Below are positions 1 through 64,000 of a stretch of DNA of 64,000 nucleotides, one piece after another. Every line of letters begins with the position of its first letter. The stretch's first letter is position 1. A program made the position numbers and the translations under genes. The stretch is from a virus. The DNA lies in the IMG/VR virus record IMGVR_UViG_3300024239_000011, positions 144,303-208,302 of that record; one strand, 5' to 3'. A model generated the notes under the pieces. The model did no database searches, was not told the origin of the DNA, and worked only from the letters and a program-made list of their open reading frames with translations.

Positions 1-2
1 CT

Positions 3-233
3 GCGACGAAAAAGCATGCGGTGAAACGCAAGCCTCTGCCGTCACTCCCGCCGGGCTGGATCGACATTACTGCCCTGGATGACGTTCCGAAGACCGCGAA
101 AGGGTTGCAGGCGGCGGTCGCTGCGTTGGAAACGGCGCTCACCGACTACAACAATAACACCCTTACCCCTCTTGAGGTGGATGCCAAGGATGGGCGTATC
201 GTGTTCAAGCCCGTGGGAGCGCAGGCAGCATGA
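3..233 (+). CDS. hypothetical protein, 5' end outside window
   Basis: Open frame that runs to the left edge without a stop, so the true start probably lies outside the window; an internal GTG at 21 is the only start seen. The visible 77 residues contain a Pro-rich start, then a helical segment (residues about 25-45), then a short strand-like tail. No family recognised. Its stop overlaps the ATG of the next small frame (ATGA), so the two may be translationally coupled. A hairpin terminator follows at 345. Confidence 0.6.
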   Translation, partial: ATKKHAVKRKPLPSLPPGWIDITALDDVPKTAKGLQAAVAALETALTDYNNNTLTPLEVDAKDGRIVFKPVGAQAA

Positions 234-322
234 CCGTCGAACATGAGCGGATTTTTGGCAGTCCGCCAAATCCCCAGGGAACGCATGTTCACGGGCGTTG
301 TTGCCCAACTACGGAGCCATGA
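230..322 (+). CDS. possible small protein (30 aa)
   Basis: Starts at an ATG that overlaps the preceding stop codon (ATGA), the usual sign of translational coupling. It encodes 30 residues with a His- and Cys-containing C-terminal half (HVHGRCC), which could bind metal. No family is recognised and the length gives little statistical support. Confidence 0.35.
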   Translation: MTVEHERIFGSPPNPQGTHVHGRCCPTTEP

Positions 323-341
323 TGATGGTGGATTTCGGGGA

Positions 342-584
342 TTAGGGGGCGTAAGCCCCCTTTTCTATTTCTGGCGGGTTCTCTCCGAGATACATCAATA
401 CCCGCCATGCATGCGCCCTGGTAGGCATCAGAGATTGGCGTTGGAACCAGAGACGAATCGTTGTCTCGGATGGGACGGCGCCGAGCGCCTTGGCAAGCTG
501 ACCGCGTGTTATCGGAGAAGCCCCGATAATGGTCAGCAAGATAGCTTTCTCGTTTGGCAATAACCGCCGCTTGATTTTGGTCAT
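342..584 (-). CDS. small helix-turn-helix-like protein
   Basis: 80-residue basic protein from the ATG at 584. The pattern GQLAKALG followed by TTIRLWFQRQ and a second helix looks like a winged or Cro-type helix-turn-helix, so DNA binding is plausible. Upstream in-frame starts (for example at 622) exist, but no start has a good ribosome binding site, so the N-terminus is unsure. Convergent with the terminator at 345, whose stem abuts its stop codon. The related signature (W..G....P with short helices) also occurs in the 1971-2909 protein. Confidence 0.5.
   Translation of the reverse strand: MTKIKRRLLPNEKAILLTIIGASPITRGQLAKALGAVPSETTIRLWFQRQSLMPTRAHAWRVLMYLGENPPEIEKGAYAP
345..366 (+). terminator. 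intrinsic terminator
   Basis: Perfect 6-bp GC stem GGGGGC/GCCCCC with a GTAA loop followed by TTTTCT. Closes the left-edge plus-strand genes. Confidence 0.8.
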
Positions 585-671
585 GCCGCAATCATACACA
601 ATCCGCTTGACCATGTAAAGAGAAGGGGATAGGGTATTCCCCTGATTGGGGTCGAACACTGGCGGACTATT

Positions 672-899
672 ATGACCAGCGAAGAGAAGCGGAAAAGTTA
701 TTTTACCGCCGGGTACCGGGAAGGGTATCGCAATACCCAAGCCCTATACGGCAACATGCATCAGCGCAACAGCGAGTTCGATGACGCTGCCGATGAAGGC
801 ATTCTTGTCGGCAAGCAGGATGCGAACGCAGGGCGTCCCATGGACGAAGAAGCTGCATGGGCAGCGTACCGTCAACGCCTGGGTTCGGCGGCGGCATAA
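672..899 (+). CDS. hypothetical protein (75 aa)
   Basis: Short acidic, Ala- and Arg-rich helical protein (GYREGYRNTQ near residue 14, AAWAAYRQRL near the C-terminus). No family recognised. No strong ribosome binding site before the ATG. It ends directly before a strong terminator at 902, which supports a real gene end. Confidence 0.65.
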   Translation: MTSEEKRKSYFTAGYREGYRNTQALYGNMHQRNSEFDDAADEGILVGKQDANAGRPMDEEAAWAAYRQRLGSAAA

Positions 900-901
900 A
901 G

Positions 902-935
902 AAAAAGGGCGGTACCCGAAGGTACCGCCCTTTTG
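902..935. terminator. bidirectional terminator
   Basis: 10-bp perfect stem GGGCGGTACC/GGTACCGCCC with CGAA tetraloop, A-tract before and T-tract after, placed between convergent genes. Confidence 0.85.
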
Positions 936-1757
936 TTATACCGCCATGGCGACGGGATAATCCTGAACCCTCAGGTTCTCAGGCCATTCGGACATGTCGG
1001 CGCCCTTGTAGTGGGTCACCTTCACCCCGATGGGATTGCTGCCCATCTGCTTGACATGCAGGGCAACACCGTTGTTATCGCAGTAATCCGCAATATCCAA
1101 CGCCCAATTCACGTCAAACTGCCTGACATCCTCGGGATCGCCTTCCTTACCGGCAGACTCCCCACCGACGATGACCCATTCGATTTTGGGGAATTTCCCT
1201 AAATCCAAGGGACCGAGCAGAGGTTCAGCCGAAATGAACCTAACCGGAGCGGGGATCGACGCCAGGACTGGCACCCTTTCTTCCGCTCTTTTCTGGTCCT
1301 CGACCGTGCTGCCCCACCAGATGTGAGCAGGTAACGCCACGCCTCTGGAAGCGCAATACCTCTCCAACACCGCCGCCATCTTCGCAGTTCTCTTGGTCAA
1401 CACCTGATAGGTGTGCCAGTTCGCCTCGAACATGATGTCGATGATCTTGAAAATGTCCTCGTCACCCAGCGACTCGTGGAAGAGATCGCTCATCGAGTTC
1501 ACGAAGACCATGGAGGGGGTTTTCTGCCTGAAGGGTTCCCTCAGGGCTTTGTCGTGAATCCTCACGACCCCATTCCACACCGGCTTACCGTTGACCAACT
1601 CAGTCAGCCCAGCATATTTACCGGAATTCCTGAAGGTCGCCAATTCATACGCCTGCTTCATGGCGTAGCAGTTTTTACAGCCAGGGGACAGAATGGAACA
1701 ACCGACGAGACAATTCCACGTCCAGCCAGTCCACGAAATTCCAGTCTTCTTACCCAT
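936..1757 (-). CDS. phage Gp37/Gp68 family protein (DUF5131)
   Basis: 273 residues. The N-terminal block WTWNCLVGCSILSPGCKNCYAMKQA is the Cys-rich signature of the Gp37/Gp68 (DUF5131) family, whose Cys pattern resembles a radical-SAM or Fe-S site; the biochemical role of the family is not settled. Further family blocks are MVFVNSMSDLFHE (residues about 80-95), VLTKR (about 120), IWWGSTVEDQ (about 145) and WVIVGGESAG (about 193). The start at 1757 is supported by AGGAGG seven bases upstream. Length is normal for the family. Found mainly in phages and a few bacteria as an accessory gene. Confidence 0.85.
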   Translation of the reverse strand: MGKKTGISWTGWTWNCLVGCSILSPGCKNCYAMKQAYELATFRNSGKYAGLTELVNGKPVWNGVVRIHDKALREPFRQKTPSMVFVNSMSDLFHESLGDEDIFKIIDIMFEANWHTYQVLTKRTAKMAAVLERYCASRGVALPAHIWWGSTVEDQKRAEERVPVLASIPAPVRFISAEPLLGPLDLGKFPKIEWVIVGGESAGKEGDPEDVRQFDVNWALDIADYCDNNGVALHVKQMGSNPIGVKVTHYKGADMSEWPENLRVQDYPVAMAV

Positions 1758-1912
1758 TGTTACCTCCTATTTTAGCGGGAGCGAACCAACACCTTTTTCA
1801 TGGCCGTTCTCCACTATCACTATCAACCATTTGGCACTCTCCATAAACAACATATACGTTGAACTGTCAATACTATAAAGTTTTTCCCTTCTTCTCGGTT
1901 TAAGAAAGTTCA

Positions 1913-1941
1913 TTGACGAAAGTTTCATGACCTTATAGGGT
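1913..1941 (+). promoter_or_regulatory. candidate sigma70-type promoter
   Basis: TTGACG, 17 bp, TAGGGT (alternative -10 TATAGG with 15 bp), about 30 bp before the 1971 gene. The only candidate in the 1758-1970 gap. Confidence 0.4.
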
Positions 1942-1970
1942 ATGGCACTACCATTTGATGGAGCGGGGTT

Positions 1971-2909
1971 ATGGCAACGGAGCCGACGATCAACAGCACG
2001 TTGGTGCAGAAGATTTTCCAGCGCATGTTCAGTGAGCATGAAGGTGAACGTCTGGTTGCGGTCAATGTATTGGTTCGCACGCTGTCGAAAGCCAATGTGT
2101 CACCTACCGAAATCGTCCTGTATACGCATGGAGATGCCGCCCAGAAGGAGCTTGATGAGGCTCTAGAGGACTGTGAACACTACATGGAACAGATTGGGGA
2201 ACTGCGGGATGAAATCGAAAAACTAAAACAAAACCAAACTGTTCAAAATTCTGATTTGAGTTTCCGGTGGTCGGAATTTGAATCTCTTGCCAACCACGTC
2301 ACTACATTGGAACACGGGTGGCAAACCAAAATTTCTGAATTCCTTCAAGGTAATTACGACCGTACCGCCCCGCTTTCCCAGTGGAAAGCAAGGGATGCCG
2401 TTCCCGCATGGGCGTTTGTTGCCCTTCAGGGCGAAGTAGTGCGACTCCAGTCTGAGCTTTTAACCACTTTTAAAACTGAAAATGCACGTCTCGCCAGCGT
2501 GAACGCCGCCCTGAACACTGAAAATGACGTACTACTGAACCGTTGGAATGAAGCCGTTGATGACTATAACCGGGTTATCGGTGTAAATCCCGAAACCGTT
2601 CCGGTGATCGATCTTGAAATCGACCATATGTTGTCATCCAAGGAAACTTTGCATTCCGCCGAAAATTGGAATGAATTTGTTTCGCTATGTGCCCAAATTG
2701 TTCCAATTGAACGTGGATGGCAAACACACATTCTCGAACTGCTGAATAAGACCCGCGAGAAACCTATATCAAAACCTGTCATTTCCAGTTGGAAGCACGG
2801 GCGCATCCATCGCATACCGGCGTGGGTGTTTGCAGCATTGAACGATCACATCAACGGTGACACGTTTGTACCGTATACACATGCCACGGAGAATGTGGTT
2901 GGTACATAA
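1971..2909 (+). CDS. coiled-coil protein with two HTH-like repeats
   Basis: 312 residues, GGAG eleven bases before the ATG. Residues about 60-90 form a coiled coil (YMEQIGELRDEIEKLKQ). Two diverged copies of a module of about 60 residues follow: copy 1 has HVTTLEHGWQTKISEFLQG then LSQWKARDAVPAWAFVAL, copy 2 has IVPIERGWQTHILELLNK then ISSWKHGRIHRIPAWVFAAL. The pattern (I/L)SxWKxxRxxxxPAWxFxAL resembles the recognition region of Cro/CI-like helix-turn-helix domains, so the protein may be a DNA-binding regulator with two tandem domains linked by a second helical segment. Family not recognised. A terminator follows. Confidence 0.75.
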   Translation: MATEPTINSTLVQKIFQRMFSEHEGERLVAVNVLVRTLSKANVSPTEIVLYTHGDAAQKELDEALEDCEHYMEQIGELRDEIEKLKQNQTVQNSDLSFRWSEFESLANHVTTLEHGWQTKISEFLQGNYDRTAPLSQWKARDAVPAWAFVALQGEVVRLQSELLTTFKTENARLASVNAALNTENDVLLNRWNEAVDDYNRVIGVNPETVPVIDLEIDHMLSSKETLHSAENWNEFVSLCAQIVPIERGWQTHILELLNKTREKPISKPVISSWKHGRIHRIPAWVFAALNDHINGDTFVPYTHATENVVGT

Positions 2910-2922
2910 AACCGCTGCCAAC

Positions 2923-2953
2923 AAAAAGGCGCCCCATTTGGGGCGCCTTTAGT
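2923..2953. terminator. bidirectional terminator
   Basis: AAAGGCGCCCC/GGGGCGCCTTT stem with ATTT loop, between the plus-strand gene and the minus-strand tRNA-Pro. Confidence 0.85.
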
Positions 2954-2956
2954 TTT

Positions 2957-3033
<77 letters not shown>

Positions 3034-3034
3034 T

Positions 3035-3781
3035 TTATGAATATTGGTATACGCGAATTTTCTTAGTGAGGTCAAGATTATTTATCATTTCATCGGCTAA
3101 TTTTGTTGAAGATAGCCTGTAGTGTGTAGCGTCCTGTTTCACAAATGGATATCCACATGCATACGAGGCGATTTCAAATGCTTTTTGAACCTCAGTATTT
3201 TTCTGCACAAAATGCACATATGTATACCAACCTCCGTTCTTGAAGGTTTTATAAACTCCCCCATCAGTTTCAATCAAACCTTTGAGGAACATTTTAAGGT
3301 ATTCGTCGGCTGAATATATCCAATCAGGGACAACAAATCCGTTTGTATTTTTGTTCCCAACTGGAAGCGCAAGAGAATTTGGCAAATCTATCCCATAAAC
3401 ATAGATTTCAACACAATTCGCATTTTTGTGTTTTCTTTGTTTCGCCGTTTTTCCTGTAATTCTAGTTAATAGCGCCGTATATTCTTCAATAAGATATGGG
3501 TGTGATTGATCACATGATATGAGCAGTTTACAGGATCGTCCAGTTCGCGTCAGACATCCATCACCAGCAAAGACACCCATGAAATACGCCAAATCATTTG
3601 ATCTTTCCATTAAAAGAATTTGTTCTCGTTGTTTCGCTTGACGTTTTATTGTTGGACTTATACTTGGCAAATGACGAATGTGCCATCGCACAGTGGAAGG
3701 TGCTATTCCCAAGTCTTCTGCTATTTTTCGGATACTAAATCCATGCTCACGTAATGTAATACATTTCTTACCGATTTCCAT
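3035..3781 (-). CDS. LAGLIDADG-type homing endonuclease with N-terminal HTH
   Basis: 248 residues. Residues 1-35 form a resolvase-like helix-turn-helix (GFSIRKIAEDLGIAPSTVRWHI). Two LAGLIDADG motifs follow: YFMGVFAGDGCL (about 66-77, catalytic Asp at the end) and FLKGLIETDGGV (about 164-175). Spacing of about 100 residues is typical of single-chain LAGLIDADG enzymes. The gene is free-standing and ends 2 bp before a tRNA-Pro, an arrangement repeated at 11697. Inference: it cuts at or near a tRNA-Pro or neighbouring sequence and spreads by homing. Confidence 0.85.
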   Translation of the reverse strand: MEIGKKCITLREHGFSIRKIAEDLGIAPSTVRWHIRHLPSISPTIKRQAKQREQILLMERSNDLAYFMGVFAGDGCLTRTGRSCKLLISCDQSHPYLIEEYTALLTRITGKTAKQRKHKNANCVEIYVYGIDLPNSLALPVGNKNTNGFVVPDWIYSADEYLKMFLKGLIETDGGVYKTFKNGGWYTYVHFVQKNTEVQKAFEIASYACGYPFVKQDATHYRLSSTKLADEMINNLDLTKKIRVYQYS

Positions 3782-3923
3782 TGTAATACCTCTAGCACAT
3801 TTTGGCAGAGGTATTTATGAAGTTGGAACGGACGACGGGCAACAAACCCGCTTTGGGTAATGAGGTCAAATAACTTTGTCGGTGAATTATTTATGAAAGC
3901 CTCGCCCTTTGACGTATCTTCAC

Positions 3924-3931
3924 CATAAATA
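3924..3931 (+). promoter_or_regulatory. T4-type late promoter box
   Basis: CATAAATA, one mismatch from the T4 late core TATAAATA, about 27 bp before the ATG at 3958. Confidence 0.55.
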
Positions 3932-3957
3932 CCCGGAATGAGATTCGCGAGGGGAAT

Positions 3958-4212
3958 ATGAACTACGACGATTTCACTAAAATGGGTACCGAGGTCGAAG
4001 CCGAAGTTGCCGCTGAATACCGTTTCGAGAATGGCACGCCGTTCAAGCCACAATTTGTGGACGATTGTTCGCCTGCCTTGCAAGGTTATTTGCGTAGTAT
4101 GGATGACCCTGAAGTATTCCGATGCGAAACAGACCGTCTTGCCGCCGGGCTGGCGGATTGGATCGATGAGTTGGTTGAGGCGGGACTGATGAAAGCTGGT
4201 TCGGTCGCCTAG
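3958..4212 (+). CDS. hypothetical acidic protein (84 aa)
   Basis: Good ribosome binding site (GAGGGG, 4 bases before the ATG) and a late-promoter-like box upstream. The protein is acidic and helical (EVEAEVAAEYRFENG near the N-terminus, LADWIDELVEAGLM near the C-terminus). No family recognised. Ends just before a strong terminator. Confidence 0.75.
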   Translation: MNYDDFTKMGTEVEAEVAAEYRFENGTPFKPQFVDDCSPALQGYLRSMDDPEVFRCETDRLAAGLADWIDELVEAGLMKAGSVA

Positions 4213-4214
4213 AG

Positions 4215-4249
4215 AAAAACCCCCGGAAGCAATCCTTCCGGGGGTTTTT
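4215..4249. terminator. bidirectional terminator
   Basis: AAAAACCCCCGGAAG/CTTCCGGGGGTTTTT stem with CAATC loop. Confidence 0.85.
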
Positions 4250-4375
4250 GCTACTCAGGGCAGGGAGCAACCGATGTCCCTTTTTGCTCGAAGTTTCAGC
4301 GCCCGTAGGGGGGGTTCCGGTCACCGGGTTGCTAACTTCGGGCGCACCATAGGGGACCACGTAGGGGCTGTCAAG

Positions 4376-4855
4376 TCAGTCACATCCGCACGATGAAGAC
4401 CCACTATCGCACGAATAGCTGCTGCCGCTGTCGTAGGATGACGACGAACCGCAAGAGGACGACGAGAACGAGCTATCCCAGGACGACGTGATCGCTGACA
4501 CCGTAGAGGTGATCACGTCGTCATCGCTGGATGACCGCCGCCGAGTGTAATAATCATCACTGCTGTCGCTTGTACGCTGCGTAGTCGGGGCGGGCTTGGT
4601 CGGCGCCGAGGTGACCGGTTTCGACGGAGTATAAGGACGGTTCACTGTCGTCGCCGGGGCGACGGTTGGCGTAACCGAGACGGTCGGCGTTGGGTGGACA
4701 GATGTGATGAGCGCATCTTTGGTTTCTTGCCACGCCGCTTTCGTTGCGGCGCGTTTCCGCCGTTTGGTTATGACGTAGGCAAGCGTACCGAAACCGGCGG
4801 CACCGACCGCAGAGGACACAAAGATAATTTCAAGCATGAGAGAACACCTGATCAT
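4376..4855 (-). CDS. membrane-anchored Ser/Cys-rich protein
   Basis: 159 residues from the ATG at 4855 (GAGG seven bases upstream); an alternative ATG at 4837 removes six residues. Residues about 8-28 are a transmembrane segment (LEIIFVSSAVGAAGFGTLAYV) followed by a basic stop-transfer KRRKRAA. A Pro/Thr-rich linker (about 52-92) leads to an RRR patch and a low-complexity C-terminus of Ser, Asp and Cys repeats (SSCGSSSSYDSGSSYSC). Such tails occur in surface-exposed or metal-binding membrane proteins of unknown role. The start codon lies in a 12-bp hairpin (see 4839-4880). Confidence 0.7.
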   Translation of the reverse strand: MIRCSLMLEIIFVSSAVGAAGFGTLAYVITKRRKRAATKAAWQETKDALITSVHPTPTVSVTPTVAPATTVNRPYTPSKPVTSAPTKPAPTTQRTSDSSDDYYTRRRSSSDDDVITSTVSAITSSWDSSFSSSSCGSSSSYDSGSSYSCDSGSSSCGCD

Positions 4856-4880
4856 GACACTACCTCAACAATCAGGTGTT
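4839..4880 (-). promoter_or_regulatory. 12-bp inverted repeat enclosing a ribosome binding site
   Basis: AGAACACCTGAT and ATCAGGTGTTCT pair perfectly on the minus strand. The loop holds GAGG, and the first ATG (4855) sits at the foot of the stem, so the transcript of the membrane protein could hide its own start; alternatively the repeat is a repressor operator. Confidence 0.6.
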
Positions 4881-4893
4881 CTCTGGTATCCAG

Positions 4894-5619
4894 TCAATTT
4901 TCTGTTTGTCCGCAATAGGCTGCAATCAATTCGTCAACCAGAGCAGGCACGCCAGTAGTCGCAGTAGCATCGATCACTCGCGTGAAAACTTCATTCTCGG
5001 TCGGGATTGGATTTACCTCAATGATCTGGGCATTCCGTCTATTCATGCTTACCGCTTGCGCGAATAAACTGGCGGGCATGACTTGCCCGGATGTTCCAAT
5101 ACTGATGAAAATGTCAGTATGATCTAGAGCAGGTTCGATCAGTCCCAGATGATATGGCAGTTCCCCAAACCATACAACGTCGGGACGCATCGAACCGGTC
5201 GTGCGGCATGATGGGCAAACCATGTCTACCGAAGCATCGCCGTGATGAACGAGTTTTTCCTTGCAATTGGCGCATTTGAGTTTGAGCAGTTCTCCGTGCA
5301 TATGGGCAATGCTTTTAGAACCTGCCCGCTCGTGGAGGTCGTCAATGTTCTGGGTGATAATCACAAAGCCATTATTGCTAGGCCAAGCTTGCTCAAGCTT
5401 CGCTAAGGCGTAATGAGCCGCATTTGGTTCGACCGTTATTAGCTTGGCACGCCGTTCATTATAGAACCGATGTACCAATGCTGGATCGCGTTGAAATCCT
5501 TGTGGTGTGGCTACATCTTCAACTTTATGTTTTTCCCACAATCCCATACTGTCACGGAATGTAGGAATACCAGACTCGGCGCTAATACCAGCACCAGTCA
5601 AAATGACTATATTTGGCAT
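4894..5619 (-). CDS. sirtuin: NAD-dependent protein deacylase
   Basis: 241 residues, close to the length of bacterial CobB. NAD-binding motif GAGISAESGIPTFRD at residues 9-23, TQNIDDLHERAG at about 90-101, catalytic His in HMHGE at about 107, and a four-Cys zinc site (CANC near 117, CPSC near 136). FYNERR near residue 52 carries the Tyr-x-x-Arg pair that in E. coli CobB allows removal of acidic acyl groups such as succinyl. All catalytic residues are present. In a phage it could remove host acyl marks, alter NAD use, or counter NAD-based defence; these roles are inference. Confidence 0.92.
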   Translation of the reverse strand: MPNIVILTGAGISAESGIPTFRDSMGLWEKHKVEDVATPQGFQRDPALVHRFYNERRAKLITVEPNAAHYALAKLEQAWPSNNGFVIITQNIDDLHERAGSKSIAHMHGELLKLKCANCKEKLVHHGDASVDMVCPSCRTTGSMRPDVVWFGELPYHLGLIEPALDHTDIFISIGTSGQVMPASLFAQAVSMNRRNAQIIEVNPIPTENEVFTRVIDATATTGVPALVDELIAAYCGQTEN

Positions 5620-5733
5620 GGGGTTTGTCCTAATTTTCAGTTATCATAATATTTACTGCACAGTAAACATTGATGCTATTTAAAATACCAATATGGCTGA
5701 TTTAAAACGACACCATTCATCGGTAAATATTAT

Positions 5734-5937
5734 ATGTTCTATAGAGTGGTTAAATCATTCGATGATAAAGACCTGAATAAGGTTTTAATGATGGATACCC
5801 TCCCAAATATTGGTGGGATCATTCGGTTGCGTGATGGGCGTAAATTTAAGTTGTTGGACATCGAATGCGTCGAAATCGATGAAGGGTTTGGTGTGAAACG
5901 CTTCAAGATACGCGGCTGCCTTGAACGTCTATCCTAA
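5734..5937 (+). CDS. hypothetical protein (67 aa)
   Basis: Compact beta-rich small protein (IIRLRDGRKFKLLDIECVEID) that could form an SH3-like barrel. No recognisable ribosome binding site before the ATG. Its end overlaps the stop of the convergent 5934 gene by four bases. Family not recognised. Confidence 0.55.
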   Translation: MFYRVVKSFDDKDLNKVLMMDTLPNIGGIIRLRDGRKFKLLDIECVEIDEGFGVKRFKIRGCLERLS

Positions 5938-6320
5938 ACGAAGAACATGAAGTTCTCTTGAACGTGGATATTACGTTTTAAGAAGCTTTCGTTCATCGGG
6001 CATTCTTGGTCGAACGCCAGGACTAACGCTTCAGTCAGAGCGGGAACGTAATCACACCATGCAGGAATGGTTGTGAGGACATTCTTCGGAGCATTCGCCC
6101 AGATCACACACATCCGTTCCACAATGCTTGCCGCCAAAGCTTGCCGCACCGGGTCGGGGTATTGGGGATCGGGAATGTCGGAAGGGTTTAGTCCGTCCTC
6201 GTATAACGCCTGAATTTCGTCACGAAATTCGGTATCGCGGTCTGCGAGCAGATGTTCAACAATTGCATCGAGCCGTTTTGCGATATCCATGGGTTGCGCC
6301 TCACCGGGTTCCCCAAGCAT
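5934..6320 (-). CDS. hypothetical helical protein
   Basis: 128 residues from the ATG at 6320 (AAGGA nine bases upstream); a TTG three codons earlier is less likely. Acidic, mostly helical, with no motif recognised. Confidence 0.65.
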   Translation of the reverse strand: MLGEPGEAQPMDIAKRLDAIVEHLLADRDTEFRDEIQALYEDGLNPSDIPDPQYPDPVRQALAASIVERMCVIWANAPKNVLTTIPAWCDYVPALTEALVLAFDQECPMNESFLKRNIHVQENFMFFV

Positions 6321-6383
6321 ATCACTCAATCCTTCGAATTACAAGGCATTCAGGCTAAATATCCCAAACGATACGAGGGTATA

Positions 6384-6962
6384 ATGGCTGATAGTAAGAT
6401 CGAAAAACAACTGATCGTGAAAGCATTGAACCGGTTGGGTGATTTATTGGGTCAAAATAAGCGAAAATACACGCTAACATGTGCCGGGGGTATTGTTAGT
6501 TTGCTTTATTTCCAATCTCGCTCCAATACAGCGGATGTGGATGTGATGTTTCCCGAACCTTGGGAAGGCAGTTTGAAGCCATTAAAGCAATCCATTGAGC
6601 AGGTATCTAAGGAATTGAAACTACCAAAACGATGGATGAATGATAGTATTAAGTTTTTCGGTCTAGAAACTCGTGGTGATACTGTAATTTTCAAGCACCC
6701 AAACCTCACATTAGTTGCTGCAAAGTGGGAAGAATTGCTTGCCCATAAAGTAAAAGCATATCGCGATGAGCGTGATTATCGTGATGCTCTCTTGATTATG
6801 CGAGAGATCGGGGCTACTGATAAAGAAACACTATGGGATGATGTGGTAAAATATGCCCCGACTATACCACGTATTTCTAAAGAAGAATTGCGTCGCCGCT
6901 TTGACAAAATATGGATCGGGGCGGGAATGCTTGAAGAACGTTTGCAAGCACGGTACAAGTAA
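6384..6962 (+). CDS. nucleotidyltransferase-fold protein (AbiEii/DUF6036-like)
   Basis: 192 residues from the ATG at 6384, preceded by GAGGG. The block TCAGGIVSLLYFQSRSNTADVDVMFPEPW has the Gly-Gly turn and Asp-x-Asp metal pair of MNT/AbiEii-type nucleotidyltransferases; KWEELLAHKVKAYRDERDYRDALLI further on is the helix typical of that group. Members include toxin halves of toxin-antitoxin or abortive-infection pairs. No antitoxin-like partner is seen beside it, so its role is open. A CTAAATA box lies about 26 bp upstream and a strong terminator follows. Confidence 0.7.
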   Translation: MADSKIEKQLIVKALNRLGDLLGQNKRKYTLTCAGGIVSLLYFQSRSNTADVDVMFPEPWEGSLKPLKQSIEQVSKELKLPKRWMNDSIKFFGLETRGDTVIFKHPNLTLVAAKWEELLAHKVKAYRDERDYRDALLIMREIGATDKETLWDDVVKYAPTIPRISKEELRRRFDKIWIGAGMLEERLQARYK

Positions 6963-7002
6963 AAAATTAGCCTCTGGTGGATTACCAGAGGCTAATTTTT
7001 TA
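6961..7002. terminator. bidirectional terminator
   Basis: AAAAAATTAGCCTCTGG paired with CCAGAGGCTAATTTTTT around a TGGATTA loop, between convergent genes. Confidence 0.9.
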
Positions 7003-7371
7003 CTTCATGATGCCACGCGCAAGCTCTTTAACTTCATGGGTCGTCGGTTGGAAAACCTCAAAAATTCGCGGCAAACTATTTACCGGATCACAATTACCAC
7101 ACATGAAAATGTCAATGGCGGCATACCCAATTTCCGGCCATGTATGAATTGAAATGTGACTCTCGGAAAGCGCAATTACGCCAGTAACGCCGTATTCTTC
7201 AGTGCGACCAAAGTGATGGAAGAAATCCCCCAACACGGTCGCCCCGGCATCCTTCGCCGCTTCAATGAGGGTATGCCGGATCAGATCGTCGTTGGTCAAG
7301 ATTTCCGGGGAAACCCCGTTTAAATCGATTAGATAGTGCAGACCAGCGCAGCGAACTGAGCGAAATTTCAT
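7000..7371 (-). CDS. speD: S-adenosylmethionine decarboxylase proenzyme (SpeD, short class)
   Basis: 123 residues, the usual size of the short bacterial class 1B enzyme. SESHISIHTWPE at about 68-79 contains the Ser that becomes the pyruvoyl group by self-cleavage and the active-site His; MCGNCDP near 90-96 holds the catalytic Cys. The enzyme makes decarboxylated S-adenosylmethionine for spermidine synthesis. Together with the ornithine-decarboxylase-type gene at 57694 it gives the phage two of the three steps from ornithine to spermidine; a spermidine synthase is not in this window. Confidence 0.93.
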   Translation of the reverse strand: MKFRSVRCAGLHYLIDLNGVSPEILTNDDLIRHTLIEAAKDAGATVLGDFFHHFGRTEEYGVTGVIALSESHISIHTWPEIGYAAIDIFMCGNCDPVNSLPRIFEVFQPTTHEVKELARGIMK

Positions 7372-7523
7372 GGTACTTCCCCCTTCTAATAGCGTGGTTG
7401 CCGCTATTTATGCCTATTAGAAGGGGATGTATATACCCAAAACGTAGTGTTAGGTCAAGGACGCAATATAATGACTGCATCGGATTGCATGCGTTATGAT
7501 ATACTGAAACATTGGAGAGGCGC

Positions 7524-8045
7524 ATGGAATATTTCTTGGTTTATATGGCTGGGCTGGTAACGACCCCGATATTTGTGGGGCTGATTTTCGTGATAAAAGA
7601 TATATATGACAAGAAACGTGAATATCGGCGCTCGGAGCGCGATAATTACGAGGAATTTCCGGCACTTACGGAACCGAATTTCGATGTGAACACTCTATAT
7701 CCACTCGATGAGGATGATATGGAAGCCGCCTTTACTGCGCTTCCCCGTCCAATCCCATTTGATCCAAAAACATTTGAAGATTTGCGTTTCATTGATGATG
7801 TGGGTATGCAGACGATGCTTCGTCATATCGATAAAGATACGGTTGCAATGGCGCTCAAAGGTGCCAGTAATGCCACCAAGCATAAGTTCTTCGAAAATAT
7901 GTCTAAGCATGCCGGAAAGTATCTTCACTACGATATGCAAACTATGGGACCGTTACGCCTACGTGATGTTGATGACGCGCAGAAAACGATTTTTAAGATA
8001 TACAAAGAATTGTCTTCTGGCGGTCATATCCCCAAAATTGGATGA
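7524..8045 (+). CDS. membrane-anchored FliG C-terminal domain protein
   Basis: 173 residues from the ATG at 7524 (GGAGAGG upstream). Residues about 2-24 form one transmembrane segment (LVYMAGLVTTPIFVGLIFVI), followed by a charged linker. Residues about 82-170 match the C-terminal domain of the flagellar motor switch protein FliG: TFEDLRFIDDVGMQTMLR, then VAMALKGAS, KFFENMSKHAG, MGPLRLRDVDDAQKTIFKI. In FliG this domain carries the torque helix that meets the MotA stator. The FliG N- and middle domains are missing. Inference: a membrane-tethered decoy that acts on the host flagellar motor. Confidence 0.85.
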   Translation: MEYFLVYMAGLVTTPIFVGLIFVIKDIYDKKREYRRSERDNYEEFPALTEPNFDVNTLYPLDEDDMEAAFTALPRPIPFDPKTFEDLRFIDDVGMQTMLRHIDKDTVAMALKGASNATKHKFFENMSKHAGKYLHYDMQTMGPLRLRDVDDAQKTIFKIYKELSSGGHIPKIG

Positions 8046-8103
8046 CATTTGACTTCCTTGAGTTGATCTGGTACTTTCTCCCCGAACTAGACGGAGAAAG
8101 ACG

Positions 8104-8697
8104 ATGAACTTCCATCGGGAAGTTGAAACCACGATTACGTTGACCCAGCACCCGCGCTGGAAATATGGATCGCTGGTCTTGCATAATAAGAACCACGAGC
8201 CGGAATGGCATCTACAACTCATCGATTATGATGGCGCCACGGGCGCCACTGGTGTCTTCACAAGCGAACAAGAAGCGATGGATAACCTTGACGGGTTCCT
8301 TGATCTGGCGCTGCGTGCGTATGATGCGAAATACGCCAAGTACCCGCACAAGTACGGCTATCCGACTATCCAACTAAAGGATGGCAAGCTGGTCATGACC
8401 CTGGAAAAGGATGAAAGGTACGATCACTATATCACTGTAGGTGACGTGGTGACGGTTCCCGGTTATACACGCCACTGGGTCGCCCTGTACGTCACCCAAA
8501 CCATGATTGATAACGAGGAATGTGATGCCAGTCGGGAAGGTCTGCATCTGTGTGGCGGTATGTGGTACGGCAACGAACCATTCTCGATCAAAAGCTACGG
8601 TAAGATGATCGAAGCCCCCGAAGATGAAAGCACTATGACTCTGATTGGGCATGCCGCTGGCTTCGATCACGAAACCCTCAGGAAAATGGTAGAATGA
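8104..8697 (+). CDS. hypothetical protein (197 aa)
   Basis: GGAG eight bases before the ATG. Mixed alpha/beta composition; residues 1-90 look like one small domain (WHLQLIDYDGATGATGVFTSEQEAMDNLDGFL), residues 100-190 another with several Cys and His. No family recognised. Its stop overlaps the ATG of a 42-residue frame, so the two are probably coupled. Confidence 0.75.
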   Translation: MNFHREVETTITLTQHPRWKYGSLVLHNKNHEPEWHLQLIDYDGATGATGVFTSEQEAMDNLDGFLDLALRAYDAKYAKYPHKYGYPTIQLKDGKLVMTLEKDERYDHYITVGDVVTVPGYTRHWVALYVTQTMIDNEECDASREGLHLCGGMWYGNEPFSIKSYGKMIEAPEDESTMTLIGHAAGFDHETLRKMVE

Positions 8698-8822
8698 TTA
8701 ATAAACGCCGTCACCCTCGATTTCCCTGTGCCAAACCCGGCACGATGTTTCGGGATAGCGACTTGCAACTAACCACCGTGGTATACCATGGTCAGTATGA
8801 CAGTGTATGGCATTCATTGTGA
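8694..8822 (+). CDS. small basic protein (42 aa), coupled
   Basis: ATG overlaps the previous stop (ATGA). The frame begins MINKRRHPRFPCAKPGTMF and stays open for 42 codons. Followed by a strong terminator at 8871. No family recognised. Confidence 0.45.
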   Translation: MINKRRHPRFPCAKPGTMFRDSDLQLTTVVYHGQYDSVWHSL

Positions 8823-8870
8823 ATTCCTGTCGGAACTATCCGACACCACGATTGACTACCTCCTGAAATG

Positions 8871-8901
8871 AAAAAAGCCGGGCTTTCGCCCGGCTTTCTT
8901 T
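8871..8901. terminator. bidirectional terminator
   Basis: AAAAAAGCCGGG stem with a CTTT-containing loop and CCCGGCTTTCTTT, between convergent genes. Confidence 0.85.
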
Positions 8902-9430
8902 ATTCCGCCAGCTTCAACATGCTGGTGATGTATCGGAACATCGGGTCAGTCTTGGTCCCGAGAACCCACCCGAAGGTGATTTGCTCTCGCATGCACAGAA
9001 CTTTGTCGCCCTGTTTCACTTCCCATACCACCTGAACCTTGGTAGGGTCGAGGAAGCGTGCCGTCTCGATATCCACGAACCAGGGATAGGTGGGGTCAAC
9101 CACGATATCCGCAACGTAGCCCATGGCTTTGGCGGCGGTGATCACCATTTCGATTTGCTTGGTGGTGGCGTCTAAAGTGGTGCAGGTATTGAAACCTTTG
9201 GCCCCATTCGCTTTACCATCTTCGATGTACAGCTTCACGTCCGGGTGGTCGGTGTACAGCAGTATTTGGTTACCGCAGTGGACGCCGTGCGCACCTACTT
9301 TACCGCCCTTCGACCCCTGACCATTCGGCTCACGCAGCGACGGTACATCAGTGGGGATCAGCCCATAGATGGTCAGGTCGCCCGGCTTGCGCGGTGCGTT
9401 AGGATCGATTTTACCAACCAGTTCAGTCAT
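8900..9430 (-). CDS. hypothetical protein (176 aa)
   Basis: Start chosen at the ATG at 9430, which has GAGGACGTG upstream. The region GKVGAHGVHCGNQILLYTDHPDV followed by helices and VVDPTYPWFVDIETARFL looks faintly like the peptidyl-tRNA hydrolase Pth2 fold (lysine-glycine helix start, later strand and Thr), but the conserved Pth2 catalytic pattern is not clear, so no function is assigned. It flanks the tRNA array, which is why the comparison was made. Confidence 0.65.
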   Translation of the reverse strand: MTELVGKIDPNAPRKPGDLTIYGLIPTDVPSLREPNGQGSKGGKVGAHGVHCGNQILLYTDHPDVKLYIEDGKANGAKGFNTCTTLDATTKQIEMVITAAKAMGYVADIVVDPTYPWFVDIETARFLDPTKVQVVWEVKQGDKVLCMREQITFGWVLGTKTDPMFRYITSMLKLAE

Positions 9431-9565
9431 AGTCACGTCCTCGACAAATTTGGTGAAATATACGACCAATCAAGGACGTTTGGCAATGGTGGATGAATCG
9501 AGTCTCGAACGCGCGTTACAAATGCCGTGATGACATCTGCACATTTCCTAACGTTCACCCGCTAT

Positions 9566-9642
9566 TGGTCGGAGTGGGCGGTTTCGAACCGCCGATCTCA
9601 TGCGCCCCATGCATGCGCGTTAGACCACTACGCTACACCCCG
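9566..9642 (-). tRNA. tRNA-Pro(GGG)
   Basis: Acceptor CGGGGTG/CACTCCG, anticodon stem CATGC/GCATG with loop ATGGGGC (anticodon GGG), T-loop TTCGAAA, A73 and encoded CCA. Anticodon arm is identical to the copy at 11618. Confidence 0.88.
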
Positions 9643-9650
9643 TTGAAGAT

Positions 9651-9727
9651 TGGTAGGAACGGCGGGGGTCGAACCCGCAGCATCACTGGTTCTACGCCAA
9701 TGTGGTCTACCGATTGCCTACGTTCCC
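9651..9727 (-). tRNA. tRNA-Leu(TAG)-like, short variable loop, G33
   Basis: Acceptor GGGAACG/CGTTCCT, Leu-type D-loop (AATCGGTAGA), 6-bp anticodon stem CATTGG/CCAGTG with loop CGTAGAA, variable region of about 5 bases, T-loop TTCGACC, A73, CCA encoded. Reading 34-36 gives TAG (Leu), but position 33 is G where U33 is nearly universal, so it may be damaged. Confidence 0.7.
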
Positions 9728-9747
9728 ATATGTGTTAAACTAATCCG

Positions 9748-10053
9748 ATGCGATTTCTACGACGACCCACCCACAACACGTTCACACGAATGCTTCAATC
9801 GGCTACGTTCGGAACCGTGAAGGGGTTGACTCATCCAGATGGCGTGTTCCTATGGGATGCCTATTATGCCGACCATTCTACGGCGGACGGGCACCTAGGG
9901 ATTGATTTGATAGCTGGATACGCCGACGAAACGGTGGCACCATTCATCATCACCCATGAATTCGATGGGGTAATTAGCATTGACGATCTATCGGTCATCC
10001 CACGGCTTCCGTTTCTGTCGAAATATCAGATCATCACCGCAGAAGAAATTTGA
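9748..10053 (+). CDS. hypothetical protein (101 aa)
   Basis: Only plus-strand frame in this part of the tRNA array with protein-like composition. Basic N-terminus (MRFLRRPTHNTF), then FGTVKGLTHPDGVFLWDAYYADH and a beta-rich C-terminal half. No clear ribosome binding site, no family recognised. Confidence 0.5.
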   Translation: MRFLRRPTHNTFTRMLQSATFGTVKGLTHPDGVFLWDAYYADHSTADGHLGIDLIAGYADETVAPFIITHEFDGVISIDDLSVIPRLPFLSKYQIITAEEI

Positions 10054-10254
10054 CGCCAGACCGACTCATAGGCACATTACGCATACCGCTCGTTTTGCCG
10101 GGTGGGGAAGGTACTTGCGATGTGGCTGTATTCCTAGGGTGAGAGCAAGCGTCTGACTAAGGGTAGTTCGGGAAGCGATTCAGTAATGGTCAATTGCCGC
10201 CACGTCGTCCCTAATTTGGGTTATCATTACCCGTAAATTACCCATCTTGCTCAT

Positions 10255-10282
10255 GAAACCCCCGGCAATTGCCGGGGGTTTC
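10255..10282. terminator. terminator-like hairpin
   Basis: GAAACCCCCGGCAATTGCCGGGGGTTTC is close to a perfect palindrome with short A- and T-tracts. It separates the 9748 gene from the permuted tRNA-like gene. The 200 bases before it (10054-10254) hold no convincing gene. Confidence 0.7.
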
Positions 10283-10289
10283 ATTTGTA

Positions 10290-10432
10290 TTGACCAGTTA
10301 AGGTGCCGTGATTTGCGTTTTCACGCCTGATCCAATTCAGGTGGCTTTACCATTCGCCCACTTCCCGGTAAATGGTCGGGAAGGGAGGATTCGAACCTCC
10401 AATTTGCTGTAATCACAACGAGTTCTGGTCAA
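10290..10432 (-). ncRNA. circularly permuted tRNA-like gene, copy 1
   Basis: Read on the minus strand, the tRNA 3' half comes first: T-arm GGAGG-TTCGAAT-CCTCC, acceptor 3' strand CTTCCCG and ACCA. After only five bases (TTTAC) the 5' half follows: acceptor 5' strand CGGGAAG, D-arm with GGTAAA, and a CCTGA/TCAGG anticodon arm with a 6-base loop ATTGGA. The ends pair with each other: TTGACCAG with CTGGTCAA, and GTTGTGATT with AATCACGGC (with G-U pairs). A GCGT-GAAA-ACGC hairpin lies after the anticodon arm. So the break is in the variable region and the acceptor end is closed. C1-G72 and A73 look proline-like. See copy 2 at 17947 for covariation. Confidence 0.75.
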
Positions 10433-10475
10433 TTCTGATAGATGACATTTATCATTTCGTATGGTACAATGCGTC

Positions 10476-10958
10476 ATGCTTGTTACGATCTTCGCGGACG
10501 CATCTTTCTGTCCGAAAACTTTCGCTGCTGGTTGGGCAGCCTGGATAAAATCCGAACGCGGCACTTATCGGGGTGATGGCGCGATGAAAACCATTGTCCC
10601 GGACAACAACCTTGCTGAACTGTATGCCGTGATTAATGCAATCAAGCTGGCATTCGTTTCGGAAGTGGCAGTAGCCGGGGATACGCTGTTGGTGGAAGCA
10701 GATAATCATCGTGCCTTGGCGATCCTAGCAAACCGAGGAAAGAACCTCACTATCCTCGAAAAGAAAGCCGCTACACTACTCAACGGATTGCGCTCAACGT
10801 ATGACTTCACCATCAAACCTAGACACGTAAAGGCGCACTGCGGGACTGCGGTACCGCGCACGTGGGTCCATGATGATTGTGACAAACGCGCTAAGGCACG
10901 AATGCAAGAAGCGCGTGAGAAATTGGTGCCCCCGACCGGATTCGAACCGGTACCTTGA
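10476..10958 (+). CDS. ribonuclease H-type protein
   Basis: 160 residues from the ATG at 10476 (an ATG five codons earlier is possible; neither has a good ribosome binding site, but TGACAT and TACAAT with a 16-bp gap lie just upstream). The RNase H acidic set is visible: FADAS (Asp 7), NNLAELYAV (Glu), VEADN (Asp) and HDDCDKRAK near the end. In T4 an RNase H removes primers; this one is the RNase HI fold type rather than the T4 FEN-type enzyme. Its last codons run into the tRNA-Leu on the other strand (10924). Confidence 0.8.
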   Translation: MLVTIFADASFCPKTFAAGWAAWIKSERGTYRGDGAMKTIVPDNNLAELYAVINAIKLAFVSEVAVAGDTLLVEADNHRALAILANRGKNLTILEKKAATLLNGLRSTYDFTIKPRHVKAHCGTAVPRTWVHDDCDKRAKARMQEAREKLVPPTGFEPVP

Positions 10959-11001
10959 CGGGATTTAAAGCCGTTGCCACTGCCAATTGCGCTACGGGGG
11001 C
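10924..11001 (-). tRNA. tRNA-Leu(TAA), short variable loop
   Basis: Acceptor GCCCCCG/CGGGGGC, D-loop AATTGGCAG (Leu-like), anticodon loop TTTAAAT (TAA) on stem ACGGC/CCCGT with a C-C mismatch at its top, variable region of 7 bases instead of a long arm, T-stem ACCGG/CCGGT, A73, CCA encoded. Confidence 0.8.
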
Positions 11002-11006
11002 GAAAA

Positions 11007-11014
11007 ACTAAATA
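11007..11014 (+). promoter_or_regulatory. T4-type late promoter box
   Basis: ACTAAATA, 5 bp before the ATG at 11020. Confidence 0.4.
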
Positions 11015-11019
11015 GAGTC

Positions 11020-11217
11020 ATGAACTACGACATCAACTCCGGTATTGGTAATTGGATGAAGAAGCGCGAGACGCACCTTCACAATCACTTTGGCGATCAA
11101 TGGCGCAATACCCTTTGTCGCCGGGTCCACCAGAGCTTGAAGCAAGGCATCCGGACAAGAAACGCATTTCGGCAGCGTGTTCTTAAGGCGCTTTTGCAGC
11201 ACCTTAAAGGAAGATGA
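11020..11217 (+). CDS. small basic protein (65 aa)
   Basis: Starts at the ATG at 11020, directly after an ACTAAATA box. Very basic (Arg, Lys, His), helical, with NHFGDQWRNTLCRRVHQSLKQ in the middle; nucleic-acid binding is possible. No family recognised. Confidence 0.6.
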   Translation: MNYDINSGIGNWMKKRETHLHNHFGDQWRNTLCRRVHQSLKQGIRTRNAFRQRVLKALLQHLKGR

Positions 11218-11263
11218 CAACAAGCATCCCATCCGCTATATTGGATGGATTGGAGTTTGTGTC

Positions 11264-11467
11264 ATGCTTAAGAAACATCGCGAATACCTGAAGATTGCAG
11301 AACCGATACTCAAGGAAGCGCACATTCCAGTGATAACCTGTAATGGAGGTCGTCACGTTGCGCTGATGATAAATGGGCATCGGGTTCCCATGTCCGGGTC
11401 ATCCCCGGATAAATTCGCCGCTGATCTTCGTAGGATCATCCAACGCGGCAGGAATGAGGGGAAGTAG
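11264..11467 (+). CDS. HicA-like small protein
   Basis: 67 residues from the ATG at 11264. The pattern GGRHVALMINGHRVPMSGSSPDKFAADLRRII matches the small dsRBD-like fold of HicA and related phage proteins (basic strand pair followed by SPsD and an Arg-rich helix). HicA toxins cleave mRNA and use a His in this region (GRH here). No HicB-like antitoxin is adjacent, so a toxin role is not supported by context. Confidence 0.55.
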   Translation: MLKKHREYLKIAEPILKEAHIPVITCNGGRHVALMINGHRVPMSGSSPDKFAADLRRIIQRGRNEGK

Positions 11468-11528
11468 AGGCATCGAACCTCGCACCTTGCGGTGCCCCTG
11501 TGCCGCTCACCAATACGGTAGCCCTTCC
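11460..11528 (-). pseudogene. tRNA-Ser remnant without anticodon arm
   Basis: Acceptor GGAAGGG, D-arm (CTACCG...CGG), a variable-arm hairpin GGCACC-GCAA-GGTGC and T-loop TTCGATG resemble the tRNA-Ser(GGA) at 13527, but the whole anticodon arm is missing and CCA is not encoded. It overlaps the 3' end of the HicA-like gene. Confidence 0.55.
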
Positions 11529-11534
11529 ATGAAA

Positions 11535-11611
11535 TGGTTCCGGGGAGAGGATTCGAACCTCAAACTTTCCTGATTCAAAGTCAGGCGGCCAGACCAACCA
11601 GCTACCCCGGA
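11535..11611 (-). tRNA. tRNA-Gln(TTG)
   Basis: Acceptor TCCGGGG/CCCCGGA, anticodon stem CCTGA/TCAGG with loop CTTTGAA (TTG), short variable loop, T-loop TTCGAAT, CCA encoded. U1-A72 fits Gln; discriminator is A rather than the usual G73. Confidence 0.9.
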
Positions 11612-11617
11612 TTAAAA

Positions 11618-11692
11618 TGGTCGGAGTGACAGGATTTGAACCTGCGACCTCATGCGCCCCATGCATGCGCGCTTCCACTGCGCTACACCCCG
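11618..11692 (-). tRNA. tRNA-Pro(GGG), second copy
   Basis: Acceptor CGGGGTG/CACTCCG, anticodon loop ATGGGGC (GGG), T-loop TTCAAAT, A73, CCA encoded. Starts 4 bp after the stop codon of the PD-(D/E)XK endonuclease gene. Confidence 0.9.
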
Positions 11693-11696
11693 TTAA

Positions 11697-12353
11697 TCAC
11701 CAAATCAAATCCTCGACAAAATTCATACCGGATTTCAACCCATTCTTTGGTGGATTGTATCTAACCGTGAATGTGGTTTTTCCCAGGCAACTATCTGGAA
11801 GTCTTATTACTTTGTCTATTAACGGCAAATACACCAAAATAAGATCAATTTCTGCCGCAGAATACGTCAAAACTTTTCCATTTCCATGATCAGACACAAG
11901 GTTGATTACTATACTTCCCTGTGCTTTATCAGATTTTCCGTTTGCGTATTTTACCTGAACTCGCTTTAGTTTCTCGCCATCGTCAAGCACAAAATCATAA
12001 CGAACATCGGTAGTTGGCTTACTCAATACATACCCAAGTTCAGCAGCACGTATTTGGATTTTCAACGCCGCAATTTCACCACGCAAATTAGTGGTAAGGT
12101 TTTCATGCAACGCCTTATGCTCGATCAAACCATATTGTTCGCATCGACGCTGAAAATCATCTGCATTTTTCTTATTCACCGCACGAGCATTTTCTTGCAA
12201 ACGAGATTTTAGAATTTCAGCCTGCAATGGATAATCGCGAAGCCAATAACTTGCTGTGCTTTTCGACACATTCAGTTCGGCGGATATTTCTGCCAGTGAT
12301 TTATTCTGTTTACGTAATTCTATTGCTTTTTCTCGTTCCGTTATTTTTGTCAT
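11697..12353 (-). CDS. HTH plus PD-(D/E)XK homing-type endonuclease
   Basis: 218 residues. Residues about 1-40 form a helix-turn-helix (KSLAEISAELNVSKSTASYWLRDYP) like the one in the LAGLIDADG protein at 3035. The C-terminal half has E near 107, DVRYDFVLDDGEKLKRVQVKYA (about 117-138), i.e. the Glu, Asp and Gln-x-Lys of a PD-(D/E)XK nuclease core. The gene is free-standing and, like 3035, ends directly before a tRNA-Pro. Inference: a homing endonuclease that uses the tRNA-Pro region as its insertion niche. Confidence 0.75.
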   Translation of the reverse strand: MTKITEREKAIELRKQNKSLAEISAELNVSKSTASYWLRDYPLQAEILKSRLQENARAVNKKNADDFQRRCEQYGLIEHKALHENLTTNLRGEIAALKIQIRAAELGYVLSKPTTDVRYDFVLDDGEKLKRVQVKYANGKSDKAQGSIVINLVSDHGNGKVLTYSAAEIDLILVYLPLIDKVIRLPDSCLGKTTFTVRYNPPKNGLKSGMNFVEDLIW

Positions 12354-12421
12354 TTTCGAACCCTTGACCTATTACTGGTTATATTTAGGTCAAGGGTTCG
12401 AAAATTATATCGGATGTTATT

Positions 12422-12515
12422 TGGCGGAAGACGGAGGTCTTGATCCCCAACCGCAGGGTCACTGCGATCACACTCCTTAGCAGGGAGGTCTAGGCACTCG
12501 CCTAGTTCATCTTCC
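12422..12515 (-). tRNA. tRNA-Ser(GCT), 8+4 allo-tRNA-like fold
   Basis: Acceptor is 8 bp (GGAAGATG/CGTCTTCC), T-stem 4 bp (GGGG/CCTC), G73 and CCA encoded. The D-arm is a 6-bp stem with a 4-base loop (CTAGGC-GAGT-GCCTAG), as in tRNA-Sec. Anticodon loop CTGCTAA gives GCT. Long variable arm present. T-loop ATCAAGA lacks T54. This matches the described 8/4 allo-tRNA class. Confidence 0.75.
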
Positions 12516-12520
12516 AAAAA

Positions 12521-12606
12521 TGGTTCCGGGAGTAGGAGTCGAACCTACACAGGGCGTTCGCCCCCGCATTCAAAGTGCGGTGTCCTACCAATTAGACGAT
12601 CCCGGA
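12521..12606 (-). tRNA. tRNA-Gln(TTG) with long variable arm
   Basis: Acceptor TCCGGGA/TCCCGGA, Gln/Glu-type D-arm (TCGTCTAATTGGTAGGAC), anticodon stem CCGCA/TGCGG with loop CTTTGAA (TTG), then a variable region of about 15 bases that can form GGGCG-AAC-GCCC, T-loop TTCGACT, A73, CCA encoded. A long variable arm is unusual for Gln. Confidence 0.85.
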
Positions 12607-12611
12607 TCAAT

Positions 12612-12698
12612 TGGCGGAAAGCGGGGTACTCGAAACCCAGACCACGAGGGTCCACATCGCTTAGCAGGCGAGTCCGTGCCCTGCACGGTTCACTTTCC
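12612..12698 (-). tRNA. tRNA-Ser(GCT), 8+4 allo-tRNA-like fold, second copy
   Basis: Acceptor 8 bp (GGAAAGTG/CGCTTTCC), T-stem 4 bp (GGGT/ACCC) with normal loop TTCGAGT, D-arm CCGTGC-AGG-GCACGG (6 bp, minimal loop), anticodon loop CTGCTAA (GCT), long variable arm, G73, CCA encoded. Confidence 0.78.
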
Positions 12699-12710
12699 AT
12701 GTGAATTGAG

Positions 12711-12774
12711 TGGTCTGCTGCGCACCGTTCTTCTGTTCGGCGTCTTTGCACATGGGCGCGACCCATGACAGCAG
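12711..12774 (-). ncRNA. tRNA-like RNA without anticodon arm
   Basis: On the minus strand CTGCTG pairs with CAGCAG and is followed by A and CCA. Inside are two hairpins, ATGGG-TCGCG-CCCAT and CGCCG/CGGTG with a 10-base loop, but no anticodon arm. It lies between a tRNA-Ser and the end of the HisRS-like gene. It may be a remnant or a small tRNA mimic. Confidence 0.4.
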
Positions 12775-12783
12775 AAATTGTGG

Positions 12784-13408
12784 CTATTTCAGCGCCAATC
12801 GCAGCCGATCAACACCGATAGCCCAACCAATACCTTCAGCGTAGCGTCCGCCACCAGCAACCTGTTTCTGGGCACCAAGCGAGGAAACCTCCACCTCGAA
12901 CCCATCTTCGACGTAGTACGTCAGCCCACGTTTCACCGATTCCACGAAGGTGTATTCGACCGGCAACGCATCGAGGCATCGCCGCAACAACTCCGTGACT
13001 TCTTCCGTGTCCGCTGGACCAGACCCGCCGAGCAGTTCGACCCCAAACTGAGTGAACTCGCGGTACCTTCCCGCTTGGGGGCGCTCGTAGCGATAGCACC
13101 GGTTACAATAGAACAGGCGCATCGGCTTTTTAGGCTTGATCTTGCTCCATTGGTCCCGATATAGCTCCTGAACCAAGCCAGTCACTTCCGGGATCAAACA
13201 GACTGGGCGATTGCCCTTATCGTTGAAAGCCCACATCTGGTTTACGATCTCGGGACCAGCCTTATCGATGAAGGTTTGCTGTTCCCAGATTTCCGGAAGA
13301 ATTACTTCCTCGAAACCAGCTTCAGTGAACTACCCTCCGAACAGTATCGATGATCATGCGGTATTGACGAGCGTCATCGCCCATCAGGACTTGTGTGCCT
13401 CGCAACAT
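12784..13408 (-). CDS. compact HisRS-like catalytic core, interrupted by a +1 frame break
   Basis: Two frames join to one class II synthetase core of about 207 residues. The first frame begins MLRGTQVLMGDDARQYR (ATG 13408, AAAGG upstream) and stops at TGA (13322-13324) after ..RRVVH. The +1 frame continues EAGFEEVILPEIWEQ, then motif 2 region CYRYERPQAGRYREFTQFGVE, the HisA block KRGLTYYV, and AGGGRYAEGIGWAIGVDRLRLAL (HisA2 and motif 3). The insertion domain and the C-terminal anticodon-binding domain of normal HisRS (about 420 residues) are absent. The tRNA-His at 13434 lies 26 bp upstream in the same direction. The break has a GGAGGG element before CAC-TGA. It could be programmed frameshifting, a mutation, or a sequencing error. 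Confidence 0.75.
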
Positions 13409-13433
13409 TGTCTTGCCTTTCGTTTGCGTAGTT

Positions 13434-13510
13434 TGGGGTGGCTGACGGGGTACGATCCCGCAACCTTCGCAGTCACAGTGCGACGCTCTACCAATTGAGC
13501 TACAGCCACC
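13434..13510 (-). tRNA. tRNA-His(GTG)
   Basis: Extra G(-1) opposite C73, acceptor GTGGCTG/CAGCCAC, anticodon stem TCGCA/TGCGA with loop CTGTGAC (GTG), CCA encoded: canonical His identity. T-loop is ATCGTAC, so T54 and A58 are swapped to A54 and T58. Directly upstream of the HisRS-like gene. Confidence 0.9.
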
Positions 13511-13526
13511 ACAGAAATTAAAGAAT

Positions 13527-13619
13527 TGGCGGAAGGGAAGGGACTCGAACCCCCAAACCCCCTTGCGGAGATCAAACACCTTTCCAAGGTGCGCTGTTCG
13601 CCAGTACAGTAGCCCTTCC
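13527..13619 (-). tRNA. tRNA-Ser(GGA)
   Basis: Conventional type II serine tRNA: acceptor GGAAGGG/CCCTTCC, anticodon stem GCACC/GGTGT with loop TTGGAAA (GGA), long variable arm, T-loop TTCGAGT, G73, CCA encoded. Confidence 0.9.
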
Positions 13620-13644
13620 ATGGTAACTATTGTTACCATTTAAT

Positions 13645-13721
13645 TGGTCGGTGTGGAGGGACTTGAACCCCCATGATAACCTGTCCCCGAGACAGGTGGC
13701 TTACCATTGGCCCACACACCG
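13645..13721 (-). tRNA. tRNA-Pro(CGG)
   Basis: Acceptor CGGTGTG/CACACCG, anticodon stem CCTGT/ACAGG with loop CTCGGGG (CGG), T-loop TTCAAGT, A73, CCA encoded. Confidence 0.92.
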
Positions 13722-13723
13722 GT

Positions 13724-13814
13724 TGGCGGAAATTGATGGCATCGAACCATTGACCCTACTTAGGTGTCACCATCGTTTTCAAGACGATTTAGGGAGCCAA
13801 CCCTGGCAATTTCC
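13724..13814 (-). tRNA. tRNA-Ser(TGA), 8+4 fold
   Basis: Acceptor 8 bp (GGAAATTG/CAATTTCC), T-stem 4 bp (ATGG/CCAT), D-arm AGGG-TTGGCT-CCCT with a short loop, anticodon stem ATCGT/ACGAT with loop CTTGAAA (TGA), variable region of about 20 bases, G73, CCA encoded. Sister of 17439 and 17544. Confidence 0.85.
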
Positions 13815-13822
13815 ATTGAAGT

Positions 13823-13870
13823 TGGTGCGGCGGACAGAGATCGACCCTGCACTACCAAATTCCAACAGTA
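13823..13870 (-). pseudogene. tRNA 3'-half fragment
   Basis: Ends GTCCGCCGCACCA with a weak T-arm (CAGGG, TCGATC) but no matching 5' acceptor strand before the neighbouring tRNA-Pro. Best read as a remnant. Confidence 0.35.
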
Positions 13871-13949
13871 TGGTCGGCGCGGCGAGATTCGAACTCGCGA
13901 TCTCGTGTTCCCGAAACACGCGGGGACGACCAGACTCCCCTACGCACCG
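13871..13949 (-). tRNA. tRNA-Pro(CGG), second copy
   Basis: Acceptor CGGTGCG/CGCGCCG (one G-U), D-arm GGGGAGTCTGGTCGTCCCC, anticodon stem CGTGT/ACACG with loop TTCGGGA (CGG), T-loop TTCGAAT, A73, CCA encoded. Sequence differs from the copy at 13645. Confidence 0.9.
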
Positions 13950-14042
13950 TTACCTGTTGACAAGGCACCACGAGGTGCCTACACGTTGAAAATCTCGGCA
14001 CCAGGGCTTCGGCGCCCTTATTTGGTGGGAAGTCCCATGAAA

Positions 14043-14109
14043 TGGTGCGGTCGAGGGGACTTGCCATGCGTGTCTGAGACGCACCTGTATACCATTCCAG
14101 CACGACCGC
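14043..14109 (-). pseudogene. degenerate tRNA-Leu(CAG)
   Basis: Acceptor GCGGTCG/CGACCGC, Leu-type D-arm and anticodon stem TGCGT/ACGCA with loop CTCAGAC (CAG) are intact, A73 and CCA are encoded. The long variable arm and the 5' strand of the T-stem are missing (only TGGCAAGT remains before CCCCT), giving 67 bases. Compare the intact tRNA-Leu(GAG) at 14539. Confidence 0.65.
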
Positions 14110-14111
14110 GA

Positions 14112-14140
14112 TTGACTTAATGAATTACTTGGTGTATAGT
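14112..14140 (+). promoter_or_regulatory. sigma70-type promoter
   Basis: TTGACT, 17 bp, TATAGT; 25 bp before the ATG at 14165. Confidence 0.75.
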
Positions 14141-14164
14141 ATTGGTTCAACGGGAGAGCAGCCC

Positions 14165-14527
14165 ATGAACCCGAAAGAACGCGAACAAGCATTGTGCGCT
14201 TTGTACAGCAAGTACAAGGACGAACCGCTGAAGGCGCTCGAAGAGTTCTTCGAAATCAGTTCGCACGATTGGCTGCTCAACTATCGCCACGAAGGCGAAT
14301 GTCTCGATCCCCACATTTACACGTGGGTCGAATTCGAAGCGTTGAACGACCCCCGCATCTATGGCAGCTTCAAGGTGATTTCTAAATCGTCCCTGGTGGG
14401 AAGAAAGTTCGAAATCCGTTGGCATTGGGACGGCGGTCTTCCGAACATGTTGTTGCCCGTGATCCGCTTCACCGATGTCTGGTTCCTGCCACGAGAAATG
14501 AAGTACGTGCAGCGAGAGGCAGCATAG
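14165..14527 (+). CDS. hypothetical protein (120 aa)
   Basis: Starts at the ATG at 14165 behind GGGAG and a strong promoter; the frame open from 14120 has no such support. Acidic N-terminal helix (EREQALCALYSKYKDEPLKALEEFF), then an aromatic-rich domain with several Trp. No family recognised. It is one of few plus-strand genes inside the minus-strand tRNA array and has its own promoter. Confidence 0.8.
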   Translation: MNPKEREQALCALYSKYKDEPLKALEEFFEISSHDWLLNYRHEGECLDPHIYTWVEFEALNDPRIYGSFKVISKSSLVGRKFEIRWHWDGGLPNMLLPVIRFTDVWFLPREMKYVQREAA

Positions 14528-14538
14528 TTTATAGATGG

Positions 14539-14625
14539 TGGTGCGGCTGACTGGACTCGAACCAGCACGGGAAATTCTTCCCCAGGCTTCTCAGACCTGT
14601 GTGTATACCATTCCACCACAGCCGC
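14539..14625 (-). tRNA. tRNA-Leu(GAG)
   Basis: Acceptor GCGGCTG/CAGCCGC, anticodon stem CAGGT/GCCTG with loop CTGAGAA (GAG), proper long variable arm GGGAA-GAAT-TTCCC, T-loop TTCGAGT, A73, CCA encoded. The only conventional type II leucine tRNA here. Confidence 0.93.
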
Positions 14626-14631
14626 ATTGTT

Positions 14632-14787
14632 CTATTCGCGTTCGTCGCGGTAATTCCGATACGCCGCGAAGATGGTGTCCTCACCAAGGTCAGTGATTTC
14701 CGGTGAAACCTTCTCGACATCAAGTGAAGCGACCACGATCACTACCTTCCCTTCCGGGGTAAGGTACGCTTTGTCTTGAACCAACAT
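14632..14787 (-). CDS. small protein (51 aa)
   Basis: Starts MLVQDKAYLTPEGKVVIVVASLD at 14787; beta-rich first half and acidic helical tail (YRNYRDERE). Weak GGAT-type ribosome binding site. Lies between tRNA-Leu and the tmRNA-like gene. No family recognised. Confidence 0.5.
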   Translation of the reverse strand: MLVQDKAYLTPEGKVVIVVASLDVEKVSPEITDLGEDTIFAAYRNYRDERE

Positions 14788-14802
14788 GTTGAAATCCAAA
14801 AA

Positions 14803-15021
14803 TGGTGGAGGCGAGGGGATTCGAACCCCCGTAGACCGCATAGACCCAAGCATTACCAAGGGCTGGACTTAGGTTTAGAACTTTGGGTGCCCGCTGACAG
14901 CTTTCGGAAGCCAGAAGGTCGGTCCAAACGAACCCCAAATCCACTTGCGCATGCGTCCCGGTTTTACCCGAGCCGTTGTTCTGTTCCACGGTGCCTATGC
15001 CGAACTCAGGCGGACGCCCCC
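14803..15021 (-). ncRNA. ssrA: tmRNA-like RNA (one-piece), tag not resolved
   Basis: 219 bases. The ends form an alanine-tRNA-like acceptor GGGGGCG/CGCCTCC with A73 and encoded CCA and a T-arm GGGGG-TTCGAAT-CCCCT. The 3' end (GCCTCCACCA) is the classic tmRNA end. No anticodon arm; instead GCATAG near the 5' end pairs with CTATGC before the T-arm, as helix P2 of tmRNA, and a TGAGTTCGGC segment stands where the reduced D-loop lies. About 145 bases of structured insert follow. I could not fix the tag frame; one frame runs ATG CGC AAG to a TAA. It is shorter than usual (about 350), so pseudoknots may be missing. Confidence 0.6.
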
Positions 15022-15075
15022 AAATGTTTGACCCATACAAGGATCAGGCAGTTTTGACCCTTGTGGGTCAAAAAT

Positions 15076-15160
15076 TGGTTCCGGGTGATGGACTCGAACC
15101 ACCACAAGGTTTTCACCCACGCATTCAGAGTGCGTTGACCTACCATTAGTCGAACCCGGA
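15076..15160 (-). tRNA. tRNA-Gln(CTG) with long variable arm
   Basis: Acceptor TCCGGGT/ACCCGGA, D-arm CGACTAATGGTAGGTCA, anticodon stem ACGCA/TGCGT with loop CTCTGAA (CTG), variable region of about 15 bases with GGGT-GAAA-ACCT, T-loop TTCGAGT, A73, CCA encoded. Confidence 0.87.
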
Positions 15161-15167
15161 TCAAAGC

Positions 15168-15199
15168 AAAAGGGCGTGGACCTTATGATCCACGCCCTC
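15168..15199 (-). terminator. intrinsic terminator
   Basis: AGGGCGTGGA/TCCACGCCCT stem followed on the minus strand by TTTGCTTTG, downstream of the lipoprotein gene. Confidence 0.8.
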
Positions 15200-15224
15200 T
15201 GCCAAGGGAAACCTGTGTTGTTGA

Positions 15225-15638
15225 TTACCGGCGCCGAGCGCCATACGACCGATGCGGCACCATGTCGTGCTGGTCATAATAATTATTGGGGTTATCGTAA
15301 AACTCATCGCGCTGGGCGCCGTTATCTTGCTGTTGATAGGCGCGAACCCCGTACTCACGCTGCTGTTGCTGCTGCATATACATACAGTCCGCCCGATCCA
15401 GCGACGAACCGACTTCGTTACCGGCGGCGGCACCCAGCAGAGTACCGATGGCAGTCATCGCCAGATTACCGTTGCCCTTACCGAACTGAGCGCCAGCGAC
15501 AGCACCACCAACACCACCCAGAACGGCACCACCGGTCTGCTTGTTAAAACCGAAACCACCGCCGCACGAATTGGCGGGCGATTGAGCGCAGGCGCTCAGA
15601 GCGATGGTGGCGGCGATGGCAAGAAGAATGCGGCGCAT
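15225..15638 (-). CDS. glycine-zipper lipoprotein
   Basis: 137 residues from the ATG at 15638, with a perfect GGAGGT site. Residues 1-17 are a lipoprotein signal ending in the lipobox LSAC (Cys 17). A glycine-zipper segment follows (GGAVLGGVGGAVAGAQFGKG ... GTLLGAAAGNEVG, about 35-78), as in 17-kDa surface antigen and SlyB-type outer-membrane lipoproteins, then a Gln/Tyr-rich tail. Likely exported to the outer membrane of the host; possible roles are superinfection exclusion or envelope stress. It has its own promoter at 15666-15694. Confidence 0.85.
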   Translation of the reverse strand: MRRILLAIAATIALSACAQSPANSCGGGFGFNKQTGGAVLGGVGGAVAGAQFGKGNGNLAMTAIGTLLGAAAGNEVGSSLDRADCMYMQQQQQREYGVRAYQQQDNGAQRDEFYDNPNNYYDQHDMVPHRSYGARRR

Positions 15639-15665
15639 GGTGACCTCCCTCAAAATCATGAATAC

Positions 15666-15694
15666 AGTATATCTACTGCAATCCAAGATGTCAA
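15666..15694 (-). promoter_or_regulatory. sigma70-type promoter
   Basis: On the minus strand TTGACA, 17 bp, TATACT; about 28 bp before the lipoprotein ATG. Confidence 0.8.
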
Positions 15695-15721
15695 GGGAGG
15701 GCCAAGAAGTTTTTCTTGCTA

Positions 15722-16264
15722 CTACTTCACGCCGCACCAGTCGAGCCAGAAATCACCGATGAAATTGCGTTCACCGGGCTGCGTCGAAGGAATATCCACT
15801 TCGATCCGCTGCCGACAGGACAGTACCTTGCCGGTATTAGGATGGTCGTCGCATCTCCCATACACCTTTGTGATGTAGGCGACCCGACCATCCTTCAGCG
15901 CAAACGCTTCACCAACCTTTGGATTGGCGCCGGGGGCGTCGAAGAGGATCATCGTGGCATCGTCGCTAATACACGCAAGATAAATCGTGCGCGAACGAAA
16001 AACCGCTTCCGAATTCTTGCCTTGCGGTACGAACACCATGTCCTTGCGATCATCGGCGCGATCCATCCCAGTGACGAACCCAGTCACCGTTTTTCCCTTC
16101 ACTGAAACCCGTCCGGGATGGGTGAAGAATGTGTCCGGTTCACGAGTAACCCGTACCGTGCGACGAACCCCATCGGGGCAAAGTACATTGGAATACTTGG
16201 TGGTAATGTAGAAGTGACCAACGGTTACGGCTTCCGCTACCACATCATAAGCATTGGGGCGCAT
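15722..16264 (-). CDS. hypothetical protein (180 aa)
   Basis: Good site (GGAGG, seven bases before the ATG). Beta-rich with repeated strand-turn units (VTVGHFYITTKYSNVLCPDGVRR, VSVKGKTVTGFVTGMDR, GEAFALKDGRVAYITKVYGRC) that suggest small barrels. Four Cys residues. No family recognised. Confidence 0.75.
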   Translation of the reverse strand: MRPNAYDVVAEAVTVGHFYITTKYSNVLCPDGVRRTVRVTREPDTFFTHPGRVSVKGKTVTGFVTGMDRADDRKDMVFVPQGKNSEAVFRSRTIYLACISDDATMILFDAPGANPKVGEAFALKDGRVAYITKVYGRCDDHPNTGKVLSCRQRIEVDIPSTQPGERNFIGDFWLDWCGVK

Positions 16265-16322
16265 GAACAGCCTCCGAGCTAGAGAGAAACACCACCCTAG
16301 CGAGTTATCTGCGCCTCGTCAA

Positions 16323-16399
16323 TGGTGGGAACGGTCGGACTCGAACCGACAGCATCTTTCTTTTTGAGAGAAAGTGGTCTACCAATTGCCTACGTTCCC
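16323..16399 (-). tRNA. tRNA-Leu(CAA), short variable loop
   Basis: Acceptor GGGAACG/CGTTCCC, D-loop AATTGGTAGA (Leu type), 6-bp anticodon stem CTTTCT/AGAAAG with loop CTCAAAA (CAA), 5-base variable loop, T-loop TTCGAGT, A73, CCA encoded. Confidence 0.85.
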
Positions 16400-16543
16400 A
16401 TAATTCCGAGCCAATGATCACGGCGGCGGCTCATCTTCCACCAGTTCACGCCTTTCCAGAGTCACCCACACCATTGAACAACTGCCTAGGATAGTTGAAC
16501 ATTGGCTTAATGGCAGATTGGAGTTTGCTGAACGATCTCACCT

Positions 16544-16620
16544 TGGTCGGGGATGTGAGAATCGAACTCACTTGATATCCTGCTCCCAAAGCAGGCGGCT
16601 CGCCTTTAGCCCAATCCCCG
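16544..16620 (-). tRNA. tRNA-Pro(TGG)
   Basis: Acceptor CGGGGAT/ATCCCCG, anticodon stem CCTGC/GCAGG with loop TTTGGGA (TGG), T-loop TTCGATT, A73, CCA encoded. Confidence 0.92.
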
Positions 16621-16624
16621 TTGA

Positions 16625-16873
16625 TTAAAGAATTCTGAGATCACTTGACGGATATTCATGAGGGTCTTGTGCGATCCCAATAATGGATTCCGAGCGAACA
16701 GTGATCGTTTCTGGGTAGACATTGCAATCAAGCTCTACGTCAAACACAGGGTCACGATCTTTGAACAGACCGAAGAACCGGGTCACCACGACGGAACGGA
16801 TACCGACGACCTTGCCGATCCTTCCGCCGTTAAGTTCAACCATAGTTCCGATGCTGATATTTTCTTGCTTCAT
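16625..16873 (-). CDS. small beta-barrel-like protein (82 aa)
   Basis: Starts at the ATG at 16873 just after a CGTAAATA box. Sequence IGTMVELNGGRIGKVVGIRSVVVTRFFG resembles a KOW or SH3-like barrel start (G-x-V turn). No certain family. Confidence 0.65.
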   Translation of the reverse strand: MKQENISIGTMVELNGGRIGKVVGIRSVVVTRFFGLFKDRDPVFDVELDCNVYPETITVRSESIIGIAQDPHEYPSSDLRIL

Positions 16874-16878
16874 GCAAG

Positions 16879-16886
16879 TATTTACG
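16879..16886 (-). promoter_or_regulatory. T4-type late promoter box
   Basis: CGTAAATA on the minus strand, 5 bp before the ATG at 16873. Confidence 0.45.
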
Positions 16887-17016
16887 GGGGTTTCCCGAAG
16901 ATAATCAGCGGTGTTTGACGCCCCATCCATTCATTTTCACAACCAGCCCCACTCACCCGCTGTTGTGATCTTGCGGCACATTTTCGCAAATGCTCACCCC
17001 GCATCTTGCCGTATAT

Positions 17017-17093
17017 TGGTCCGGGTGGTGAGAATCGAACTCACTTGATGTCCTGTTCCCAAAACAGGCGGCTCGCCTTTAGCCCACACCCGG
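17017..17093 (-). tRNA. tRNA-Pro(TGG)
   Basis: Acceptor CCGGGTG/CACCCGG, anticodon stem CCTGT/ACAGG with loop TTTGGGA (TGG), T-loop TTCGATT, A73, CCA encoded. Near copy of 16544. Confidence 0.92.
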
Positions 17094-17120
17094 TAATACT
17101 TCGTCGCGTATCCATTGATT

Positions 17121-17203
17121 TGGTGGGCGGGTGCGGTTACGATCCACTCCCCGAAGGATAGGTTTTACAGACCTACTGCTAGAGCCACTAGCTTTACCCG
17201 CCC
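17121..17203 (-). tRNA. tRNA-Tyr(GTA)
   Basis: Acceptor GGGCGGG/CCCGCCC, anticodon stem TAGGT/ACCTA with loop CTGTAAA (GTA), long variable arm (CCTTCGGGG), A73, CCA encoded. T-loop is ATCGTAA, with A54 and T58 swapped as in tRNA-His 13434. Confidence 0.88.
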
Positions 17204-17209
17204 GGTGTC

Positions 17210-17236
17210 TTGACAAATGTCTAGTATACTAGACAT
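17210..17236. promoter_or_regulatory. 20-bp perfect palindrome with TTGACA
   Basis: ATGTCTAGTATACTAGACAT (17217-17236) is fully palindromic, and TTGACA lies at 17210-17215. It looks like an operator, or a promoter-operator, between two tRNA genes. Confidence 0.6.
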
Positions 17237-17269
17237 AAAGTCGGTTACTGTTGGCTATAACTAACATTA

Positions 17270-17346
17270 TGGTGGGAACGGCGGGAGTCGAACCCGCAGC
17301 ATCACATATGCTGAGTATGTGTGGTCTACCAGTTGCCTACGTTCCC
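17270..17346 (-). tRNA. tRNA-Leu(CAG), short variable loop
   Basis: Acceptor GGGAACG/CGTTCCC, 6-bp anticodon stem CACATA/TATGTG with loop CTCAGCA (CAG), 5-base variable loop, T-loop TTCGACT, A73, CCA encoded. Confidence 0.85.
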
Positions 17347-17353
17347 TGAAATT

Positions 17354-17437
17354 TGGTGGACAGGGAGGGAATTTGCACCCCCACAGCTTTCGCGTCGCGT
17401 TTACAGCGCGGTGAACTCACTCGTGTTCAGCCTGTCC
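17354..17437 (-). tRNA. tRNA-Tyr(GTA), atypical
   Basis: Acceptor GGACAGG/CCTGTCC, D-arm with 5-bp stem TGAAC/GTTCA and no GG, anticodon loop CTGTAAA (GTA), short V-arm, T-loop TGCAAAT (G55), A73, CCA encoded. Elbow contacts are probably altered. Confidence 0.7.
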
Positions 17438-17438
17438 A

Positions 17439-17529
17439 TGGCGGAATGTGATAGCATCGAACTATTGACCCTGCTTAGGTGTCACCACGGCTTTCGAAAC
17501 CGATTAGGGAGCCAACCCTGGCACATTCC
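17439..17529 (-). tRNA. tRNA-Ser(CGA), 8+4 fold
   Basis: Acceptor 8 bp (GGAATGTG/CACATTCC), T-stem 4 bp (ATAG/CTAT), D-arm AGGG-TTGGCT-CCCT, anticodon loop TTCGAAA (CGA) on a weak stem, G73, CCA encoded. Confidence 0.82.
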
Positions 17530-17543
17530 AAATATTTTATAAA

Positions 17544-17634
17544 TGGCGGAAAGTGATGGCATCGAACCATTGACCCTACTTAGGTGTCACCACAATTTAG
17601 CAAATTGCTTAGGGAGCCAACCCCGGCACTCTCC
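17544..17634 (-). tRNA. tRNA-Ser(GCT), 8+4 fold
   Basis: Acceptor 8 bp (GGAGAGTG/CACTTTCC, one G-U), T-stem ATGG/CCAT, D-arm GGGG-TTGGCT-CCCT, anticodon stem GCAAT/ATTGT with loop TTGCTAA (GCT), G73, CCA encoded. Confidence 0.84.
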
Positions 17635-17635
17635 A

Positions 17636-17712
17636 TGGTGGGGACAGCGGGACTCGAACCCGCAGCATCACTGGTTCTTAGCCAATGTGGTCTACCAATT
17701 GCCTATATCCCC
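17636..17712 (-). tRNA. tRNA-Leu(AAG), short variable loop
   Basis: Acceptor GGGGATA/TGTCCCC, 6-bp anticodon stem CATTGG/CCAGTG with loop CTAAGAA; 34-36 read AAG, so A34 would need editing to inosine to read CUN codons well. 5-base variable loop, T-loop TTCGAGT, A73, CCA encoded. Close relative of 9651. Confidence 0.8.
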
Positions 17713-17722
17713 GTCTTAAGTT

Positions 17723-17801
17723 TGGGGTGATGAGCCGGATTCGAACCGCGCACCTTCGCTTTCACAGAGCGATATGCAGACACCGCCACACCATCATCAC
17801 C
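17723..17801 (-). tRNA. tRNA-His(GTG), second copy
   Basis: G(-1):C73, acceptor GTGATGA/TCATCAC, anticodon stem TCGCT/AGCGA with loop CTGTGAA (GTG), T-loop TTCGAAT, CCA encoded. T-stem has two mismatches at its base and the D-arm is enlarged. Confidence 0.8.
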
Positions 17802-17859
17802 ATAAAACTTTGTTGATGCGCATTTATTCGCGCATCCTATCTAGAAAAATTTCCCCTTT

Positions 17860-17942
17860 TTCGGCACTGTACCAAGGATTCAAACCTCAGTTACCCCAAT
17901 CGCCAGGACTGGTGATGCTTCAATCTCTCTAAGATGCCAAGG
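17860..17942 (-). pseudogene. unassigned tRNA-like remnant
   Basis: Minus strand shows a T-arm-like TGAGG-TTTGAAT-CCTTG (C56 is lost) and short outer pairings (GGCA/TGCC), but no convincing acceptor stem or anticodon loop. Confidence 0.3.
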
Positions 17943-17946
17943 GGAT

Positions 17947-18085
17947 TTGACCAGTTAAGGTGTTGTGATTTGCGTTTTCACGCCTGATCCCAATTCAGGT
18001 GGCTTTACCATTCGCCCATATTCCAATGCTGGAATAGTCGGATTCGAACCGACAATTTGCTGTAATCACAACGAGTTCTGGTCAA
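17947..18085 (-). ncRNA. circularly permuted tRNA-like gene, copy 2
   Basis: Same order as 10290: 3' half first (T-arm GTCGG-TTCGAAT-CCGAC, acceptor TATTCCA, G73), then a 4-base loop GCAT, then the 5' half (acceptor TGGAATA, D-arm GGC..GGTAAA..GCC, anticodon stem CCTGA/TCAGG with 7-base loop ATTGGGA, anticodon TGG). Outer pairings TTGACCAG/CTGGTCAA and GTTGTGATT/AATCACAAC, and hairpin GCGT-GAAA-ACGC, are kept. Compared with copy 1, acceptor and T-stem sequences differ completely yet stay fully paired, which is strong evidence for selection on the fold. No CCA is encoded; U1-A72 and G73 look Gln-like while the anticodon is Pro. Confidence 0.78.
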
Positions 18086-18089
18086 AACT

Positions 18090-18180
18090 TGGTAGGCAGG
18101 GAGGGATTCGAACCCCCTTGTTTACCCTAAGGGGCTGGATTTACAGTCCAGTGCTACACCACCGTCGTAGCCGCCTGCCC
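18090..18180 (-). tRNA. tRNA-Tyr(GTA), third copy
   Basis: Acceptor GGGCAGG/CCTGCCT, anticodon stem CTGGA/TCCAG with loop CTGTAAA (GTA), long variable arm (CCCCTTAGGG), T-loop TTCGAAT, A73, CCA encoded. The most conventional of the three Tyr genes. Confidence 0.93.
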
Positions 18181-18184
18181 ATAT

Positions 18185-18361
18185 TCAGTCGTCAATGCAT
18201 GTCTGGACGATCTCCCAATCATAGGAGTTCAGGTCCGATTTTGACTGAAGTTTCTGTTTGTAGTAGGACACCATTCCGCTCGGACACCCAAGCGTCTTCA
18301 CGATGTCGTTGCTCGGCACGCCTTTCTTAATCAGGCGCACGATTTCCTCTTGAAAGGTCAT
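18185..18361 (-). CDS. small HTH protein (58 aa)
   Basis: Start at the ATG at 18361 (AAGGA upstream, CCTAAATATT box further up). GVPSNDIVKTLGCPSGMVSYYKQKL is a clear helix-turn-helix of the resolvase or sigma-4 kind. Likely a small DNA-binding regulator. Confidence 0.7.
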   Translation of the reverse strand: MTFQEEIVRLIKKGVPSNDIVKTLGCPSGMVSYYKQKLQSKSDLNSYDWEIVQTCIDD

Positions 18362-18410
18362 AACTGCATCCTTGCTGCATTGCAACAATATTTAGGATGC
18401 GAAGAAAATT

Positions 18411-18484
18411 TGGCTGGGGAAGTAGGACTCGAACCCACATGAACGCAGTCAGAGTGCGTCATCCTGCCATTAGATGATTCCCCA
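18411..18484 (-). tRNA. tRNA-Gln(CTG)
   Basis: Acceptor TGGGGAA/TTCCCCA, anticodon stem ACGCA/TGCGT with loop CTCTGAC (CTG), short variable loop, T-loop TTCGAGT, G73, CCA encoded: canonical Gln identity (U1-A72, G73). Confidence 0.93.
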
Positions 18485-18486
18485 AA

Positions 18487-18494
18487 ACTAAATA
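18487..18494 (+). promoter_or_regulatory. T4-type late promoter box
   Basis: ACTAAATA, 29 bp before the small membrane protein at 18524. Confidence 0.45.
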
Positions 18495-18523
18495 AACAAT
18501 CACTAAAAGCGAGGGAGAGATTT

Positions 18524-18616
18524 ATGGCGACTGCTATCATCATCAGCAAGTACATCTGGATAGCCAGCGCAATTGCGTTTGGTACTTTCATCGCGTATCG
18601 CAGGTTTCGCCGCTAA
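18524..18616 (+). CDS. small membrane protein (30 aa)
   Basis: ATG with GGGAGAG eight bases upstream. The 30 residues are one transmembrane helix (ISKYIWIASAIAFGTFIAY) and a basic tail RRFRR, the usual layout of phage small membrane proteins. Function unknown. Confidence 0.65.
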   Translation: MATAIIISKYIWIASAIAFGTFIAYRRFRR

Positions 18617-18623
18617 CGCATGA

Positions 18624-18652
18624 TTGCATTTTACGGGACAACCTGATATAGT
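18624..18652 (+). promoter_or_regulatory. sigma70-type promoter of ncRNA
   Basis: TTGCAT, 17 bp, TATAGT. No protein-like frame follows; a chain of hairpins does. Confidence 0.7.
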
Positions 18653-18658
18653 CTCGGT

Positions 18659-19160
18659 TCAAAATGCCGGGTTGCGGTCCTGAAATCTCACCTCCTGAAC
18701 CGCAACCCGCCGTACCGTTGAGGGGAAGCATGGCAGTGCTTTCCCCGGCGGGCGTTATTGATGCGCCACTACCCGCTAGGCGGTGCAACAATCTTTCGAT
18801 CATCACACATTCTCTAGAACGCCGGAAACCAGGGGGTGGGCTACCACCATCGCTGTGAGTTACGTGCCCTTACACGCTCTCACTCCCTACCAGTCGTCCC
18901 AGCCGTACCTCTCGGATTGGCTGAAATTCGGTTTGAAGCAACAACCGCCGCTTCGATGCCCTAATGACTACACCGCATTTTTCGGTTCGTCAATTCTTTT
19001 TTGCGTTCGTTTGTATTTTTATTTTCGAACGCTGGGTAAATACTTTTCAATAATTACCCAATACTTCCCCGTTGTGAAGCATTACTTCTCGCTTCACTTA
19101 CGGGTTTGAACCCCAGATAAACAAAAACCCCGCAGACCTTTATCCGGGTCGCGGGGTTTT
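18659..19160 (+). ncRNA. structured non-coding RNA candidate (about 500 nt)
   Basis: Bounded by a good promoter (18624-18652) and a strong terminator (19124-19160). In between there is no credible gene but a series of exact hairpins: GGGTTGCGGT/ACCGCAACCC, GGGGAAGCA/TGCTTTCCCC, GGTGG-GCTA-CCACC, nested GTGAG/CTCAC with CGTG/CACG, CAGCC/GGCTG, GCGTTCG/CGAACGC, TGGGTAA/TTACCCA and GTGAAGC/GCTTCAC. The 3' third is T-rich in the loops. No match to RNase P RNA, 6S or tmRNA recognised. Short frames seen on either strand here are not supported by ribosome binding sites. Confidence 0.6.
19124..19160. terminator. bidirectional terminator
   Basis: AAAACCCCGC/GCGGGGTTTT stem with inner GACC/GGTC pairs; ends the ncRNA and the minus-strand gene at 19195. 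Confidence 0.85.
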
Positions 19161-19194
19161 GGTGGGGGTTCTTTTGAACCCTATGTGTGCTTTG

Positions 19195-19344
19195 TCAGCA
19201 CGCACCAACCTCCCGCTTGCCCGGATAGGGCAACGGCTGCGAAGAGAGTTGGCTGGACTGTAACGCAAACGCACGCACGCCATTCCCCTCGCACCCGGCG
19301 AGTGAAAGATGGCTATGCAGTAGGTTCACATTCACGACGATCAT
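19195..19344 (-). CDS. small protein (49 aa)
   Basis: Starts MIVVNVNLLHSHLSLAGCEG at 19344 with AAAGGGA upstream and a perfect TATAAATA box at 19392-19399. Ends before the bidirectional terminator. No family recognised. Confidence 0.45.
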   Translation of the reverse strand: MIVVNVNLLHSHLSLAGCEGNGVRAFALQSSQLSSQPLPYPGKREVGAC

Positions 19345-19391
19345 CGTCTTCAGTCCCTTTGCGTCGTCGGCAAAATTGCCTTCAACAAATC

Positions 19392-19399
19392 TATTTATA
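19392..19399 (-). promoter_or_regulatory. T4-type late promoter, exact core
   Basis: TATAAATA on the minus strand, the exact T4 late consensus, 47 bp before the ATG at 19344. Confidence 0.65.
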
Positions 19400-19514
19400 A
19401 CGGAAGCTCGTTTCGCTGTCCACATCGTTCAAAAACTCGTGGATCACGTTCCTGTCCGTTCACCATGGACGATAGGCGCCCTTGATACTCTTGTCAAATA
19501 ATTTTTCAGTGGTG

Positions 19515-19811
19515 CTACGCATGCCCGAAACGGTTATGCACCAGCGGGGTATGATGTTTAGCTGTGACGTGCTGGCTTTTAACGATCAATTTTACAACAT
19601 GATGAAGCATTTCGTTCCGTGCGCCCTCGGGAAACATATTAATGAGTTGACCAATCCCTGCACCCAAGGTGTCTAACACCACGGTATAGGGTATCGACGG
19701 GTTGTCAGGGAATTCAGCCCCGAATTGGTTGATCGCACTGTCTACCAAGGCAGATAAGCTGGCATAGAGTTCTTCAACGGCATTGGCAATGCGTTCATCG
19801 GTATCAGTCAT
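19515..19811 (-). CDS. hypothetical protein (98 aa)
   Basis: Start at the ATG at 19811, which overlaps the stop of a 26-codon frame (ATGACTGA). Acidic helical N-terminus (TDERIANAVEELYASLSALVDSAI) then EGARNEMLHHVVKLIVK. No family recognised. Confidence 0.65.
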   Translation of the reverse strand: MTDTDERIANAVEELYASLSALVDSAINQFGAEFPDNPSIPYTVVLDTLGAGIGQLINMFPEGARNEMLHHVVKLIVKSQHVTAKHHTPLVHNRFGHA

Positions 19812-19884
19812 ACCGATATTTAGTGGATGAGATATTCTGGTTCCGAGAGAGATAGTAAAGGTCGGTAAGCTGTTTTTCATTCAT
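19804..19884 (-). CDS. possible 26-aa leader or small protein
   Basis: MNEKQLTDLYYLSRNQ frame with AGGTGATGG before its ATG; its stop overlaps the next ATG. It may serve mainly to couple translation. Confidence 0.4.
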   Translation of the reverse strand: MNEKQLTDLYYLSRNQNISSTKYRYD

Positions 19885-19888
19885 GCCA

Positions 19889-20146
19889 TCACCTGTTAAA
19901 ACAGAGTGAGTATAGGCTATTGATTTCCATGCGCAACGAACAGATTCGATCCACAATCTCGGGATCAAGATCAAATTCTTCGCAAATCTGCTCGAACGTG
20001 AGAAGGATACCATCCTTAAGCATCCCAACCGAAGCAGTGCCAATGCTGTCGATGTATTCCCGCTTTGCCTCAAATGCCGTCAGGAATTCACCCTCGATAG
20101 CGCCTTGACCCTGTGAAGCGACTATCTGATAGATTCGTTCCATCAC
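19889..20146 (-). CDS. hypothetical protein (85 aa)
   Basis: Acidic; contains GILLTFEQICEEFDLDPEIVDRIC, a helix pair. ATG overlaps the previous gene's end at 20143, so it belongs to the 19.5-21.2 kb minus-strand operon. Confidence 0.7.
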   Translation of the reverse strand: MMERIYQIVASQGQGAIEGEFLTAFEAKREYIDSIGTASVGMLKDGILLTFEQICEEFDLDPEIVDRICSLRMEINSLYSLCFNR

Positions 20147-20529
20147 GAACCCCCGTTAAAGACCCAATGGGAGACGATCTTCTGAAATGCCTTCTGAAGA
20201 TTCGTCGGGAGTTTGTCGAACTCGGTGTAGCCCAGGTACGCGCCGGGATTATTCTCGACGTGAATTGCACGCGCTTCAACAAACGCCGCTCGATAGGCAG
20301 CAGTCACCATATTGGGCGGCAGATCAGTGACCAAATTTTCATGGGAGCCTGGGGCGGGTGCAGGCGTGCCGGTGGGGATGTATTTGTCTTCCCCTACCCA
20401 CCAAGCACCAAGGCATTCTTCGCGTGCCTTCATGATGGTCAATTCAGGACGCAGGGTGCAAAACGACCGTGGATATTCTTCGGAATGATGTTGCCCACGT
20501 TTTTGGCACTTCCGGCAGAGCTTAACCAT
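20143..20529 (-). CDS. hypothetical protein with Cys/His N-terminus
   Basis: 128 residues. N-terminal CRKCQKRGQHHSE with a later Cys (FCTLRPE) could bind zinc. The rest has EDKYIPTGTPAPAPGSHENLV and a helical C-terminus. Overlaps both neighbours by a few bases, so translationally coupled. No family recognised. Confidence 0.7.
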   Translation of the reverse strand: MVKLCRKCQKRGQHHSEEYPRSFCTLRPELTIMKAREECLGAWWVGEDKYIPTGTPAPAPGSHENLVTDLPPNMVTAAYRAAFVEARAIHVENNPGAYLGYTEFDKLPTNLQKAFQKIVSHWVFNGGS

Positions 20530-20816
20530 TATAGGTTCTCCAACTCACGGGCAATACGTTCACCCACTTCAATGGGAAGCGGACCTAGGTCGGTCACGGT
20601 CATCTGGATACTAACACGCCGGGCAATAGCCGCAGCTTCTAGATTCGACACCATCGGAACAATACGCGCACCAATGATTCGATGAAGCTGTATATCAACC
20701 CGAGCAAGATCACAATCACCATAAATGACGGCATAGTCTACCCGATCTACCCAACGGTCTGCGCCACTGGAAAAGAATTGGTTTTTGTCGTTCTGGATCA
20801 GAAAAAGACGAATCAT
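20529..20816 (-). CDS. hypothetical protein (95 aa)
   Basis: Compact alpha/beta protein (MIRLFLIQNDKNQFFSSGADRW ... LPIEVGERIARELENL). Part of the same overlapping gene string. No family recognised. Confidence 0.7.
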   Translation of the reverse strand: MIRLFLIQNDKNQFFSSGADRWVDRVDYAVIYGDCDLARVDIQLHRIIGARIVPMVSNLEAAAIARRVSIQMTVTDLGPLPIEVGERIARELENL

Positions 20817-20823
20817 TGGTTCC

Positions 20824-21156
20824 TCACGGTGTTACGCAATGGCTGAATGCATTCAGATCAGCCACGTCAATGTCTTCGATACCGGTTACGATCAATGCGC
20901 GCCCACGTGTTTCGTGAACGTCCACATCCCAATATCCAATCAACCAAACCATATCATATGCAGATGCTTCAATCCGTTTAGCGACCGCTTTATCGGTGGT
21001 ATATGCGCACACAGGGAAGTACCCGTGCATACCGCCGGGGATATCAGCGCAAATGTTTGGTGTGAATTGCCAAATGTCGGGTTCCGGCAGATTTGGTTGG
21101 GTTGCGCCGTCACCAACGACACTCCCAAGCTTTGCTTGTATATGAAAGACTTTCAT
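20824..21156 (-). CDS. hypothetical protein (110 aa)
   Basis: Alpha/beta composition with YDMVWLIGYWDVDVHETRG and GRALIVTGIEDIDVADL. Family not recognised. Lies 3 bp after the membrane protein gene. Confidence 0.7.
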   Translation of the reverse strand: MKVFHIQAKLGSVVGDGATQPNLPEPDIWQFTPNICADIPGGMHGYFPVCAYTTDKAVAKRIEASAYDMVWLIGYWDVDVHETRGRALIVTGIEDIDVADLNAFSHCVTP

Positions 21157-21159
21157 TTC

Positions 21160-21900
21160 TTACCAGACGTTGTTTCCAAACGTGACAGCAAACGCAGTGG
21201 CAACCAAGGTGGCACTTAGAAAGAAAATAACTCCTACGTAGGGAACTATTCGTGCGCCAAAATATTGCTGTACGACCAGAAAGGTGTGATGGCTCGGGCT
21301 GAGTAGAAACCCAGCCAGTTCGATGATGTAGAAAAGAAGAAAATACTGCATACCGAAAATTTTTGTCAATAAAACGGTAATTGCAGCATAACGAAAGCTT
21401 TTCCCCAGCAAAAATGACGCTACTACACCAATTGCAGCAGCAATAACGATCCCAGCCGTTGAAATGGTTGCCGTTGTGTATGCCATAATTGGTTCTGACA
21501 ACAGACCTGTAAACCAACCAAAGCAAATAACGACCGACGCTATCGTGATCATCCTCCACTGGATATACGATGAGAGGTCATCGCGTGACGGAAGATGCTT
21601 CATGATCATATAAATCGCAAATCCGGCGCTACTCCATACCATGTTGCTGATAATCAGCGAACCTATTTTTGCTTCTGGAAGGATGGAAAATGCATTTAGC
21701 CCAACAACCCCGAGAAGGATCAGAAAATCTGTCCGCTTAGACCACGACATTTGCGCGTTCTCATCGGTGATGACCACATCTTTAAAATCATCATTTTTCA
21801 CACCAAACCAAATGTAGATACCAAGAAACGCTATATACGCAAGCAAAGGCCAAATCATATAACCCATGAATGCTGTATAGGTCAACCCAAGACCCGCCAT
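21160..21900 (-). CDS. polytopic membrane protein (about 7 TM)
   Basis: 246 residues from the ATG at 21900; a longer frame from a TTG at 21957 would start inside a terminator hairpin and is less likely. About seven hydrophobic segments (for example LLAYIAFLGIYIWFGV, FLILLGVVGLNAFSIL, MITIASVVICFGWFTGLL, IVIAAAIGVVASFLLG, FFLSATLVATAFAVTFG). No transporter family recognised. First gene of a string of overlapping small genes to 19515. Confidence 0.75.
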   Translation of the reverse strand: MAGLGLTYTAFMGYMIWPLLAYIAFLGIYIWFGVKNDDFKDVVITDENAQMSWSKRTDFLILLGVVGLNAFSILPEAKIGSLIISNMVWSSAGFAIYMIMKHLPSRDDLSSYIQWRMITIASVVICFGWFTGLLSEPIMAYTTATISTAGIVIAAAIGVVASFLLGKSFRYAAITVLLTKIFGMQYFLLFYIIELAGFLLSPSHHTFLVVQQYFGARIVPYVGVIFFLSATLVATAFAVTFGNNVW

Positions 21901-21957
21901 ATTGATAATTACGCTTTTTTCAAGCGGACTCCATAAATAATAGTGGAGCTTGGGCAA

Positions 21958-21994
21958 AAAGAAAGTCTGCCGAGAATACCCCGACAGACTTTCT
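21958..21994. terminator. terminator-like hairpin
   Basis: AAGAAAGTCTG/CAGACTTTCTT pairs around a 15-base loop, between the histone-like gene and the membrane protein. Confidence 0.7.
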
Positions 21995-22042
21995 TACCTC
22001 AACCTTCACAATCCCAGCAATAAATTTGGCCGGGACCATACT

Positions 22043-22225
22043 TTAGGCGTTCTTGGTTTCCTGAATTTCAACACGACGGGTCTTGGCCGCCTTGATGATT
22101 TCCATGAGAGCCTTGCGGGCGCGGGTGCCAGCCGACTTGTTACCGGCTTCGAACTTGGCGTTCTCGGCGGTGTAGGTGGCGAACAGGGCAGCGAGTTGAT
22201 CGTTAGTAGAAACAGCGTCAGTCAT
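22043..22225 (-). CDS. histone H1-like small basic protein
   Basis: 60 residues, AAAGGA seven bases before the ATG. The C-terminal half GNKSAGTRARKALMEIIKAAKTRRVEIQETKN matches the pattern of bacterial histone H1-like (Hc1-type) proteins. Such proteins bind DNA and can compact it; in a phage the target could be the host nucleoid or the phage genome. Confidence 0.75.
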   Translation of the reverse strand: MTDAVSTNDQLAALFATYTAENAKFEAGNKSAGTRARKALMEIIKAAKTRRVEIQETKNA

Positions 22226-22291
22226 GTCTTTTGTCCTTTGACGTTAAAATGACAGCACTCTTTTACATACGATCAACCACGCATGGCAATT

Positions 22292-22984
22292 TTAATCTAC
22301 ATACCGGGCGGGGAATACCTTCGCCCACTTATCCGGGTCGTAAAATTCCCCCGCAATGGATGCCTCGAACATTTCCATCCGAACCTTCAGCATTTCTGCT
22401 GTCGGCATCGGCGGAAATAACGAGATCGGTTTGAGATCGGTCCATTTAGCCCGTCCACGCCCTTGGCGGCATGAAACCGCATATTCGTTCGTCCCATCCC
22501 GACGTTGGATGCGGTTGATCTGATAGATGGTCGTAAACGGGTTGTCTTCTGGCTCAAAAGAGAACAATTTTGACTCGACAACCTTCCGGAGGCTTTCAGG
22601 CATCAGGAGGACACTACCCGCCACATTTTCCCAATACTCACCCACCGGGGAGATCACGCACAAATGTTGCTTCTTGAACCAGTAGGACCGTGCCTTGGCT
22701 TGGGAAGCTGGATCATTCTTCTTGAACATCGCGGCGACAATGTTCTGAACGTGGTCATTTTCAAACCCGTAAGTCCGCAAACTCGGGATCGCTACTCGCA
22801 CATCACGCTTTTCGATGTCTTTGAAAGGTAGATCGAAAAACATGTATTGTTGCCAGATTTCCGCATTGGAGAACTGCCGAATAGTGAACTCCATGTTTTC
22901 ACCTTCCGGAAACTCCGCGAGACGAATCAGCCACTCGAAAGTGGATGGATCATAGGGGTTTGGGGAGTTGATCCATGTTTTCAT
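22292..22984 (-). CDS. hypothetical protein (230 aa)
   Basis: ATG overlaps the stop of AspRS (ATGA), so it is co-translated with it. Mixed composition with WINSPNPYDPSTFEWLIRLAEF near the N-terminus and a basic middle (QGRGRAKWTDLKPI). No family recognised; coupling to AspRS suggests a translation-related or simply late co-expressed role. Confidence 0.75.
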   Translation of the reverse strand: MKTWINSPNPYDPSTFEWLIRLAEFPEGENMEFTIRQFSNAEIWQQYMFFDLPFKDIEKRDVRVAIPSLRTYGFENDHVQNIVAAMFKKNDPASQAKARSYWFKKQHLCVISPVGEYWENVAGSVLLMPESLRKVVESKLFSFEPEDNPFTTIYQINRIQRRDGTNEYAVSCRQGRGRAKWTDLKPISLFPPMPTAEMLKVRMEMFEASIAGEFYDPDKWAKVFPARYVD

Positions 22985-24849
22985 TTCGCGGTCACCTTGA
23001 TGTGAAGTTCCTTCAACTGTTCCGGGGTGACTTCAGAGGGTGCGCCCATCATCAAGTCCTGCGCCGAGTTGTTCATCGGGAACGCCACGATCTCGCGGAT
23101 GTTCGGCTCATTCGCCAACAACATCACCATGCGGTCGATACCAGGGGCGATACCACCGTGCGGTGGTGCGCCGTAGCGGAAAGCATTGTAGAGCGCCGGG
23201 AATTTAGTCTGAACCACTGCCGGGTCATACCCAGCAATCTCAAACGCCTTCTCCATCACGTCGATGCGGTGGTTACGGATGGCGCCCGACGACAGTTCCA
23301 CGCCGTTGCACACCAAGTCGTATTGATGTGCTTTGATGGTCAGCGGGTCTTGGTTCAACAACGCATCCATCCCACCCTGCGGCATCGAGAACGGGTTGTG
23401 GCTGAATTCGACCTTGCCCGTTTCCTCGTTCAATTCGAACATGGGGAAATCCACGATCCAGCAGAACTGGAAGGATTCCTCATCGTAGTTGTCCGACCGC
23501 TTGGCAGCTTCGACACGCAGCTTGCTTGCCCACTGATACGCCTCTTTCTTCGGACCAGCAATGAACATATATGATGCATCCGGTTTTTCAAATTGAGCGC
23601 ATGTAGTTTCATCCATGAAATCCACGGCGATGGACCACATCTGCTCGTCGGTGAAAAACTTTTCCATCGGACCAGAAACGCCGGTCAGCACATGCGGCTC
23701 CGTGCGCGCGTGCGACAACGATTCTTTCCAATCTGTGATCTTGAAGTAGCCAAGACCGGGCATACCCAAATCCTTGGCATAGTTATCCATGTCCTTGTGC
23801 CATTTACCCGTCAGCTTTCCAGCGTCGGCATATACCGGGATGCACAACACAACACCGTTCTTATCGATGACTTCCTGAAGGAACGGTGGCGCATTCGGTG
23901 CAACAACCTCCGTAACATCACGGATATAGATGTTGTCGTCCACACGCAGATCGGGTTTGTCGTTACCAAACAATTGGATAGAAGCATCATAGGTGTAGGT
24001 TCGCCATTCCGGGTTGACGTACCAGTTGGATGTGGGTCCGCAATAACTGACTGAGGTGAATTCCTCGAACACCCGCGATACTACATCCTTGACAACGCCG
24101 AACACCTCTTCTTGGGTAGCAAATGCCATTTCCATGTCAAGCTGGTAGAACTCACCCGGCGACCGGTCAGAACGCCCAGCTTCATCGCGGAAGCACGGGG
24201 CAATCTGAAAGTACCGCTGCACCCCTGAACACATCAGAATTTGCTTGAAAATCTGCGGAGCCTGGGGCAGCGCGTAGAATTTACCGGGATGCAAACGGGC
24301 AGGCACCAAATAATCACGGGCGCCTTCCGGACTAGAAGCCGTCAGAATGGGCGTCTGAATTTCCATGAAGTCCTGGCGTACCATTTCGTTGCGCAGCATC
24401 CAAATCACGTCGGAACGCAGTTTGAGGTTCTGCTGCATTTTCGGGCGGCGAAGATCGAGGTACCGATACCGCAGGCGAGCTTCGTCCGATGCAGTGAAAT
24501 CTTCATCGTGCAGCGTGAACGGAAGTACCGCCGCCTGATTGAAGATTTCAAACTCTTCCACGACCAGTTCATATTTGCCAACGAACCCGAGTTTTTCGTT
24601 GGTAGTGCCTTCCGGGCGCAGACGCGGCGTTCCGCGAACTTCCACACAGCTTTCTTCACGAATCTTTGCCAGGGCGGCAATGTTCGGGTTGTTGGCATCA
24701 AGCGCACACTGCATTACGCCATCGTAGTCACGGATGTCCACGAACAACAACCCGCCGTGGTCGCGCACTCGGTGAACCCAACCGCGTAAGGCAACCTTCT
24801 GTCCAACTGAACATGAACCGGGTGAACCAATCGGATAGACGATGTACAT
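22981..24849 (-). CDS. aspS: aspartyl-tRNA synthetase
   Basis: 622 residues, full bacterial length. N-terminal OB-fold anticodon domain (GWVHRVRDHGGLLFVDIRDYDGVMQ, about 24-48), motif 1 region (FMEIQTPILTASSPEGARDYLVP), motif 2 (CFRDEAGRSDRSPGEFYQLDME), the bacterial GAD insertion in the middle, and motif 3 (GIAPGIDRMVMLLANEPNIREIVAFP). All catalytic motifs are intact, so the enzyme is probably active. GAAGG precedes the ATG. No tRNA-Asp or tRNA-Asn gene is in this window, so it must serve host tRNA or a gene elsewhere. Confidence 0.95.
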   Translation of the reverse strand: MYIVYPIGSPGSCSVGQKVALRGWVHRVRDHGGLLFVDIRDYDGVMQCALDANNPNIAALAKIREESCVEVRGTPRLRPEGTTNEKLGFVGKYELVVEEFEIFNQAAVLPFTLHDEDFTASDEARLRYRYLDLRRPKMQQNLKLRSDVIWMLRNEMVRQDFMEIQTPILTASSPEGARDYLVPARLHPGKFYALPQAPQIFKQILMCSGVQRYFQIAPCFRDEAGRSDRSPGEFYQLDMEMAFATQEEVFGVVKDVVSRVFEEFTSVSYCGPTSNWYVNPEWRTYTYDASIQLFGNDKPDLRVDDNIYIRDVTEVVAPNAPPFLQEVIDKNGVVLCIPVYADAGKLTGKWHKDMDNYAKDLGMPGLGYFKITDWKESLSHARTEPHVLTGVSGPMEKFFTDEQMWSIAVDFMDETTCAQFEKPDASYMFIAGPKKEAYQWASKLRVEAAKRSDNYDEESFQFCWIVDFPMFELNEETGKVEFSHNPFSMPQGGMDALLNQDPLTIKAHQYDLVCNGVELSSGAIRNHRIDVMEKAFEIAGYDPAVVQTKFPALYNAFRYGAPPHGGIAPGIDRMVMLLANEPNIREIVAFPMNNSAQDLMMGAPSEVTPEQLKELHIKVTAK

Positions 24850-24852
24850 GGT

Positions 24853-25359
24853 TTATACCTTCTTTGCGGGTGTCGATTTAGTGACAGGGATAATTGTACA
24901 CCAACTACCAGTTGTGTTGTGAATCATGATGTTGTCTTCTAGATCATAATCAAGAGTACCCGTGGGCGCTGTCCGAATCATCGTCCAATCCGATTCGAAT
25001 TCCACGTCATCAATAATTTTCTCATAGGTTTTGGTTTGGCTATGGGGAAGATAACAAGTGATTTTTCGCTGAATCGGAACGTATTCTTCTTCAACAGCAT
25101 TTTGCTCTACCACCACAGTAATTTTTCTCGGAACTGGATCAATTTGATCTGCTACCGCAGGCGTTTTGCATGCAAGCGATTTATCCGCAATCGGATCAGC
25201 TTGAGGACATTTGACCTCAACAATTTTTTCTTTTTCAACAATCTTTTCAACCATTTCTATGCGAGGAAATGCCCATACTGCAATCCCATACCCGCATGCA
25301 AAAGCAGCAACAATAACCAGAATGGCAATTTTAGTAGAAAAAACCTTGGGCATTTTCAT
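24853..25359 (-). CDS. membrane-anchored protein
   Basis: 168 residues with a transmembrane or signal segment at about 10-32 (KIAILVIVAAFACGYGIAVWAF), a Lys/Glu repeat (VEKIVEKEKIVEVK) that can form a short coiled coil, then a periplasmic-type domain with several Cys. Similar layouts occur in phage i-spanins, but no lipoprotein partner is adjacent, so the role is open. Confidence 0.65.
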   Translation of the reverse strand: MKMPKVFSTKIAILVIVAAFACGYGIAVWAFPRIEMVEKIVEKEKIVEVKCPQADPIADKSLACKTPAVADQIDPVPRKITVVVEQNAVEEEYVPIQRKITCYLPHSQTKTYEKIIDDVEFESDWTMIRTAPTGTLDYDLEDNIMIHNTTGSWCTIIPVTKSTPAKKV

Positions 25360-25425
25360 AGTCCGCTGGGTTGGGATTTGGTCCCCATGGTAAGGTGTTG
25401 CTACCCTCTGCGCAACCTAAAAAAC

Positions 25426-25472
25426 GTTTGAGCCGTTTATCTGTCCTCTCGGTGCAAATACACGGCTCAAAC
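25426..25472. repeat. 10-bp inverted repeat (hairpin)
   Basis: GTTTGAGCCG and CGGCTCAAAC are separated by about 27 bases between two minus-strand genes; possible terminator without a T-tract or RNA hairpin. Confidence 0.5.
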
Positions 25473-25474
25473 TG

Positions 25475-25789
25475 TCACACTTCATCTAATGCATTGATTA
25501 CCGCCCAATGGGCGTTGGCTGCCTCACGAAAAAGCGGAGGAACATCATCGGTATCCCAGATAATGACCATTTCAAGGGCGCCGGGAGTTTGATACATAAC
25601 GTCAGGTTCAAACGTAAGCACGAGAAAAGGTACCTCGCCCGATGAACGCCGAATGCAGTAGGTACCCTTTTCTGTTACCGCACCGTACTCTCCATGATCA
25701 TTTTTTTGAAATGTCACATCAAACTGGTTTATTGATTTCTTTTCAACCGGTTGAAATGTGCATTCCCGAAAGCCATGGTATCCCGGCAT
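25475..25789 (-). CDS. hypothetical protein (104 aa)
   Basis: ATG overlaps the stop of the AAA+ ATPase gene (TAATG), so it is translated with it and may be its partner. Beta-rich with VPFLVLTFEPDVMYQT and a helical C-terminus. No family recognised. Confidence 0.7.
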   Translation of the reverse strand: MPGYHGFRECTFQPVEKKSINQFDVTFQKNDHGEYGAVTEKGTYCIRRSSGEVPFLVLTFEPDVMYQTPGALEMVIIWDTDDVPPLFREAANAHWAVINALDEV

Positions 25790-26781
25790 TAGTCCTCATC
25801 ACCCCCACCACCAGCGCCAAATCCAAGCTTGCCCTTGTTCGGACGCGCATCATCAGAAGTGAACTTGCGTTCAGACATCTTTTTCAAACGATCAACAACC
25901 TGTTCAATCGGGTGACCGTAGCACCGGTTGGAAATAATCATTTCCTTCAAGTGAGCAAACGACAAACCCTTACTCAAACCAGCCCAATGTTCCACTTCGG
26001 CATCAGTAAGCGACGGTTCCTTTGTCTTCATGTATAGGATACGTGCTGCTTTGTTCGGGAACGCAATGAACTTTACGGTGTCAAAACGCGAAGGTCGGTC
26101 GATGAAACGCTTGTCGAGGTATTCCGGGTAATTGGTGGTAGCAATGAACACAACATTACCGACTTGGCTTTCACCATCCAGCAGAGCCAGAAATTCAGAC
26201 TCCCCACGATGCTTAACCATATCCTCAAAGTCTTCAAGTAGAACAATGATCTGGCGTTCCGGTTCAATACGACGAACCATCTGCAAGCACCCACGCAGGT
26301 TATCCGGATGGTCACCGTAGATGGCGACATTACCGGCTTCGATCACCGACTTGATGATCAACTGAATGGTTGAGGTCTTACCCGAACCCGGATCGCCGTG
26401 CAGCAAAATGCCGCGCTTATGGATGAAGCCACGCTTGTCGAATTCCGGCTTCAGTGTCCAGAACTTGTTGATCTCGTCAATGACCTCCTTACTGGCAGTA
26501 TCCGGTAAGATGATCAATTCATCGGTATCAACAATCTGCTTATCCAGCAAGTAGCCGATCTGCTGTGACTGGGAAGCCTTATAAAGACCCGGCGGTAGGT
26601 TGTCGTGGGTTTCCTTACAACCCCAAAAAAGGCTGTCATTGGACGACCAACGGCGTGAGCCACCGTTGTTCCCGGTGGGGATAAACCGTTCCGGCGGTAC
26701 TTCACCACCATCACTTACCGGCGATAATGCTTTGGGCTGGTTCGAGTTCGACTTACCCACGCGCTCGAAAATATCACTCAT
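25789..26781 (-). CDS. AAA+ ATPase
   Basis: 330 residues, GAGGGG before the ATG. Walker A GDPGSGKTSTIQ at about 129-140, Walker B QIIVLLEDFEDM at about 180, sensor-type VVFIATTNYPEYLDKRFIDRPSRFD with arginine finger, and a small lid domain. The N-terminal 60 residues are polar and disordered; the C-terminus is Gly- and Asp-rich (GFGAGGGGDED). The closest recalled type is the classical AAA clade (BCS1-like). Possible roles: protein remodelling or degradation during takeover. The coupled 104-residue protein may be an adaptor. Confidence 0.88.
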   Translation of the reverse strand: MSDIFERVGKSNSNQPKALSPVSDGGEVPPERFIPTGNNGGSRRWSSNDSLFWGCKETHDNLPPGLYKASQSQQIGYLLDKQIVDTDELIILPDTASKEVIDEINKFWTLKPEFDKRGFIHKRGILLHGDPGSGKTSTIQLIIKSVIEAGNVAIYGDHPDNLRGCLQMVRRIEPERQIIVLLEDFEDMVKHRGESEFLALLDGESQVGNVVFIATTNYPEYLDKRFIDRPSRFDTVKFIAFPNKAARILYMKTKEPSLTDAEVEHWAGLSKGLSFAHLKEMIISNRCYGHPIEQVVDRLKKMSERKFTSDDARPNKGKLGFGAGGGGDED

Positions 26782-26866
26782 TCAAGACCCCTCTACATGG
26801 TCTGTTCCGCTTCGATGGGGTGATCCTATGGTAACGCATGCATTGGTGTCAAAATTAATGTTTTCA

Positions 26867-26874
26867 AATAAATA
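26867..26874 (+). promoter_or_regulatory. T4-type late promoter box
   Basis: AATAAATA, 22 bp before the ATG at 26897. Confidence 0.45.
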
Positions 26875-26896
26875 GCAGTAATCCATGGAGGTACAC

Positions 26897-27799
26897 ATGC
26901 CGAATCTTCTCAACGAACACCTAAAATCATTTGTATCTTTTGTAAAAACTGCCCATACAAAAGAAAATATCATTGTGGCAGAAAAACTTAATCTTCAGAT
27001 AACGGCTAAAATGCTCAAGGAAAGTATTGATGTACTTGATCCAGAAACCCGTAATCTTTTGAAGGAAGCCGGGAATTCTTTTGTTCGCAATAACCTTCGC
27101 CCCACCCGCAAACCTGAAGTTGACGAAGATTCGAACAGCCTCGGCGGCGATATAAAATCAGGTGCCCTCAAGGGTGCCGCGATGGGCGCGGTGCGTGGAA
27201 TTGCGGGTGGACCCACTGGAATGGCGGCGGGTGCTGCGGTGGGCGCGGCAACCGGGGCTGCTGGTGGTGCAGTAGGTCACTTCATGAATAATGAAGAGTG
27301 CGATGTTTGTGATAATGAAGAAGAGGACGAGGATGGTGATGGAAATGCCGACGAAGAAAACCCAATGGTTTCTGCGTATGGCGTATTCAAAAATACCGAT
27401 TCTGCACGTGCGTTTGAACGTGCAACGCCCATGGAACGTCGCGAAATGCTTCAGAATGTCCTTGAAGCACGCTTTGGTGAATCAAAGACAAAAGTCATGA
27501 TTCAAAAGTTGGTCAATATGGGTCTGTTCGAGAATGGTCGTTCTCGCAACCTCGCTCTCGCGGCGATGGCAATTTCGATCATGGAAGCAAAGGAAAACTC
27601 AACCCCGACCGAAGAAGACCACGCCTACAAAGCCGGGTACGAAGGCAAGCCCTACAACACCAAGAAATGGGGCGAGCGCATGAAGGCTGCGTACAATGAG
27701 GGAAAGAAACACGCTGCCAGTGGTTTCCCCCCGAATTGCCGTCTTGAAGTCAATGACAGCAACAAGGGTTCGGGGACGATGCATCGTCAGTTCAACTGA
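26897..27799 (+). CDS. glycine-zipper protein with acidic linker
   Basis: 300 residues from the ATG at 26897 (GGAGG six bases upstream). Residues about 85-130 form a long Gly/Ala zipper (GAAMGAVRGIAGGPTGMAAG and following) that could insert in membrane, then an acidic stretch (CDNEEEDEDGDGNADEEN), then a helical domain (ERATPMERREMLQNVLEARFG) and a basic C-terminus. No family recognised. Its stop overlaps the next ATG. Confidence 0.75.
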   Translation: MPNLLNEHLKSFVSFVKTAHTKENIIVAEKLNLQITAKMLKESIDVLDPETRNLLKEAGNSFVRNNLRPTRKPEVDEDSNSLGGDIKSGALKGAAMGAVRGIAGGPTGMAAGAAVGAATGAAGGAVGHFMNNEECDVCDNEEEDEDGDGNADEENPMVSAYGVFKNTDSARAFERATPMERREMLQNVLEARFGESKTKVMIQKLVNMGLFENGRSRNLALAAMAISIMEAKENSTPTEEDHAYKAGYEGKPYNTKKWGERMKAAYNEGKKHAASGFPPNCRLEVNDSNKGSGTMHRQFN

Positions 27800-28113
27800 T
27801 GAGTATAGGCTATCTCATTGCCGCCGGAATTTGCGGACTGCTTGGCGATTGGTTGTGTCAGAAATACGCTGACACAACCGAGCTAGGCTACCTGATTTTT
27901 GCGGCAATCATCTGGGGACCGGGCTGCGCGTTCATATGGAGCCAGATTTTCAAGTCCCATACATGGCTGGGTATATTAACCTATTACACCCCAGTATCAT
28001 GCATCGCGTTTGGATTGATGGGCGTGTTCGTGATGGGGGAACAAATGACTTCGCGTATGTGGGGCGCGGTTCTCCTGGCAATTGCCTCGGTCTATTTGTC
28101 CACGTCGAAATGA
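27799..28113 (+). CDS. small membrane protein, EmrE/DMT-like (4 TM)
   Basis: 104 residues, start overlapping the previous stop (TGATG). Four hydrophobic segments (YLIAAGICGLLGDWLC, LIFAAIIWGPGCAFIW, LGILTYYTPVSCIAFGLMGVFVMGE, MWGAVLLAIASVYLST) and FVMGEQMTSRMWGAVLLA resemble the small multidrug resistance or DMT half-unit pattern (GE..t....G..li). A transport role is not shown. Confidence 0.65.
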   Translation: MSIGYLIAAGICGLLGDWLCQKYADTTELGYLIFAAIIWGPGCAFIWSQIFKSHTWLGILTYYTPVSCIAFGLMGVFVMGEQMTSRMWGAVLLAIASVYLSTSK

Positions 28114-28131
28114 AGCATGCCTTTGGAAAAT

Positions 28132-28206
28132 TGGTGCGCCCTGCTGGATTTGAACCAACGACCCTTACTACGTCAAAGTAATGCTCTACCCCTGAGCTAA
28201 GGGCGC
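28132..28206 (-). tRNA. tRNA-Val(GAC)
   Basis: Acceptor GCGCCCT/AGGGCGC, D-arm GCTCAGGGGTAGAGC, anticodon stem TTACT/AGTAA with loop TTGACGT (GAC), T-loop TTCAAAT, A73, CCA encoded. Apart from the Pro at 2957 it is the only tRNA outside the main array. Confidence 0.95.
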
Positions 28207-28210
28207 ATAA

Positions 28211-28270
28211 CCTCTCTTTTGCACGCTACCGAAGCTAGACCTTACCCGAAGGTAAGACGTGTGAGAGGTG
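28211..28270. repeat. nested hairpin region
   Basis: CCTCTC/GAGAGG encloses a CTTACC-CGAA-GGTAAG hairpin next to tRNA-Val. May mature or terminate the tRNA transcript. Confidence 0.45.
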
Positions 28271-28301
28271 TTGTTGGGATTATTTAGCCCAATAGTGAAA
28301 T

Positions 28302-28889
28302 TCAGGTCAATTTAAAATACGGATGGAACGTAGTCGGAAGCATCGCCTTGGCAATCGAACGGGTCCAATTATTGACATATTCACACCACGCGCACTGCTC
28401 TTGGGCAACTTCGTCCCAATAGGTAAAGATAGTGGCATTACCCACATCCATAAAGGCTTCCATTTCACTACCTTCCGGGCGAAGCTTCATTCCCTCCGAC
28501 TTTGCGATGTGTATCATGGGTGAATTCTCTCGCAGGCACATCAGATATGCCCGTTCCACCTTATGGGTCTGTAGCCATCGCAGAGCGGCTTTGAAGAGGT
28601 CATGGGACAGCCCACGTCCTCGATACGCCTCATCAACCGACAAACCGATCTCGGCAGTGCCGCCGTCTTTAAAGATTTCAACGTGGATTGCCGCGACAAC
28701 TTTATTGTCACCGTCATGCATTACCTTGACAACGCCACGTTCAAGGTTAATATTATCCACGTATTTCATGATCGCTTCGTCCGAAACAATACCACCAAAG
28801 CGCATGTGACGATCACGGTCGGATAATTTTAACAAATGGTCTTGATACTGCGTCATTTCCGATGGAAGTAGTTTTCTGACAAACATCAT
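28302..28889 (-). CDS. GNAT N-acetyltransferase
   Basis: 195 residues, start at 28889 after GGGAC. The acetyl-CoA site GLSVDEAYRGRGLSHDLFKAALRWL (about 92-116) has the Arg-x-x-Gly-x-Gly pattern; the AIHVEIFKDGGTAEI strand pair precedes it. The last 40 residues are an extra tail with two Cys. Substrate unknown (protein or small molecule). Confidence 0.85.
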   Translation of the reverse strand: MMFVRKLLPSEMTQYQDHLLKLSDRDRHMRFGGIVSDEAIMKYVDNINLERGVVKVMHDGDNKVVAAIHVEIFKDGGTAEIGLSVDEAYRGRGLSHDLFKAALRWLQTHKVERAYLMCLRENSPMIHIAKSEGMKLRPEGSEMEAFMDVGNATIFTYWDEVAQEQCAWCEYVNNWTRSIAKAMLPTTFHPYFKLT

Positions 28890-28976
28890 ATGTCCCTTTC
28901 TTATACCCCTTAATAACATGGGTATTTATTGCAGTGCAACATAATACCGGACATAATGTATTGTTTCAAAAAGCAC

Positions 28977-29005
28977 TTGACGTAAAATTCACGGTACTGT
29001 AATCT
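28977..29005 (+). promoter_or_regulatory. sigma70-type promoter
   Basis: TTGACG, 17 bp, TAATCT, just before the gene at 29022. Confidence 0.6.
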
Positions 29006-29021
29006 AATCTGCTGTCTCACG

Positions 29022-29831
29022 GTGATTAATATGCGGATGCCCGGTGAACTTCCCTCGCTTGATGCCATTGAGCGTGATTACGCGACCCTGAAGGAATACG
29101 CGAAAGACGCGGCGACGTGTGTGCCGGAAGTTTTGCGCCGGAAACGATTTCATAAGCATGTCCCGACCGTCACACAAGAAACGCACCGTTGCTGGGCGCG
29201 TGATCGTTGGATTGCGTTCGAGTCTCTTCCCCGAGTGTTCCGTGAAATGGTGAATGACGACCCGTCCCATCCGGACGAAGCTTTGGACGTTGCGCTCGCG
29301 ATGTGGGCAGAGATCGAACACAAAGCCGAACAGGCGATGGATCGTATTCTTGAGTACGAAAGCGCCCTGGTGCAGATTGCAAACCTTCCCGATTGGCTCA
29401 AAGGCGTTTCCTTGCCTGAAATGGAAGCTATCAATTTTCTTCGCGAAGATCGCCTGGAATTGCTGCGCAAGCAATTAGAAGAAGCCGAGCGTCGGCAACA
29501 GGAACAAAAAGCCCGCGAAAAGCTTGAACGAGGAAAGAAAATCACCCGCTATCAACCGGCAACGGTGATGGAAGATTGGTTGGTCAAGCAGGATAATAAG
29601 TGGAAGCGTTTGAATGAAATCGACAATGAAGTTCGTATGATGCGTCTTCCCCCGCATTTGGCACGGGAAATGCTTGAGAAGAAAAAAGCAGAGGTGCTTG
29701 AGGTTAAGCGCGTCACCCATGTCCGCCCTGCGGGTTTCTATACCTATGACGGCGCCAAGGCAGCGGCTACCGATAATGAAGTGCCGCTAAAATTTCATCC
29801 CAAGAATTTTCAGCGGGGGAAGAACTCATAG
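29022..29831 (+). CDS. coiled-coil hypothetical protein (269 aa)
   Basis: GTG at 29022 or ATG at 29031 are possible starts. Helical protein with a coiled coil at about 140-175 (LRKQLEEAERRQQEQKAREK) and a basic C-terminal third. No family recognised. Preceded by a promoter with 17-bp spacing. Confidence 0.75.
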   Translation: MINMRMPGELPSLDAIERDYATLKEYAKDAATCVPEVLRRKRFHKHVPTVTQETHRCWARDRWIAFESLPRVFREMVNDDPSHPDEALDVALAMWAEIEHKAEQAMDRILEYESALVQIANLPDWLKGVSLPEMEAINFLREDRLELLRKQLEEAERRQQEQKAREKLERGKKITRYQPATVMEDWLVKQDNKWKRLNEIDNEVRMMRLPPHLAREMLEKKKAEVLEVKRVTHVRPAGFYTYDGAKAAATDNEVPLKFHPKNFQRGKNS

Positions 29832-29985
29832 TGCTATTCGCCATTATGATCCTTTAAAATTAGCCGCATCGCTGGGAGCATGCATTGAATATTCAATGCT
29901 CAAACGCGGCTTTGTTGTTGTTAATTGCCAGTAAACCGCATTTGTGCTAAATAGGTATATACAGAGTATATACCGAGGTCGATCC

Positions 29986-31572
29986 ATGCCAGTATGTTGC
30001 CAAATTTGCGGACAAGAATTTACCAAACAAATTACCAATAGCCATCTTAAGCGTCATAGCATCACCACCGCTGATTATAAGAAGCAATTTGGGGATGATT
30101 CTCTTTCGTCCCCTGAATACCGCGAACAGAAACGGCAAGCCATATCTGGTTCAAACAACCCGATGTTTGGGCGATCTCAAACCGAGGAATCGCGCCGAGT
30201 GATGTCGGAACGACGGTCTGGGAAACCTGCCCATAATAAGGGCGCGGTGCTTACCGACGCGCAAAAAGATAAACTTCGTGTTCTTGCCCTTGAGCGAAAT
30301 GCTCAATGGGCAGAAAATGGTGATCATCCATTATTGGGGCGCAAGCATTCAGACGAAACGAAAGAACTGATACGTCAGAAACGGGCAGAACAAATTATTA
30401 GCTCGGAGGCATGTCAACGAGCAGCAATAACTCGCAAGGAACGCGGTTATCAGGCTCCAATGCTTGGCAAGCATCATAGTGAAGAAACAAAAGCTAAAAT
30501 TCTCGTTTCTATGACGGGGTATAGACAAAAAGTAAAAGAACGCACACACCAGAAACGCTTAGACGCAATAGCCAGCTTGAATCTACGATTGATTGATCAT
30601 GATGATCATTTTATGCATTTGGAATGTCTTTGTTGCGGGCATCATTTTCATCGAACCCCACAAGTATTTGATCCATGTCGCATACGTGTAGATATGTGCG
30701 ATGTTTGTCATCCTAAAATTAATTACACGAGCAAAGCAGAAACCGAAATTTGTGAATATATAAAGGGATTGCTACCAGATATCGAAGTACGTTCTCGTGA
30801 CAAATATGTAATCGGTCGCGGCGAACTAGATATCTATATCCCATCGATGCGTCTTGCCATCGAGTATAACGGTCTGTATTGGCATTCCGAAATTGCTGGC
30901 AAAAGCCGCGATTACCACCTTAACAAATTAGAAAAATGTACCAAAAAAGGGATACGCCTAATTACCATTTTCGAGGATGAATATATGGAAAAACCGCATA
31001 TTGTGCGGAGTAGATTGGCGTCACTTCTTGGAAAAAGTGCCTTTGTTCTTGGTGCGAGAGAATGTGATATCGTTGAGCTATCATCGGCAGAAGCGAATTC
31101 ATTTCTTAAAGAACACCATATCCAAGGCTCGGGTCGAAGCAATGTACGTTATGGTTTAATGTATGATAACGAATTGCTATCCGTAATGACATTTAGTAAA
31201 GATAATTTGTCTCGAAAAATTAATGATTGGGAACTGAATAGATTTGCGTCTAAAACCGACTGGAATATTGCCGGTGCTGCATCTAGACTATTCAAACGAT
31301 TTATTCGCGATCATAATCCTAAACAAATCGTCACATATGCCGACAAACGATGGTCAGAGGGCAACCTATACCATCATCTTGGATTTGTGATGTCGAGAGA
31401 CACCGAACCAAATTATTGGTACATTGATGGGTTACGAAGAATTCACCGTTTTGCTCTTCGTAAAAACGACCAAGATGATCCAAATATGACTGAATGGGAA
31501 AATAGAAAAGCACAGGGCTGGAATAGAATCTGGGATTGCGGAAGTATTCGTTTCGATTGGAACGCCATTTAA
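29986..31572 (+). CDS. large homing endonuclease-like protein with GNAT-like C-terminal domain
   Basis: 528 residues from the ATG at 29986. Order: a C2H2-type zinc finger (CQICGQEFTKQITNSHLKRH), two or three NUMOD3-like repeats (NPMFGRSQTEESRRVMSERRSG, PLLGRKHSDETKELIRQ, PMLGKHHSEETKAKI), a CxxC pair, then an EDxHD/Vsr-like nuclease core (GELDIYIPSMRLAIEYNGLY, H-x-x-K, KKGIRLITIFEDEY), and a C-terminal domain of about 150 residues (FLKEHHIQGSG ... HLGFVMSRDTEPNYWYID) that looks GNAT/Mom-like. The same nuclease-plus-C-terminal pair occurs in 59715-61499. Known EDxHD proteins act as homing endonucleases. Confidence 0.85.
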   Translation: MPVCCQICGQEFTKQITNSHLKRHSITTADYKKQFGDDSLSSPEYREQKRQAISGSNNPMFGRSQTEESRRVMSERRSGKPAHNKGAVLTDAQKDKLRVLALERNAQWAENGDHPLLGRKHSDETKELIRQKRAEQIISSEACQRAAITRKERGYQAPMLGKHHSEETKAKILVSMTGYRQKVKERTHQKRLDAIASLNLRLIDHDDHFMHLECLCCGHHFHRTPQVFDPCRIRVDMCDVCHPKINYTSKAETEICEYIKGLLPDIEVRSRDKYVIGRGELDIYIPSMRLAIEYNGLYWHSEIAGKSRDYHLNKLEKCTKKGIRLITIFEDEYMEKPHIVRSRLASLLGKSAFVLGARECDIVELSSAEANSFLKEHHIQGSGRSNVRYGLMYDNELLSVMTFSKDNLSRKINDWELNRFASKTDWNIAGAASRLFKRFIRDHNPKQIVTYADKRWSEGNLYHHLGFVMSRDTEPNYWYIDGLRRIHRFALRKNDQDDPNMTEWENRKAQGWNRIWDCGSIRFDWNAI

Positions 31573-31573
31573 C

Positions 31574-31611
31574 AAAAAAGGCGCTCGATGAAATTCATCG
31601 AGCGCCTTTTC
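31574..31611. terminator. bidirectional terminator
   Basis: AAAAAAGGCGCTCGATGAA/TTCATCGAGCGCCTTTT long stem between convergent genes. Confidence 0.9.
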
Positions 31612-31630
31612 TATACTAGTTTATAGGAAT

Positions 31631-34600
31631 TTATCCCATATCCTCACCCGTATTCAAGATACGGATAGGAATATAAATAAATTCAATAGCCTTCACAGGC
31701 TGGATAGCCACATCGATCCATAGTTCGTTACGGTCGATACGTTCCCCAGAGTTATTCGTTTCGTCACAAACCACCACGAAATCATACAGGGCACGCAGAC
31801 CAACAAGATCAGCGAGGAAGCGTTCGAATGTAATACGAACACTGTCACGGGTCTGAAGATCATTCGGCTCGAACAGGAACGGCTTCGCCAGCATTTCCAA
31901 CTGATAACGGAGATAGTTGGTTAGACGCGCCACATTAATGCGGTCCATCGCAGTGCTGGTTGGGTTGAGAGTTTTCTGACCATATACAATTAGACCACGG
32001 TTCGGGATAAACGCGATTGGGTTGATCTTGTTGAGATACAACACGTCACGCTGTCCCTGGTTAAGTAGTACCGGTTTGAATTCTTCCTCACTGGTCAGAT
32101 AACCAGTAGTGGTTGCGTTCGTAACCAGACCACGGTTGTAACCAGCGGGGGCGAACCACTGATATGCTACGGTATCGTTGTACGCCATGGTACGAAGAGC
32201 AATCGTGGACGGCGGTACCATGACTTCGCGACCATCGATGTTGGTTGAAAGACCCCATGGGTAGTACAGACCGACATACGGATTGGCCGTGGTCAGACCT
32301 TTCTCACCGTTAGACCCGGCAAGATTGGTATTTTGTGCCCAGTTCTGAACTTCAGTTGCATTCGGCTTCATTCGTGCCGGGGTGTCTGCAACAATGAATG
32401 CCCATTGCTTCTTATCAACGTTCAGAGTGACCAATTCATCGATCACTTCCGCGTAACCCGGTGCAGCGAGCAAGTTGAAGTAAACCTGTTCGCTACGGAG
32501 GTCTTCGTTATTCACGATGGATTCGGCAATTGCCCGAACAATCATGATGCGCTGAGCCTTACGACCCATAAACGGCGAACCGTCAATATCGTTACCAGAA
32601 ACAGTAACCCAACGGTTTCCGACCAGACGACCTTCGAAATTGTAGTTCACAACCCATTTCTTCACATTATTAGTGCTATAGCGAGTATTGAACAGGATCA
32701 GACCGTCTGGGTAACTCAGAGCATCCGGGGCGTCGATATCGACAAAATTGCTGATAAGCATGCTGTTGTAATCTTCATTACCGCTACCGTCATCTTGGCG
32801 TGCATCAGCAAACACAATACCGAACGGGGTGGTCTGGTCGGTATTATCAACAACTTCCCACGAACCGCCCATGTACTTGTAAATTTTAGGGTAGTTCTCA
32901 AGGTCAGCAGTGTCGATCCAAAGATCATTCTCGATAATTGCAGAGCCATTTGGCTTGTACCGTGGTTCGGAACCGCTCAGCATAATATCGGTGCCCGGAT
33001 AACGATTGCGATAACCGAACCACTGAGAACCATTGGACACCATGATGTCCACACGCAGGTTGTTATTGAACCAGAGGGCACCGTTTGCTGGTTCACTGGT
33101 CGGTTCGCCAACGGAACCTTCGTACATCAGGTCTTCCCAATTCATACCGTTCCAGCGGCGAATCGTGTGGGAAGCAGTACCATCAACCGACGTATCGTAT
33201 TGAACATAAACAGTACCAGCCGCCAACGATGAACCCAAATTGGTTAGAGCATCTGCGTCGGAGGCATACAATGGCGCATTCTGGGTCATCCACTGACCGA
33301 TTTGCGAGTTATAATATTTGACTACCCAATTCGCGCCCTTATTGGGCTTGGTTGTCTTGATCCACACATCACCAACCGCAGACGGCTTTGGTACTACCGC
33401 ATGGGTGGAATAGCTTAATTTATTTCCAAGATAAGTCGTTGCATCAATAGCAAGAACATCAAGAACATTACCACTCTGGCTTGTAAAAGTAATATCTTCG
33501 CCATAAACATTGGTAATGATAAGCTGTGTCCCGGTGGACTGTGCAATAATACCATCCGCTGTCAATGCAGCATCGTTGTTGATCTTAAAGTAGATTTCAT
33601 TGACGGTATCACCCGCATCGACAACAATCTTACGATTACCGGTGCTGGATGCAATTTCAAGCCAACCTGCGTTGAATGCACTAGTGACAACCTTTGAAAT
33701 TACAATAGTAGGGGTTGCCGCTTTCCATTCGGGCGATCCAACCAAGTACCAATGGGCACCTACATCCGGAGTATTTGTCGAAATACCCGACGCATCTTGC
33801 GGAATAAGCTTCTGATAAATGCGGTTATCATTCAGGAAAGTGATGATCGCATAATCACCATTCTTCCCAATATCAGAAGCAGGAAGGAATACATCATGTT
33901 TACCAGTAAACCCAAGCTGTGAAATAATGGTCGCATCACCAGTTATGAAGATGTCCTTACCACGGGTATTGCTGATTTTTAGGTTATACTCAATCCCCTT
34001 GACCTTATTTGGAAGAGTTGTATTTCCACCATTTCCAACAACTGCTGCATTGGCATACATCGACGCCTTGATATTATCGATGTGAGCATTGTTAATTTTG
34101 GAAACAATGCTCAACAGTGTATCACCACTGTTAAGGTTGATGCTCACGCCGTTGATTGTCAAAACACCAGAGGATGAAAGTACCGACTGAGAGGCATGAT
34201 TGGTGATTGCCACCGAAGATGTGCCAACAATCACACGATGAGATACCGCTTCGCTATCGATCAGCTTGACTTGCTTGAAGTCCCATGCCAGACCAGGGTT
34301 ATTATTCCCGTTCGATTCAAAAACACCAACGCTTGTCATTCCCAGGTCTAGCCAGTAAGTTCCGTGTACCGGGTTACCACGTGGGGCAACTGCACTTGGA
34401 ACAAGCTGACCGAGGTCAATATCTGCACGCACAACATATGCGCGGTCGTTAATACCCAGGTATTGATACAAAGCATGTAGACCATACTCGTTCAATTCGT
34501 ACCCGTGCAATGGGGTACCACCCGATGTATAAAACATTGGGTCACCGAAGGTTTGGATGGCTTCGCGCTGCGAAGTCATGAGGTACAGCTTATTCGCCTT

Positions 34601-34759
34601 TGCGTCTAGCGTTCCGGGAGCGATGCCCGTGCCGCTCGGATGTACCTTGTTACTATGAGTGGCGATGAATAGGCACGGAACAGTACCACGGTCGGCACCA
34701 GCATAGGCGCTTTCGTCCGTAATTGTTACGCTCACACCGGGTGAAGACAAATCTGGCAT
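31631..34759 (-). CDS. contractile tail sheath protein (gp18-like)
   Basis: 1042 residues from the ATG at 34759 (AAGGGG upstream). N-terminus MPDLSSPGVSVTITDESAYAG and the C-terminal part (KTLNPTSTAMDRINVARLTNYLRYQLEMLAKPFLFEPNDLQTRDSVRITFERFL ... DVAIQPVKAIEFIYIPIRI) are typical of myovirus tail sheath subunits. It is far longer than T4 gp18 (659): residues about 190-620 hold inserted beta-rich domains, including repeated units such as GDVWIKTTKPNKGANWVVK, GALWFNN and ENDLWIDTADLENYPKIYKY. They should sit on the outer sheath surface. A CATAAATA late box lies upstream. Confidence 0.93.
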   Translation of the reverse strand: MPDLSSPGVSVTITDESAYAGADRGTVPCLFIATHSNKVHPSGTGIAPGTLDAKANKLYLMTSQREAIQTFGDPMFYTSGGTPLHGYELNEYGLHALYQYLGINDRAYVVRADIDLGQLVPSAVAPRGNPVHGTYWLDLGMTSVGVFESNGNNNPGLAWDFKQVKLIDSEAVSHRVIVGTSSVAITNHASQSVLSSSGVLTINGVSINLNSGDTLLSIVSKINNAHIDNIKASMYANAAVVGNGGNTTLPNKVKGIEYNLKISNTRGKDIFITGDATIISQLGFTGKHDVFLPASDIGKNGDYAIITFLNDNRIYQKLIPQDASGISTNTPDVGAHWYLVGSPEWKAATPTIVISKVVTSAFNAGWLEIASSTGNRKIVVDAGDTVNEIYFKINNDAALTADGIIAQSTGTQLIITNVYGEDITFTSQSGNVLDVLAIDATTYLGNKLSYSTHAVVPKPSAVGDVWIKTTKPNKGANWVVKYYNSQIGQWMTQNAPLYASDADALTNLGSSLAAGTVYVQYDTSVDGTASHTIRRWNGMNWEDLMYEGSVGEPTSEPANGALWFNNNLRVDIMVSNGSQWFGYRNRYPGTDIMLSGSEPRYKPNGSAIIENDLWIDTADLENYPKIYKYMGGSWEVVDNTDQTTPFGIVFADARQDDGSGNEDYNSMLISNFVDIDAPDALSYPDGLILFNTRYSTNNVKKWVVNYNFEGRLVGNRWVTVSGNDIDGSPFMGRKAQRIMIVRAIAESIVNNEDLRSEQVYFNLLAAPGYAEVIDELVTLNVDKKQWAFIVADTPARMKPNATEVQNWAQNTNLAGSNGEKGLTTANPYVGLYYPWGLSTNIDGREVMVPPSTIALRTMAYNDTVAYQWFAPAGYNRGLVTNATTTGYLTSEEEFKPVLLNQGQRDVLYLNKINPIAFIPNRGLIVYGQKTLNPTSTAMDRINVARLTNYLRYQLEMLAKPFLFEPNDLQTRDSVRITFERFLADLVGLRALYDFVVVCDETNNSGERIDRNELWIDVAIQPVKAIEFIYIPIRILNTGEDMG

Positions 34760-34813
34760 ATCTATACCCCTTTTTACGAAATTCTCTGATTGCAACAGCC
34801 TGTTTTGCATAGG

Positions 34814-34821
34814 TATTTATG
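34814..34821 (-). promoter_or_regulatory. T4-type late promoter box (tail sheath)
   Basis: CATAAATA on the minus strand, 55 bp before the sheath ATG. Confidence 0.6.
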
Positions 34822-34860
34822 ATCACCCCCCGCCTTTGGCGTCCCAACAGGGTAAAAAGA

Positions 34861-34887
34861 AAGGCGAGGATTTTCTTTCCTCGCCTT
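34861..34887. terminator. terminator hairpin
   Basis: AAGGCGAGGA/TCCTCGCCTT stem. Confidence 0.75.
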
Positions 34888-35119
34888 AGTGATTGATGTA
34901 TTTGATACTTTTCGTGTTTTTCGAACGCGGTTTGTCTAGTATTTGTGATTAAATCTAGTATCAGTTGATAGTAGAGGTACCACCCAACACCCTTTAGTGA
35001 CCGGTGCTAGAAATTTTTTTCACTAAAAGAGAATGGGCAGATCACGGACCTATCTGCCCATAATCTGCCCATAACTCATCTGATTGAGATTTACCGTTAT
35101 ATAGAAAACGTAAATTGAA
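34888..35119. other. intergenic region with repeats, no gene seen
   Basis: Contains GGGCAGAT/ATCTGCCC (8-bp stem at 35036-35060) followed by a direct repeat of TCTGCCCATAA. AT-rich. May be a regulatory site; no frame with gene character. Confidence 0.5.
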
Positions 35120-36274
35120 TCAGCGACTTATTTGAATGAAGGTTTTAATTCGCGGGGCTACAAGGTCGCGGAACCGTTTTCCGTTGAAAATGCCATAATG
35201 TCCCACACCTTCAACCATGTAATGGTCACGGTACGGAACATTCGGGCACAAATCGTGTGCTGCCATAGTCTGTCCAACCCCCGTAATATCGTCCTTCTCG
35301 CCCTCAATTGTCATGAGGCAAGTCTTTGAAATCATTGATGGTTTTATCAGTTGATCATGACAGACCATCGTCCCCTGTGGTAACTGATGTTCTTGGAATA
35401 CCATCTTGATGGTTTCCAAATAGAACTTCGCATCCAAGTCCATTACAGCAAGGTATTCATCATAGAATTTCTCATGATGGGCGGCGCTCTCACCATCACC
35501 GCTGACCAAATTATCAAAATATTCGCGATGTGCTTTTACATGCCGATCAAGGTTCATTGACATAAATCCAGCAAGTTGGAGAAAGCCAGGATATACCCTG
35601 CGTCCATGTCCTTTCTTTCCCATCGAAACTGGGTAAATTAAATTCTGTTCAAACCATGAATATGGGCGTGTTGTTGCCAGTTCATCGACTTCAGTTGGGT
35701 TAATACGTGTATCAATTGGTCCACCCATAAGGGTCATGGATTTAGGGGTTGGTTCATCGTTCGCCGCGAGAAGCGACACGGCTGCTATCACCGGTACGGA
35801 AGGCTGACATACTGCAACGAGGTGGACATTCCCGTTGAAGTATCGAATGAAGTCCATTAGGTACGTGACATAATCATCGAACCCAAAAACACCATCCTCA
35901 AGAGGAACTGCCCCCGCATCTCGCCAATCAGTGATGTAGACATTGTGATCCGGAAGGAACTCCTTCACTGTTCCCCGCAATAATGTTGCGTAATGCCCAG
36001 ACATAGGAGCTACCACAAGCACATTAGGACGCCCCGCGTCCACCTCTGCAAACTGCAAAAGGTCACAGAACGGTTTAGTCAGAACATCCGTCTCCGCGAC
36101 CCCCAAATCGAATTCCGGGCGGGTATAACTGTTCGTGGAACGTTGGACCAGTTTGTTTAGGGCGTACCATTCACGGGCAAAGGGAACCGATTGTGCCAAA
36201 TTGGCATTCACCGTTGCTGCAAAATTTACATGAGAACGAATAACGTTGCTTATAGAATAAAAATTATAGAGCAT
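35120..36274 (-). CDS. phaZ: intracellular poly(3-hydroxybutyrate) depolymerase
   Basis: 384 residues, near the length of Ralstonia-type PhaZ (about 420). Alpha/beta-hydrolase with the catalytic Cys box VCQPSVP (about 140), strand NVLVVAPMSGHYATLLRGTV, the block VYITDWRDAGAVPLEDGVFGFDDYV that is diagnostic of the intracellular PHB depolymerase family, the acid in EGEKDDITG (about 329) and the His in VEGVGHYGIFNG (about 362). It should cleave host PHB granules into 3-hydroxybutyrate, providing carbon and reducing power for phage growth. That use is inference. Confidence 0.92.
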   Translation of the reverse strand: MLYNFYSISNVIRSHVNFAATVNANLAQSVPFAREWYALNKLVQRSTNSYTRPEFDLGVAETDVLTKPFCDLLQFAEVDAGRPNVLVVAPMSGHYATLLRGTVKEFLPDHNVYITDWRDAGAVPLEDGVFGFDDYVTYLMDFIRYFNGNVHLVAVCQPSVPVIAAVSLLAANDEPTPKSMTLMGGPIDTRINPTEVDELATTRPYSWFEQNLIYPVSMGKKGHGRRVYPGFLQLAGFMSMNLDRHVKAHREYFDNLVSGDGESAAHHEKFYDEYLAVMDLDAKFYLETIKMVFQEHQLPQGTMVCHDQLIKPSMISKTCLMTIEGEKDDITGVGQTMAAHDLCPNVPYRDHYMVEGVGHYGIFNGKRFRDLVAPRIKTFIQISR

Positions 36275-36307
36275 GGGACGCCTTCGTAATGATGTTGCTA
36301 ACCAATA

Positions 36308-36919
36308 TTACTTATGCTGCGGCGCAAAACATTCCTGATTGTACACTGCCGCGATGGCCGCAATACCCGCTTCGTTAATTTCGCGTGTCCCAATCCCGGC
36401 ATAAACGCCATGTGGGGTTGGCGGCATTTCAATCTCTGACCACTTCCCACGCCAGAACATCCACTTGAGTGCCTTTTGGTCGAACACATAGAGGTTGCAG
36501 TCCTCGAAGTAGTCCTCAAGATGTAGGAAGCGATCCATATACATTTGGGTTGCCCAGCCGGTACCACCCTCGACAAGCCCGAGAGGGTCTATTGTCCCCA
36601 CCGCATAAACCGCCTGTGCCCAGCGAACTTGGTAGTAGTTGCGTTGAAGCAACTTATTCACATGAGGATTACTCGACGGGAAACGGCGTTTTAATGTCTT
36701 ATTGGCACGTTCAACCGCTTTGTTCGCATCATCCAAATGATTTTGGGTCAATTGCACGATATGTTGCGGTGGGCACTTACTACGGTGCCCATCAAAACTC
36801 CAATGGATAACGGCATGACCAGCCTCGTGGGCATACTTGCCAAACTTATAGTCACTTCCTTGGGCGGCTCCGCTTAAAAGAACATCTGGACTTGTGAGGT
36901 TTAGTAGTAATTCCTGCAC
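36308..36919 (-). CDS. SLOG/LOG-like hypothetical protein
   Basis: 203 residues. The N-terminal GAAQGSDYKFGKYAHEAGHAVIHWSFDGHRS is a Rossmann-type start similar to the SLOG superfamily or the predicted nucleotide-binding proteins of large phages; HVNKLLQRNYYQVRWAQAVYAVG and GGTGWATQMYMDR follow. Biochemical role unknown; SLOG domains bind nucleotides. Confidence 0.65.
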   Translation of the reverse strand: MQELLLNLTSPDVLLSGAAQGSDYKFGKYAHEAGHAVIHWSFDGHRSKCPPQHIVQLTQNHLDDANKAVERANKTLKRRFPSSNPHVNKLLQRNYYQVRWAQAVYAVGTIDPLGLVEGGTGWATQMYMDRFLHLEDYFEDCNLYVFDQKALKWMFWRGKWSEIEMPPTPHGVYAGIGTREINEAGIAAIAAVYNQECFAPQHK

Positions 36920-36931
36920 TATTTCACCTTT

Positions 36932-37184
36932 TTGTATAAAGATTTAGTTTCATCATTTGGTCGAAAATTACGGTTTGACTTTTACATTCCGACGAAAAAT
37001 ACCCTCGTTGAATATGATGGGCGTCAGCATTTCGAGCCAATACGAAAATGGGGCGGACTGCCATATCTTCAGCTAATCCAACAAAACGATGCTCTCAAAT
37101 ACTGTGTGCAAAAAAGGGTTTACTCTTCTGCGCATTTCCTACAAAGACAACATCGAAAATTTGCTATCTACGATCCTCAACTGA
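36932..37184 (+). pseudogene. frameshifted endonuclease fragment
   Basis: The first frame starts at TTG with no ATG and reads KLRFDFYIPTKNTLVEYDGRQHF and LQLIQQNDALKY. After AAATAC the frame is lost: the rest appears in another frame as CKKGFTLLRISYKDNIENLLSTILN and stop (37182-37184). Together they match the C-terminal half of a common phage PD-(D/E)XK/Vsr-like endonuclease (FDFYIP ... EYDGxQH ... LLRISY). So it is a decayed mobile endonuclease. Its end overlaps the dNMP kinase gene on the other strand. Confidence 0.7.
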
Positions 37185-37832
37185 ACGCACGAATTCGCGG
37201 ATGGTGTTTCGGAGGTGGTCAAGATTTCCCTCTATGTTCTCAATCGTTAGTTCGAACGGTTGTCCGATCCAGGCATATTCAGATTCATGTATCCCATACT
37301 TCGCCCCAAAGAATTGATTCTTGTCCATCTTCGGGTCGTCAAAAATGTGAAGAGAGTTGTGATGGTTGAACGCAACTGCTTCATCCCACCATTCCGGCTC
37401 TGGACCGCGTTTAACGCGCACGATCTTGCCGCCCAGACGGCGCAAAAGGTCCAATTCATTCGGAAACCGGCAATCGGTGACCACTACATTCTGGTTCTTA
37501 CGGTTCAAGAACCGCCGTTCCAGGCTCAGAATCCAGAGATTGTCGTTAAAATGCCGCCGGATCACATCGGTTCCAACGTTCTGCATCGCCATCCGTGGGG
37601 TGAAATTCGGTATCCCCAGGCGTTCAGCCCACCATTCATCCACCGTTTCGCGCCATTTGCGTCCTTCCTTAGTGTTCCCCTCAAGAAGGTCACGCGGCCA
37701 ACAGAACATCGCTGCCAATGCATCTTTCAGCGGGGCGGCGAAACTGTCTTGCTCAAAACCGAGTTCATCAATCAGAATATCCCCGGCGGTTCCTTTTCCG
37801 GAGTTTGCAAAACCGACCAAACCAATGAGCAT
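37164..37832 (-). CDS. deoxynucleoside monophosphate kinase (T4 gp1-like)
   Basis: 222 residues (T4 gp1 has 241). P-loop GFANSGKGTAGDIL at 7-20, then FAAPLKDALAAMF, VVVTDCRFPNEL (about 118-129), a hallmark of the phage dNMP kinase group, and RVKRGPEPEWWDEA. It would convert dNMPs, including those from degraded host DNA, to dNDPs for replication. Confidence 0.9.
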   Translation of the reverse strand: MLIGLVGFANSGKGTAGDILIDELGFEQDSFAAPLKDALAAMFCWPRDLLEGNTKEGRKWRETVDEWWAERLGIPNFTPRMAMQNVGTDVIRRHFNDNLWILSLERRFLNRKNQNVVVTDCRFPNELDLLRRLGGKIVRVKRGPEPEWWDEAVAFNHHNSLHIFDDPKMDKNQFFGAKYGIHESEYAWIGQPFELTIENIEGNLDHLRNTIREFVRSVEDRR

Positions 37833-37852
37833 TTACCCCTCCATATTGCCGA

Positions 37853-38284
37853 TCATTGACTATCGGATGGGGTGCGGTCTGGCGTCAATTTCTTTGGTTT
37901 GGTACGATCTATTACGTCCCGGCAGAAATCACAGAGCCGTGCAAATACTGCATAAGATCGAGCTTGTGCTTTTGACCGGAAGAACCGCCATAGATGCCCG
38001 CGTTGGTCTTCAAAATCGAACCGGGCATCTATGTTATATGACACGTAGCATTTCTTCGTATGGTCCCAAAGGAACCCGTATACGACATTTGTGTGAGTAT
38101 CAACGTCGTAGAGGACTTTGACAACTTCGAAGCGGGAAATGCACAGATTGGCGAAATGCTCATCCTGGGTGTGAACAAGATAAACCGTTTTCCTGGCGGG
38201 AGCCTTGGTACTGGACAATTCATCCAGCGTAGTGATTTGACCGGGAAATACTTGATCCAGTTGGGGTAGAGTGACGGTGAGCAT
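37853..38284 (-). CDS. hypothetical protein (143 aa)
   Basis: Beta-rich centre (KVLYDVDTHTNVVYGFLWDHTKKCYVSYNIDARFDFED) and basic C-terminus with two Cys. GGTAAATA box just upstream. No family recognised. Confidence 0.7.
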   Translation of the reverse strand: MLTVTLPQLDQVFPGQITTLDELSSTKAPARKTVYLVHTQDEHFANLCISRFEVVKVLYDVDTHTNVVYGFLWDHTKKCYVSYNIDARFDFEDQRGHLWRFFRSKAQARSYAVFARLCDFCRDVIDRTKPKKLTPDRTPSDSQ

Positions 38285-38289
38285 AAAAG

Positions 38290-38297
38290 TATTTACC
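38290..38297 (-). promoter_or_regulatory. T4-type late promoter box
   Basis: GGTAAATA on the minus strand, 5 bp before the ATG at 38284. Confidence 0.45.
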
Positions 38298-38334
38298 CAA
38301 GTATTTTGGACACACCGTAACGGGGTCAGTTTAA

Positions 38335-38342
38335 AATAAATA
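38335..38342 (+). promoter_or_regulatory. T4-type late promoter box
   Basis: AATAAATA, 5 bp before the ATG at 38348. Confidence 0.45.
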
Positions 38343-38347
38343 GAAAC

Positions 38348-38830
38348 ATGAGATTGTTTGAAATTACTCAGCCTTCCAGCGTTGATTTAACATCCGCGAT
38401 TAATCGGGTGATCGATGAGTGGTTGGAGCATAGACGCTGCAATGCTCCAAGTGATATTAATACAGGGAAAGCATCTGGATGCTGTGATGATTTTGTTTCC
38501 GATGTTTATGAGCAATTCGGCGGCGTGCGCGAAGCAGAGAGCCGTGGGATTTCTGATGTTTCAATAGCCAGTTTCATGAATGAGGATGGAAGATTTGACC
38601 TACCATTGCTTCGCTCGCATTGGAAAGCAGTAAAACCGACTCAAGGTCTAAACTGGAAGCATATGAATAGACTCGCCTACGAGGCAAACTTTGATGACGC
38701 CACGCATGTTTGGCTCACCTATGGTGGTAGGCATTATGATGCCGAATGCCCAACTGGTGTTGTCAATTTCTTTGACTTACCATTTTTTGTGCGGGTTATT
38801 TCTGCCTGGAAACAACACAAGGGGCTATAA
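38348..38830 (+). CDS. hypothetical protein with MRLFEI N-terminus
   Basis: 160 residues. N-terminus MRLFEITQPS is shared in pattern with 38836, 39373 and 52380. The body has ASGCCDDFVSDVY (Cys), THVWLTYGGRHYDAECPTGV (His, Asp), which together could form a papain-like Cys-His-Asp site, and FDLPFFVRVIS. Function unknown; possibly a capsid-internal or injected protein. Confidence 0.7.
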   Translation: MRLFEITQPSSVDLTSAINRVIDEWLEHRRCNAPSDINTGKASGCCDDFVSDVYEQFGGVREAESRGISDVSIASFMNEDGRFDLPLLRSHWKAVKPTQGLNWKHMNRLAYEANFDDATHVWLTYGGRHYDAECPTGVVNFFDLPFFVRVISAWKQHKGL

Positions 38831-38835
38831 GCACT

Positions 38836-39381
38836 ATGCGTCTCCATGAAATTGCCCCGGTAAACTCCATCCCAAATCTCATCTATCGCTGGATAGACGA
38901 ACGCGGGTGTTTGTCATACCTTCGTTCTAACGCAATGATTGGGCGGGTTCGTCATTTCATCCCCCGTCAATTAAGCGGAGAATTCCATTCGAATTTCAAA
39001 ACCGGCTTGAGCTTCGCATTGGATGATCGTAGTTGGCTGAACGTCGGCACCCCGATCTGCTTCGTAGTCCGCCGTAATGCGCTTGGTGTTCCGGTCGTTA
39101 ATATCAATGGGCAAGCGATCTATGACTTATCCGGGGCGGAAGAAACACGTCGCACCTATTCTATGGATCAGGCAACGTATCAACAATACTTGAAAAATGC
39201 CATTGAGGACAGCAAGACCGACCCTACCGAGGCGTTCGTCATCGGCAACATCCGGGATTTGGCGACCAAGTTGGAGCGTATCCACGTAAGACCAGACGGG
39301 GACAACGTTTCACCCAAAGGAACGAACGCTCTCAGAGCATATTGCCAACAATACAACATCCCATTGATCGGGCTAGATTGA
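38836..39381 (+). CDS. hypothetical protein, ADP-ribosyltransferase-like pattern
   Basis: 181 residues, MRLHEIAPVN at the N-terminus. Pattern YRWIDERGCLSYLRSNAMIGRV, TGLSFALDDRSW, ICFVVRRNALGVPVVNINGQAIYDL and TEAFVIGNIRDLATKLERIHV follows the strand-helix order of small phage proteins that resemble ADP-ribosyltransferases (hot start, S-x-x, E-A-F). No decisive catalytic E-x-E is seen. Six bases after the previous gene. Confidence 0.6.
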   Translation: MRLHEIAPVNSIPNLIYRWIDERGCLSYLRSNAMIGRVRHFIPRQLSGEFHSNFKTGLSFALDDRSWLNVGTPICFVVRRNALGVPVVNINGQAIYDLSGAEETRRTYSMDQATYQQYLKNAIEDSKTDPTEAFVIGNIRDLATKLERIHVRPDGDNVSPKGTNALRAYCQQYNIPLIGLD

Positions 39382-40578
39382 CTGCTGGTATTTCCCTTCT
39401 GCTATTTCCAGCAAGCGATCATGGAACTCGCCGTAGCGGTCAAAAGCACGACGGTATCGTACTTCTGCTTTTGCCATAACTTCATAGGGCACATATTTCA
39501 TGACCGGTTTAACCACCATTCGATCAGGACCATATTTAAGAATCTTCACGTCATCGGGTAGGTAGACTTTCTGATCGTTCTCAATCACCAAAGAAATTCC
39601 CTGTTTCTCGCAATATGAGAGCGCGAGCATCATCAGGAACTTCTTCAGTTTCTCGGTTTCCGCGCCGTATATCTTGATGTGCCCCCAGTCATCACGTGAG
39701 AACGGACCAACGTAGACGTATCCTTTGACCATGCGTTCGGTCCAATACATGTCGTCCTCTTGAACCAAATCCGCAAGTTTCCGGTCGTATAACACGAAAG
39801 CGCCGTCCTGGGCGTATAGCAGCCAGTTTTCAGGATTTGCACTAGACAGGTCACCGGATGATTTCTTCGGGCGTGTAACCCCTTTCGGAAAGGCGCTATG
39901 GACGATTTCTTGGACACGCGCCTTGGTGACAACTCCTTGGCGGATCAATTGCGAGTACATCCCAGTCTTCAGATAATCACGGACAAATTCCTGATGGACC
40001 AAATCAAAATTCCGGGCACCACTAGGACTGAAACCCCCTGAATGAAGGTCCGGTTTCTGTTCTCGCATCAATTTGGTAAGGATGGTTCCAAACCCCATAC
40101 CACGATATTCCGGTGCGACAACAACCAGATGACAGCCCCATTCGTCATCCGTAGTCCACCCAACCATCTGTTTGGTTTCAGTATCAAAAATGGCGAAGCG
40201 GTAATCCCACCGGTTGAACCCAAGTTTTTCTACCTCTTCCCGAGTGTAGTATTGCGCCTCATTATTGATACGAACGATTTCCCCATTAGGGTCGCGCTTG
40301 ACGTATTGGGCGGTTTCCCAACAATCGATTACTTGCGAGCAAATCTCAAAGGTCAATCCCTTGATCTTAATCCGCCGCATTAGCTTGTAATCTTCACGAC
40401 GCCCATAGCTACCATTGTTCAGTGATTGTAAACCAATGCTCTGGTACGCGGACTCTGAATGGTGTTTGTTGTTGGGGTTGACCAATTCATAGAACTCGCG
40501 GTAGGTCAACAGCGCCGGGTCCACGACTTTGTGGATGTACGGAGTGGTAGCTTCAGAAAGAACTTCAAGGATGCGCAT
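39373..40578 (-). CDS. GNAT-domain protein with MRILEV N-terminus
   Basis: 401 residues from the ATG at 40578; the longer frame to 40674 has no support and would pass through the late box. Residues about 100-200 form a GNAT domain (RFAIFDTETKQMVGWTTDDEWG, HLVVVAPEYRGMGFGTILTKLM). A second domain at 240-380 has paired strands (NWLLYAQDGAFVLYDRKLADLV, VYVGPFSRDDWGHIKIYG). N-terminus MRILEVLSEATT fits the shared MRxxEx pattern. Confidence 0.75.
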   Translation of the reverse strand: MRILEVLSEATTPYIHKVVDPALLTYREFYELVNPNNKHHSESAYQSIGLQSLNNGSYGRREDYKLMRRIKIKGLTFEICSQVIDCWETAQYVKRDPNGEIVRINNEAQYYTREEVEKLGFNRWDYRFAIFDTETKQMVGWTTDDEWGCHLVVVAPEYRGMGFGTILTKLMREQKPDLHSGGFSPSGARNFDLVHQEFVRDYLKTGMYSQLIRQGVVTKARVQEIVHSAFPKGVTRPKKSSGDLSSANPENWLLYAQDGAFVLYDRKLADLVQEDDMYWTERMVKGYVYVGPFSRDDWGHIKIYGAETEKLKKFLMMLALSYCEKQGISLVIENDQKVYLPDDVKILKYGPDRMVVKPVMKYVPYEVMAKAEVRYRRAFDRYGEFHDRLLEIAEGKYQQSI

Positions 40579-40582
40579 CTTA

Positions 40583-40590
40583 TATTTATG
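40583..40590 (-). promoter_or_regulatory. T4-type late promoter box
   Basis: CATAAATA on the minus strand, 4 bp before the ATG at 40578; it lies at the stop of the upstream endonuclease gene. Confidence 0.5.
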
Positions 40591-41896
40591 TAATATTGTG
40601 GTTTCTCTTCGCCGCAGCCAATCTATAATTCGCTTTATGTTCCTCGGTACGTACTTTTCCCTTATTAGACTCACTCATCTTACGACGCCGTTCTCTCGCC
40701 TTTTCAACTCCATAAATTTCTTCGTATGTCTTACCACGCATATTTTCACCACGTTTCTGTGCTGCTGCTTTTATTCTCTCACGTGTTTCATCCGAGATAG
40801 CACGATTGTGCATTGCCTCCCTAACCCGTTGTTTGGATTCTTCGGTCCACCCTTTTCGCACACGCTTCCATTTCCCCCATCCACGAATTTCTGCTTGTTT
40901 ATTAAGATAGCGGGTGGAAATACCATACATCGCAGATAACTCTTTCTGGGGTATTTCACCAGCACGGTATAAAGGTTCAACTTCCTCCCAATTTACGACA
41001 ACCACTTCTTTTGGCGGTTTACGAGTATGCGTAGGTGGAGTTTGCCGTCCCGCCTCATAATCAAAATACAATTCCTCAATAGTTTTATGACAATCACTAC
41101 CTTTACTACTATTATCACTAATAGTGAGCATTCGCAGATTAGTCCAATGACCTATAATCTCAGGTGGGATATTGTTTCTAAAACCTTCTAATATACTGTA
41201 GATATGGTCAAGATGCCAGTATGAACCACGCTTATGACGTTCAGGATTAATCTTGTCGAAATAATCAATCCATGATTTTCGAGTGATTTCATATACAGCC
41301 GCATAATACAAATCACGTTCTTCCGTTTTTGGTTCCGCATTTCCGTTGGCAATCCGCGTTTCAAGAGACTTTTTTATAATGTCAGGGTGTTTCCATGGGT
41401 GATCGACACCGTACTTGTCCAGCCACGTTTGACGAAGTTTCTCCCTCCTATCGTCGTCCCATTGACATCCTGTGCGTTTGTGATTGCCATTTATTCTGCC
41501 TTCATTATATATCGTAAGATAATGCGCATACCCATCTTCATTATCTTTCGAATGCCAATGAGTATGACCGGTACGTTGACAATACGTTTCCATACGTTGC
41601 TTAACAAATTGTGGATCAGACGATTTTGCCGACCGTGAAAAATAAGTCAAATATCGGTTCTCAAACCATTTGACAAACTCGCCGGTCACTGGACAAACAG
41701 GACGGTCATAAACCTCATTGATGATGTGCCACACCCGCTGTTTTGGTTTGGCATCATCAGGAAGAAATGCTGTTATCTGACAAATTTCTTCCCATAAATC
41801 AGGATCGCGTTTGGATAAATACCGAATAGCAGACCGATTGTTATAGCCATTTTCGTATTGCGCAAGATATGCGGACAATTTTGCAAGAACATCCAT
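40586..41896 (-). CDS. HNH homing endonuclease with NUMOD repeats
   Basis: 436 residues. Central HNH core: GSYWHLDHIYSILEGFRNNIPPEIIGHWTNLRMLTISDNSSKG (about 228-272) with the two His, Asn and Lys in family positions. An HTH (QKELSAMYGISTRYLNKQAEIRGW) and C-terminal NUMOD3-like repeats (KKGWTEESKQRVREAM, AISDETRERIKAAAQKRGE, GKVRTEEHKANYRLA) should bind DNA. Free-standing between the gp13-like neck gene and a late gene. Confidence 0.88.
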   Translation of the reverse strand: MDVLAKLSAYLAQYENGYNNRSAIRYLSKRDPDLWEEICQITAFLPDDAKPKQRVWHIINEVYDRPVCPVTGEFVKWFENRYLTYFSRSAKSSDPQFVKQRMETYCQRTGHTHWHSKDNEDGYAHYLTIYNEGRINGNHKRTGCQWDDDRREKLRQTWLDKYGVDHPWKHPDIIKKSLETRIANGNAEPKTEERDLYYAAVYEITRKSWIDYFDKINPERHKRGSYWHLDHIYSILEGFRNNIPPEIIGHWTNLRMLTISDNSSKGSDCHKTIEELYFDYEAGRQTPPTHTRKPPKEVVVVNWEEVEPLYRAGEIPQKELSAMYGISTRYLNKQAEIRGWGKWKRVRKGWTEESKQRVREAMHNRAISDETRERIKAAAQKRGENMRGKTYEEIYGVEKARERRRKMSESNKGKVRTEEHKANYRLAAAKRNHNIT

Positions 41897-41921
41897 ACTT
41901 CATCTCCGTCTGTTGATGAAG

Positions 41922-41929
41922 TATTTATC
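41922..41929 (-). promoter_or_regulatory. T4-type late promoter box
   Basis: GATAAATA on the minus strand, 25 bp before the HNH ATG. Confidence 0.5.
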
Positions 41930-41972
41930 CAATTATAAAAGTCATATCAATTTTTAATATGTTTTCTTCAAA

Positions 41973-42758
41973 TTACCCGATAAGCAGCCCATATCCTTCT
42001 GAACCATCAATGTAGTTCTTCAGTTCCTCTTCCAATTTTTCAAGCTCAGCCATTGCTTCCGATTTGAGGGCATCACCGGGAAGTGATGTTCCGCCTTGCG
42101 GACCAACAATCGTCTGGAACTTTGCATAGGCGGTACCAAGCATCAATTTGGCTTGGGCGAGGGCAAAACTGCGAATCCAAGGACGCGCATAGTCATCATT
42201 GAAAATTTCGACCTCGGGACGGAATGTATAAATCCACAGAACCGCAGTTTCAGGCGTATGGATTTGGCGATGGACCGTCAATTGTCGGGTGGTTGGGTTC
42301 CAGTGATAATTTAAATCACGCCCAAATAACCGCCCCGCAACTTCTTGAAACTGATGAAACAGATCAAAAGTAAGAAGTCCTCCTTGCCGCCCCGCATCCC
42401 GTAGATAAAGGTTGGTATAAGACATTGCAAATGGATCGATCTGGGAGCCACCAGTCTGTCCGCCGATACCACGTCGAAGAATCTGGCGAACTTCTTTGAC
42501 CTCGCGAGGCAGTATATATACCTGTTGATCAGGCTGAAGCTCAATAAAGCTGAATTTCTCTTCAACGGAATTACTAGCACGCTGACGGTACCGATCAAGA
42601 GCAAGATCGATAGCAAGGTCGTAATGTTCGGGGTCGAGTTCAATATCGACCATACCGCCACCCAGCATCATACCGAGTTCGGTTATCAATTTTTCACGGT
42701 TATAGATATAACCATGAAGCTCTTGGTCATGATTACCGGGCGTGGTCGTGGTCGTCAT
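41973..42758 (-). CDS. neck protein (gp13-like)
   Basis: 261 residues (T4 gp13: 309). Residues about 40-110 (ELDPEHYDLAIDLALDRYRQRASN, FIELQPDQQVYILPREVKEVRQILRRG) and 185-245 (YARPWIRSFALAQAKLMLGTAYAKFQTIVGPQGGTSLPGDALKSEAMAELEKLEEEL) match the neck/head-completion family of T4-like phages. It should form part of the connector between head and tail. Exact TATAAATA late promoter upstream. Confidence 0.8.
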   Translation of the reverse strand: MTTTTTPGNHDQELHGYIYNREKLITELGMMLGGGMVDIELDPEHYDLAIDLALDRYRQRASNSVEEKFSFIELQPDQQVYILPREVKEVRQILRRGIGGQTGGSQIDPFAMSYTNLYLRDAGRQGGLLTFDLFHQFQEVAGRLFGRDLNYHWNPTTRQLTVHRQIHTPETAVLWIYTFRPEVEIFNDDYARPWIRSFALAQAKLMLGTAYAKFQTIVGPQGGTSLPGDALKSEAMAELEKLEEELKNYIDGSEGYGLLIG

Positions 42759-42784
42759 CGCGTTTCCCTTATATTACCTGAATG

Positions 42785-42792
42785 TATTTATA
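42785..42792 (-). promoter_or_regulatory. T4-type late promoter, exact core
   Basis: TATAAATA on the minus strand, 26 bp before the neck gene ATG. Confidence 0.75.
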
Positions 42793-42821
42793 GGCAGTAG
42801 GGGTTTGCGATGACGATAGTA

Positions 42822-43484
42822 TTACTTCGTCAACCCGTCCAAGTATGTGGAAATTTGCTGTACCAATCGCCCAAACTCATTGCGGCGACGAATCATAGTT
42901 GACCGCATGGTACCTTGTGCAATCATCGTCTTGTACCCATCAGAAGTTTCGTTTGAATACATCGAGAACCGAGTTTCAATGGTAGATAGAACCTCTTTAA
43001 CTTGATCCTTAGTTGCCCCCTCAATGGATAGCAGCTTAACCGGAGCTTCGCGATCCTTGAGTAGTTTATCCCCATTTTCAACCAAGGCTATAATCTTGGT
43101 TGCCATATCTACCGGGGTAAGTTTCTTATCAGATTTCTCAATTACGGGCGAGGATACAACAACCTTGTTGTTTTTGATGGCTTCCTTTCCTTCGGTAATG
43201 ATCTCGTTGACTTTCGTTTCGAGCCATTTTTTAGTATCTTCGGTTAGTGGAAAATCATGCTGCTCAAGATAAGCAACCTTACCGATTGTTGTGTAACGCC
43301 AATCCTCAAGCGCACCAAAAGCGTTCTTGGGTTCGATTTTATGATCGCGGGCATACCGTAGGGCATGTGTTTTCAGGGTTTTTGCATCCAACGTTTCTTG
43401 AAGTACACTCAGGCAACGTAGGTACAGTTGACGGTAATTCGGGCTTTTCACCGTTACCCCAGAAAAATCAGGCAATCCCTTCAT
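42822..43484 (-). CDS. hypothetical protein (220 aa)
   Basis: Start at the ATG at 43484 (AGGGAC three bases upstream); a GTG at 43532 would add 16 residues. Helical (YLRCLSVLQETLDAKTLKTHALRYARDH ... STIETRFSMYSNETSDGYKTMIAQGTMRSTMIRRRNEF). Sits among structural genes; no family recognised. Confidence 0.7.
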   Translation of the reverse strand: MKGLPDFSGVTVKSPNYRQLYLRCLSVLQETLDAKTLKTHALRYARDHKIEPKNAFGALEDWRYTTIGKVAYLEQHDFPLTEDTKKWLETKVNEIITEGKEAIKNNKVVVSSPVIEKSDKKLTPVDMATKIIALVENGDKLLKDREAPVKLLSIEGATKDQVKEVLSTIETRFSMYSNETSDGYKTMIAQGTMRSTMIRRRNEFGRLVQQISTYLDGLTK

Positions 43485-43557
43485 ATCGTCCCTCGTTTGG
43501 TATTGAAAATTGAAGGGTAGCGAAACACTCACCCCTATGTCAATTTTCCCAACAAGG

Positions 43558-43565
43558 GCTAAATA
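43558..43565 (+). promoter_or_regulatory. T4-type late promoter box
   Basis: GCTAAATA, 20 bp before the ATG at 43586. Confidence 0.45.
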
Positions 43566-43585
43566 CTTCTAAATGGGGGTGCCAT

Positions 43586-44050
43586 ATGGAGGAAATAAAG
43601 GGAATACTGGAAAATCCACTTACTGTCGGATATTTTTCCGCCATTTTGAGTTTAATTATTGGGTTGATTGTCAAAGATATCGCAATCAATTTTGTTTCCG
43701 GGCTTATGTTTTTCCTCGATAAAAATTTCACCGAAGGTGATACCGTTTACATTGACGGTCATAAGGCTGTTATTAGTAAAATTGGTATCAAAATGACGGT
43801 ATTTACAATGAATAATGGTCGCGGGTTGACGTGGCGTTTTGTTCCCAATTCAAAAATCCGTGATCTTGAATTGGAAAAGGTCGTTATTCCCAAAGAAACA
43901 CAACTTATCCCAGAAATGCAGCGTAAAATAACAGATATGGAAGATTTCCTTGAACGGGCGCATGCAGAATTCCGAAAGGAAGTCGCAGAGCGTGAACGCA
44001 AAATAGAAGAAAAAGCCAGGGAAGCTCTTGAAAAAGGAGGGTCAGTTTAA
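43586..44050 (+). CDS. mini-MscS-like membrane protein with coiled-coil tail
   Basis: 154 residues. One hydrophobic helix (VGYFSAILSLIIGLIVKDIAINFVSGLMFFLD, about 14-45) continues into the beta domain of the MscS mechanosensitive channel family (FTEGDTVYIDGHKAVISKIGIKMTVFTMNNGRG ... FVPNSKIRDLELEKV). In MscS the same order is pore helix TM3 then the beta domain; the first TM helices are lacking here. A coiled coil follows (MQRKITDMEDFLERAHAEFRKEV). The stop overlaps the ATG of the neck gene (TAATG), so it is co-translated with it. Confidence 0.75.
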   Translation: MEEIKGILENPLTVGYFSAILSLIIGLIVKDIAINFVSGLMFFLDKNFTEGDTVYIDGHKAVISKIGIKMTVFTMNNGRGLTWRFVPNSKIRDLELEKVVIPKETQLIPEMQRKITDMEDFLERAHAEFRKEVAERERKIEEKAREALEKGGSV

Positions 44051-45138
44051 TGTCTAGACTGTCACTATGGCGCAAACAAAAAGGTAACGATTATAATTTT
44101 ATTGATCGTACATCCGCAGAACAATTCACCGTAGGCGGGGTAAGTGTCTATATCCACAAATATATAGGACCGTATACCGAGGAAGGTATAAACGAAGAAG
44201 AAGCGTTCTTAGCACCAAAAAATATAAATCAAGCCAAAGCCCCAGAGACATGGATACAGGATTTGCTTTTCATGGAGAACCGTGACCGCAAATACGACCC
44301 ACACATCTATGAACTTCGTGGACATTTCACGGTACAAGACAACGATTTCGATCTTTCACAATTTGGTCTAATGCTATCGAACGACAATATCTACATCACG
44401 TTCCATCTAAACACAATGATCGATCAGATCGGACGAAAATTAATGTCAGGTGATGTGGTTGAACTACCAAATATGCGCGAAGATGCTATGTTAGATGATA
44501 CCGCAGATGCCATCAACAAATTCTATGTAATTGACGATGCAAACTATGCCGCCGAAGGATATAGCCCATTATGGTATCGCCATTTATGGCGTTGTACATG
44601 TAAACCTCTTAAGGATAGCCCCGAATTTCGCGACATCCTTGGTACCGGTGAGAAGAAAGACGATCTCAAGAACCTGTTATCCACTTATGCGAAAGACATT
44701 GCATTAAGCGATTTGTTGATAGAAGCTGCTGAAGCAGAATCACCAATGCGGAATTTTGAAACTGCCCATTTCTATGTCATCCCAGGTGATGACAGTATTG
44801 GACGTATTCAGCAACCATCAATATGGTCGGGAGATGGCAAGCCGCCAAATGGCGCCGAACCAGTTGGGAGCGGTAAAATGTTTCCGTCCAATGCCCATAT
44901 GGGTGATTATTTCCTGCGTACTGATTACGAACCGCACGTTCTGTACAAAAAGGAAAAGAATGGTTGGTCACCGATTGAGGTGGACTATCGCCGCACGTGG
45001 TATGCAGCCCACCGCATACTTGAATCATTTGTTGGCTCTACCGATAGCCCTGACCAAACATGGGTTGATGACAAAGGCAAAACTGTTACAGAACGACAGA
45101 ATCTCAAAAAAGCGATCAAACCACGCAGTGACGTATGA
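44050..45138 (+). CDS. neck protein (gp14-like)
   Basis: 362 residues (T4 gp14: 256). Family blocks: TWIQDLLFMENRDRKYDPHIYELRGHFTVQDNDFDLSQFGLMLSNDNIYITFHLNTMIDQIGRKLMSGDVVELPNMRED and KFYVIDDANYAAEGYSPLWYRHLWRCTCKPLKDSPEFRDIL, both characteristic of T4-like neck proteins. The extra C-terminal part (about 250-362) has a GDYFLRTDYEPHVLYKKEKNGW unit seen also in tail proteins of such phages. Translationally coupled to the MscS-like gene; its 3' end overlaps the endonuclease gene on the other strand. Confidence 0.82.
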   Translation: MSRLSLWRKQKGNDYNFIDRTSAEQFTVGGVSVYIHKYIGPYTEEGINEEEAFLAPKNINQAKAPETWIQDLLFMENRDRKYDPHIYELRGHFTVQDNDFDLSQFGLMLSNDNIYITFHLNTMIDQIGRKLMSGDVVELPNMREDAMLDDTADAINKFYVIDDANYAAEGYSPLWYRHLWRCTCKPLKDSPEFRDILGTGEKKDDLKNLLSTYAKDIALSDLLIEAAEAESPMRNFETAHFYVIPGDDSIGRIQQPSIWSGDGKPPNGAEPVGSGKMFPSNAHMGDYFLRTDYEPHVLYKKEKNGWSPIEVDYRRTWYAAHRILESFVGSTDSPDQTWVDDKGKTVTERQNLKKAIKPRSDV

Positions 45139-46027
45139 TGTCATCTACCTCGGTATAATTCTTGTCTTTCACATACACCCAGGTGTAACCAGCAGCCTCG
45201 ACTAACTGTCGTTTAATGGCGGTTGTGCCTGGGTTATTTTTCTCCTGAAGTTTCTCTACATACCACGACTTGATCTCCACCACGTACTTTCCAAACAAGA
45301 TAAAGTCAGCGATATAGAACACCCCAGCATCGGTAAACACAGGACCGTTCCCAATGTGATCATGGGTCAAACCGTGAATATCAAAACAGCGGGTGAGGAA
45401 ATCAAGCTCATAACTGGATTGGTACAGCAGATCGGTGTCTCGAAATGGTTTTTGCTTAAAAACATTACGGTCTTTATCACTCAAAGTCTTTATCATACTT
45501 TCAATCATTTTCTGCTTCGATTCTGGATTGAAAATAGGATTAAATTTTGAAGAGTGCATACGGTCAGATCGCCGTTTCTGATCATCCGACCCCTCATACC
45601 GGGTATCGAAATAATCGCGAACCCGTTCGTTAAGATCAGTCGTCGCATGCTGTTTTTTCGCCTTTTCACTTAGGCGCTGACGTTCTGCATCAAACCGATC
45701 AGAATTGCGAAAACGCCACCACCCTTCGCGTTGTTTATCCATAAAATTAGGATCATTTGCGCGCACTTGAAGGAATTCTTGACGTTTCCGTTCTTTATCA
45801 TCTTCTGTCCACATTTTCTTATATGCAGAACGCATTTCGTGAGAGATCAATGGCGCATCGGGAAACCGAGAAAGGTATTCGTCCCGTGTCGTTCCAATCG
45901 ATTTGAAATACTTGTTAGTCAGCCGCTTATACTGATTTCCAGTAAACAAACAGGTAATTACCGCTGGTGTATGATCTGGGTAAGTAATATCCACCGTTTT
46001 TGGGTCGGGACCGCCATAAATAGACAT
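45116..46027 (-). CDS. PD-(D/E)XK-type homing endonuclease
   Basis: 303 residues from the ATG at 46027. N-terminal part has a MucR-like segment (ITCLFTGNQYKRLTNKYFKSIGTTRDEYLSRFP), the middle is basic with NUMOD-like helices (NPIFNPESKQKMIESMIKTL), and the C-terminus carries a nuclease core (YQSSYELDFLTRC, then FYIADFILFGKYVVEIKSWYVEKLQ: Glu, Asp, Glu-x-Lys). Inserted between the gp14- and gp15-like genes on the opposite strand. Confidence 0.8.
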   Translation of the reverse strand: MSIYGGPDPKTVDITYPDHTPAVITCLFTGNQYKRLTNKYFKSIGTTRDEYLSRFPDAPLISHEMRSAYKKMWTEDDKERKRQEFLQVRANDPNFMDKQREGWWRFRNSDRFDAERQRLSEKAKKQHATTDLNERVRDYFDTRYEGSDDQKRRSDRMHSSKFNPIFNPESKQKMIESMIKTLSDKDRNVFKQKPFRDTDLLYQSSYELDFLTRCFDIHGLTHDHIGNGPVFTDAGVFYIADFILFGKYVVEIKSWYVEKLQEKNNPGTTAIKRQLVEAAGYTWVYVKDKNYTEVDDIIRHCVV

Positions 46028-46055
46028 ATAACACCTCACAGATTTCCGCTGTGAG

Positions 46056-46063
46056 TATTTATC
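46056..46063 (-). promoter_or_regulatory. T4-type late promoter box
   Basis: GATAAATA on the minus strand, 28 bp before the ATG at 46027. Confidence 0.5.
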
Positions 46064-46125
46064 TTTTGCTATTACGGGCAAATATGTGGTTTGGGTCCGG
46101 TGACCAAAATATGGAGGAAAATCAA

Positions 46126-47496
46126 GTGGCTAACCTTAATTTTTGGTATTCTGGGCAAATTAGGTCGTATATGCTTCAGTTCCTTCGCGTCTTCGCGGGG
46201 TTCCAGATCAAGACGGGGAAGGGCAAAGATGGCACCGAGACATTCATCAAGGTTCCAATTCGCTACTCGGATATGAGCCGTCAAGTTGGACATATTCTGC
46301 GTGAAAACAGCGAAAACATGATGTTATCGTGCCCGTTCATGACTGCGCATTTAACTGAAATTAGCCCTTCGGCGGAACGGCGCCAAACACCGAACCATGT
46401 TAGTACGGTTCAAGTCACCGAACGCTATCATGACGATGGGTCAAACCAATATACCAACAAAATCGGTCAGGCATACTCAGTGGAACGTTTTATGCCGGTC
46501 CCCTACGATTTGGGCATGGAATTGAACATCTGGACATCGAACACTGACCAGAAACTTCAATTGCTTGAACAACTACTGGTTCTGTTCAACCCGTCCCTCG
46601 ACCTTCAGACTTCGAACAACCCTGTGGATTGGTCCGCGTTGACCCTGATCGAGTTGGAATCAATCTCATGGTCGAGCCGCAGCATTCCGCAAGGTGCGTC
46701 GGAAGAAATCGACATAGCCACTTTGTCGTTCAAAATGCCGATATGGCTGAACCCACCGGCCAAGGTCAAGCGTCAGAAGATTATCCAACAGATCGTTATG
46801 AACCTGATGGAGCATCCCACCATGCTAGACGCAGAACCGGGGGATATCCCGAACTGGACTGCGGACACCAAGCTCGATGCTCGGGTAGTGATCTCGCCAA
46901 ATCAGTATCGCATTCGTCTCGAAGGCGATATCGTCACGCTTCTCGACTTCGCCGGAAACGAAAAGGGAGACGATGGTAAGGTATTCGAATGGTCCCCGCT
47001 TCTCGATCAGTATGGACAATACGAAGAAAGTGTATCGCAGATCGTTATTCGTACTTCGACCGACTACGATAACTTCGAGAACAATATCATTGGAACGATC
47101 AAACTGATCCCGAACCAACCGAACAAGCTTCGGTGGACGGTCGATCCCGAAACGGTGCCGCGTGAAACCATCAAGAACATTCACGCGATCATCGACCCCC
47201 ATAAGAACTACCCAGGAAAAGGTTTGCCCGCTCCATCGGTCGGTCAACGGTATCTGCTGCTTGATGAAATCGGACCCTGCGAAGCGTGGGGGAATATCGC
47301 CGCAAGTGCCAACGACATTATCGAATTCACCGGGGCACGCTGGGAGGTATATTTCAACTCAAACCAAATTCGAGAAACCCATATAGTCAAAAACTCAAAC
47401 CCAAACAGTCTAAAACACTACAAATGGAATGGACAGGAATGGGATGAATTAATCAACGGAGAATATTTCCCCGGCTCATGGCGCATCTTTCTGTAA
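46126..47496 (+). CDS. tail terminator / sheath-stabilising protein (gp15-like)
   Basis: 456 residues from the GTG at 46126 (GGAGG eight bases upstream), which gives the family-like N-terminus NLNFWYSGQIRSYMLQFLRVFAGFQIKTG; longer ATG-started frames lack this fit. Blocks KVPIRYSDMSRQVGHIL, PNHVSTVQVTERYHD, YSVERFMPVPYDLGMELNIWTSNTDQKLQLLEQLLVLFNPSLDLQ and IATLSFKMPIWLNPPAKVKRQKIIQQIV match T4 gp15 (272 residues). The C-terminal 180 residues are extra. The stop codon is part of the 8-bp duplication made by the TnpB element. Confidence 0.85.
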   Translation: MANLNFWYSGQIRSYMLQFLRVFAGFQIKTGKGKDGTETFIKVPIRYSDMSRQVGHILRENSENMMLSCPFMTAHLTEISPSAERRQTPNHVSTVQVTERYHDDGSNQYTNKIGQAYSVERFMPVPYDLGMELNIWTSNTDQKLQLLEQLLVLFNPSLDLQTSNNPVDWSALTLIELESISWSSRSIPQGASEEIDIATLSFKMPIWLNPPAKVKRQKIIQQIVMNLMEHPTMLDAEPGDIPNWTADTKLDARVVISPNQYRIRLEGDIVTLLDFAGNEKGDDGKVFEWSPLLDQYGQYEESVSQIVIRTSTDYDNFENNIIGTIKLIPNQPNKLRWTVDPETVPRETIKNIHAIIDPHKNYPGKGLPAPSVGQRYLLLDEIGPCEAWGNIAASANDIIEFTGARWEVYFNSNQIRETHIVKNSNPNSLKHYKWNGQEWDELINGEYFPGSWRIFL

Positions 47497-47501
47497 CTAA
47501 A
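47494..47501 (+). repeat. target-site duplication, left copy
   Basis: TAACTAAA; the other copy is at 48901-48908. The left copy contains the TAA stop of the gp15-like gene. Confidence 0.85.
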
Positions 47502-47529
47502 CGGAACTATCGCATCAGATCAGGTAAAC
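47502..47529 (+). repeat. left terminal inverted repeat
   Basis: Begins CGGAACTATCGCATCAG; differs from the right end at two positions over 28 bases. Confidence 0.85.
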
Positions 47530-47570
47530 ACCATTTGAGCGATATTCCTGTTTCAACGACACGTAGCTGA

Positions 47571-48746
47571 TCAAGCCGTGAGCGACTTGATCCCGGCAGA
47601 GGTATCTCCACAGGCGGTGACGCCGCTAGGCGTCGGTTCGGGCATTCCTTGCCCTACCAAATATTCAAATCCCCAACGCTTGATGTTCAAAGACGCATTC
47701 GCGTCTCTGTCCATGACCAAACCGCAATTGGGGCAGTTGTAGGTTCGCTGGTTCAGCGGCATTTTCTGCCGATGATCACAGCAAGAACAGACCTGACTAC
47801 TGGGATCAAAGCGGTCAATTTGGACGAAATGCTTTCCCTGCCAGACCGCCTTGTAGGTGAACTGGCGTAGAATTTCGCCCCAACTGGCGTCGGCTATCGC
47901 CTTCGCCAAATTGTGGTTTCGCATCAATCCTTTGATGTTCAGGTTTTCGGCACAAATCACGCTGTAGGTCTTGGTTATCGAACTGGTGAATTTGTGGATC
48001 AGGTCGGCTCTCTGATTTCGCACCTTGCGGTGTTGGCGGTAGAGCCGTAATTGGCATTTCTTTCGGTTCTGGCTGTCCTTACGAGCTTTGCTCAGACGGC
48101 GTTGCAAGCGGCGTAGCCGCTTCTGTGCCTTCCGCAGATGACGGGGATTGGCGACCACCTCGCCGTCACTGGTCACGACCAGTTCCTTCAGACCGAGGTC
48201 AATACCCACTGTGCTGTCCAAATCGGGAGCGATTGGCTGGTCGGGTATGTCAATCTCACAGACCACACTAATGTACCAATTATTGCCGTCTTGGCTCACC
48301 GTGGCGGATAACGGACGCCCCTCGGGCAGCCGTCCAGCACGGAACCGCATCGATTCCATCTTTGGTAAATGGACGACATGATCACCAATGGCGAAGGATT
48401 GGTTGGTCAAATAGAACGAATCACGTAAATTCGATTTCTTCTTGAACCGAGGGAAGCCCTTGCCGCCCTTGAAACATGCCTTCAAGGCACCATCAAGGTT
48501 TCTGGCGACCCGTTGAAGTGAACAAGCTGGTGCCGCCCCGAGCCAATCCGTCTCATTCTTCATCAACGGCAACATCTTTGCCATGTCTGCGTAAAAGAAG
48601 AATTTTTTCTCAGCCGCGTAGCGGTCTTGGTTCAGGTGGAGCAGATGGTTCCACAGCCAACGGCAATTGCCACCAAATTGCTTGAGTTGTTCGGTCTGGT
48701 TGCGAGTTGGATAAAGTCGTAGTTTGAATGCTTTCTGTGTTTTCAT
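47571..48746 (-). CDS. tnpB: TnpB RNA-guided nuclease (IS200/IS605-type)
   Basis: 391 residues, typical length. N-terminal OrfB_IS605 helix-turn-helix start (KLRLYPTRNQTEQLKQFGGNCRWLWNHLL), RuvC-I Asp in VGIDLGLKELVVT (about 190), RuvC-II Glu in VICAENLNIKGLMRN (about 275), zinc finger CSCC ... CPNC (about 327-346) and RuvC-III Asp in DRDANASLNI (about 352). All catalytic residues are present, so it is likely an active guide-RNA-dependent nuclease. Its reRNA (omega RNA) would overlap the 3' end of the gene and the element end near 47500-47640; this was not verified. No tnpA nearby. Confidence 0.93.
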   Translation of the reverse strand: MKTQKAFKLRLYPTRNQTEQLKQFGGNCRWLWNHLLHLNQDRYAAEKKFFFYADMAKMLPLMKNETDWLGAAPACSLQRVARNLDGALKACFKGGKGFPRFKKKSNLRDSFYLTNQSFAIGDHVVHLPKMESMRFRAGRLPEGRPLSATVSQDGNNWYISVVCEIDIPDQPIAPDLDSTVGIDLGLKELVVTSDGEVVANPRHLRKAQKRLRRLQRRLSKARKDSQNRKKCQLRLYRQHRKVRNQRADLIHKFTSSITKTYSVICAENLNIKGLMRNHNLAKAIADASWGEILRQFTYKAVWQGKHFVQIDRFDPSSQVCSCCDHRQKMPLNQRTYNCPNCGLVMDRDANASLNIKRWGFEYLVGQGMPEPTPSGVTACGDTSAGIKSLTA

Positions 48747-48872
48747 CTGCTAAATACCAATGCGGGACAGCCCCATACATCTGCTGGGGTTTCATCGGGA
48801 GGTCGAAGGTCCGATGATTACCGCTACTTCTATTTAGCAAAAACGCTCAGTGGCAGTCGGTCAATCTATTGG

Positions 48873-48900
48873 GTCTACCTGATCTGATGCGATAGTCCCG
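48873..48900 (-). repeat. right terminal inverted repeat
   Basis: Ends CTGATGCGATAGTCCCG before the second TAACTAAA; complement of the left end. Confidence 0.85.
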
Positions 48901-48902
48901 TA

Positions 48903-48910
48903 ACTAAATA
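48903..48910 (+). promoter_or_regulatory. T4-type late promoter box
   Basis: ACTAAATA, 5 bp before the ATG at 48916. It overlaps the right target-site duplication, so the element landed in this promoter yet left a full copy next to the gene. Confidence 0.5.
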
Positions 48911-48915
48911 CGGTC

Positions 48916-49407
48916 ATGAAAATCGCATCATTATCCAAAGCTGATTGGAATCCACGCATCTACCTCGACCTAGACGGGGTGGTAGCGGACCTCCGAAACG
49001 CCATCGAAACCAGAACCGGGCAACTACTGGAAAGTGTTTCTAAACGAACCATTCTCCAAGTAATTCTTGAGACGCCGAATTTCTGGGGAAGGTTGAAGAA
49101 AACAAATGATTGTGACGTATTATGGGAATATCTCAAGTCTCACAAACCAACTATTCTAACTGGAAAAGTCTCAGCCGATCCTCTGTGTGAAACCGGTAAA
49201 CGGTTATGGGTTTTTGAAAACCTTGGAACCGAGGATGTTATTGTAACCAAAGGCGTTCTCAAACATACCTTCGGCAAACCCGGTGATATACTAATCGATG
49301 ACACGGAACGCAATATCAGATTGTGGCGTGAAATGGGTGGTATTGGAATTTTACACACCAGCGCAGCAGAAACCATTATCGAATTAAAGAAAATCGGCGT
49401 GCGTTGA
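48916..49407 (+). CDS. HAD-superfamily 5'-nucleotidase-like protein
   Basis: 163 residues. HAD motif I YLDLDGVVADL (Asp-x-Asp, about 16-26), motif II Thr in PTILTG (about 80), and motif III/IV DILIDDTERNIRLWREMGGIGILH (about 121-144). Similar to the deoxyribonucleotidase-like HAD proteins of T4-type phages, which act on dNMPs. Expression is expected late. Confidence 0.85.
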   Translation: MKIASLSKADWNPRIYLDLDGVVADLRNAIETRTGQLLESVSKRTILQVILETPNFWGRLKKTNDCDVLWEYLKSHKPTILTGKVSADPLCETGKRLWVFENLGTEDVIVTKGVLKHTFGKPGDILIDDTERNIRLWREMGGIGILHTSAAETIIELKKIGVR

Positions 49408-49436
49408 TTGACAGTGTAACAAATAATCGGTATATT
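49408..49436 (+). promoter_or_regulatory. sigma70-type promoter
   Basis: TTGACA, 17 bp, TATATT; 24 bp before the CCA-adding enzyme gene. Confidence 0.8.
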
Positions 49437-49459
49437 CGGCTCTCTTAAACGAGGGACAA

Positions 49460-50677
49460 ATGACCTACATCACCAGTGACGAATTCCACGCCATCATTAC
49501 CCCTGCGACGGTTCGTATCAGCAAGCTGTTTGAGCAAGCTGGGTTCGACATCCGTATCGTCGGTGGAGCCGTGCGTGATTCGCTGCTCCGAGTGATGCCA
49601 AAGGATGTGGACTTCGCGACCAACGCGACCCCCGAAGAAATGATTCGGTTGATGGTTGCCGCTGATCTGTACGTGATCGGCGTCACGGAGTCCCTGCGGC
49701 GTGGTAAGACTCTGAATGAAATCATCGCGCGTATCGATGATATTCCGGGTATCCAGCATGGCACCGTGAGTGCGGTCATCAATGGTGAAACCTTCGAAAT
49801 CACCACGCTGCGATATGACATGGAAACGACCGGTCGGCATGCTAAAGTGGCATTTCATCGGTCGTTCCCGGAAGATGCCAAGCGTCGTGATTTCCGGTTC
49901 AATGCCATGTACGCCAGCATGGACGGGGAACTGCACGACTACGTTGGCGGTAAAGACGATCTCGACCAACAAGTTGTCCGGTTCGTTGGCGCCCCATCGC
50001 AGCGCATTAGAGAAGACTACCTGCGCATCTTGCGGTACTTCCGTTTTGCGGCGCGATTGGGGTTCTCCTTCGATGACGCGGCTGACGCGGCAATCGCATA
50101 CAACGTTGCGGGTCTGACGACCATCAGCGGCGAGCGCATCTGGGCGGAAATGTCCAAACTGTTCATGTATCGTGACCCGGTGAAATACCTGTTGCACATG
50201 CATGCTCTGGGTGTAACCGAGGCAATCCAGTTGCCGGTGGATATGGATCAGGTGCGGGTGGTGTCCGAGTTCGCTACGTCGCCCGTGTCGGTACTGGCGG
50301 CATCGCTGCGTTCGGTTAGCGAGGTCGATACCCTGGCTGCCAGATGGAAGCTGAGCGGCGTTGAACGCAACTTGGCAGCATTCTTGGTGCAATATCGTGA
50401 CGACCGGGTTGGGTTGCGGACTGCCCAGGATATGGTGGTCGATGGTGCCAACCACGACTTCGTTGCTGAACTACTGCGGGTCGGTGGACGTGTTGCCGAA
50501 GCGGATACGTTGGTTGGTTGGGTAACCCCCAAGTTCCCGGTTTCCGGCGCCGATCTGATGGCTTTGGGTATGAAACAAGGCAAAGAACTGGGTGATGCCT
50601 TGAAAAGCATGAAAGAACGCTGGAAACGCAGCGACTTTCAACTGTCCAAGGACGAACTGATGGCTGGCGGGGTTTAA
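49460..50677 (+). CDS. cca: CCA-adding tRNA nucleotidyltransferase
   Basis: 405 residues. Class II head domain: FDIRIVGGAVRDSLLRVMPKDVDFATNATPEEM (about 29-61, with GGxVRD and the DxD metal pair), FEITTLRYDMETTGRHAKVAF, the RRDFRFNAM motif (about 141-149), and the neck block RIREDYLRILRYFRFAARLGF. It adds or repairs the CCA end of tRNAs. Most array tRNAs encode CCA, but the permuted tRNA-like copy 2 does not, so the enzyme may serve repair and such transcripts. Own promoter and terminator. Confidence 0.95.
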   Translation: MTYITSDEFHAIITPATVRISKLFEQAGFDIRIVGGAVRDSLLRVMPKDVDFATNATPEEMIRLMVAADLYVIGVTESLRRGKTLNEIIARIDDIPGIQHGTVSAVINGETFEITTLRYDMETTGRHAKVAFHRSFPEDAKRRDFRFNAMYASMDGELHDYVGGKDDLDQQVVRFVGAPSQRIREDYLRILRYFRFAARLGFSFDDAADAAIAYNVAGLTTISGERIWAEMSKLFMYRDPVKYLLHMHALGVTEAIQLPVDMDQVRVVSEFATSPVSVLAASLRSVSEVDTLAARWKLSGVERNLAAFLVQYRDDRVGLRTAQDMVVDGANHDFVAELLRVGGRVAEADTLVGWVTPKFPVSGADLMALGMKQGKELGDALKSMKERWKRSDFQLSKDELMAGGV

Positions 50678-50693
50678 CCCGCCAGCTTTTTTA
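50663..50693 (+). terminator. intrinsic terminator
   Basis: GCTGGCGGG/CCCGCCAGC stem overlapping the cca stop codon, followed by TTTTTTATT. Confidence 0.85.
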
Positions 50694-50728
50694 TTGGTCT
50701 ACGTGTCAATATGGCGTAGGTTGCACCA

Positions 50729-50941
50729 ATGAAATGCAATCACTGTAACCTTGATTCGTCCGATTCCGGCTTCCGTATGAATGTACGGGATGGTGGACCG
50801 ATGTATTGGCGCCGTACCTCTGAAGGCATCATGCAGGCGTTTTGCTCCCCACATTGCAGCACCTCGCAACAACTCACCGACCGGGGTGAAGAAGTTCCTT
50901 CGTGGATTGCCGAACAACGAAAAATGTATGCTGCTAAATAA
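50729..50941 (+). CDS. small zinc-ribbon-like protein (70 aa)
   Basis: CNHC near residue 3 and FCSPHC near 38 supply Cys/His pairs for one zinc; the rest is MYWRRTSEGIMQ and a charged tail. Function unknown. Confidence 0.6.
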   Translation: MKCNHCNLDSSDSGFRMNVRDGGPMYWRRTSEGIMQAFCSPHCSTSQQLTDRGEEVPSWIAEQRKMYAAK

Positions 50942-51024
50942 TCTCGGCTGAAATGCCACGAACCGTAGGCAGTAAGTCCCTCGCGTCAGAGGGCGGGAAG
51001 TCCTACACGATCAGGAGAAACATC

Positions 51025-52128
51025 ATGGGTGTCCGTATTGAGGGCAATTCCCTCGTTTTTAGCTTTGAGAACGTCCATAAAGATGCCGGATGTTCGGTCA
51101 ATTTTCAGCGTACCCTACGCATCCCTGACGACGAAAATACCTACGCGCTGCCACCTGGGTTGGGTAATTTCCCGATCCAAGCAGTAGAGGAATTCGCCAA
51201 CGCCCCGTCCAAGTTCAAAGAACATGGTGGCTTCATGTTCCCCATGTATCAGTCCGAAGCCATGTGGATGAGCTTTAACAATTACAACGGCTATCCTATC
51301 GCGCTGAAGATCGCCGCCGGGTCAATCAACGCGGTTGACGGCAACACCATCGAAGACGGACTGAATAGCAATGGTGAGCAGGACTACTGCGCGATCCCCG
51401 GTCAGCCGTGGCTTGACGGTTTCTGCGTCGAGAAGGGTAAGATTCGGCAGTTCATTGCCATGCCGCTGGGCGGCGGCTTCACTGCGGAAGAGCAGATTAC
51501 CGGCGAATCCCATTTTGGCGGACTTCAGTTCATCGCCTATGCGCTCAAGAAAGAAAAATGGGACGAAATCTGTCAGCATCGTGATGTATTGCGTTGCGCC
51601 TCTACTAAAGGTGGAGCATTTGCTTCGCCGGGCGTTTCCCCTTACATCACGGATTATTCAGAAGTTTATGCATGTGCCACCTCATCCATGGACATGTTAG
51701 ATTGCGTTGGGATGGAAAGCGCCGCTATGGGCTTCGGTGCCGGTGGTGCCATGAAGCAGGACATCTATAAGGATGACTACACCATTGACGACTACGACCT
51801 TGATAACCCGGTCGTCTGCCACGTCAACCTCTGCAACAGCGAAGCGTGGAGCCAGATCACCGGGGCGATGCCGCCGTACCCAGCGCCGACTGCCCAGGAC
51901 TACAGCCGTGCCCGCCTGCCGTGGTTCGACTACTACAGCGAAAAACACGCGGTGGACGGTTCCGCTACCCTAGCTGGGGTGAAATCGGTCAACGAAATCC
52001 TGCTAGATCAGGGTGCCGACCCACTGCCCAACAATGAACCGGTAACGCCTGGGATGGTGGTGACCAAAATCGATCCGGATATCCAATATCCGGGCGTCGT
52101 GGTCCCCGCCTACAAAGCCCAGGCATAA
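51025..52128 (+). CDS. conserved hypothetical protein (367 aa)
   Basis: Start at the ATG at 51025 (AGGAG six bases upstream); the frame open from 50953 has no such site. Blocks NFQRTLRIPDDENTYALPPGLGNFPI, MFPMYQSEAMWMSF, IPGQPWLDGFCVEKGKIRQFIAMPLGGGFTAEEQITG, and RLPWFDYYSEKHAVDGSATLAGVKSV are recalled from a family found in diverse bacteria, often annotated only as hypothetical. Normal length for that family. No catalytic motif can be named. Confidence 0.8.
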   Translation: MGVRIEGNSLVFSFENVHKDAGCSVNFQRTLRIPDDENTYALPPGLGNFPIQAVEEFANAPSKFKEHGGFMFPMYQSEAMWMSFNNYNGYPIALKIAAGSINAVDGNTIEDGLNSNGEQDYCAIPGQPWLDGFCVEKGKIRQFIAMPLGGGFTAEEQITGESHFGGLQFIAYALKKEKWDEICQHRDVLRCASTKGGAFASPGVSPYITDYSEVYACATSSMDMLDCVGMESAAMGFGAGGAMKQDIYKDDYTIDDYDLDNPVVCHVNLCNSEAWSQITGAMPPYPAPTAQDYSRARLPWFDYYSEKHAVDGSATLAGVKSVNEILLDQGADPLPNNEPVTPGMVVTKIDPDIQYPGVVVPAYKAQA

Positions 52129-52134
52129 AGTAAT

Positions 52135-52167
52135 AAAGCCCACCAGAGATAGTCTGGTGGGCTTTTT
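52135..52167. terminator. intrinsic terminator
   Basis: AAAGCCCACCAGA/TCTGGTGGGCTTTTT stem with GATAG loop. Confidence 0.88.
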
Positions 52168-52263
52168 ACTTAAATATGTCTTATGATAATGAAAATACTA
52201 AGTCCACTCATTGACTTCTTAATACCACGTGCTAGAATGTACCTTGGTGAAGAACGGAGGGAC

Positions 52264-52383
52264 ATGATGTCCACCAAGCAATCCGACGTAAACGTTGACG
52301 ACGGTCTTACCGCGTCCCAGCAGCGTGCAGCCGAACAAGCTAAAATTCAGGCGAAACTTCGCCTATGGCTTAAAAACCATTAA
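52264..52383 (+). CDS. small protein (39 aa)
   Basis: ATG at 52264 behind GGAGGGAC. Acidic N-terminus and a basic amphipathic helix (QQRAAEQAKIQAKLRLWLK). Overlaps the end of the convergent 52380 gene by four bases. Confidence 0.55.
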   Translation: MMSTKQSDVNVDDGLTASQQRAAEQAKIQAKLRLWLKNH

Positions 52384-52910
52384 TGCTTGTTCGTCATTAG
52401 GACGATCTGTTCGATCCGGTTAGCCAGGGTTTCAAGAGCCTTCGGCATGGCAGCAATCGCCTCAACGAAACGTGCCATTTCACCACGTAGATCGTCAAAA
52501 CCACCACCCTTTAATCGTGCTTGAAGGTGCTGCACGACAGATGCCATAACTTTCTTGGCATTGCGTGCTTTATCCGCAATCACCTTATATTCCTGATGCG
52601 TAGCAGCACTTTCACTAAGTTTCAGGGACACCCGCTTGTAAGCGTTGGTTAGGTCGTTTAATGCGTCCTGTAATGCCCCCATTCCCACAGCGGTATTCAT
52701 CCCATCCATCTTACACAGTTCCATGTAAGAGTGACCAAGCGTTTCCAGCTTGCGTACTTCGGTCATGAAGCGTTCAAGGAACTCAACAAAATCACGAACA
52801 GTTTGGAATTTCTCCGGAAATTCCACCATCCCAAATTTGATTTCAGCTATCTTGGCGGCAAGTTCTTTGAACTCACCAGTTGGGCGTGTCTCGAATTCAA
52901 CTAGTCGCAT
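52380..52910 (-). CDS. helical protein with MRLVEF N-terminus
   Basis: 176 residues from the ATG at 52910 (GAGAGG upstream). N-terminus MRLVEFETRPTGEFKELAA fits the MRLxEx pattern of three other proteins here. The rest is almost wholly helical, probably a helical bundle (VRDFVEFLERFMTEVRKLETL, VIADKARNAKKVMASVVQHLQARL). CTAAATA box upstream on the minus strand at about 52934. Possibly a capsid-internal protein. Confidence 0.7.
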   Translation of the reverse strand: MRLVEFETRPTGEFKELAAKIAEIKFGMVEFPEKFQTVRDFVEFLERFMTEVRKLETLGHSYMELCKMDGMNTAVGMGALQDALNDLTNAYKRVSLKLSESAATHQEYKVIADKARNAKKVMASVVQHLQARLKGGGFDDLRGEMARFVEAIAAMPKALETLANRIEQIVLMTNKH

Positions 52911-52952
52911 GAAATTTCCTCTCTTTATACCCATATTTAGTTTTTATGTAGT

Positions 52953-52960
52953 CATAAATA
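52953..52960 (+). promoter_or_regulatory. T4-type late promoter box (sspB)
   Basis: CATAAATA, 29 bp before the sspB-like ATG. Confidence 0.55.
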
Positions 52961-52989
52961 CCCCGACACCATTTATATAGGGGGTGCGC

Positions 52990-53439
52990 ATGACGGAGAT
53001 TATCGATTTTGCATCTATTAAAAAGAAATCAACCATAGGTAAAGAATTTACATTTCTTGATGGTGATGCGGCAAGAACCAGGGATAGTTTTGGGTATGCC
53101 GCAATCATGAATGAGGCTCTTCATACCGTTGCACGAAAAATTATTCAAAAAGTTGCAACGGAAGGATTACCGGGCGCTCATCATCTGTATATCAGATTCG
53201 ACACAACCACCAATGGCGTGTTTCTGGATGATTATCTTCGATCCAAATATCCGGCGGAAATGGTTATTCAATTACAACATAAGTTTACCGATCTCGATGT
53301 TACCGACACCGATTTCACGGTCACCCTTCAGTTTGAAGGTACCCCTAAAAAAATTGTGATACCATTTATGTCCATAATTTCAGTGGTCGATCCATCAGTG
53401 CCATTCGGGTTTGGTATGATTGATCCATCAAATGTGTAG
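52990..53439 (+). CDS. sspB: SspB-like ClpXP adaptor (alphaproteobacterial type)
   Basis: 149 residues from the ATG at 52990 (GGGGG five bases upstream; a GTG two codons earlier is possible). The body matches alpha-type SspB: NEALHTVARKIIQKVATEGLPGAHHLYIRFDTTTNGVFLDDYLRSKYPAEMVIQLQHKFTDLDVTDTDFTVTLQFEGTPKKIVIPFMSIISVVDPSVPFGF. In Alphaproteobacteria SspB binds ssrA-tagged proteins and hands them to ClpXP. The long acidic C-terminal tail with a ClpX-binding end found in cellular SspB is absent; the protein stops at MIDPSNV. It may thus redirect or block delivery. Confidence 0.9.
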   Translation: MTEIIDFASIKKKSTIGKEFTFLDGDAARTRDSFGYAAIMNEALHTVARKIIQKVATEGLPGAHHLYIRFDTTTNGVFLDDYLRSKYPAEMVIQLQHKFTDLDVTDTDFTVTLQFEGTPKKIVIPFMSIISVVDPSVPFGFGMIDPSNV

Positions 53440-53594
53440 TTTCGTCTCGTCCGCGTTTTTCCGTTTGTCAATATATTTTACTTGTAAATCAACAACTTAG
53501 AAATTTTCTAGTTGCCAACGGATAAAAATATGTTGACATAGGGGTGATTAATCGTCCACGCGCCTTGTTGGCGCTATATACGAGGAAGCGAACG

Positions 53595-54491
53595 ATGACA
53601 CGCCTTGCTAGAATTGGAACCGGAATGCCTGTGCCGATCAAGTCGCACGTAACCCCGGAATTGCGCCAACTGTTCAACACAAAAGCGGCAGAAAGCAAAA
53701 CCGCCAATCTACCGATGGAACGGCGAACGGTGAAAATTTCCAGTCTCAAACTGGATGCGTCGTACCGGGGCACCAATCCCAAACCCGAGGCGGTTACCGA
53801 TCTTGCGGTAAATTGGCAGGATTCCCTCTATACACCCATCATGGTGGTACAGCGTGGTAGGCACCTATTCATTATCAGGGGTCTGCGCCGGGCGCTGGCG
53901 GCTATTTTAACAGGTCGCAATGAGATTGAAGCGTTCATAATCCAATCGCAGGATGCCGAACACGAACTCAGCCTGTTGGAAACCGGCGCGGTACGGACTC
54001 AGATCAAGCACCAACGTGCCCTGGCATCCCCGGTACATCCATCCCATGCCCTTGCCAAAGAGCTTCAACGCATATGTGATGCAGTAGGCGTGAAAATCGC
54101 GGAACATCAGGCACCGGGTGTCCTGACAGGAACCGAGCGCATGATGGATGCCATCACCAATTATGGTTCGGCACAAGTCGAACACGCACTGCGTTTGTAC
54201 CGCAAAATTTGGGCACGTGATAGGGTGCATGCCTACGTAACCAGCGGATTAACCGCATGGCTATATGCGGTGAAGGATATCCCACATGTCAGTGATGATC
54301 GAATCATCACCGCTTTCCAACGGGCTTTCCACAGCCATGGCGACGCCATCACCGCCCAAAAAAGCCTCAATACCAACCGGCGACACACCGACCTCGTTTA
54401 CTCCGAGCTATTCACTCGGAAATACAACGAAACGATGCACGGTCGTGCAAAGTTGAAGGTGGAAACAGTCATCAACCATCTGACCAAATAA
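53595..54491 (+). CDS. ParB/Srx-domain protein
   Basis: 298 residues from the ATG at 53595 (GAGGAAG upstream). Residues about 45-120 carry the ParB-type fold (VKISSLKLDASYRGTNPKPEAVTDLAVNWQDSLYTPIMVVQRGRHLFIIRGLRRALAAILTGRNEIEAFII), including the GxxRxxAA turn. The C-terminal part is helical. Could bind DNA (partition or regulation) or use CTP; no parA is present. Confidence 0.8.
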   Translation: MTRLARIGTGMPVPIKSHVTPELRQLFNTKAAESKTANLPMERRTVKISSLKLDASYRGTNPKPEAVTDLAVNWQDSLYTPIMVVQRGRHLFIIRGLRRALAAILTGRNEIEAFIIQSQDAEHELSLLETGAVRTQIKHQRALASPVHPSHALAKELQRICDAVGVKIAEHQAPGVLTGTERMMDAITNYGSAQVEHALRLYRKIWARDRVHAYVTSGLTAWLYAVKDIPHVSDDRIITAFQRAFHSHGDAITAQKSLNTNRRHTDLVYSELFTRKYNETMHGRAKLKVETVINHLTK

Positions 54492-54508
54492 TGTAGGTCA
54501 AAGGATAT

Positions 54509-54541
54509 AGGAAAGGGATGGGGTTAGCCCATCCCTTTCCT
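54509..54541 (+). terminator. intrinsic terminator
   Basis: AGGAAAGGGATGGG/CCCATCCCTTTCCT stem with GTTAG loop. The 200 bases after it (54545-54750) hold no gene that I can support. Confidence 0.85.
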
Positions 54542-54750
54542 ATTAAAACTCTTTAGTTTGTTTATGTCCTTTATCCGAGTGTGTATGCCTGTTTACCGAG
54601 CATTTTAAAATTGGTTAAAGCCCCTTGACCGGTGGGTGGATCGGAACATATCATCCAGCATGCATCGGAGGGGTAGGGACGAATCACCCAATGGGTAAGG
54701 GCTTCCCGAACTCCATACTCCAAACATAGGCAAAAAGGAGGATGGGGAGG

Positions 54751-55326
54751 ATGACTGTCGTTGTTGCACTAAGCCAGGATGGGCAGGTAAATGACACGGT
54801 AACCGTTATACAAGACATTCACGAACGGTGCCGCCAACTTAAAATTAAGTGTCAAATCACCGATCACGAAGGGTTACTCAAAGCCTACCTTTTTGCGACG
54901 AATTTTATTCCGCGCGATGATCGTTTCATGGTGAAAGCGGTTTTTCGTGAAGTTGCATTCCTGCTGCATGACACCACCGAGCATGATGTGGAAGAATGGT
55001 TCGATATTGTTGCCACATCCGAAGGGTCAAACTTAATGGATGCAGTCCTCGGTGAAGTACGCGAGGACATTGACAGCAACGTATTTGATTCCATGATGGT
55101 GCTTAAGCACACCCTAGAAAATTGCTGTGGCTTGGATATCCACTCTCAAAAAGATAAAATTTTCGAGATTGCGCACATGGTTGCGATGCTGGGCGCGGTG
55201 GATAATCTCGGGCATCCCACGAATGATCTGGCACGGATGCTGATGCACGAAGTGGCGAAACGCTACTTCCATCTCGCATGTGTCTTCATTCCCCCGAACC
55301 CGGTGCATTTGGAAATCGACTCATAA
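54751..55326 (+). CDS. hypothetical protein (191 aa)
   Basis: Start at the ATG at 54751, nine bases after AGGAGG; the in-frame ATG at 54742 is immediately adjacent to it. Acidic and helical, with FREVAFLLHDTTEHDVEEWFDIV and several Cys/His in the C-terminal half. No family recognised. Confidence 0.75.
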   Translation: MTVVVALSQDGQVNDTVTVIQDIHERCRQLKIKCQITDHEGLLKAYLFATNFIPRDDRFMVKAVFREVAFLLHDTTEHDVEEWFDIVATSEGSNLMDAVLGEVREDIDSNVFDSMMVLKHTLENCCGLDIHSQKDKIFEIAHMVAMLGAVDNLGHPTNDLARMLMHEVAKRYFHLACVFIPPNPVHLEIDS

Positions 55327-55611
55327 CCAGAGTCGATACAGGGTTGCCTCTCGGGGATCGGAAAATGAAACGGTGAGACGGAGCAATATTGCTCCGTCTC
55401 CTACTTCAATACCCATCGCATTGAATGAATGGCTCACGGGCTTTCGAGTTTCGAACCATTCTATGATTCGATCATCGATCCCCACGCTGGACGATACCCA
55501 GTGAACCACCTCATGGTCACGGGGATTGTTCGTTACCTGCTGGATGGCTGACCCGGCGAATTCATCACCGGTTACCCACTCCACTAATAAAAACTCACAC
55601 CGATCAGTCAC
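55321..55611 (-). CDS. hypothetical protein (96 aa)
   Basis: Starts at a GTG that overlaps the stop of the upstream coiled-coil gene (GTGA), so it is coupled. Beta-rich (HEVVHWVSSSVGIDDRIIEWFE, GDGAILLRLTVSFSD). Function unknown. Confidence 0.65.
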   Translation of the reverse strand: MTDRCEFLLVEWVTGDEFAGSAIQQVTNNPRDHEVVHWVSSSVGIDDRIIEWFETRKPVSHSFNAMGIEVGDGAILLRLTVSFSDPREATLYRLWL

Positions 55612-56290
55612 GCTTTTCGCATTGATCAGGCGTTGTAACCGAGGCGGCAAATTCTGCCTCTGCCTTCACCAGCGTAGATTGGGTCGTGCCATCATCACCG
55701 ACACTGGTCTTCAAGGTCTGGAAAGCTTGCTCAATCTGCCCCAGCGCCGTTTCGAGCTTCTGGATAGCACCATCTTCTTTGGTAGGTTCCTTAACCGGTT
55801 CGGCGGCGCCCAGAACGCTCGTCTCAAGCCGTAAAAGGCGCTCACGGAAATCCTCAATTTCCTTTAAGCGACGGTTCTCTTCCGTCAACGCCTCAATCTG
55901 ATCTTCTAGGTCGGTACGAACCTTCTCGGCGTTCTCACAGCGTGCTTTCAAGTCCGTATTTTGGGAACTTAGTTTGGTGTTCATAGCCTTCATCTGATAG
56001 GCAAAGGTGGCTACCTCTTGGGTTACTTCACCGATCACCGCATCAACATCCTTGCGCATTTCCTTGAACAGGGTGTCAAGATGCCCAGATATGGTCTTGA
56101 GTGCCCAATGAATCTGTTGGGCTTCCGGGACGTTTTCACTAAGTGTATCAATACGTTCTTGGGTCGCAGTCACGTTAAGATCGTTAACTACCGTAAGATA
56201 CCGCTTAATTTCCTTTACTGCCGTCCGAGCTTCCTCGCTACGTAGGGTTTCTGCCGCTGAAAAAGTCATAGTAATAGGATCAACTGACAT
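55604..56290 (-). CDS. long coiled-coil protein (228 aa)
   Basis: GGAGG eight bases before the ATG. Almost entirely helical; heptads from about 60 to 150 (SSQNTDLKARCENAEKVRTDLEDQIEALTEENRRLKEIEDFRERL). Likely a structural or scaffold-type protein. GCTAAATA box at 56330-56337 upstream. Confidence 0.75.
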   Translation of the reverse strand: MSVDPITMTFSAAETLRSEEARTAVKEIKRYLTVVNDLNVTATQERIDTLSENVPEAQQIHWALKTISGHLDTLFKEMRKDVDAVIGEVTQEVATFAYQMKAMNTKLSSQNTDLKARCENAEKVRTDLEDQIEALTEENRRLKEIEDFRERLLRLETSVLGAAEPVKEPTKEDGAIQKLETALGQIEQAFQTLKTSVGDDGTTQSTLVKAEAEFAASVTTPDQCEKRD

Positions 56291-56329
56291 AACTTTACCT
56301 CCGTGTGTGTCGTGTGTTATGTGTGTAGT

Positions 56330-56337
56330 TATTTAGC
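56330..56337 (-). promoter_or_regulatory. T4-type late promoter box
   Basis: GCTAAATA on the minus strand, 39 bp before the ATG at 56290. Confidence 0.45.
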
Positions 56338-56354
56338 TCCCGGTGAAATAGATC

Positions 56355-56957
56355 ATGGAAAACCTCATAAAACGTGCGGCAAAAATCGCAGATGTTCCGA
56401 TATCGGCAGCATTCATATACGGCAGTCGGGTATACGGTACTGCAACCTATTCATCTGACTACGATCTCGTGGTAATTTCAGATCAAGCACGGGATGGACA
56501 TGAAATTCGTAATGGTGACCTGAATATCCACCTCTACACGCCTGTGAAATTCCAAGAAAACCTTACCCTCCATAAAGTGGTTGCGGTTGAATGCTACCAC
56601 GCGCCCGACTGTTACAAATATGGAAACGTGGAGCGGTTCCGGTGGGTTGTGGACAAAGCCACCCTGCGCCGGGAATTTTCCGAGAAAGCATCGAATAGTT
56701 GGGTGAAGGGAAAGAAGAAACTTGACGTGGAAGGTGATTTTTATATTGGTCGAAAGAGCATCTTTCACTCGCTTCGTATTATCAAATTCGGTATCCAGCT
56801 TGCCATGACCGGTCGTATTACCGATTTTGGGGCAGCAAATGACCTGTACCAAGAGATTGTACAATCCCCCGAGGAAAACTGGGCTTTCTTCAAGGAAAAA
56901 TACCAGCCGCTATACAACGAATTGAGCAGTGAATTCAGACGGCTTGCACCAAAGTAG
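56355..56957 (+). CDS. MNT-type nucleotidyltransferase
   Basis: 200 residues. Polymerase-beta-like motif FIYGSRVYGTATYSSDYDLVVIS (about 20-42) with Gly-Ser and the Asp-x-Asp metal pair, typical of minimal nucleotidyltransferases, followed by a helical domain (GRKSIFHSLRIIKFGIQLAMTGRITDF). Similar proteins occur in large phages as predicted nucleotidyltransferases; the substrate (RNA, protein or small molecule) is unknown. Confidence 0.82.
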   Translation: MENLIKRAAKIADVPISAAFIYGSRVYGTATYSSDYDLVVISDQARDGHEIRNGDLNIHLYTPVKFQENLTLHKVVAVECYHAPDCYKYGNVERFRWVVDKATLRREFSEKASNSWVKGKKKLDVEGDFYIGRKSIFHSLRIIKFGIQLAMTGRITDFGAANDLYQEIVQSPEENWAFFKEKYQPLYNELSSEFRRLAPK

Positions 56958-56959
56958 TC

Positions 56960-56988
56960 TTGCCGAACATGTCTGCACGTTGTATAGT
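56960..56988 (+). promoter_or_regulatory. sigma70-type promoter
   Basis: TTGCCG, 17 bp, TATAGT; 33 bp before the ATG at 57021. Confidence 0.7.
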
Positions 56989-57020
56989 GTACCGAATCTT
57001 TTCTCCAAGGGGAGCTTACC

Positions 57021-57416
57021 ATGTCGAATCCCGACGCCGTTGCCAAGTACATCGACCGCACTGCCCTGTCCAAGAGCCTGGGAGAGATCGTTCCCTATGA
57101 TCAGGGATACATCGTCAACGTCGGTGCCCAGTATCCCAACAAAGCTCCGGTGTTCGTCGGCATTCGCATGAGCAATGGCAAGCTGCGTATCACCGATGGT
57201 CGCGAAGGCATCCGACAGATCGCCAACATCAAGCCGAACCTGCCCAGACGCCCTGGCTATTACCTGTGCAAGGCTGCCAAGATGCACGAAGTGCGCTGCG
57301 ACGAGGGCGAGGTGTATGCTCTGCTGCCGAAGGGCGCGTCCACCAAGGACGTGATCGATGCCATCCGTGCGGTCGGCTCGGCATCGCAGAATGGCGTGCT
57401 GCTCGACCGCCGCTGA
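57021..57416 (+). CDS. hypothetical protein (131 aa)
   Basis: AAGGGGAG upstream. Small alpha/beta protein (VPYDQGYIVNVGAQYPNKAPVFVGIRMSNGKLRITDGREGIRQI) with a C-terminal helix. GC-richer codon use than neighbours. No family recognised. Confidence 0.75.
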   Translation: MSNPDAVAKYIDRTALSKSLGEIVPYDQGYIVNVGAQYPNKAPVFVGIRMSNGKLRITDGREGIRQIANIKPNLPRRPGYYLCKAAKMHEVRCDEGEVYALLPKGASTKDVIDAIRAVGSASQNGVLLDRR

Positions 57417-57610
57417 TCATACCTACCGCGTGTCGGGTCATTGCCTGGGCGATCAAGACCGGAAAAATCGCGTCTATCTTTGACAGTGAAAATCAGGTCT
57501 GGTCTAATATCGGGTGGGTTATCGTAGCCATTATCAATGCAACGATTTGGTTCATCATCTTCCCGATCACGTTCTACCAATACCAAGAGAAAACCCAGGA
57601 AAAACGGTAA
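57416..57610 (+). CDS. possible membrane protein without a clear start
   Basis: Frame begins at the stop of the previous gene and encodes ENQVWSNIGWVIVAIINATIWFIIFPITFYQYQEK, a strong transmembrane segment, then a terminator. No ATG, GTG or TTG lies in frame ahead of it, so it may use a rare start (ATT) or be a shifted extension of the upstream gene. Confidence 0.35.
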   Translation: MIPTACRVIAWAIKTGKIASIFDSENQVWSNIGWVIVAIINATIWFIIFPITFYQYQEKTQEKR

Positions 57611-57611
57611 G

Positions 57612-57641
57612 GAAAAAGAGGGGCGTGTCCCCTCTTTTTTT
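57612..57641 (+). terminator. intrinsic terminator
   Basis: AAAAAGAGGGG/CCCCTCTTTTTTT stem with CGTGT loop. Confidence 0.88.
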
Positions 57642-57651
57642 GTGCGTTTTC

Positions 57652-57659
57652 AATAAATA
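57652..57659 (+). promoter_or_regulatory. T4-type late promoter box
   Basis: AATAAATA, 34 bp before the decarboxylase ATG. Confidence 0.45.
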
Positions 57660-57693
57660 AGCGTGGTGTTTACCATTACCAAGGACCACGCGG

Positions 57694-58836
57694 ATGACCG
57701 ACAAAATCAGGAAGTTCATTAACGAAAATGACCCCCAGACCCCATGCGTCATCATTGACGTTGATGTGGTCCGGAGGAATTATCACAAACTCAAATACTT
57801 CCTTCCCGAAGCCGATGTCTTTTATGCGGTGAAGGCAAATCCTGGCAATCCTATTATTGAATCATTGGCAGAAATTGGGTCATCCTTTGACGTTGCCAGC
57901 ATTCAAGAGCTTGATCTAGTTCTAAGTTTCGGCGTTAAACCCGAGAAAATTTCGTTTGGTAACACGATCAAAAAAGAACGTGACATAAAGTACGCTTATG
58001 ACAAGGGCATTCGCCTGTTCGTTTGCGACGCAGAATCCGAGCTTGAGAAAATTGCCCGTGCTGCCCCTGGCGCCAAAGTGTTCTGCCGCATTCTGTGGCT
58101 TGGGGAAGGCGCAGAATGGCCGCTATCCCGCAAGTTTGGGTGTGATCCCGATATGGCAGTAGACTTGCTCATTCGTGCCAAGGAACTGGGTCTGGACCCC
58201 TATGGGGTATCCTTCCACCCAGGCTCGCAACAGAAAGACCTCAATCAGTGGGATTTGGCAATCACCAAGGTCGCAGAAATTTTCCGTCAGGTCTATCGCG
58301 AAGCCGAAATTGAACTCAAAATGATCAACATGGGTGGTGGTTTTCCAGCCCCCGGCTATCGCACCCCGGTACAGAGCCTTGAGTCCTATGCCGACATTAT
58401 TCGGGCATCCATGGAAAAGAACTTCGGTGAAGATGAGTGGCCAAGAATCATCGTGGAACCCGGTCGTTCCATGACCGGAGACGCTGGTATCGTCCGAGCA
58501 GAAATCGTCCTGATTTCGAAGAAGATCGAGTCTGAATTTGAACCGCGTTGGGTCTATCTCGACATCGGTAAATTCAGTGGGCTTGTTGAGACGTTCGAGG
58601 AAGCCATCACCTATCGGTTCAAGACCCCGCGTGATGGTGATGAAGCGGGTCCGGTAATTCTAGCAGGACCAACGTGCGACAGCCTCGACATTCTATATGA
58701 GAAAACGGAATACAATCTTCCGCTGACGTTGGAAATCGGGGATAAGGTTGAAATCTTGTCCTGTGGGGCGTATTCAACCACATACGCCTGCGTCAACTTC
58801 AATGGCTTCCCGCCGCCAAAGATATACTTCATATAA
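57694..58836 (+). CDS. ornithine/lysine decarboxylase, PLP fold III
   Basis: 380 residues. PLP lysine in ADVFYAVKANPGNP (Lys at about 49), GSSFDVASIQELDLVL, HPGSQQ (about 170), the phosphate loop INMGGGFPAPGY (about 210), EPGRSMTGDAG (about 256) and the active-site Cys in GPTCDSLDIL (about 330). This is the eukaryotic-type ornithine decarboxylase group, which in Alphaproteobacteria also decarboxylates lysine. It would make putrescine or cadaverine; with SpeD at 7000 it indicates phage-driven polyamine synthesis, useful for DNA packaging charge balance. Confidence 0.93.
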   Translation: MTDKIRKFINENDPQTPCVIIDVDVVRRNYHKLKYFLPEADVFYAVKANPGNPIIESLAEIGSSFDVASIQELDLVLSFGVKPEKISFGNTIKKERDIKYAYDKGIRLFVCDAESELEKIARAAPGAKVFCRILWLGEGAEWPLSRKFGCDPDMAVDLLIRAKELGLDPYGVSFHPGSQQKDLNQWDLAITKVAEIFRQVYREAEIELKMINMGGGFPAPGYRTPVQSLESYADIIRASMEKNFGEDEWPRIIVEPGRSMTGDAGIVRAEIVLISKKIESEFEPRWVYLDIGKFSGLVETFEEAITYRFKTPRDGDEAGPVILAGPTCDSLDILYEKTEYNLPLTLEIGDKVEILSCGAYSTTYACVNFNGFPPPKIYFI

Positions 58837-59016
58837 TGTGTTGAGGTTATTTATCAACGCTATTCCTGATCAGCGTTGCCGTAGTGACGCTTCTATCCCA
58901 CTTGTCGTTGGGATTGACTCTGGAACAAGCAATCGAACTAACTCATGCAATACAGCACGATCTTGCATGACCGGTTTGAAATGACTGCAACAACCGGTAC
59001 CCATTTTCTGGCGCCG

Positions 59017-59151
59017 TTATTTTTCCTGCGGTAAAAACTCAAAAATGATTATCGAAATTAACGAAAAGGCAAGCAGTACCCCCGCAGCTATCCATTGTTC
59101 AAACATCACGCATCCCATCCCAAACAAAATACCAATAAATCCATAGGCCAT
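59017..59151 (-). CDS. small membrane protein (44 aa)
   Basis: ATG at 59151 with AGGTG five bases upstream. Two short hydrophobic stretches (GFIGILFGMGCVMF and AAGVLLAFSLISIIIFEFL). A short duplicated leader sequence (MNIE start) precedes it. No family recognised. Confidence 0.55.
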   Translation of the reverse strand: MAYGFIGILFGMGCVMFEQWIAAGVLLAFSLISIIIFEFLPQEK

Positions 59152-59263
59152 ATTACACCTGTCCGATTTCAATATTCATGATAGAACAATGGGCGCGGTG
59201 GTGCCGACTGCGATCTGCACATCACCGCCCACACTCCAACTTATGCAGGTTGAACGGTGCGTA

Positions 59264-59680
59264 TCAAGGCACTGACCGCAAAATCCGTTCCCATCCGTCA
59301 GTCGTCGCCTCAGTGGCAATTTCCTCGTCATCCAACGCCTGATAGCCGACCAATAGGGAACACGCCCACTTAGGTGATCTTTTCTTACGACGTGCAACTT
59401 CACGCGCCACCGCCTCACGATACCCAGACATGGCGGCATACAAACCAGGGATGGGATCGCGTTGAACCACAAAATCCCAGGTCAACCCGACCTTGCTCCC
59501 TTCACAACTGCAAATCCCGCCGCCAACGCGGACGCGGGTGTAACCAACCAACATCACCACTCGATCATCAGGAAGAACCGCAAGAATGCCTTCTTCCGTG
59601 TCTTCCAATTCACCATAATGAACCGGTAAGCCATGAGCATCGAGTGGTGGGTTGATGAGTTCTGCGGTTTCAATATTCAT
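59264..59680 (-). CDS. hypothetical protein (138 aa)
   Basis: Starts MNIETAELINPPLDAHG at 59680; the preceding 30 bases are nearly repeated at about 59170, before the small membrane protein, so a segment was duplicated. Middle has VVMLVGYTRVRVGGGICSC; C-terminus ALDDEEIATEATTDGWERIL. No family recognised. Confidence 0.65.
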   Translation of the reverse strand: MNIETAELINPPLDAHGLPVHYGELEDTEEGILAVLPDDRVVMLVGYTRVRVGGGICSCEGSKVGLTWDFVVQRDPIPGLYAAMSGYREAVAREVARRKKRSPKWACSLLVGYQALDDEEIATEATTDGWERILRSVP

Positions 59681-59714
59681 GATGGACCAATTGTAAGTGT
59701 ATTGGGCAGGAAAG

Positions 59715-61499
59715 TCAATGATGACGCCATACCCACCGCAATTTACCACAATCCCATATTCGATCAAAACCAAGTGTCTGCGCAGCAAGACTTTCAGTCA
59801 TTTCAGAAGGATTGATACCAAACTTCTCCAATCTTTCCTTACGCAAGATGGATTTATGATACCTACGTTTATAATCCGTATAGTAAAAACTTGGGTCAAC
59901 ATTACCATCCAGCATAAATCCAAGACGCTGGTATAGTTTCCCGGTACTGTGGCGATTATCAGAAAAAGAAACTACCGTAGTCGGGCAACATATTTCCACA
60001 AATGTTTTGAACATTTTCGAAGCAATACCAGGGTAATGAAATCCGTTGGTTGCATATCTCACTAGTTCGTAGTCATATTCACCACGTGGATTGGTTGAGA
60101 ACGCCATAACCGCTACGAGAGCATCATCATCGAAGGCACCAAAAATAGTGCCTACGGCAATACCACTCCCTTGTAAATGATGCTTATCTAAAAACTTAGC
60201 AGCAGACGCCCATTCTATCTTGGATATCTCTAATTGTCTTGCCCCGACACCCCGTGGGGCATGTCCAATTAAATGATGTATGCGGCTACGAACTACGTCA
60301 TTATTTAGAACCCACTCATCACCGAATATCGTCAGGAGCGAAATTCCTTTTTCATTACATTGGCGCCATTTATCATAGTGATAAAAAGCGTTAGGGCGCC
60401 CCCGCTCGGACCATTGGCTATGAAAATACAACCCGCACATTTCAATCGCCAATGCCAAGTCAGGTAGATAAAAGTCTAGCTCACCCTTAATAATGGTTTG
60501 AGTATTCTTCTTGTAATTTATTCCAGCGTTATCAAGAATACGCTGCATAGCCGTTTCATATCCAGACCGCCCCGGTCGTTCGATCTCATACCGATCCATA
60601 TAGCGTCCAATGGTTCTGTCATTGACCTCCAACTTGACGGCAAGCTCGGATATCGAATACACCTCACAAAGTTGTTCGAACGCTTCTTTGTTTTGAAGGA
60701 TATCGTATGCAACTGTAGACATTTGTCCCTGTACCCAATTCGAACGCCCATACCTGTTCAAATAGGTTTGGATACGCTTTGCTTTTACCACATCAGATTT
60801 TAGAGGATGATCTACCCCTATAGTCGCAACCAAGATATCACGTATCTGCTGCTGAATGACAGGATTGGAAAAAGGGTTATCATATCCTGTTTGTTCGGTA
60901 TACGCGGCACGAGCAATGTGCATGGCACTATCAGAACTATACCGATCTTGGCATGTTTGCTTGATTTTCTCTTTCACTTCATCCAATTGGGTATGCCATT
61001 CCACCCCATATCGTATCAAATTGTTTAGCTTAGTGTTTTCCTTAACCTCTGCTGCCTGGGTATGCCACTCCACCCCATATTTTGCCAGATTTTGCTTTCG
61101 CAATCGGCATTTCACGTCATCTACCATCATGGCGTTTTCTACCCCATAACGCTCGATACAAGTAGAACGCATTTTATCTACAACAGCAGCTTTTTGTTGA
61201 TCACTCTGCAAACTATGAAAATTAGATAGTTTATTGGATTGGTTCTCGCGGTTGCAAGAACATTCAACTTTGCTGCCGCAAAACCGAAACCCTTTATCAA
61301 GTGTATTGAATTTTTTACGGTTACCGTTCTTGCAGAATGGCGTCTCATCATGGAGTACAAGATAAACCATTTCGGGTATTGTCAAATCAATACCCCATTT
61401 TTTGGTTTCTTGATACAACCATGCAAGCAATATCTTGTTTTGATTTATAGAACGCGCATAACCACGTTTTTGACTTAGATTTTTTACGACATCACGCAT
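59715..61499 (-). CDS. large homing endonuclease-like protein, paralogue of 29986
   Basis: 594 residues from the ATG at 61499 (a TTG at 61520 is possible). N-terminal Cys-containing region, then repeated units with YGVEWHTQAAEVKENTKL, YGVEWHTQLDEVKEKIKQ and related GVDHPLKSDVVKAK segments (DNA-binding repeats), an HTH (YSISELAVKLEVNDRTIGRYM), the EDxHD/Vsr-like core (GELDFYLPDLALAIEMCGLYFHS, then KGISLLTIFGDEWV) and the C-terminal GNAT-like domain (FLDKHHLQGSGIAVGTIFGAF ... RLGFMLDGNVDPSFYYTDYKRR). The last two domains align with 29986-31572. Inserted between the capsid gene and other genes. Confidence 0.85.
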   Translation of the reverse strand: MRDVVKNLSQKRGYARSINQNKILLAWLYQETKKWGIDLTIPEMVYLVLHDETPFCKNGNRKKFNTLDKGFRFCGSKVECSCNRENQSNKLSNFHSLQSDQQKAAVVDKMRSTCIERYGVENAMMVDDVKCRLRKQNLAKYGVEWHTQAAEVKENTKLNNLIRYGVEWHTQLDEVKEKIKQTCQDRYSSDSAMHIARAAYTEQTGYDNPFSNPVIQQQIRDILVATIGVDHPLKSDVVKAKRIQTYLNRYGRSNWVQGQMSTVAYDILQNKEAFEQLCEVYSISELAVKLEVNDRTIGRYMDRYEIERPGRSGYETAMQRILDNAGINYKKNTQTIIKGELDFYLPDLALAIEMCGLYFHSQWSERGRPNAFYHYDKWRQCNEKGISLLTIFGDEWVLNNDVVRSRIHHLIGHAPRGVGARQLEISKIEWASAAKFLDKHHLQGSGIAVGTIFGAFDDDALVAVMAFSTNPRGEYDYELVRYATNGFHYPGIASKMFKTFVEICCPTTVVSFSDNRHSTGKLYQRLGFMLDGNVDPSFYYTDYKRRYHKSILRKERLEKFGINPSEMTESLAAQTLGFDRIWDCGKLRWVWRHH

Positions 61500-61633
61500 A
61501 GTCGAATCCGAATCTCTCAAGCATCAATCTACAATCATGCCTCAAAATAATTCGAGCGCCAATTTAATTATTACTTGAAATACAATGGTTTGGGTAACGC
61601 GGCTGATTATCTGGGTTAGATTTGAATAAACAA

Positions 61634-61659
61634 GAAACGGCGCCCGAAGGCGCCGTTTC
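61634..61659 (-). terminator. terminator of the capsid operon
   Basis: GAAACGGCGCC/GGCGCCGTTTC stem with a CGAA or TTCG loop, followed by TTGTTTATTC on the minus strand. Confidence 0.8.
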
Positions 61660-61691
61660 CCTTTTGTTCTCGTACTCCAGTAGGAATAAAA

Positions 61692-62891
61692 TCACAAAAA
61701 TTTGAGATTCGATGTGTTGATACCAACCAACCCAAGGTAGTCCGCGGCATTGCCCAATGAAGAGGCAGTGTTCGTAAGTTCAATGTAGCCATAACGGGTC
61801 ATGAACGACACCACCGGCTCGAAGGTGCGCGGATCGATGATCACGCCCGAAGAAGTCAGCGGCACGTATGGGCAGTAGTACGCAGCAGCGTCGATCTCGC
61901 CCGGACCCTTATAACCGACCAGCACCGGGGTGTTGTCGGAAGCATACTGGTCCACGTACACGCGCATGGAGTTGTTCAGGGTACCGACGAACTTGGTGTT
62001 GGTCGGAGCCTCGAACACACCTTCGGTGGTACGAGCGAAAGCGGAGGTGGTTGCGGACTGAAGAATGGTCAGCGCAGTCGGGGAAACCACAACCCAGTTA
62101 CCAGCACCACGACGGGTACGGGCAGCGATGAGGTTTGCCTGACGGTTGATCAGAACGGCCAGAGCGGCATGTTCGTCACCAACGAAGGTGGCGGTACCAG
62201 AGACGTTGCCCTGGTCGTACATGGCGGTCGGGGTGCCCGGCAGAGCGCGAAGGCTCTGAAGGATTTCCTGATCGATTTCAGCAGTGATTTCCTGAGCCAG
62301 AGCGGCCATGATTTCAGCTTCGATGTCGATGCCCTGCTGAGCCTGTGCGTCCTGCGCGGCTTCGAAGGTCCAGCGAGCGGACAGACGACGGGTCTTAGCT
62401 TCGACGGTTTCCTTCAGGATTTGGATGTTCAGGCGAGGACCGGGAACACCTTCCATCGTGGCAGTCGGAGCAGCCTTCGGGTTATTCGGGTCTTGGTTAC
62501 CCGAGTAGAAACGAGCAATGTCGAACGGGGACAGAGCTTCGGTACCAGCAGTCACGCCGCCGCCAACCGCAGGGATCGTGTCGGCATAACGCACACGCAG
62601 GGTGTGAATCTGAGCGACCGGACCAGTCATTGGCTGCACACCAATGATTTCATTGGCAATGACGGTGGGCATAACGCGCCGAATAACCGGCAGAATAACC
62701 TTGTTCAAAGTTGCGATGTTGCCAGTAGCGGTAGCACCGACAGTGGCGTTTTCCAAGATCGGGGTCTTGGACATCAGGTCTTTGCGAGTGTTCTCAAGAA
62801 CAACTTCCATGACCTTCTTCTTATTACCGGTCAGACCCTCGCAGAGAGCATCGCGGGTCTGCTTCCAGTGTGATTCAAAAAGCTTCGACAT
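61692..62891 (-). CDS. major capsid protein (gp23-like)
   Basis: 399 residues from the ATG at 62891 (AAGGAG nine bases upstream). Family blocks: LPVIRRVMPTVIANEIIGVQPMTGPVAQIHTLRVRYAD (about 67-104), typical of T4-like gp23, then the E-loop region, AEIMAALAQEITAEIDQEILQSLR, NWVVVSPTALTILQS and PVVSFMTRYGYIELT at the C-terminus. The N-terminal 48 residues end in KTPILENATVG, where ILE-N is a candidate prohead-protease cut, as in gp23. Shorter than T4 gp23 (521). Directly downstream of the scaffold gene. Confidence 0.92.
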   Translation of the reverse strand: MSKLFESHWKQTRDALCEGLTGNKKKVMEVVLENTRKDLMSKTPILENATVGATATGNIATLNKVILPVIRRVMPTVIANEIIGVQPMTGPVAQIHTLRVRYADTIPAVGGGVTAGTEALSPFDIARFYSGNQDPNNPKAAPTATMEGVPGPRLNIQILKETVEAKTRRLSARWTFEAAQDAQAQQGIDIEAEIMAALAQEITAEIDQEILQSLRALPGTPTAMYDQGNVSGTATFVGDEHAALAVLINRQANLIAARTRRGAGNWVVVSPTALTILQSATTSAFARTTEGVFEAPTNTKFVGTLNNSMRVYVDQYASDNTPVLVGYKGPGEIDAAAYYCPYVPLTSSGVIIDPRTFEPVVSFMTRYGYIELTNTASSLGNAADYLGLVGINTSNLKFL

Positions 62892-62907
62892 GTTCCCTAT
62901 CTCCTTA

Positions 62908-64000
62908 TTAAATACCTGCCATCTTAATACCAGCGAGCATCTTGAACTGATCGAGTTCGGCATCAAATGTTGCCGTATCGGTCTTTTCGTTCAGCGAAGC
63001 TTCGGTAAGACGGTTGTTTCGGTTTCCAGTGACCGCAACAGGTTTGCGCTGCGGAATGCTGTTGTTTTCGACAAGTTTCTTGCGACCATCCTTACGCGGA
63101 CCAGCGGTCTCACCCAGTACAGACGGCAAGTATTTGTGGAACGCATCCTTCAGATTATCAGTACGAACATCTGCAAGGAGTTCTTCCATAATGACGCGCT
63201 TATCACGCGCCAGCGGCTTCAGGCATTCATTGAGTACCTTGGTACGCAATGCATTGTCTTCTGCCTTCTTGATGCGAGACTTAGCTTCCGTAAGAACCAT
63301 TTGCTGCTTCTTGACGGCACTAATAGCCTCTGCAAGTTTCTGTTCCACCCCAGCCTTCTCGTGCTGAAGCTTCTTAATTTCGGTACCTTCTGCAAGGTAC
63401 GACGCCATGTATTCAGCGGCGAAAGCCTCGAAAATACGACGACCGAAATTGTTCTCGCGAGCAGCCTTCAAGTCGTCACGGAACTGGGACATTTCTGCCT
63501 TCAGGGTGGACTCGATAGTTTGTTCAACGAGGGTGGCCGCACGCTTGATGAACGCGCTACGGGACTCTTCCAGCTTCTTCTTACCTTCAGCAACCAATTT
63601 GACACGGGATTCCACGAGTTGCTTTTTGTCCTCGTTGAATTCCTTCATTTCATTGGTCAACTGCTTCAATACGAAGCTTTCTAGTGCCTTGGTACGTTCT
63701 TTAAGCTGCTTGTTGTAGCCAATCTTGGCTTCGCGAAGCTGCTTCTCCATCTTGACGCGCTGTTCTTGCAGAAGACGACGATCCTGAGTGAATTCATCCA
63801 TTTCTTCTTTAAGCTGCTTCAGGACAAAGCCCTGTAGCACAGCGGTATGCTCAGACACTTTCTTCTTGTAGAGTGCCTTGGCTTCGGCAACAGCCTTAGC
63901 CAACTTGACACGCTGAGCATCGACAGCCTTGCGGTCATCGGTAAACTCAGCCATTTCCTCAGAAAGCTGCTTCAAGACGAAGGAGTTGAGCAGATCAACC
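62908..64000 (-). CDS. prohead core scaffolding protein (gp22-like), partial
   Basis: Open to the right edge; at least 363 residues are visible. A unit of about 47 residues repeats at least three times: FVLKQLSEEMAEF..RVKL..YKK, FVLKQLKEEMDEF..RVKM..YNK, FVLKQLTNEMKEF..RVKL, each predicted coiled coil, then a helical centre and a C-terminus DAELDQFKMLAGI like the conserved end of T4-type gp22 (LxKxLAGI). Located 16 bp upstream of the capsid gene, the gp22-gp23 order of T4. Confidence 0.85.
   Translation of the reverse strand, partial: VDLLNSFVLKQLSEEMAEFTDDRKAVDAQRVKLAKAVAEAKALYKKKVSEHTAVLQGFVLKQLKEEMDEFTQDRRLLQEQRVKMEKQLREAKIGYNKQLKERTKALESFVLKQLTNEMKEFNEDKKQLVESRVKLVAEGKKKLEESRSAFIKRAATLVEQTIESTLKAEMSQFRDDLKAARENNFGRRIFEAFAAEYMASYLAEGTEIKKLQHEKAGVEQKLAEAISAVKKQQMVLTEAKSRIKKAEDNALRTKVLNECLKPLARDKRVIMEELLADVRTDNLKDAFHKYLPSVLGETAGPRKDGRKKLVENNSIPQRKPVAVTGNRNNRLTEASLNEKTDTATFDAELDQFKMLAGIKMAGI

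What the first reader, a model, noticed from the sequence alone, without database searches (positions are those of the whole stretch)
47494..48908. TnpB gene inside a unit with terminal inverted repeats and an 8-bp target duplication
The element has about 28-bp inverted repeats with a perfect 21-bp core, and both flanks carry TAACTAAA. The pre-insertion site is readable: the TAA stop of the gp15-like gene followed by the ACTAAATA late promoter. Usual tnpB carriers (IS200/IS605, IS607) lack terminal inverted repeats and target duplications. Here an RNA-guided nuclease gene rides in a MITE-like unit that needs a DDE-type transposase in trans.
Basis: partly seen in the sequence, partly recalled or inferred. 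Interest (0 to 1): 0.78.

Follow-up and report, generated by a model that had tools for sequence, protein, structure and literature searches.

The report
TnpB nuclease riding an IS1595 transposon
A giant bacterial virus carries a small jumping gene of the ordinary cut-and-paste (IS1595) type that contains a TnpB RNA-guided DNA cutter; a fuller copy with its own transposase sits elsewhere in the same virus, related pairs occur in other viral sequences, and the transposon's end appears to double as part of the cutter's guide RNA, a partnership described so far, as far as I could find, only in eukaryotes.

Summary
Confirmed and extended. Window 47502-48900 is a 1,399-bp transposable unit with 34-nt inverted repeats (perfect 21-bp core) and an 8-bp TAACTAAA duplication, carrying an intact tnpB. 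The same ends occur once more in this 543-kb jumbo-phage record, around a 2,509-bp copy that encodes an IS1595-family (ISXO2-like, zinc-ribbon + DDE) transposase plus a tnpB 85% identical to the window's. The closest named relative, ISPepr2, has the same tip (CGGAACTATC) and an 8-bp duplication. It is not a singleton: six of the closest IS1595 transposases found in IMG/VR contigs (39-45% identity) are followed directly by tnpB; one has a perfect 8-bp duplication. In all three lineages tested, the segment just inside the tnpB-side repeat pairs with that repeat to form the terminal hairpin that canonical TnpB guide RNAs carry; transposase-side ends show no such signal (combined p 5e-5 against 0.34). 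Best reading: the repeat was absorbed into the reRNA scaffold, so the guide is copied from the flanking target, as reported for Fanzor in eukaryotic DDE transposons. RNA, cleavage and transposition are untested. New variant of a known kind.

The parts
47494..47501 (.). left copy of 8-bp target-site duplication TAACTAAA (holds the TAA stop of the gp15-like gene)
47502..48900 (-). transposase-less (non-autonomous) IS1595-type element carrying tnpB, 1,399 bp, given in tnpB orientation
   Evidence: 83% nt identity over about 1,340 bp, plus both ends, with the 2,509-bp autonomous copy G000:C1:59950-62458
47502..47534 (.). terminal inverted repeat on the tnpB-3' side; its outer part would form the 3' arm of the reRNA terminal hairpin
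48868..48900 (.). terminal inverted repeat on the tnpB-5' (former transposase) side
48901..48908 (.). right copy of target-site duplication TAACTAAA (followed by TA, restoring ACTAAATA)
47571..48746 (-). tnpB, 391 aa, RuvC D183/E267/D348 and C4 zinc finger intact; nearest natural solved relative ISDra2 TnpB (8bf8/8exa/8h1j)
   Evidence: dN/dS against the second copy 0.13
47502..47547 (-). predicted terminal hairpin of the reRNA scaffold: GAAUAUCGCUCA...UGAUGCGAUAGUUC, 3' arm = TIR
47482..47501 (-). inferred guide region just beyond the element end (TTTAGTTACAGAAAGATGCG, includes the duplication); exact first guide base unknown
   Evidence: inference from the canonical boundary in L260 and hairpin position
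48747..48841 (-). about 95-nt structured tnpB leader closed by GCUAAAUAG/CUAUUUAGC, conserved with a compensating arm in the second copy
46051..47496 (+). neighbour whose stop codon lies in the duplication: T4 gp15-like tail sheath stabiliser, ORF intact
48916..49407 (+). downstream neighbour: 5'-3' deoxyribonucleotidase-like gene, ORF intact

Best explanation
The window element is a transposase-deleted derivative of an IS1595-family (ISPepr2-like) insertion sequence whose standing partner gene is tnpB. Shown: matched TIRs, 8-bp duplication, a second copy with an IS1595 transposase plus tnpB in the same phage record, recurrence of transposase-tnpB pairs in other contigs, intact TnpB catalytic residues, purifying selection between the two copies. 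Inferred: the IS1595 transposase made by the full copy moves both copies by cut-and-paste with an 8-bp staggered cut. The tnpB transcript runs through the right TIR into the flanking DNA. The TIR forms the 3' arm of the reRNA's terminal hairpin, so the guide is taken from the target DNA next to the element. TnpB then cuts copies of the site that lack the element (the excised donor or a co-infecting phage genome), and repair from the occupied copy restores or spreads the element, like a homing endonuclease that is reprogrammed at each insertion.
For: Second copy with the same ends. IS1595 transposase with DDE and zinc-ribbon Pfam domains. 83% nt identity between copies outside the missing transposase. 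ISPepr2 shares the CGGAACTATC tip and has an 8-bp AAAATAAT duplication. L101-L105 and L107: IS1595 transposase followed directly by tnpB. L107 has TIRs and a perfect AGGGTACG duplication, with the tnpB stop 5 nt from the element end; L103 and L104 are the same element in two contexts. All tnpB-linked transposases fall in one supported subgroup (100/99) with ISPepr2. RuvC D, E, D present in all the intact tnpB ORFs aligned. dN/dS 0.13. Right-end hairpins using the TIR: p 0.04, 0.0005, 0.02 for three lineages, Fisher 5e-5; left ends 0.34; tnpB-less ISPepr2 0.23 and 0.52. Canonical solo tnpB ends share NGAAU, hairpin, short tail, with the boundary set by phages lacking the insert. Fanzor precedent: PMC10711439, PMC3627910.
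Against: No RNA, cleavage or transposition data. Each hairpin test alone is modest, and for the window copy an earlier duplex test gave only p about 0.04-0.08. The full copy shows no duplication (TTTTCAAA left, TTGGTCTA right), so its insertion was followed by some change. tnpB-bearing transposases need two changes on the tree, so single capture is not shown. No shared TAM was recognised by eye beside the few insertion sites. The IS1595 target is not a fixed sequence, unlike IS605, where the TAM is the transposase target. The record is a metagenomic assembly.
Confidence: 0.72

Rival explanations
1. Passive cargo: tnpB is one of many passenger genes that IS1595 elements pick up; it is expressed but its guide RNA plays no part in the element's spread.
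For: IS1595 elements are known to carry passenger genes (own knowledge). Most IS1595 loci examined, including ISPepr2, have no tnpB.
Against: Recurrent transposase-tnpB pairs in at least three lineages, always in the same order and often overlapping; intact catalytic residues; dN/dS 0.13; TIR built into the terminal hairpin only on the tnpB side.
Confidence: 0.15
2. Nested capture without rewiring: a complete solo tnpB (IS1341-like) sits inside an IS1595 unit, its reRNA scaffold ends upstream of the TIR, and the guide is the constant TIR sequence, so TnpB would aim at IS1595 ends.
For: If the guide began right after the NGGAAU region it would read TIR sequence, which recurs at the other end of the element.
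Against: In L107 the tnpB stop codon lies 5 nt from the element end and in L103 it lies inside the TIR, leaving no room for a separate scaffold end. In the six right ends folded, the terminal hairpin is closed with TIR bases. Canonical ends need the hairpin plus about 9 nt before the guide.
Confidence: 0.1
3. The TIR-bounded unit is mobilised by a transposase of another family and the IS1595 transposase in the second copy is coincidental.
For: The second copy lacks a duplication.
Against: The same ends flank the transposase in the full copy; ISPepr2, independently named IS1595, shares the tip and the 8-bp duplication; L107 repeats the whole arrangement with a perfect duplication.
Confidence: 0.03

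Closest known systems
IS1595 family, ISPepr2 (Pelobacter propionicus pPRO1)
   Same: DDE plus zinc-ribbon transposase (48% identity), TIR tip CGGAACTATC, 8-bp duplication
   Different: ISPepr2 has no tnpB; the window copy has no transposase
IS200/IS605 and IS607 elements with TnpB (ISDra2 TnpB nearest natural solved structure)
   Same: TnpB domains, RuvC residues, NGGAAU plus terminal hairpin at the tnpB 3' end
   Different: those use Y1 or serine TnpA, have no TIR and make no target duplication; here a DDE transposase, TIRs and an 8-bp duplication
Fanzor1 / Fanzor2* in eukaryotic DDE transposons and viruses (Mariner, IS4-like, SfAV element)
   Same: TnpB relative inside a TIR/TSD cut-and-paste element, including transposase-less copies in viruses; TIR predicted inside the reRNA scaffold (PMC10711439, PMC3627910)
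   Different: Fanzors are eukaryotic and of a different TnpB lineage; this is a compact phage TnpB with an IS1595 transposase
MITE / mobile insertion cassette
   Same: internal-deletion derivative with both ends kept, no transposase, TSD present
   Different: cargo is the family's own tnpB rather than unrelated or no coding sequence
Homing endonucleases of T4-like phages
   Same: nuclease gene beside a structural gene that could convert empty alleles
   Different: RNA-guided, and the guide would change with each insertion (inferred)

Membership tests
IS1595 family (full copy G000:C1:59950-62458) | ISXO2-like DDE transposase with N-terminal zinc ribbon | tested here: met
   PF12762 7.7e-41 and PF12760 8.1e-11
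IS1595 family (full copy G000:C1:59950-62458) | matching terminal inverted repeats | tested here: met
   tip shared with ISPepr2
IS1595 family (full copy G000:C1:59950-62458) | 8-bp target duplication | tested here: inconclusive
   absent at this one copy now (TTTTCAAA against TTGGTCTA), which a later deletion could explain; present at the window copy with the same ends, and at ISPepr2 and L107
IS1595 non-autonomous derivative (window element) | ends of the family, 8-bp duplication, no transposase | tested here: met
IS200/IS605 or IS607 | Y1 or serine TnpA, no TIR, no duplication | tested here: not met
   no TnpA beside it; TIR and TSD present; the partner is a DDE transposase
TnpB RNA-guided nuclease | OrfB_IS605 + Cas12f1-like_TNB domains, RuvC D-E-D, zinc finger | tested here: met
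TnpB RNA-guided nuclease | reRNA at the tnpB 3' end and RNA-guided cutting | tested here: inconclusive
   structure and homologous ends only; no RNA or biochemical test possible
Fanzor-type arrangement (TIR in reRNA scaffold) | TIR bases paired inside the scaffold on the guide side only | tested here: met
   right ends p 5e-5, left ends p 0.34; prediction only
Fanzor-type arrangement (TIR in reRNA scaffold) | TSD included in scaffold, guide begins after TSD | not testable with these tools
   needs small-RNA sequencing

The most novel reading that the evidence does not exclude
A group of prokaryotic and phage DDE transposons (IS1595) has adopted TnpB as a working partner. The transposon's inverted repeat has been rebuilt into the 3' hairpin of the guide RNA scaffold, so that each new insertion loads TnpB with a guide against its own empty site and the element spreads through phage populations by RNA-guided homing, independently of the TAM-target link that ties TnpB to IS605.
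Probability: 0.5. Interest if true: 0.85.

Novelty: new variant of a known kind. Interest (0 to 1): 0.74.

Why it matters
TnpB is the ancestor of Cas12 and is described in prokaryotes as the companion of HUH (Y1) and serine transposases. Finding it as a recurrent partner of a DDE transposase in a phage and in other viral contigs suggests that the transposase swap known from eukaryotic Fanzors also happened in prokaryotes. It gives a small, tractable system to test how an RNA-guided nuclease adapts its guide boundary to a new transposase, what replaces the TAM-target link, and whether TnpB drives an element through phage populations. It would also be a source of compact nucleases with unexplored TAMs.

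Tried and rejected
Close relatives of the TIR 20-mer, the tnpB or the transposase in IMG/VR by exact or single-sequence patterns: none; only the alignment-based scan worked. GTDB genome scan with the tnpB pair: only distant TnpBs, at most about 39% over the long matches, mostly cyanobacterial. IS1595 transposases in 398, 292 and 369 genomes of three taxonomic samples: none of the fetched loci has a tnpB nearby. Rfam: no relevant match. A first duplex test of TIR against subterminal sequence was weak and was replaced by an anchored test with left-end and tnpB-less controls. Empty site at gp15: relatives too diverged for a base-level comparison. Interrupted gene at the second copy: no phage hit for its left part; joining the flank translations did not extend the PHROG match. 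Literature searches for TnpB with IS1595, ISXO2 or other DDE transposases in prokaryotes found none; one PNAS survey of TnpB diversity is not held, so novelty in print is not fully checked.

Full report
Observation. The window lies at 144303-208302 of a 543,035-bp virus record. At 47502-48900 there is a 1,399-bp unit with inverted repeats 47501-47534 / 48868-48901 (34 nt, 88% complementary). The 20-mer core is absent elsewhere in the window (0 expected even at 3 mismatches). TAACTAAA occurs twice in 64 kb, exactly against the two ends. The unit holds one long gene, tnpB, on the minus strand (47571-48746). Its neighbours are intact: the left duplication contains the stop of a T4 gp15-like gene, and the right one precedes the next gene.

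The missing transposase. Searching the whole record for the repeat core gave a second pair of ends 2.5 kb apart (G000:C1:59954 and 62454). The sequence between them (L005 2951-5459, 2,509 bp) encodes a 305-aa protein with ISXO2-like DDE and IS1595 zinc-ribbon domains, followed by a tnpB. That tnpB is 85% identical to the window's at protein level. There are two tnpB and one transposase of this kind in the record. The two copies share about 1,340 bp at 83% identity plus both ends; the window copy lacks the transposase segment. Differences between the two tnpB genes fall mostly at third codon positions (46/32/131), dN 0.10, dS 0.75, ratio 0.13: tnpB has been under purifying selection since the copies' common ancestor, though that divergence may predate arrival in this phage.

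Family. The best annotated relative of the transposase is ISPepr2, an IS1595-like element (48% identity). Its ends, read here, start CGGAACTATC like ours, and it is flanked by AAAATAAT on both sides, an 8-bp duplication. This places the element in IS1595 by transposase, end sequence and duplication length. The full phage copy lacks a duplication (TTTTCAAA / TTGGTCTA) and its left flank runs out of an apparently interrupted ORF; a small adjacent deletion is likely but not shown.

Recurrence. An alignment-based scan of IMG/VR returned 80 IS1595 transposases. The highest-scoring five (L101-L105) and L107 are each followed on the same strand by a tnpB within a few bases; no tnpB was detected in the other loci fetched. 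L107 (191-kb contig) has TIRs CGGACCTATTGACTTTCGTGGTCG / CGGAATTACTGACTTTCGTGGTCG and a perfect AGGGTACG duplication; L103 and L104 are the same element in two contexts. Pfam confirms both genes in the loci tested, and the RuvC D, E and D residues are present in all the intact tnpB ORFs aligned. L101's tnpB is frame-disrupted, and L105 has no recognisable left repeat. On the transposase tree the tnpB-linked rows and ISPepr2 form one subgroup (100/99) in which tnpB presence needs two changes; on the TnpB tree one origin is not excluded. In the bacterial genomes sampled here no tnpB-linked IS1595 was found.

Guide RNA. In canonical solo tnpB units the 3' end reads NGGAAU, a hairpin, and a short tail. 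The boundary is visible in Pseudomonas phage 5399, where many phages without the insert resume homology near ..GGGAGGGGAGCAG/TCAA. The IS1595 elements have the same NGAAU anchor. After it, the sequence up to the TIR pairs with the TIR itself: GAAUAUCGCUCA..UGAUGCGAUAGUUC in the window copy, GCUGAU/GUCAG plus GUGGUC/GACCAC in L107, GUUG/CAAU plus UGCUC/GAGCA in L103. Shuffling only the non-TIR part gives p 0.0375, 0.0005 and 0.022 for the three lineages (Fisher 5e-5). The transposase-side ends of the same elements give 0.34 combined, and ISPepr2, without tnpB, gives 0.23 and 0.52. In L107 the tnpB stop lies 5 nt from the element end, so no separate scaffold end fits inside the element. I infer that the guide starts at or just beyond the element end. 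Whether the 8-bp duplication belongs to the scaffold, as in Fanzor (PMC10711439), cannot be told.

Mechanism and rivals. The likely cycle: the IS1595 transposase made by the full copy moves either copy; TnpB loaded with a flank-derived guide cuts the vacated or never-filled site; repair from a filled copy retains or spreads the element. Gene-drive activity of TnpB has been reported for IS605-type elements in plasmids (PMC11870625). What replaces the TAM, which in IS605 is the transposase's own target, is open. Passive cargo is the main rival; a nested solo tnpB with a TIR-encoded guide is less likely given the geometry.

Comparison. TnpB-family genes inside TIR/TSD DDE transposons are known as Fanzor1 and Fanzor2* in eukaryotes and their viruses, including transposase-less copies (PMC3627910, PMC10711439). 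No held paper was found that reports a prokaryotic DDE element with TnpB; the library is incomplete and ISfinder was not searched. I therefore rate it a new variant of a known kind.

Noticed in passing
window 48747-48841 (-); L005 4120-4214 (+): A roughly 95-nt structured leader precedes tnpB in both copies, closed by GCTAAATAG/CTATTTAGC; one internal arm changes with compensation while the rest is almost invariant. The other IS1595-tnpB elements have no room for it, since tnpB directly follows or overlaps the transposase gene.
   Followed up: partly
window, 16 sites: CTAAATA looks like a promoter motif of this phage: 7 of 16 copies lie 5-70 nt upstream of an ATG ORF of at least 80 aa (about 6.5% of positions expected). 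The tnpB leader starts with the same motif.
   Followed up: partly
L005 2941-2950 and 5460-5470: The full copy has no target duplication and seems to interrupt a small gene (PHROG 5614 match to its first two thirds).
   Followed up: partly
window 45116-46081 (-): A 321-aa ORF overlaps the start of the gp15 ORF; no confident family match. In Atu_ph07 and Phosso the gp15 gene directly follows the endolysin gene, so this may be a recent insertion.
   Followed up: partly
L070 (uncultured phage LR745208.1, 485 kb): Another jumbo phage record has three tnpB-like places; its transposon type was not examined.
   Followed up: no
L102 1713-2537: A homing-endonuclease-like gene (PHROG 314) lies close upstream of an IS1595-tnpB pair.
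   Followed up: no

Follow-up and report, generated by a model that had tools for sequence, protein, structure and literature searches.

An alpha-type SspB gene without a C-terminal tail

The window, i.e. the 64,000-nucleotide stretch of DNA analysed here, is part of a 543,035-base virus record (G000) of a huge phage and carries a gene for an SspB-alpha adaptor (Table 1). Since a Shine-Dalgarno-like AGGGGG precedes the ATG and overlaps the alternative GTG, we prefer the ATG as start codon, and the protein most likely comprises 149 amino acids with the N-terminus MTEIIDFASIKKK. The preliminary description had assigned the gene to alpha-type SspB, and this is borne out by the family profile as well as by the predicted fold. 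The protein matches the Pfam family SspB (PF04386; 3.2e-30, 105.7 bits with a cut-off of 27) over positions 42-143, numbered on the 151-amino acid form, and a comparison with PDB sequences retrieved the solved alpha SspBs 2nys, 2qaz and 2qas (1e-22 to 1e-23). The AlphaFold model has a mean pLDDT of 81.6, with more than 90 in the core, 51-55 over residues 1-30 and less than 50 for the last eight residues. Superposition on 2nys, 2qas and 2qaz gave rmsd values of 1.2-1.6 and TM scores of 0.80-0.86 (normalised by target), and Foldseek linked the model to the same structures with 5e-10 to 3e-9, the E. coli SspB structure being a more distant match. No PHROGs family was found for this protein. The flanking genes, one for an opposite-strand protein with weak coiled-coil-type matches only and one that is weakly ParB-like, do not hint at a function.

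Table 1. Position of the SspB gene, its parts and further genes of the phage (window numbering unless G000 is given).
Feature	Position	Strand	Remarks
SspB-alpha adaptor gene	52990..53439	+	ATG 52990 to TAG 53439, 149 aa
Alternative GTG start of SspB	52984	+	would give 151 aa
Shine-Dalgarno-like AGGGGG	52979..52984	+	5 nt before ATG 52990; identified in the nucleotide sequence
Codons 3-13, EIIDFASIKKK, proposed N-terminal ClpX-docking motif	52996..53028	+	tail-profile match
Codons 14-33, predicted disordered linker between motif and folded domain	53029..53088	+	AlphaFold pLDDT, copy alignment
Codons 34-143, SspB fold (substrate-tag-binding domain)	53089..53418	+	Pfam, model match
tmRNA candidate element, 219 nt	14803-15021	minus	alanine-type tRNA-like ends
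Dense tRNA cluster	9566-18484	minus	only Pro, Leu, Gln, His, Ser, Tyr; anticodons repeated
CCA-adding tRNA nucleotidyltransferase-like gene	49460-50677	+	many tRNAs in the same phage
Another nucleotidyltransferase gene	56355-56957	+
PLP-dependent ornithine/DAP/arginine decarboxylase-like gene	57694-58836	+	Pfam 3e-55; unusual phage cargo
Further tRNAs	G000:98-101 kb		Lys, Gly, Cys, Ile, Val, Ala, Asn, Trp, Arg
Second SspB	G000:113848-114273	minus	Pfam 1.4e-17; outside the window
ClpP gene	G000:368671-369258	minus	7e-80; GQAASMG, VMVHQPSGG and downstream Asp (expected Ser, His and Asp segments)
ClpA-like unfoldase, 760 aa	G000:432992-435274	minus	Clp_N domain, SIGFT (IGF) loop

SspB is a textbook two-part adaptor, consisting of a tag-binding domain and a ClpX-docking tail. 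To see how constant this tail is, 80 bacterial homologues were collected, of which the 78 complete ones, including the prophage-like L003, were read. Each of the 78 closes with x[VI]VxLDx[FW]RK or a similar sequence, the bacterial alpha-SspB type being EVVSLDxFRKK, and the linker between the DPSVPF motif and the tail spans 28-125 residues in 74 bacterial homologues. In a class-wide sample of 385 alphaproteobacterial genomes we found SspB in 338, in 337 of these as a single copy, and the tail was present in all readable examples fetched from this sample, once as the variant NVVTVDFGRKK. The window SspB stops 10 residues past DPSVPF, in agreement with the earlier claim that it ends soon after the folded domain. 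The same description had named a normal tail in another frame as a possible counterargument. No tail is encoded in the other frames just downstream or in the region past the stop codon, where reading on past the TAG gives FRLVRVFPFVNIFYL. Therefore, the C-terminal tail is absent from the window SspB.

The N-terminal arm and the second SspB copy

The window SspB starts with an arm of about 33 residues that is predicted to be disordered. Most bacterial SspBs have no counterpart of this arm, and their first helix follows a few residues after the start. When a position-specific profile built from the 78 bacterial tails was scanned along the window SspB, the best match in the whole protein was found within the arm, at residues 3-13 (EIIDFASIKKK, 9.0 bits). 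Within the first 30 residues this score is reached by one of the 87 ORFs of the same phage, which is SspB itself, by none of the 463 ORFs taken from alphaproteobacterial flanks and by one of 246 ORFs from other viruses, i.e. by 2 of 796 ORFs including the window SspB. Only 1% of the shuffles of the arm reach the tail-profile score (p about 0.01), and a plain alignment of the N-terminus to the alpha tail consensus yielded p = 0.0125. A looser regular expression for the motif, composed after both phage sequences were known, selects the two phage SspBs and none of the other ORFs tested. The statistics are modest and post hoc and are not proof, but they make the resemblance of the phage N-terminus to the alpha tail suggestive at the level of sequence.

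The beginnings of two proteins that are clients of the ClpX N-domain, lambda O (MTNTAKILNFGR) and UmuD (MLFIKPADLREIVTFPLF; PMC3983244), are similar to the phage N-terminus by eye only. As sequence matches, lambda O, UmuD and the E. coli XB peptide were rejected: the likeness is suggestive by eye, but neither lambda O nor XB reaches significance (p 0.5-0.7 for lambda O against the phage N-terminus). The visual similarity to a ClpX client could mean that the motif acts as a lambda O-like degron, which would turn the phage SspB into a short-lived ClpXP substrate and time its action without any tether. We consider this very unlikely, as the formal comparison with lambda O is not significant and the window copy fits the host tether better.

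Outside the window, where genes were sought by family searches and in short stretches, the phage encodes a second SspB, which is 38% identical to the first and ends six residues past DPSVPF, likewise without a C-terminal tail. It starts with MTNVIHFPGKKSQ, its N-terminal peptide is MTNVIHFPGKKS and its opening reads MTNVIHFPGKK. M1, T2, I5, F7, K12, K13 and S14 are common to both copies (shuffle p 0.017), little of the linker behind them is conserved and residues 19-33 align poorly. On its own, the second copy shows no significant similarity to the alpha tail (p 0.8), so that its support for the motif comes from its resemblance to the first copy. In the tree the two phage SspBs pair with weak support (78/88) on long branches of 2.7 and 5.6 changes per column. 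It is possible in view of this pairing that a single relocation took place before the duplication, and the N-terminus may be common to both copies through descent. The start codon of the second copy overlaps the stop codon (TGATG) of an upstream 388-amino acid gene that lacks a Pfam identification and appears nucleotidyltransferase-like by eye, and a gene for a YqiJ-like membrane protein follows.

The modest p value of about 0.01, the long branches and the absence from both copies of the Trp that host SspBs have within QHQFWDL would also fit a chance resemblance, in which case the SspB fold would be decaying or have been repurposed for a different role in peptide binding. We regard such a coincidence as highly improbable, since the ORF is intact, the core fold is kept, the motifs DPSVPF, HH..I and Q.F occur in both copies and SspB is maintained at two places in the genome.

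Viral contigs were scanned for further relatives with such an N-terminus, starting from each of the two phage SspBs, from the pair aligned with one another and from an alignment that included bacterial SspBs, but no third example was found in the viral or phage collections. The sole viral contig match, L003, clusters with the SspB of Paracoccus and ends in a normal tail. The one phage-collection match to the window protein, MT836065, is an unverified 13-kb fragment with the normal alpha tail DVVSIDAFRKK, and its SspB is probably bacterial. No such SspB was found in 50 records of viruses related by their tail sheath, many of which are short fragments.

The loss of the C-terminal tail from both copies raises the question of whether these proteins are tetherless decoys, which would bind host ssrA-type tags, fail to dock on ClpX and thereby shield tagged proteins and compete with the host SspB in a dominant-negative manner. 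Such a role would fit the good preservation of the tag-binding domain in the window copy, in which 27 of 35 near-invariant bacterial domain positions are kept (22 of 35 in the second copy). However, a pure decoy needs no such arm, whereas here the N-terminus carries a tail-like motif, the start of the arm is kept between diverged copies and other phage SspBs retain the tether, which is why we think a decoy function unlikely. The blocking role considered in the preliminary description corresponds to this decoy and presupposes a protein without tether, on which the N-terminus casts doubt. The lack of a ClpX-binding tail stated there holds for the C-terminus, but not necessarily for the docking element: with EIIDFASIKKK and the similar beginning of the second copy, to describe the window SspB as lacking a ClpX-binding element is probably incomplete, and the hook may have been moved to the other end of the phage SspBs instead of being lost.

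Clp genes, tmRNA candidate and host of the phage

Besides the two SspBs, the phage carries genes for a ClpP and a ClpA-like unfoldase, located about 64 kb apart, and both products together possibly form a phage ClpAP. ClpX with its zinc domain and ClpS were not found by family searches of G000, a record that may be incomplete. Judged by the tail sheath, Sinorhizobium phage Phosso and Agrobacterium phage Atu_ph07 come closest among the sequenced phages (46-49%), and both encode ClpX and ClpS and lack SspB; for Atu_ph07, seven Clp-like proteins have been reported (PMC6102473). This relationship lends indirect support to the alphaproteobacterial host claimed previously, which we also consider likely.

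This set of Clp genes opens the possibility that the arm engages the phage ClpA-like unfoldase instead of the host ClpX, so that SspB would act as adaptor for a phage ClpAP. It would do so in the manner of ClpS, which contacts ClpA through an extension at its N-terminus. In favour of this reading, the phage has a ClpA-like protein and ClpP but no detected ClpS or ClpX, and its nearest relatives show the reverse combination of ClpX and ClpS without SspB. On the other hand, the arm is similar to the tail by which the host SspB docks on ClpX, the genes lie at a great distance from each other, the absence of ClpX is unproven in a possibly incomplete record, and we know of no SspB-family adaptor that delivers to ClpA. 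Taken together, an adaptor for ClpAP seems quite unlikely to us.

The presence of a tmRNA-like gene in the window, which had been suggested before, is not supported by our analysis. No standard tmRNA was detected by ARAGORN or by Rfam at gathering scores. The only candidate element reached 28.4 bits in the Rfam tmRNA search in comparison to a gathering score of 47, is outscored by an ordinary tRNA-Ala of the same phage (36.4 bits) and is not called by ARAGORN, also not with the intron option. Matches at E 0.1 or less were also obtained from the control genomes of archaea, which to our knowledge do not have tmRNA. The ends of the candidate element, as seen in its sequence, are of the alanine tRNA type, with GGGGGCG paired with CGCCUCC followed by ACCA, a G3-U70 pair, a T-arm and CCA, and about 146 nt separate the possible anticodon-stem strands CCGUG and UGCGG. 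In none of its reading frames does hydrophobic-Ala-Ala precede a stop codon; the residues at this place include SSA, PKF, ASA, RLG and SPW. Based on the Rfam score, ARAGORN, the tag frame and the archaeal controls, we rejected the element as tmRNA partner of the phage SspB; possible identities are a tRNA carrying an insert and a tmRNA that has degenerated. The idea of a tmRNA is not absurd for this group of phages, because one was reported in the related Sinorhizobium phage AP-J-162 (PMC11242549).

Proposed placement of the ClpX tether and comparison with known systems

We favour the interpretation that the phage protein functions as an SspB-type adaptor and that its ClpX tether has been shifted from the C- to the N-terminus, and assign it a probability of about one half. 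The folded domain would bind a C-terminal degradation tag, either of the host ssrA type or a peptide chosen by the phage, and the flexible arm would present a short hydrophobic-basic motif (EIIDFASIKKK in the window copy, NVIHFPGKK in the paralogue). This motif could dock on the host ClpX at its N-terminal zinc-binding domain, and the cargo would then be passed to ClpXP with a ClpP provided by host or phage. The existence of two diverged copies suggests delivery of more than one class of substrates.

In E. coli, the last ten residues of SspB (XB) dock on the ClpX N-domain (PMC3983244). The XB peptide is reported to be engaged by the zinc-binding domain whatever its place in the polypeptide, and to bind with a KD of about 65 nM when fused internally (PMC12373786), which makes an N-terminal tether workable. 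Furthermore, phage SspBs generally retain the tether: the gamma-type proteins of pf16, Ea35-70, AH06 and SNUABM_54 end in LRVVK, LTVVK, LSIVK or LTIVK, and this speaks for a delivering role of SspB in phages. The position independence of XB and these tether-keeping phage SspBs are among the reasons why we prefer a relocated tether over a decoy, a ClpA adaptor, a degron or a chance resemblance. The SspB-like protein of Xanthomonas phage LucasX (L184) ends with VSSMADFRARRKPSS and not with LRVVK, and differs in this respect from the other phage SspBs.

The occurrence of SspB in phages is already known (PMC5587285, PMC10299810), but we found no precedent for an alpha-type phage SspB, for two copies per phage or for an N-terminal docking motif in the open-access literature or records. 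If true, a tether at the opposite end would give the adaptor an architecture that is new to the SspB family, and a tail that was moved with two versions being kept would indicate that the geometry of the tether is only loosely constrained. It would also represent a natural design for aiming ClpXP at chosen proteins and suggest that huge phages steer and not merely block protein degradation of the host. More tentatively, and on the doubtful side in our opinion, one may think of a degradation programme run by the phage, in which two divergent SspBs with N-terminal tethers select different tags, or different proteins of phage and host, bring them to ClpXP or to the phage ClpA-ClpP and in this way redirect host proteolysis during infection.

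In comparison with known systems, the phage belongs to the surroundings of the jumbo phages Atu_ph07 and AP-J-162 (PMC6102473, PMC11242549) and of Phosso, a group rich in Clp proteins. Phosso and Atu_ph07 combine ClpX and ClpS without SspB, whereas in the present phage two SspBs occur together with ClpP and a ClpA-like protein, and neither ClpX nor ClpS was found. The ligands of the ClpX zinc-binding domain, E. coli XB, lambda O and UmuD, are short docking peptides rich in hydrophobic residues (PMC12373786, PMC3983244); by alignment, the similarity to XB and lambda O is not significant, in contrast to that of the window copy to the alpha-SspB tail. The gamma-type phage SspBs (pf16 gp18, PMC5587285; Erwinia phage RAY gp039, PMC10299810; Ea35-70-like) are likewise SspBs on large phages, but they are members of the E. 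coli-type branch, and pf16, Ea35-70, AH06 and SNUABM_54 keep the C-terminal LRVVK-like tail. The closest system is the alphaproteobacterial SspB (Caulobacter crescentus, 2qas/2qaz; Agrobacterium AGR_C_3712, 2nys), which has the same fold (TM about 0.83, 43% identity) and belongs to the same family PF04386, with most domain positions conserved in the phage copy. In contrast to this counterpart, the phage copy lacks the C-terminal linker and the EVVSLDxFRKK tail and has an N-terminal arm of 33 residues that bears a tail-like motif, and the phage genome holds two copies, whereas almost every sampled SspB-bearing alphaproteobacterial genome (337 of 338) holds one.
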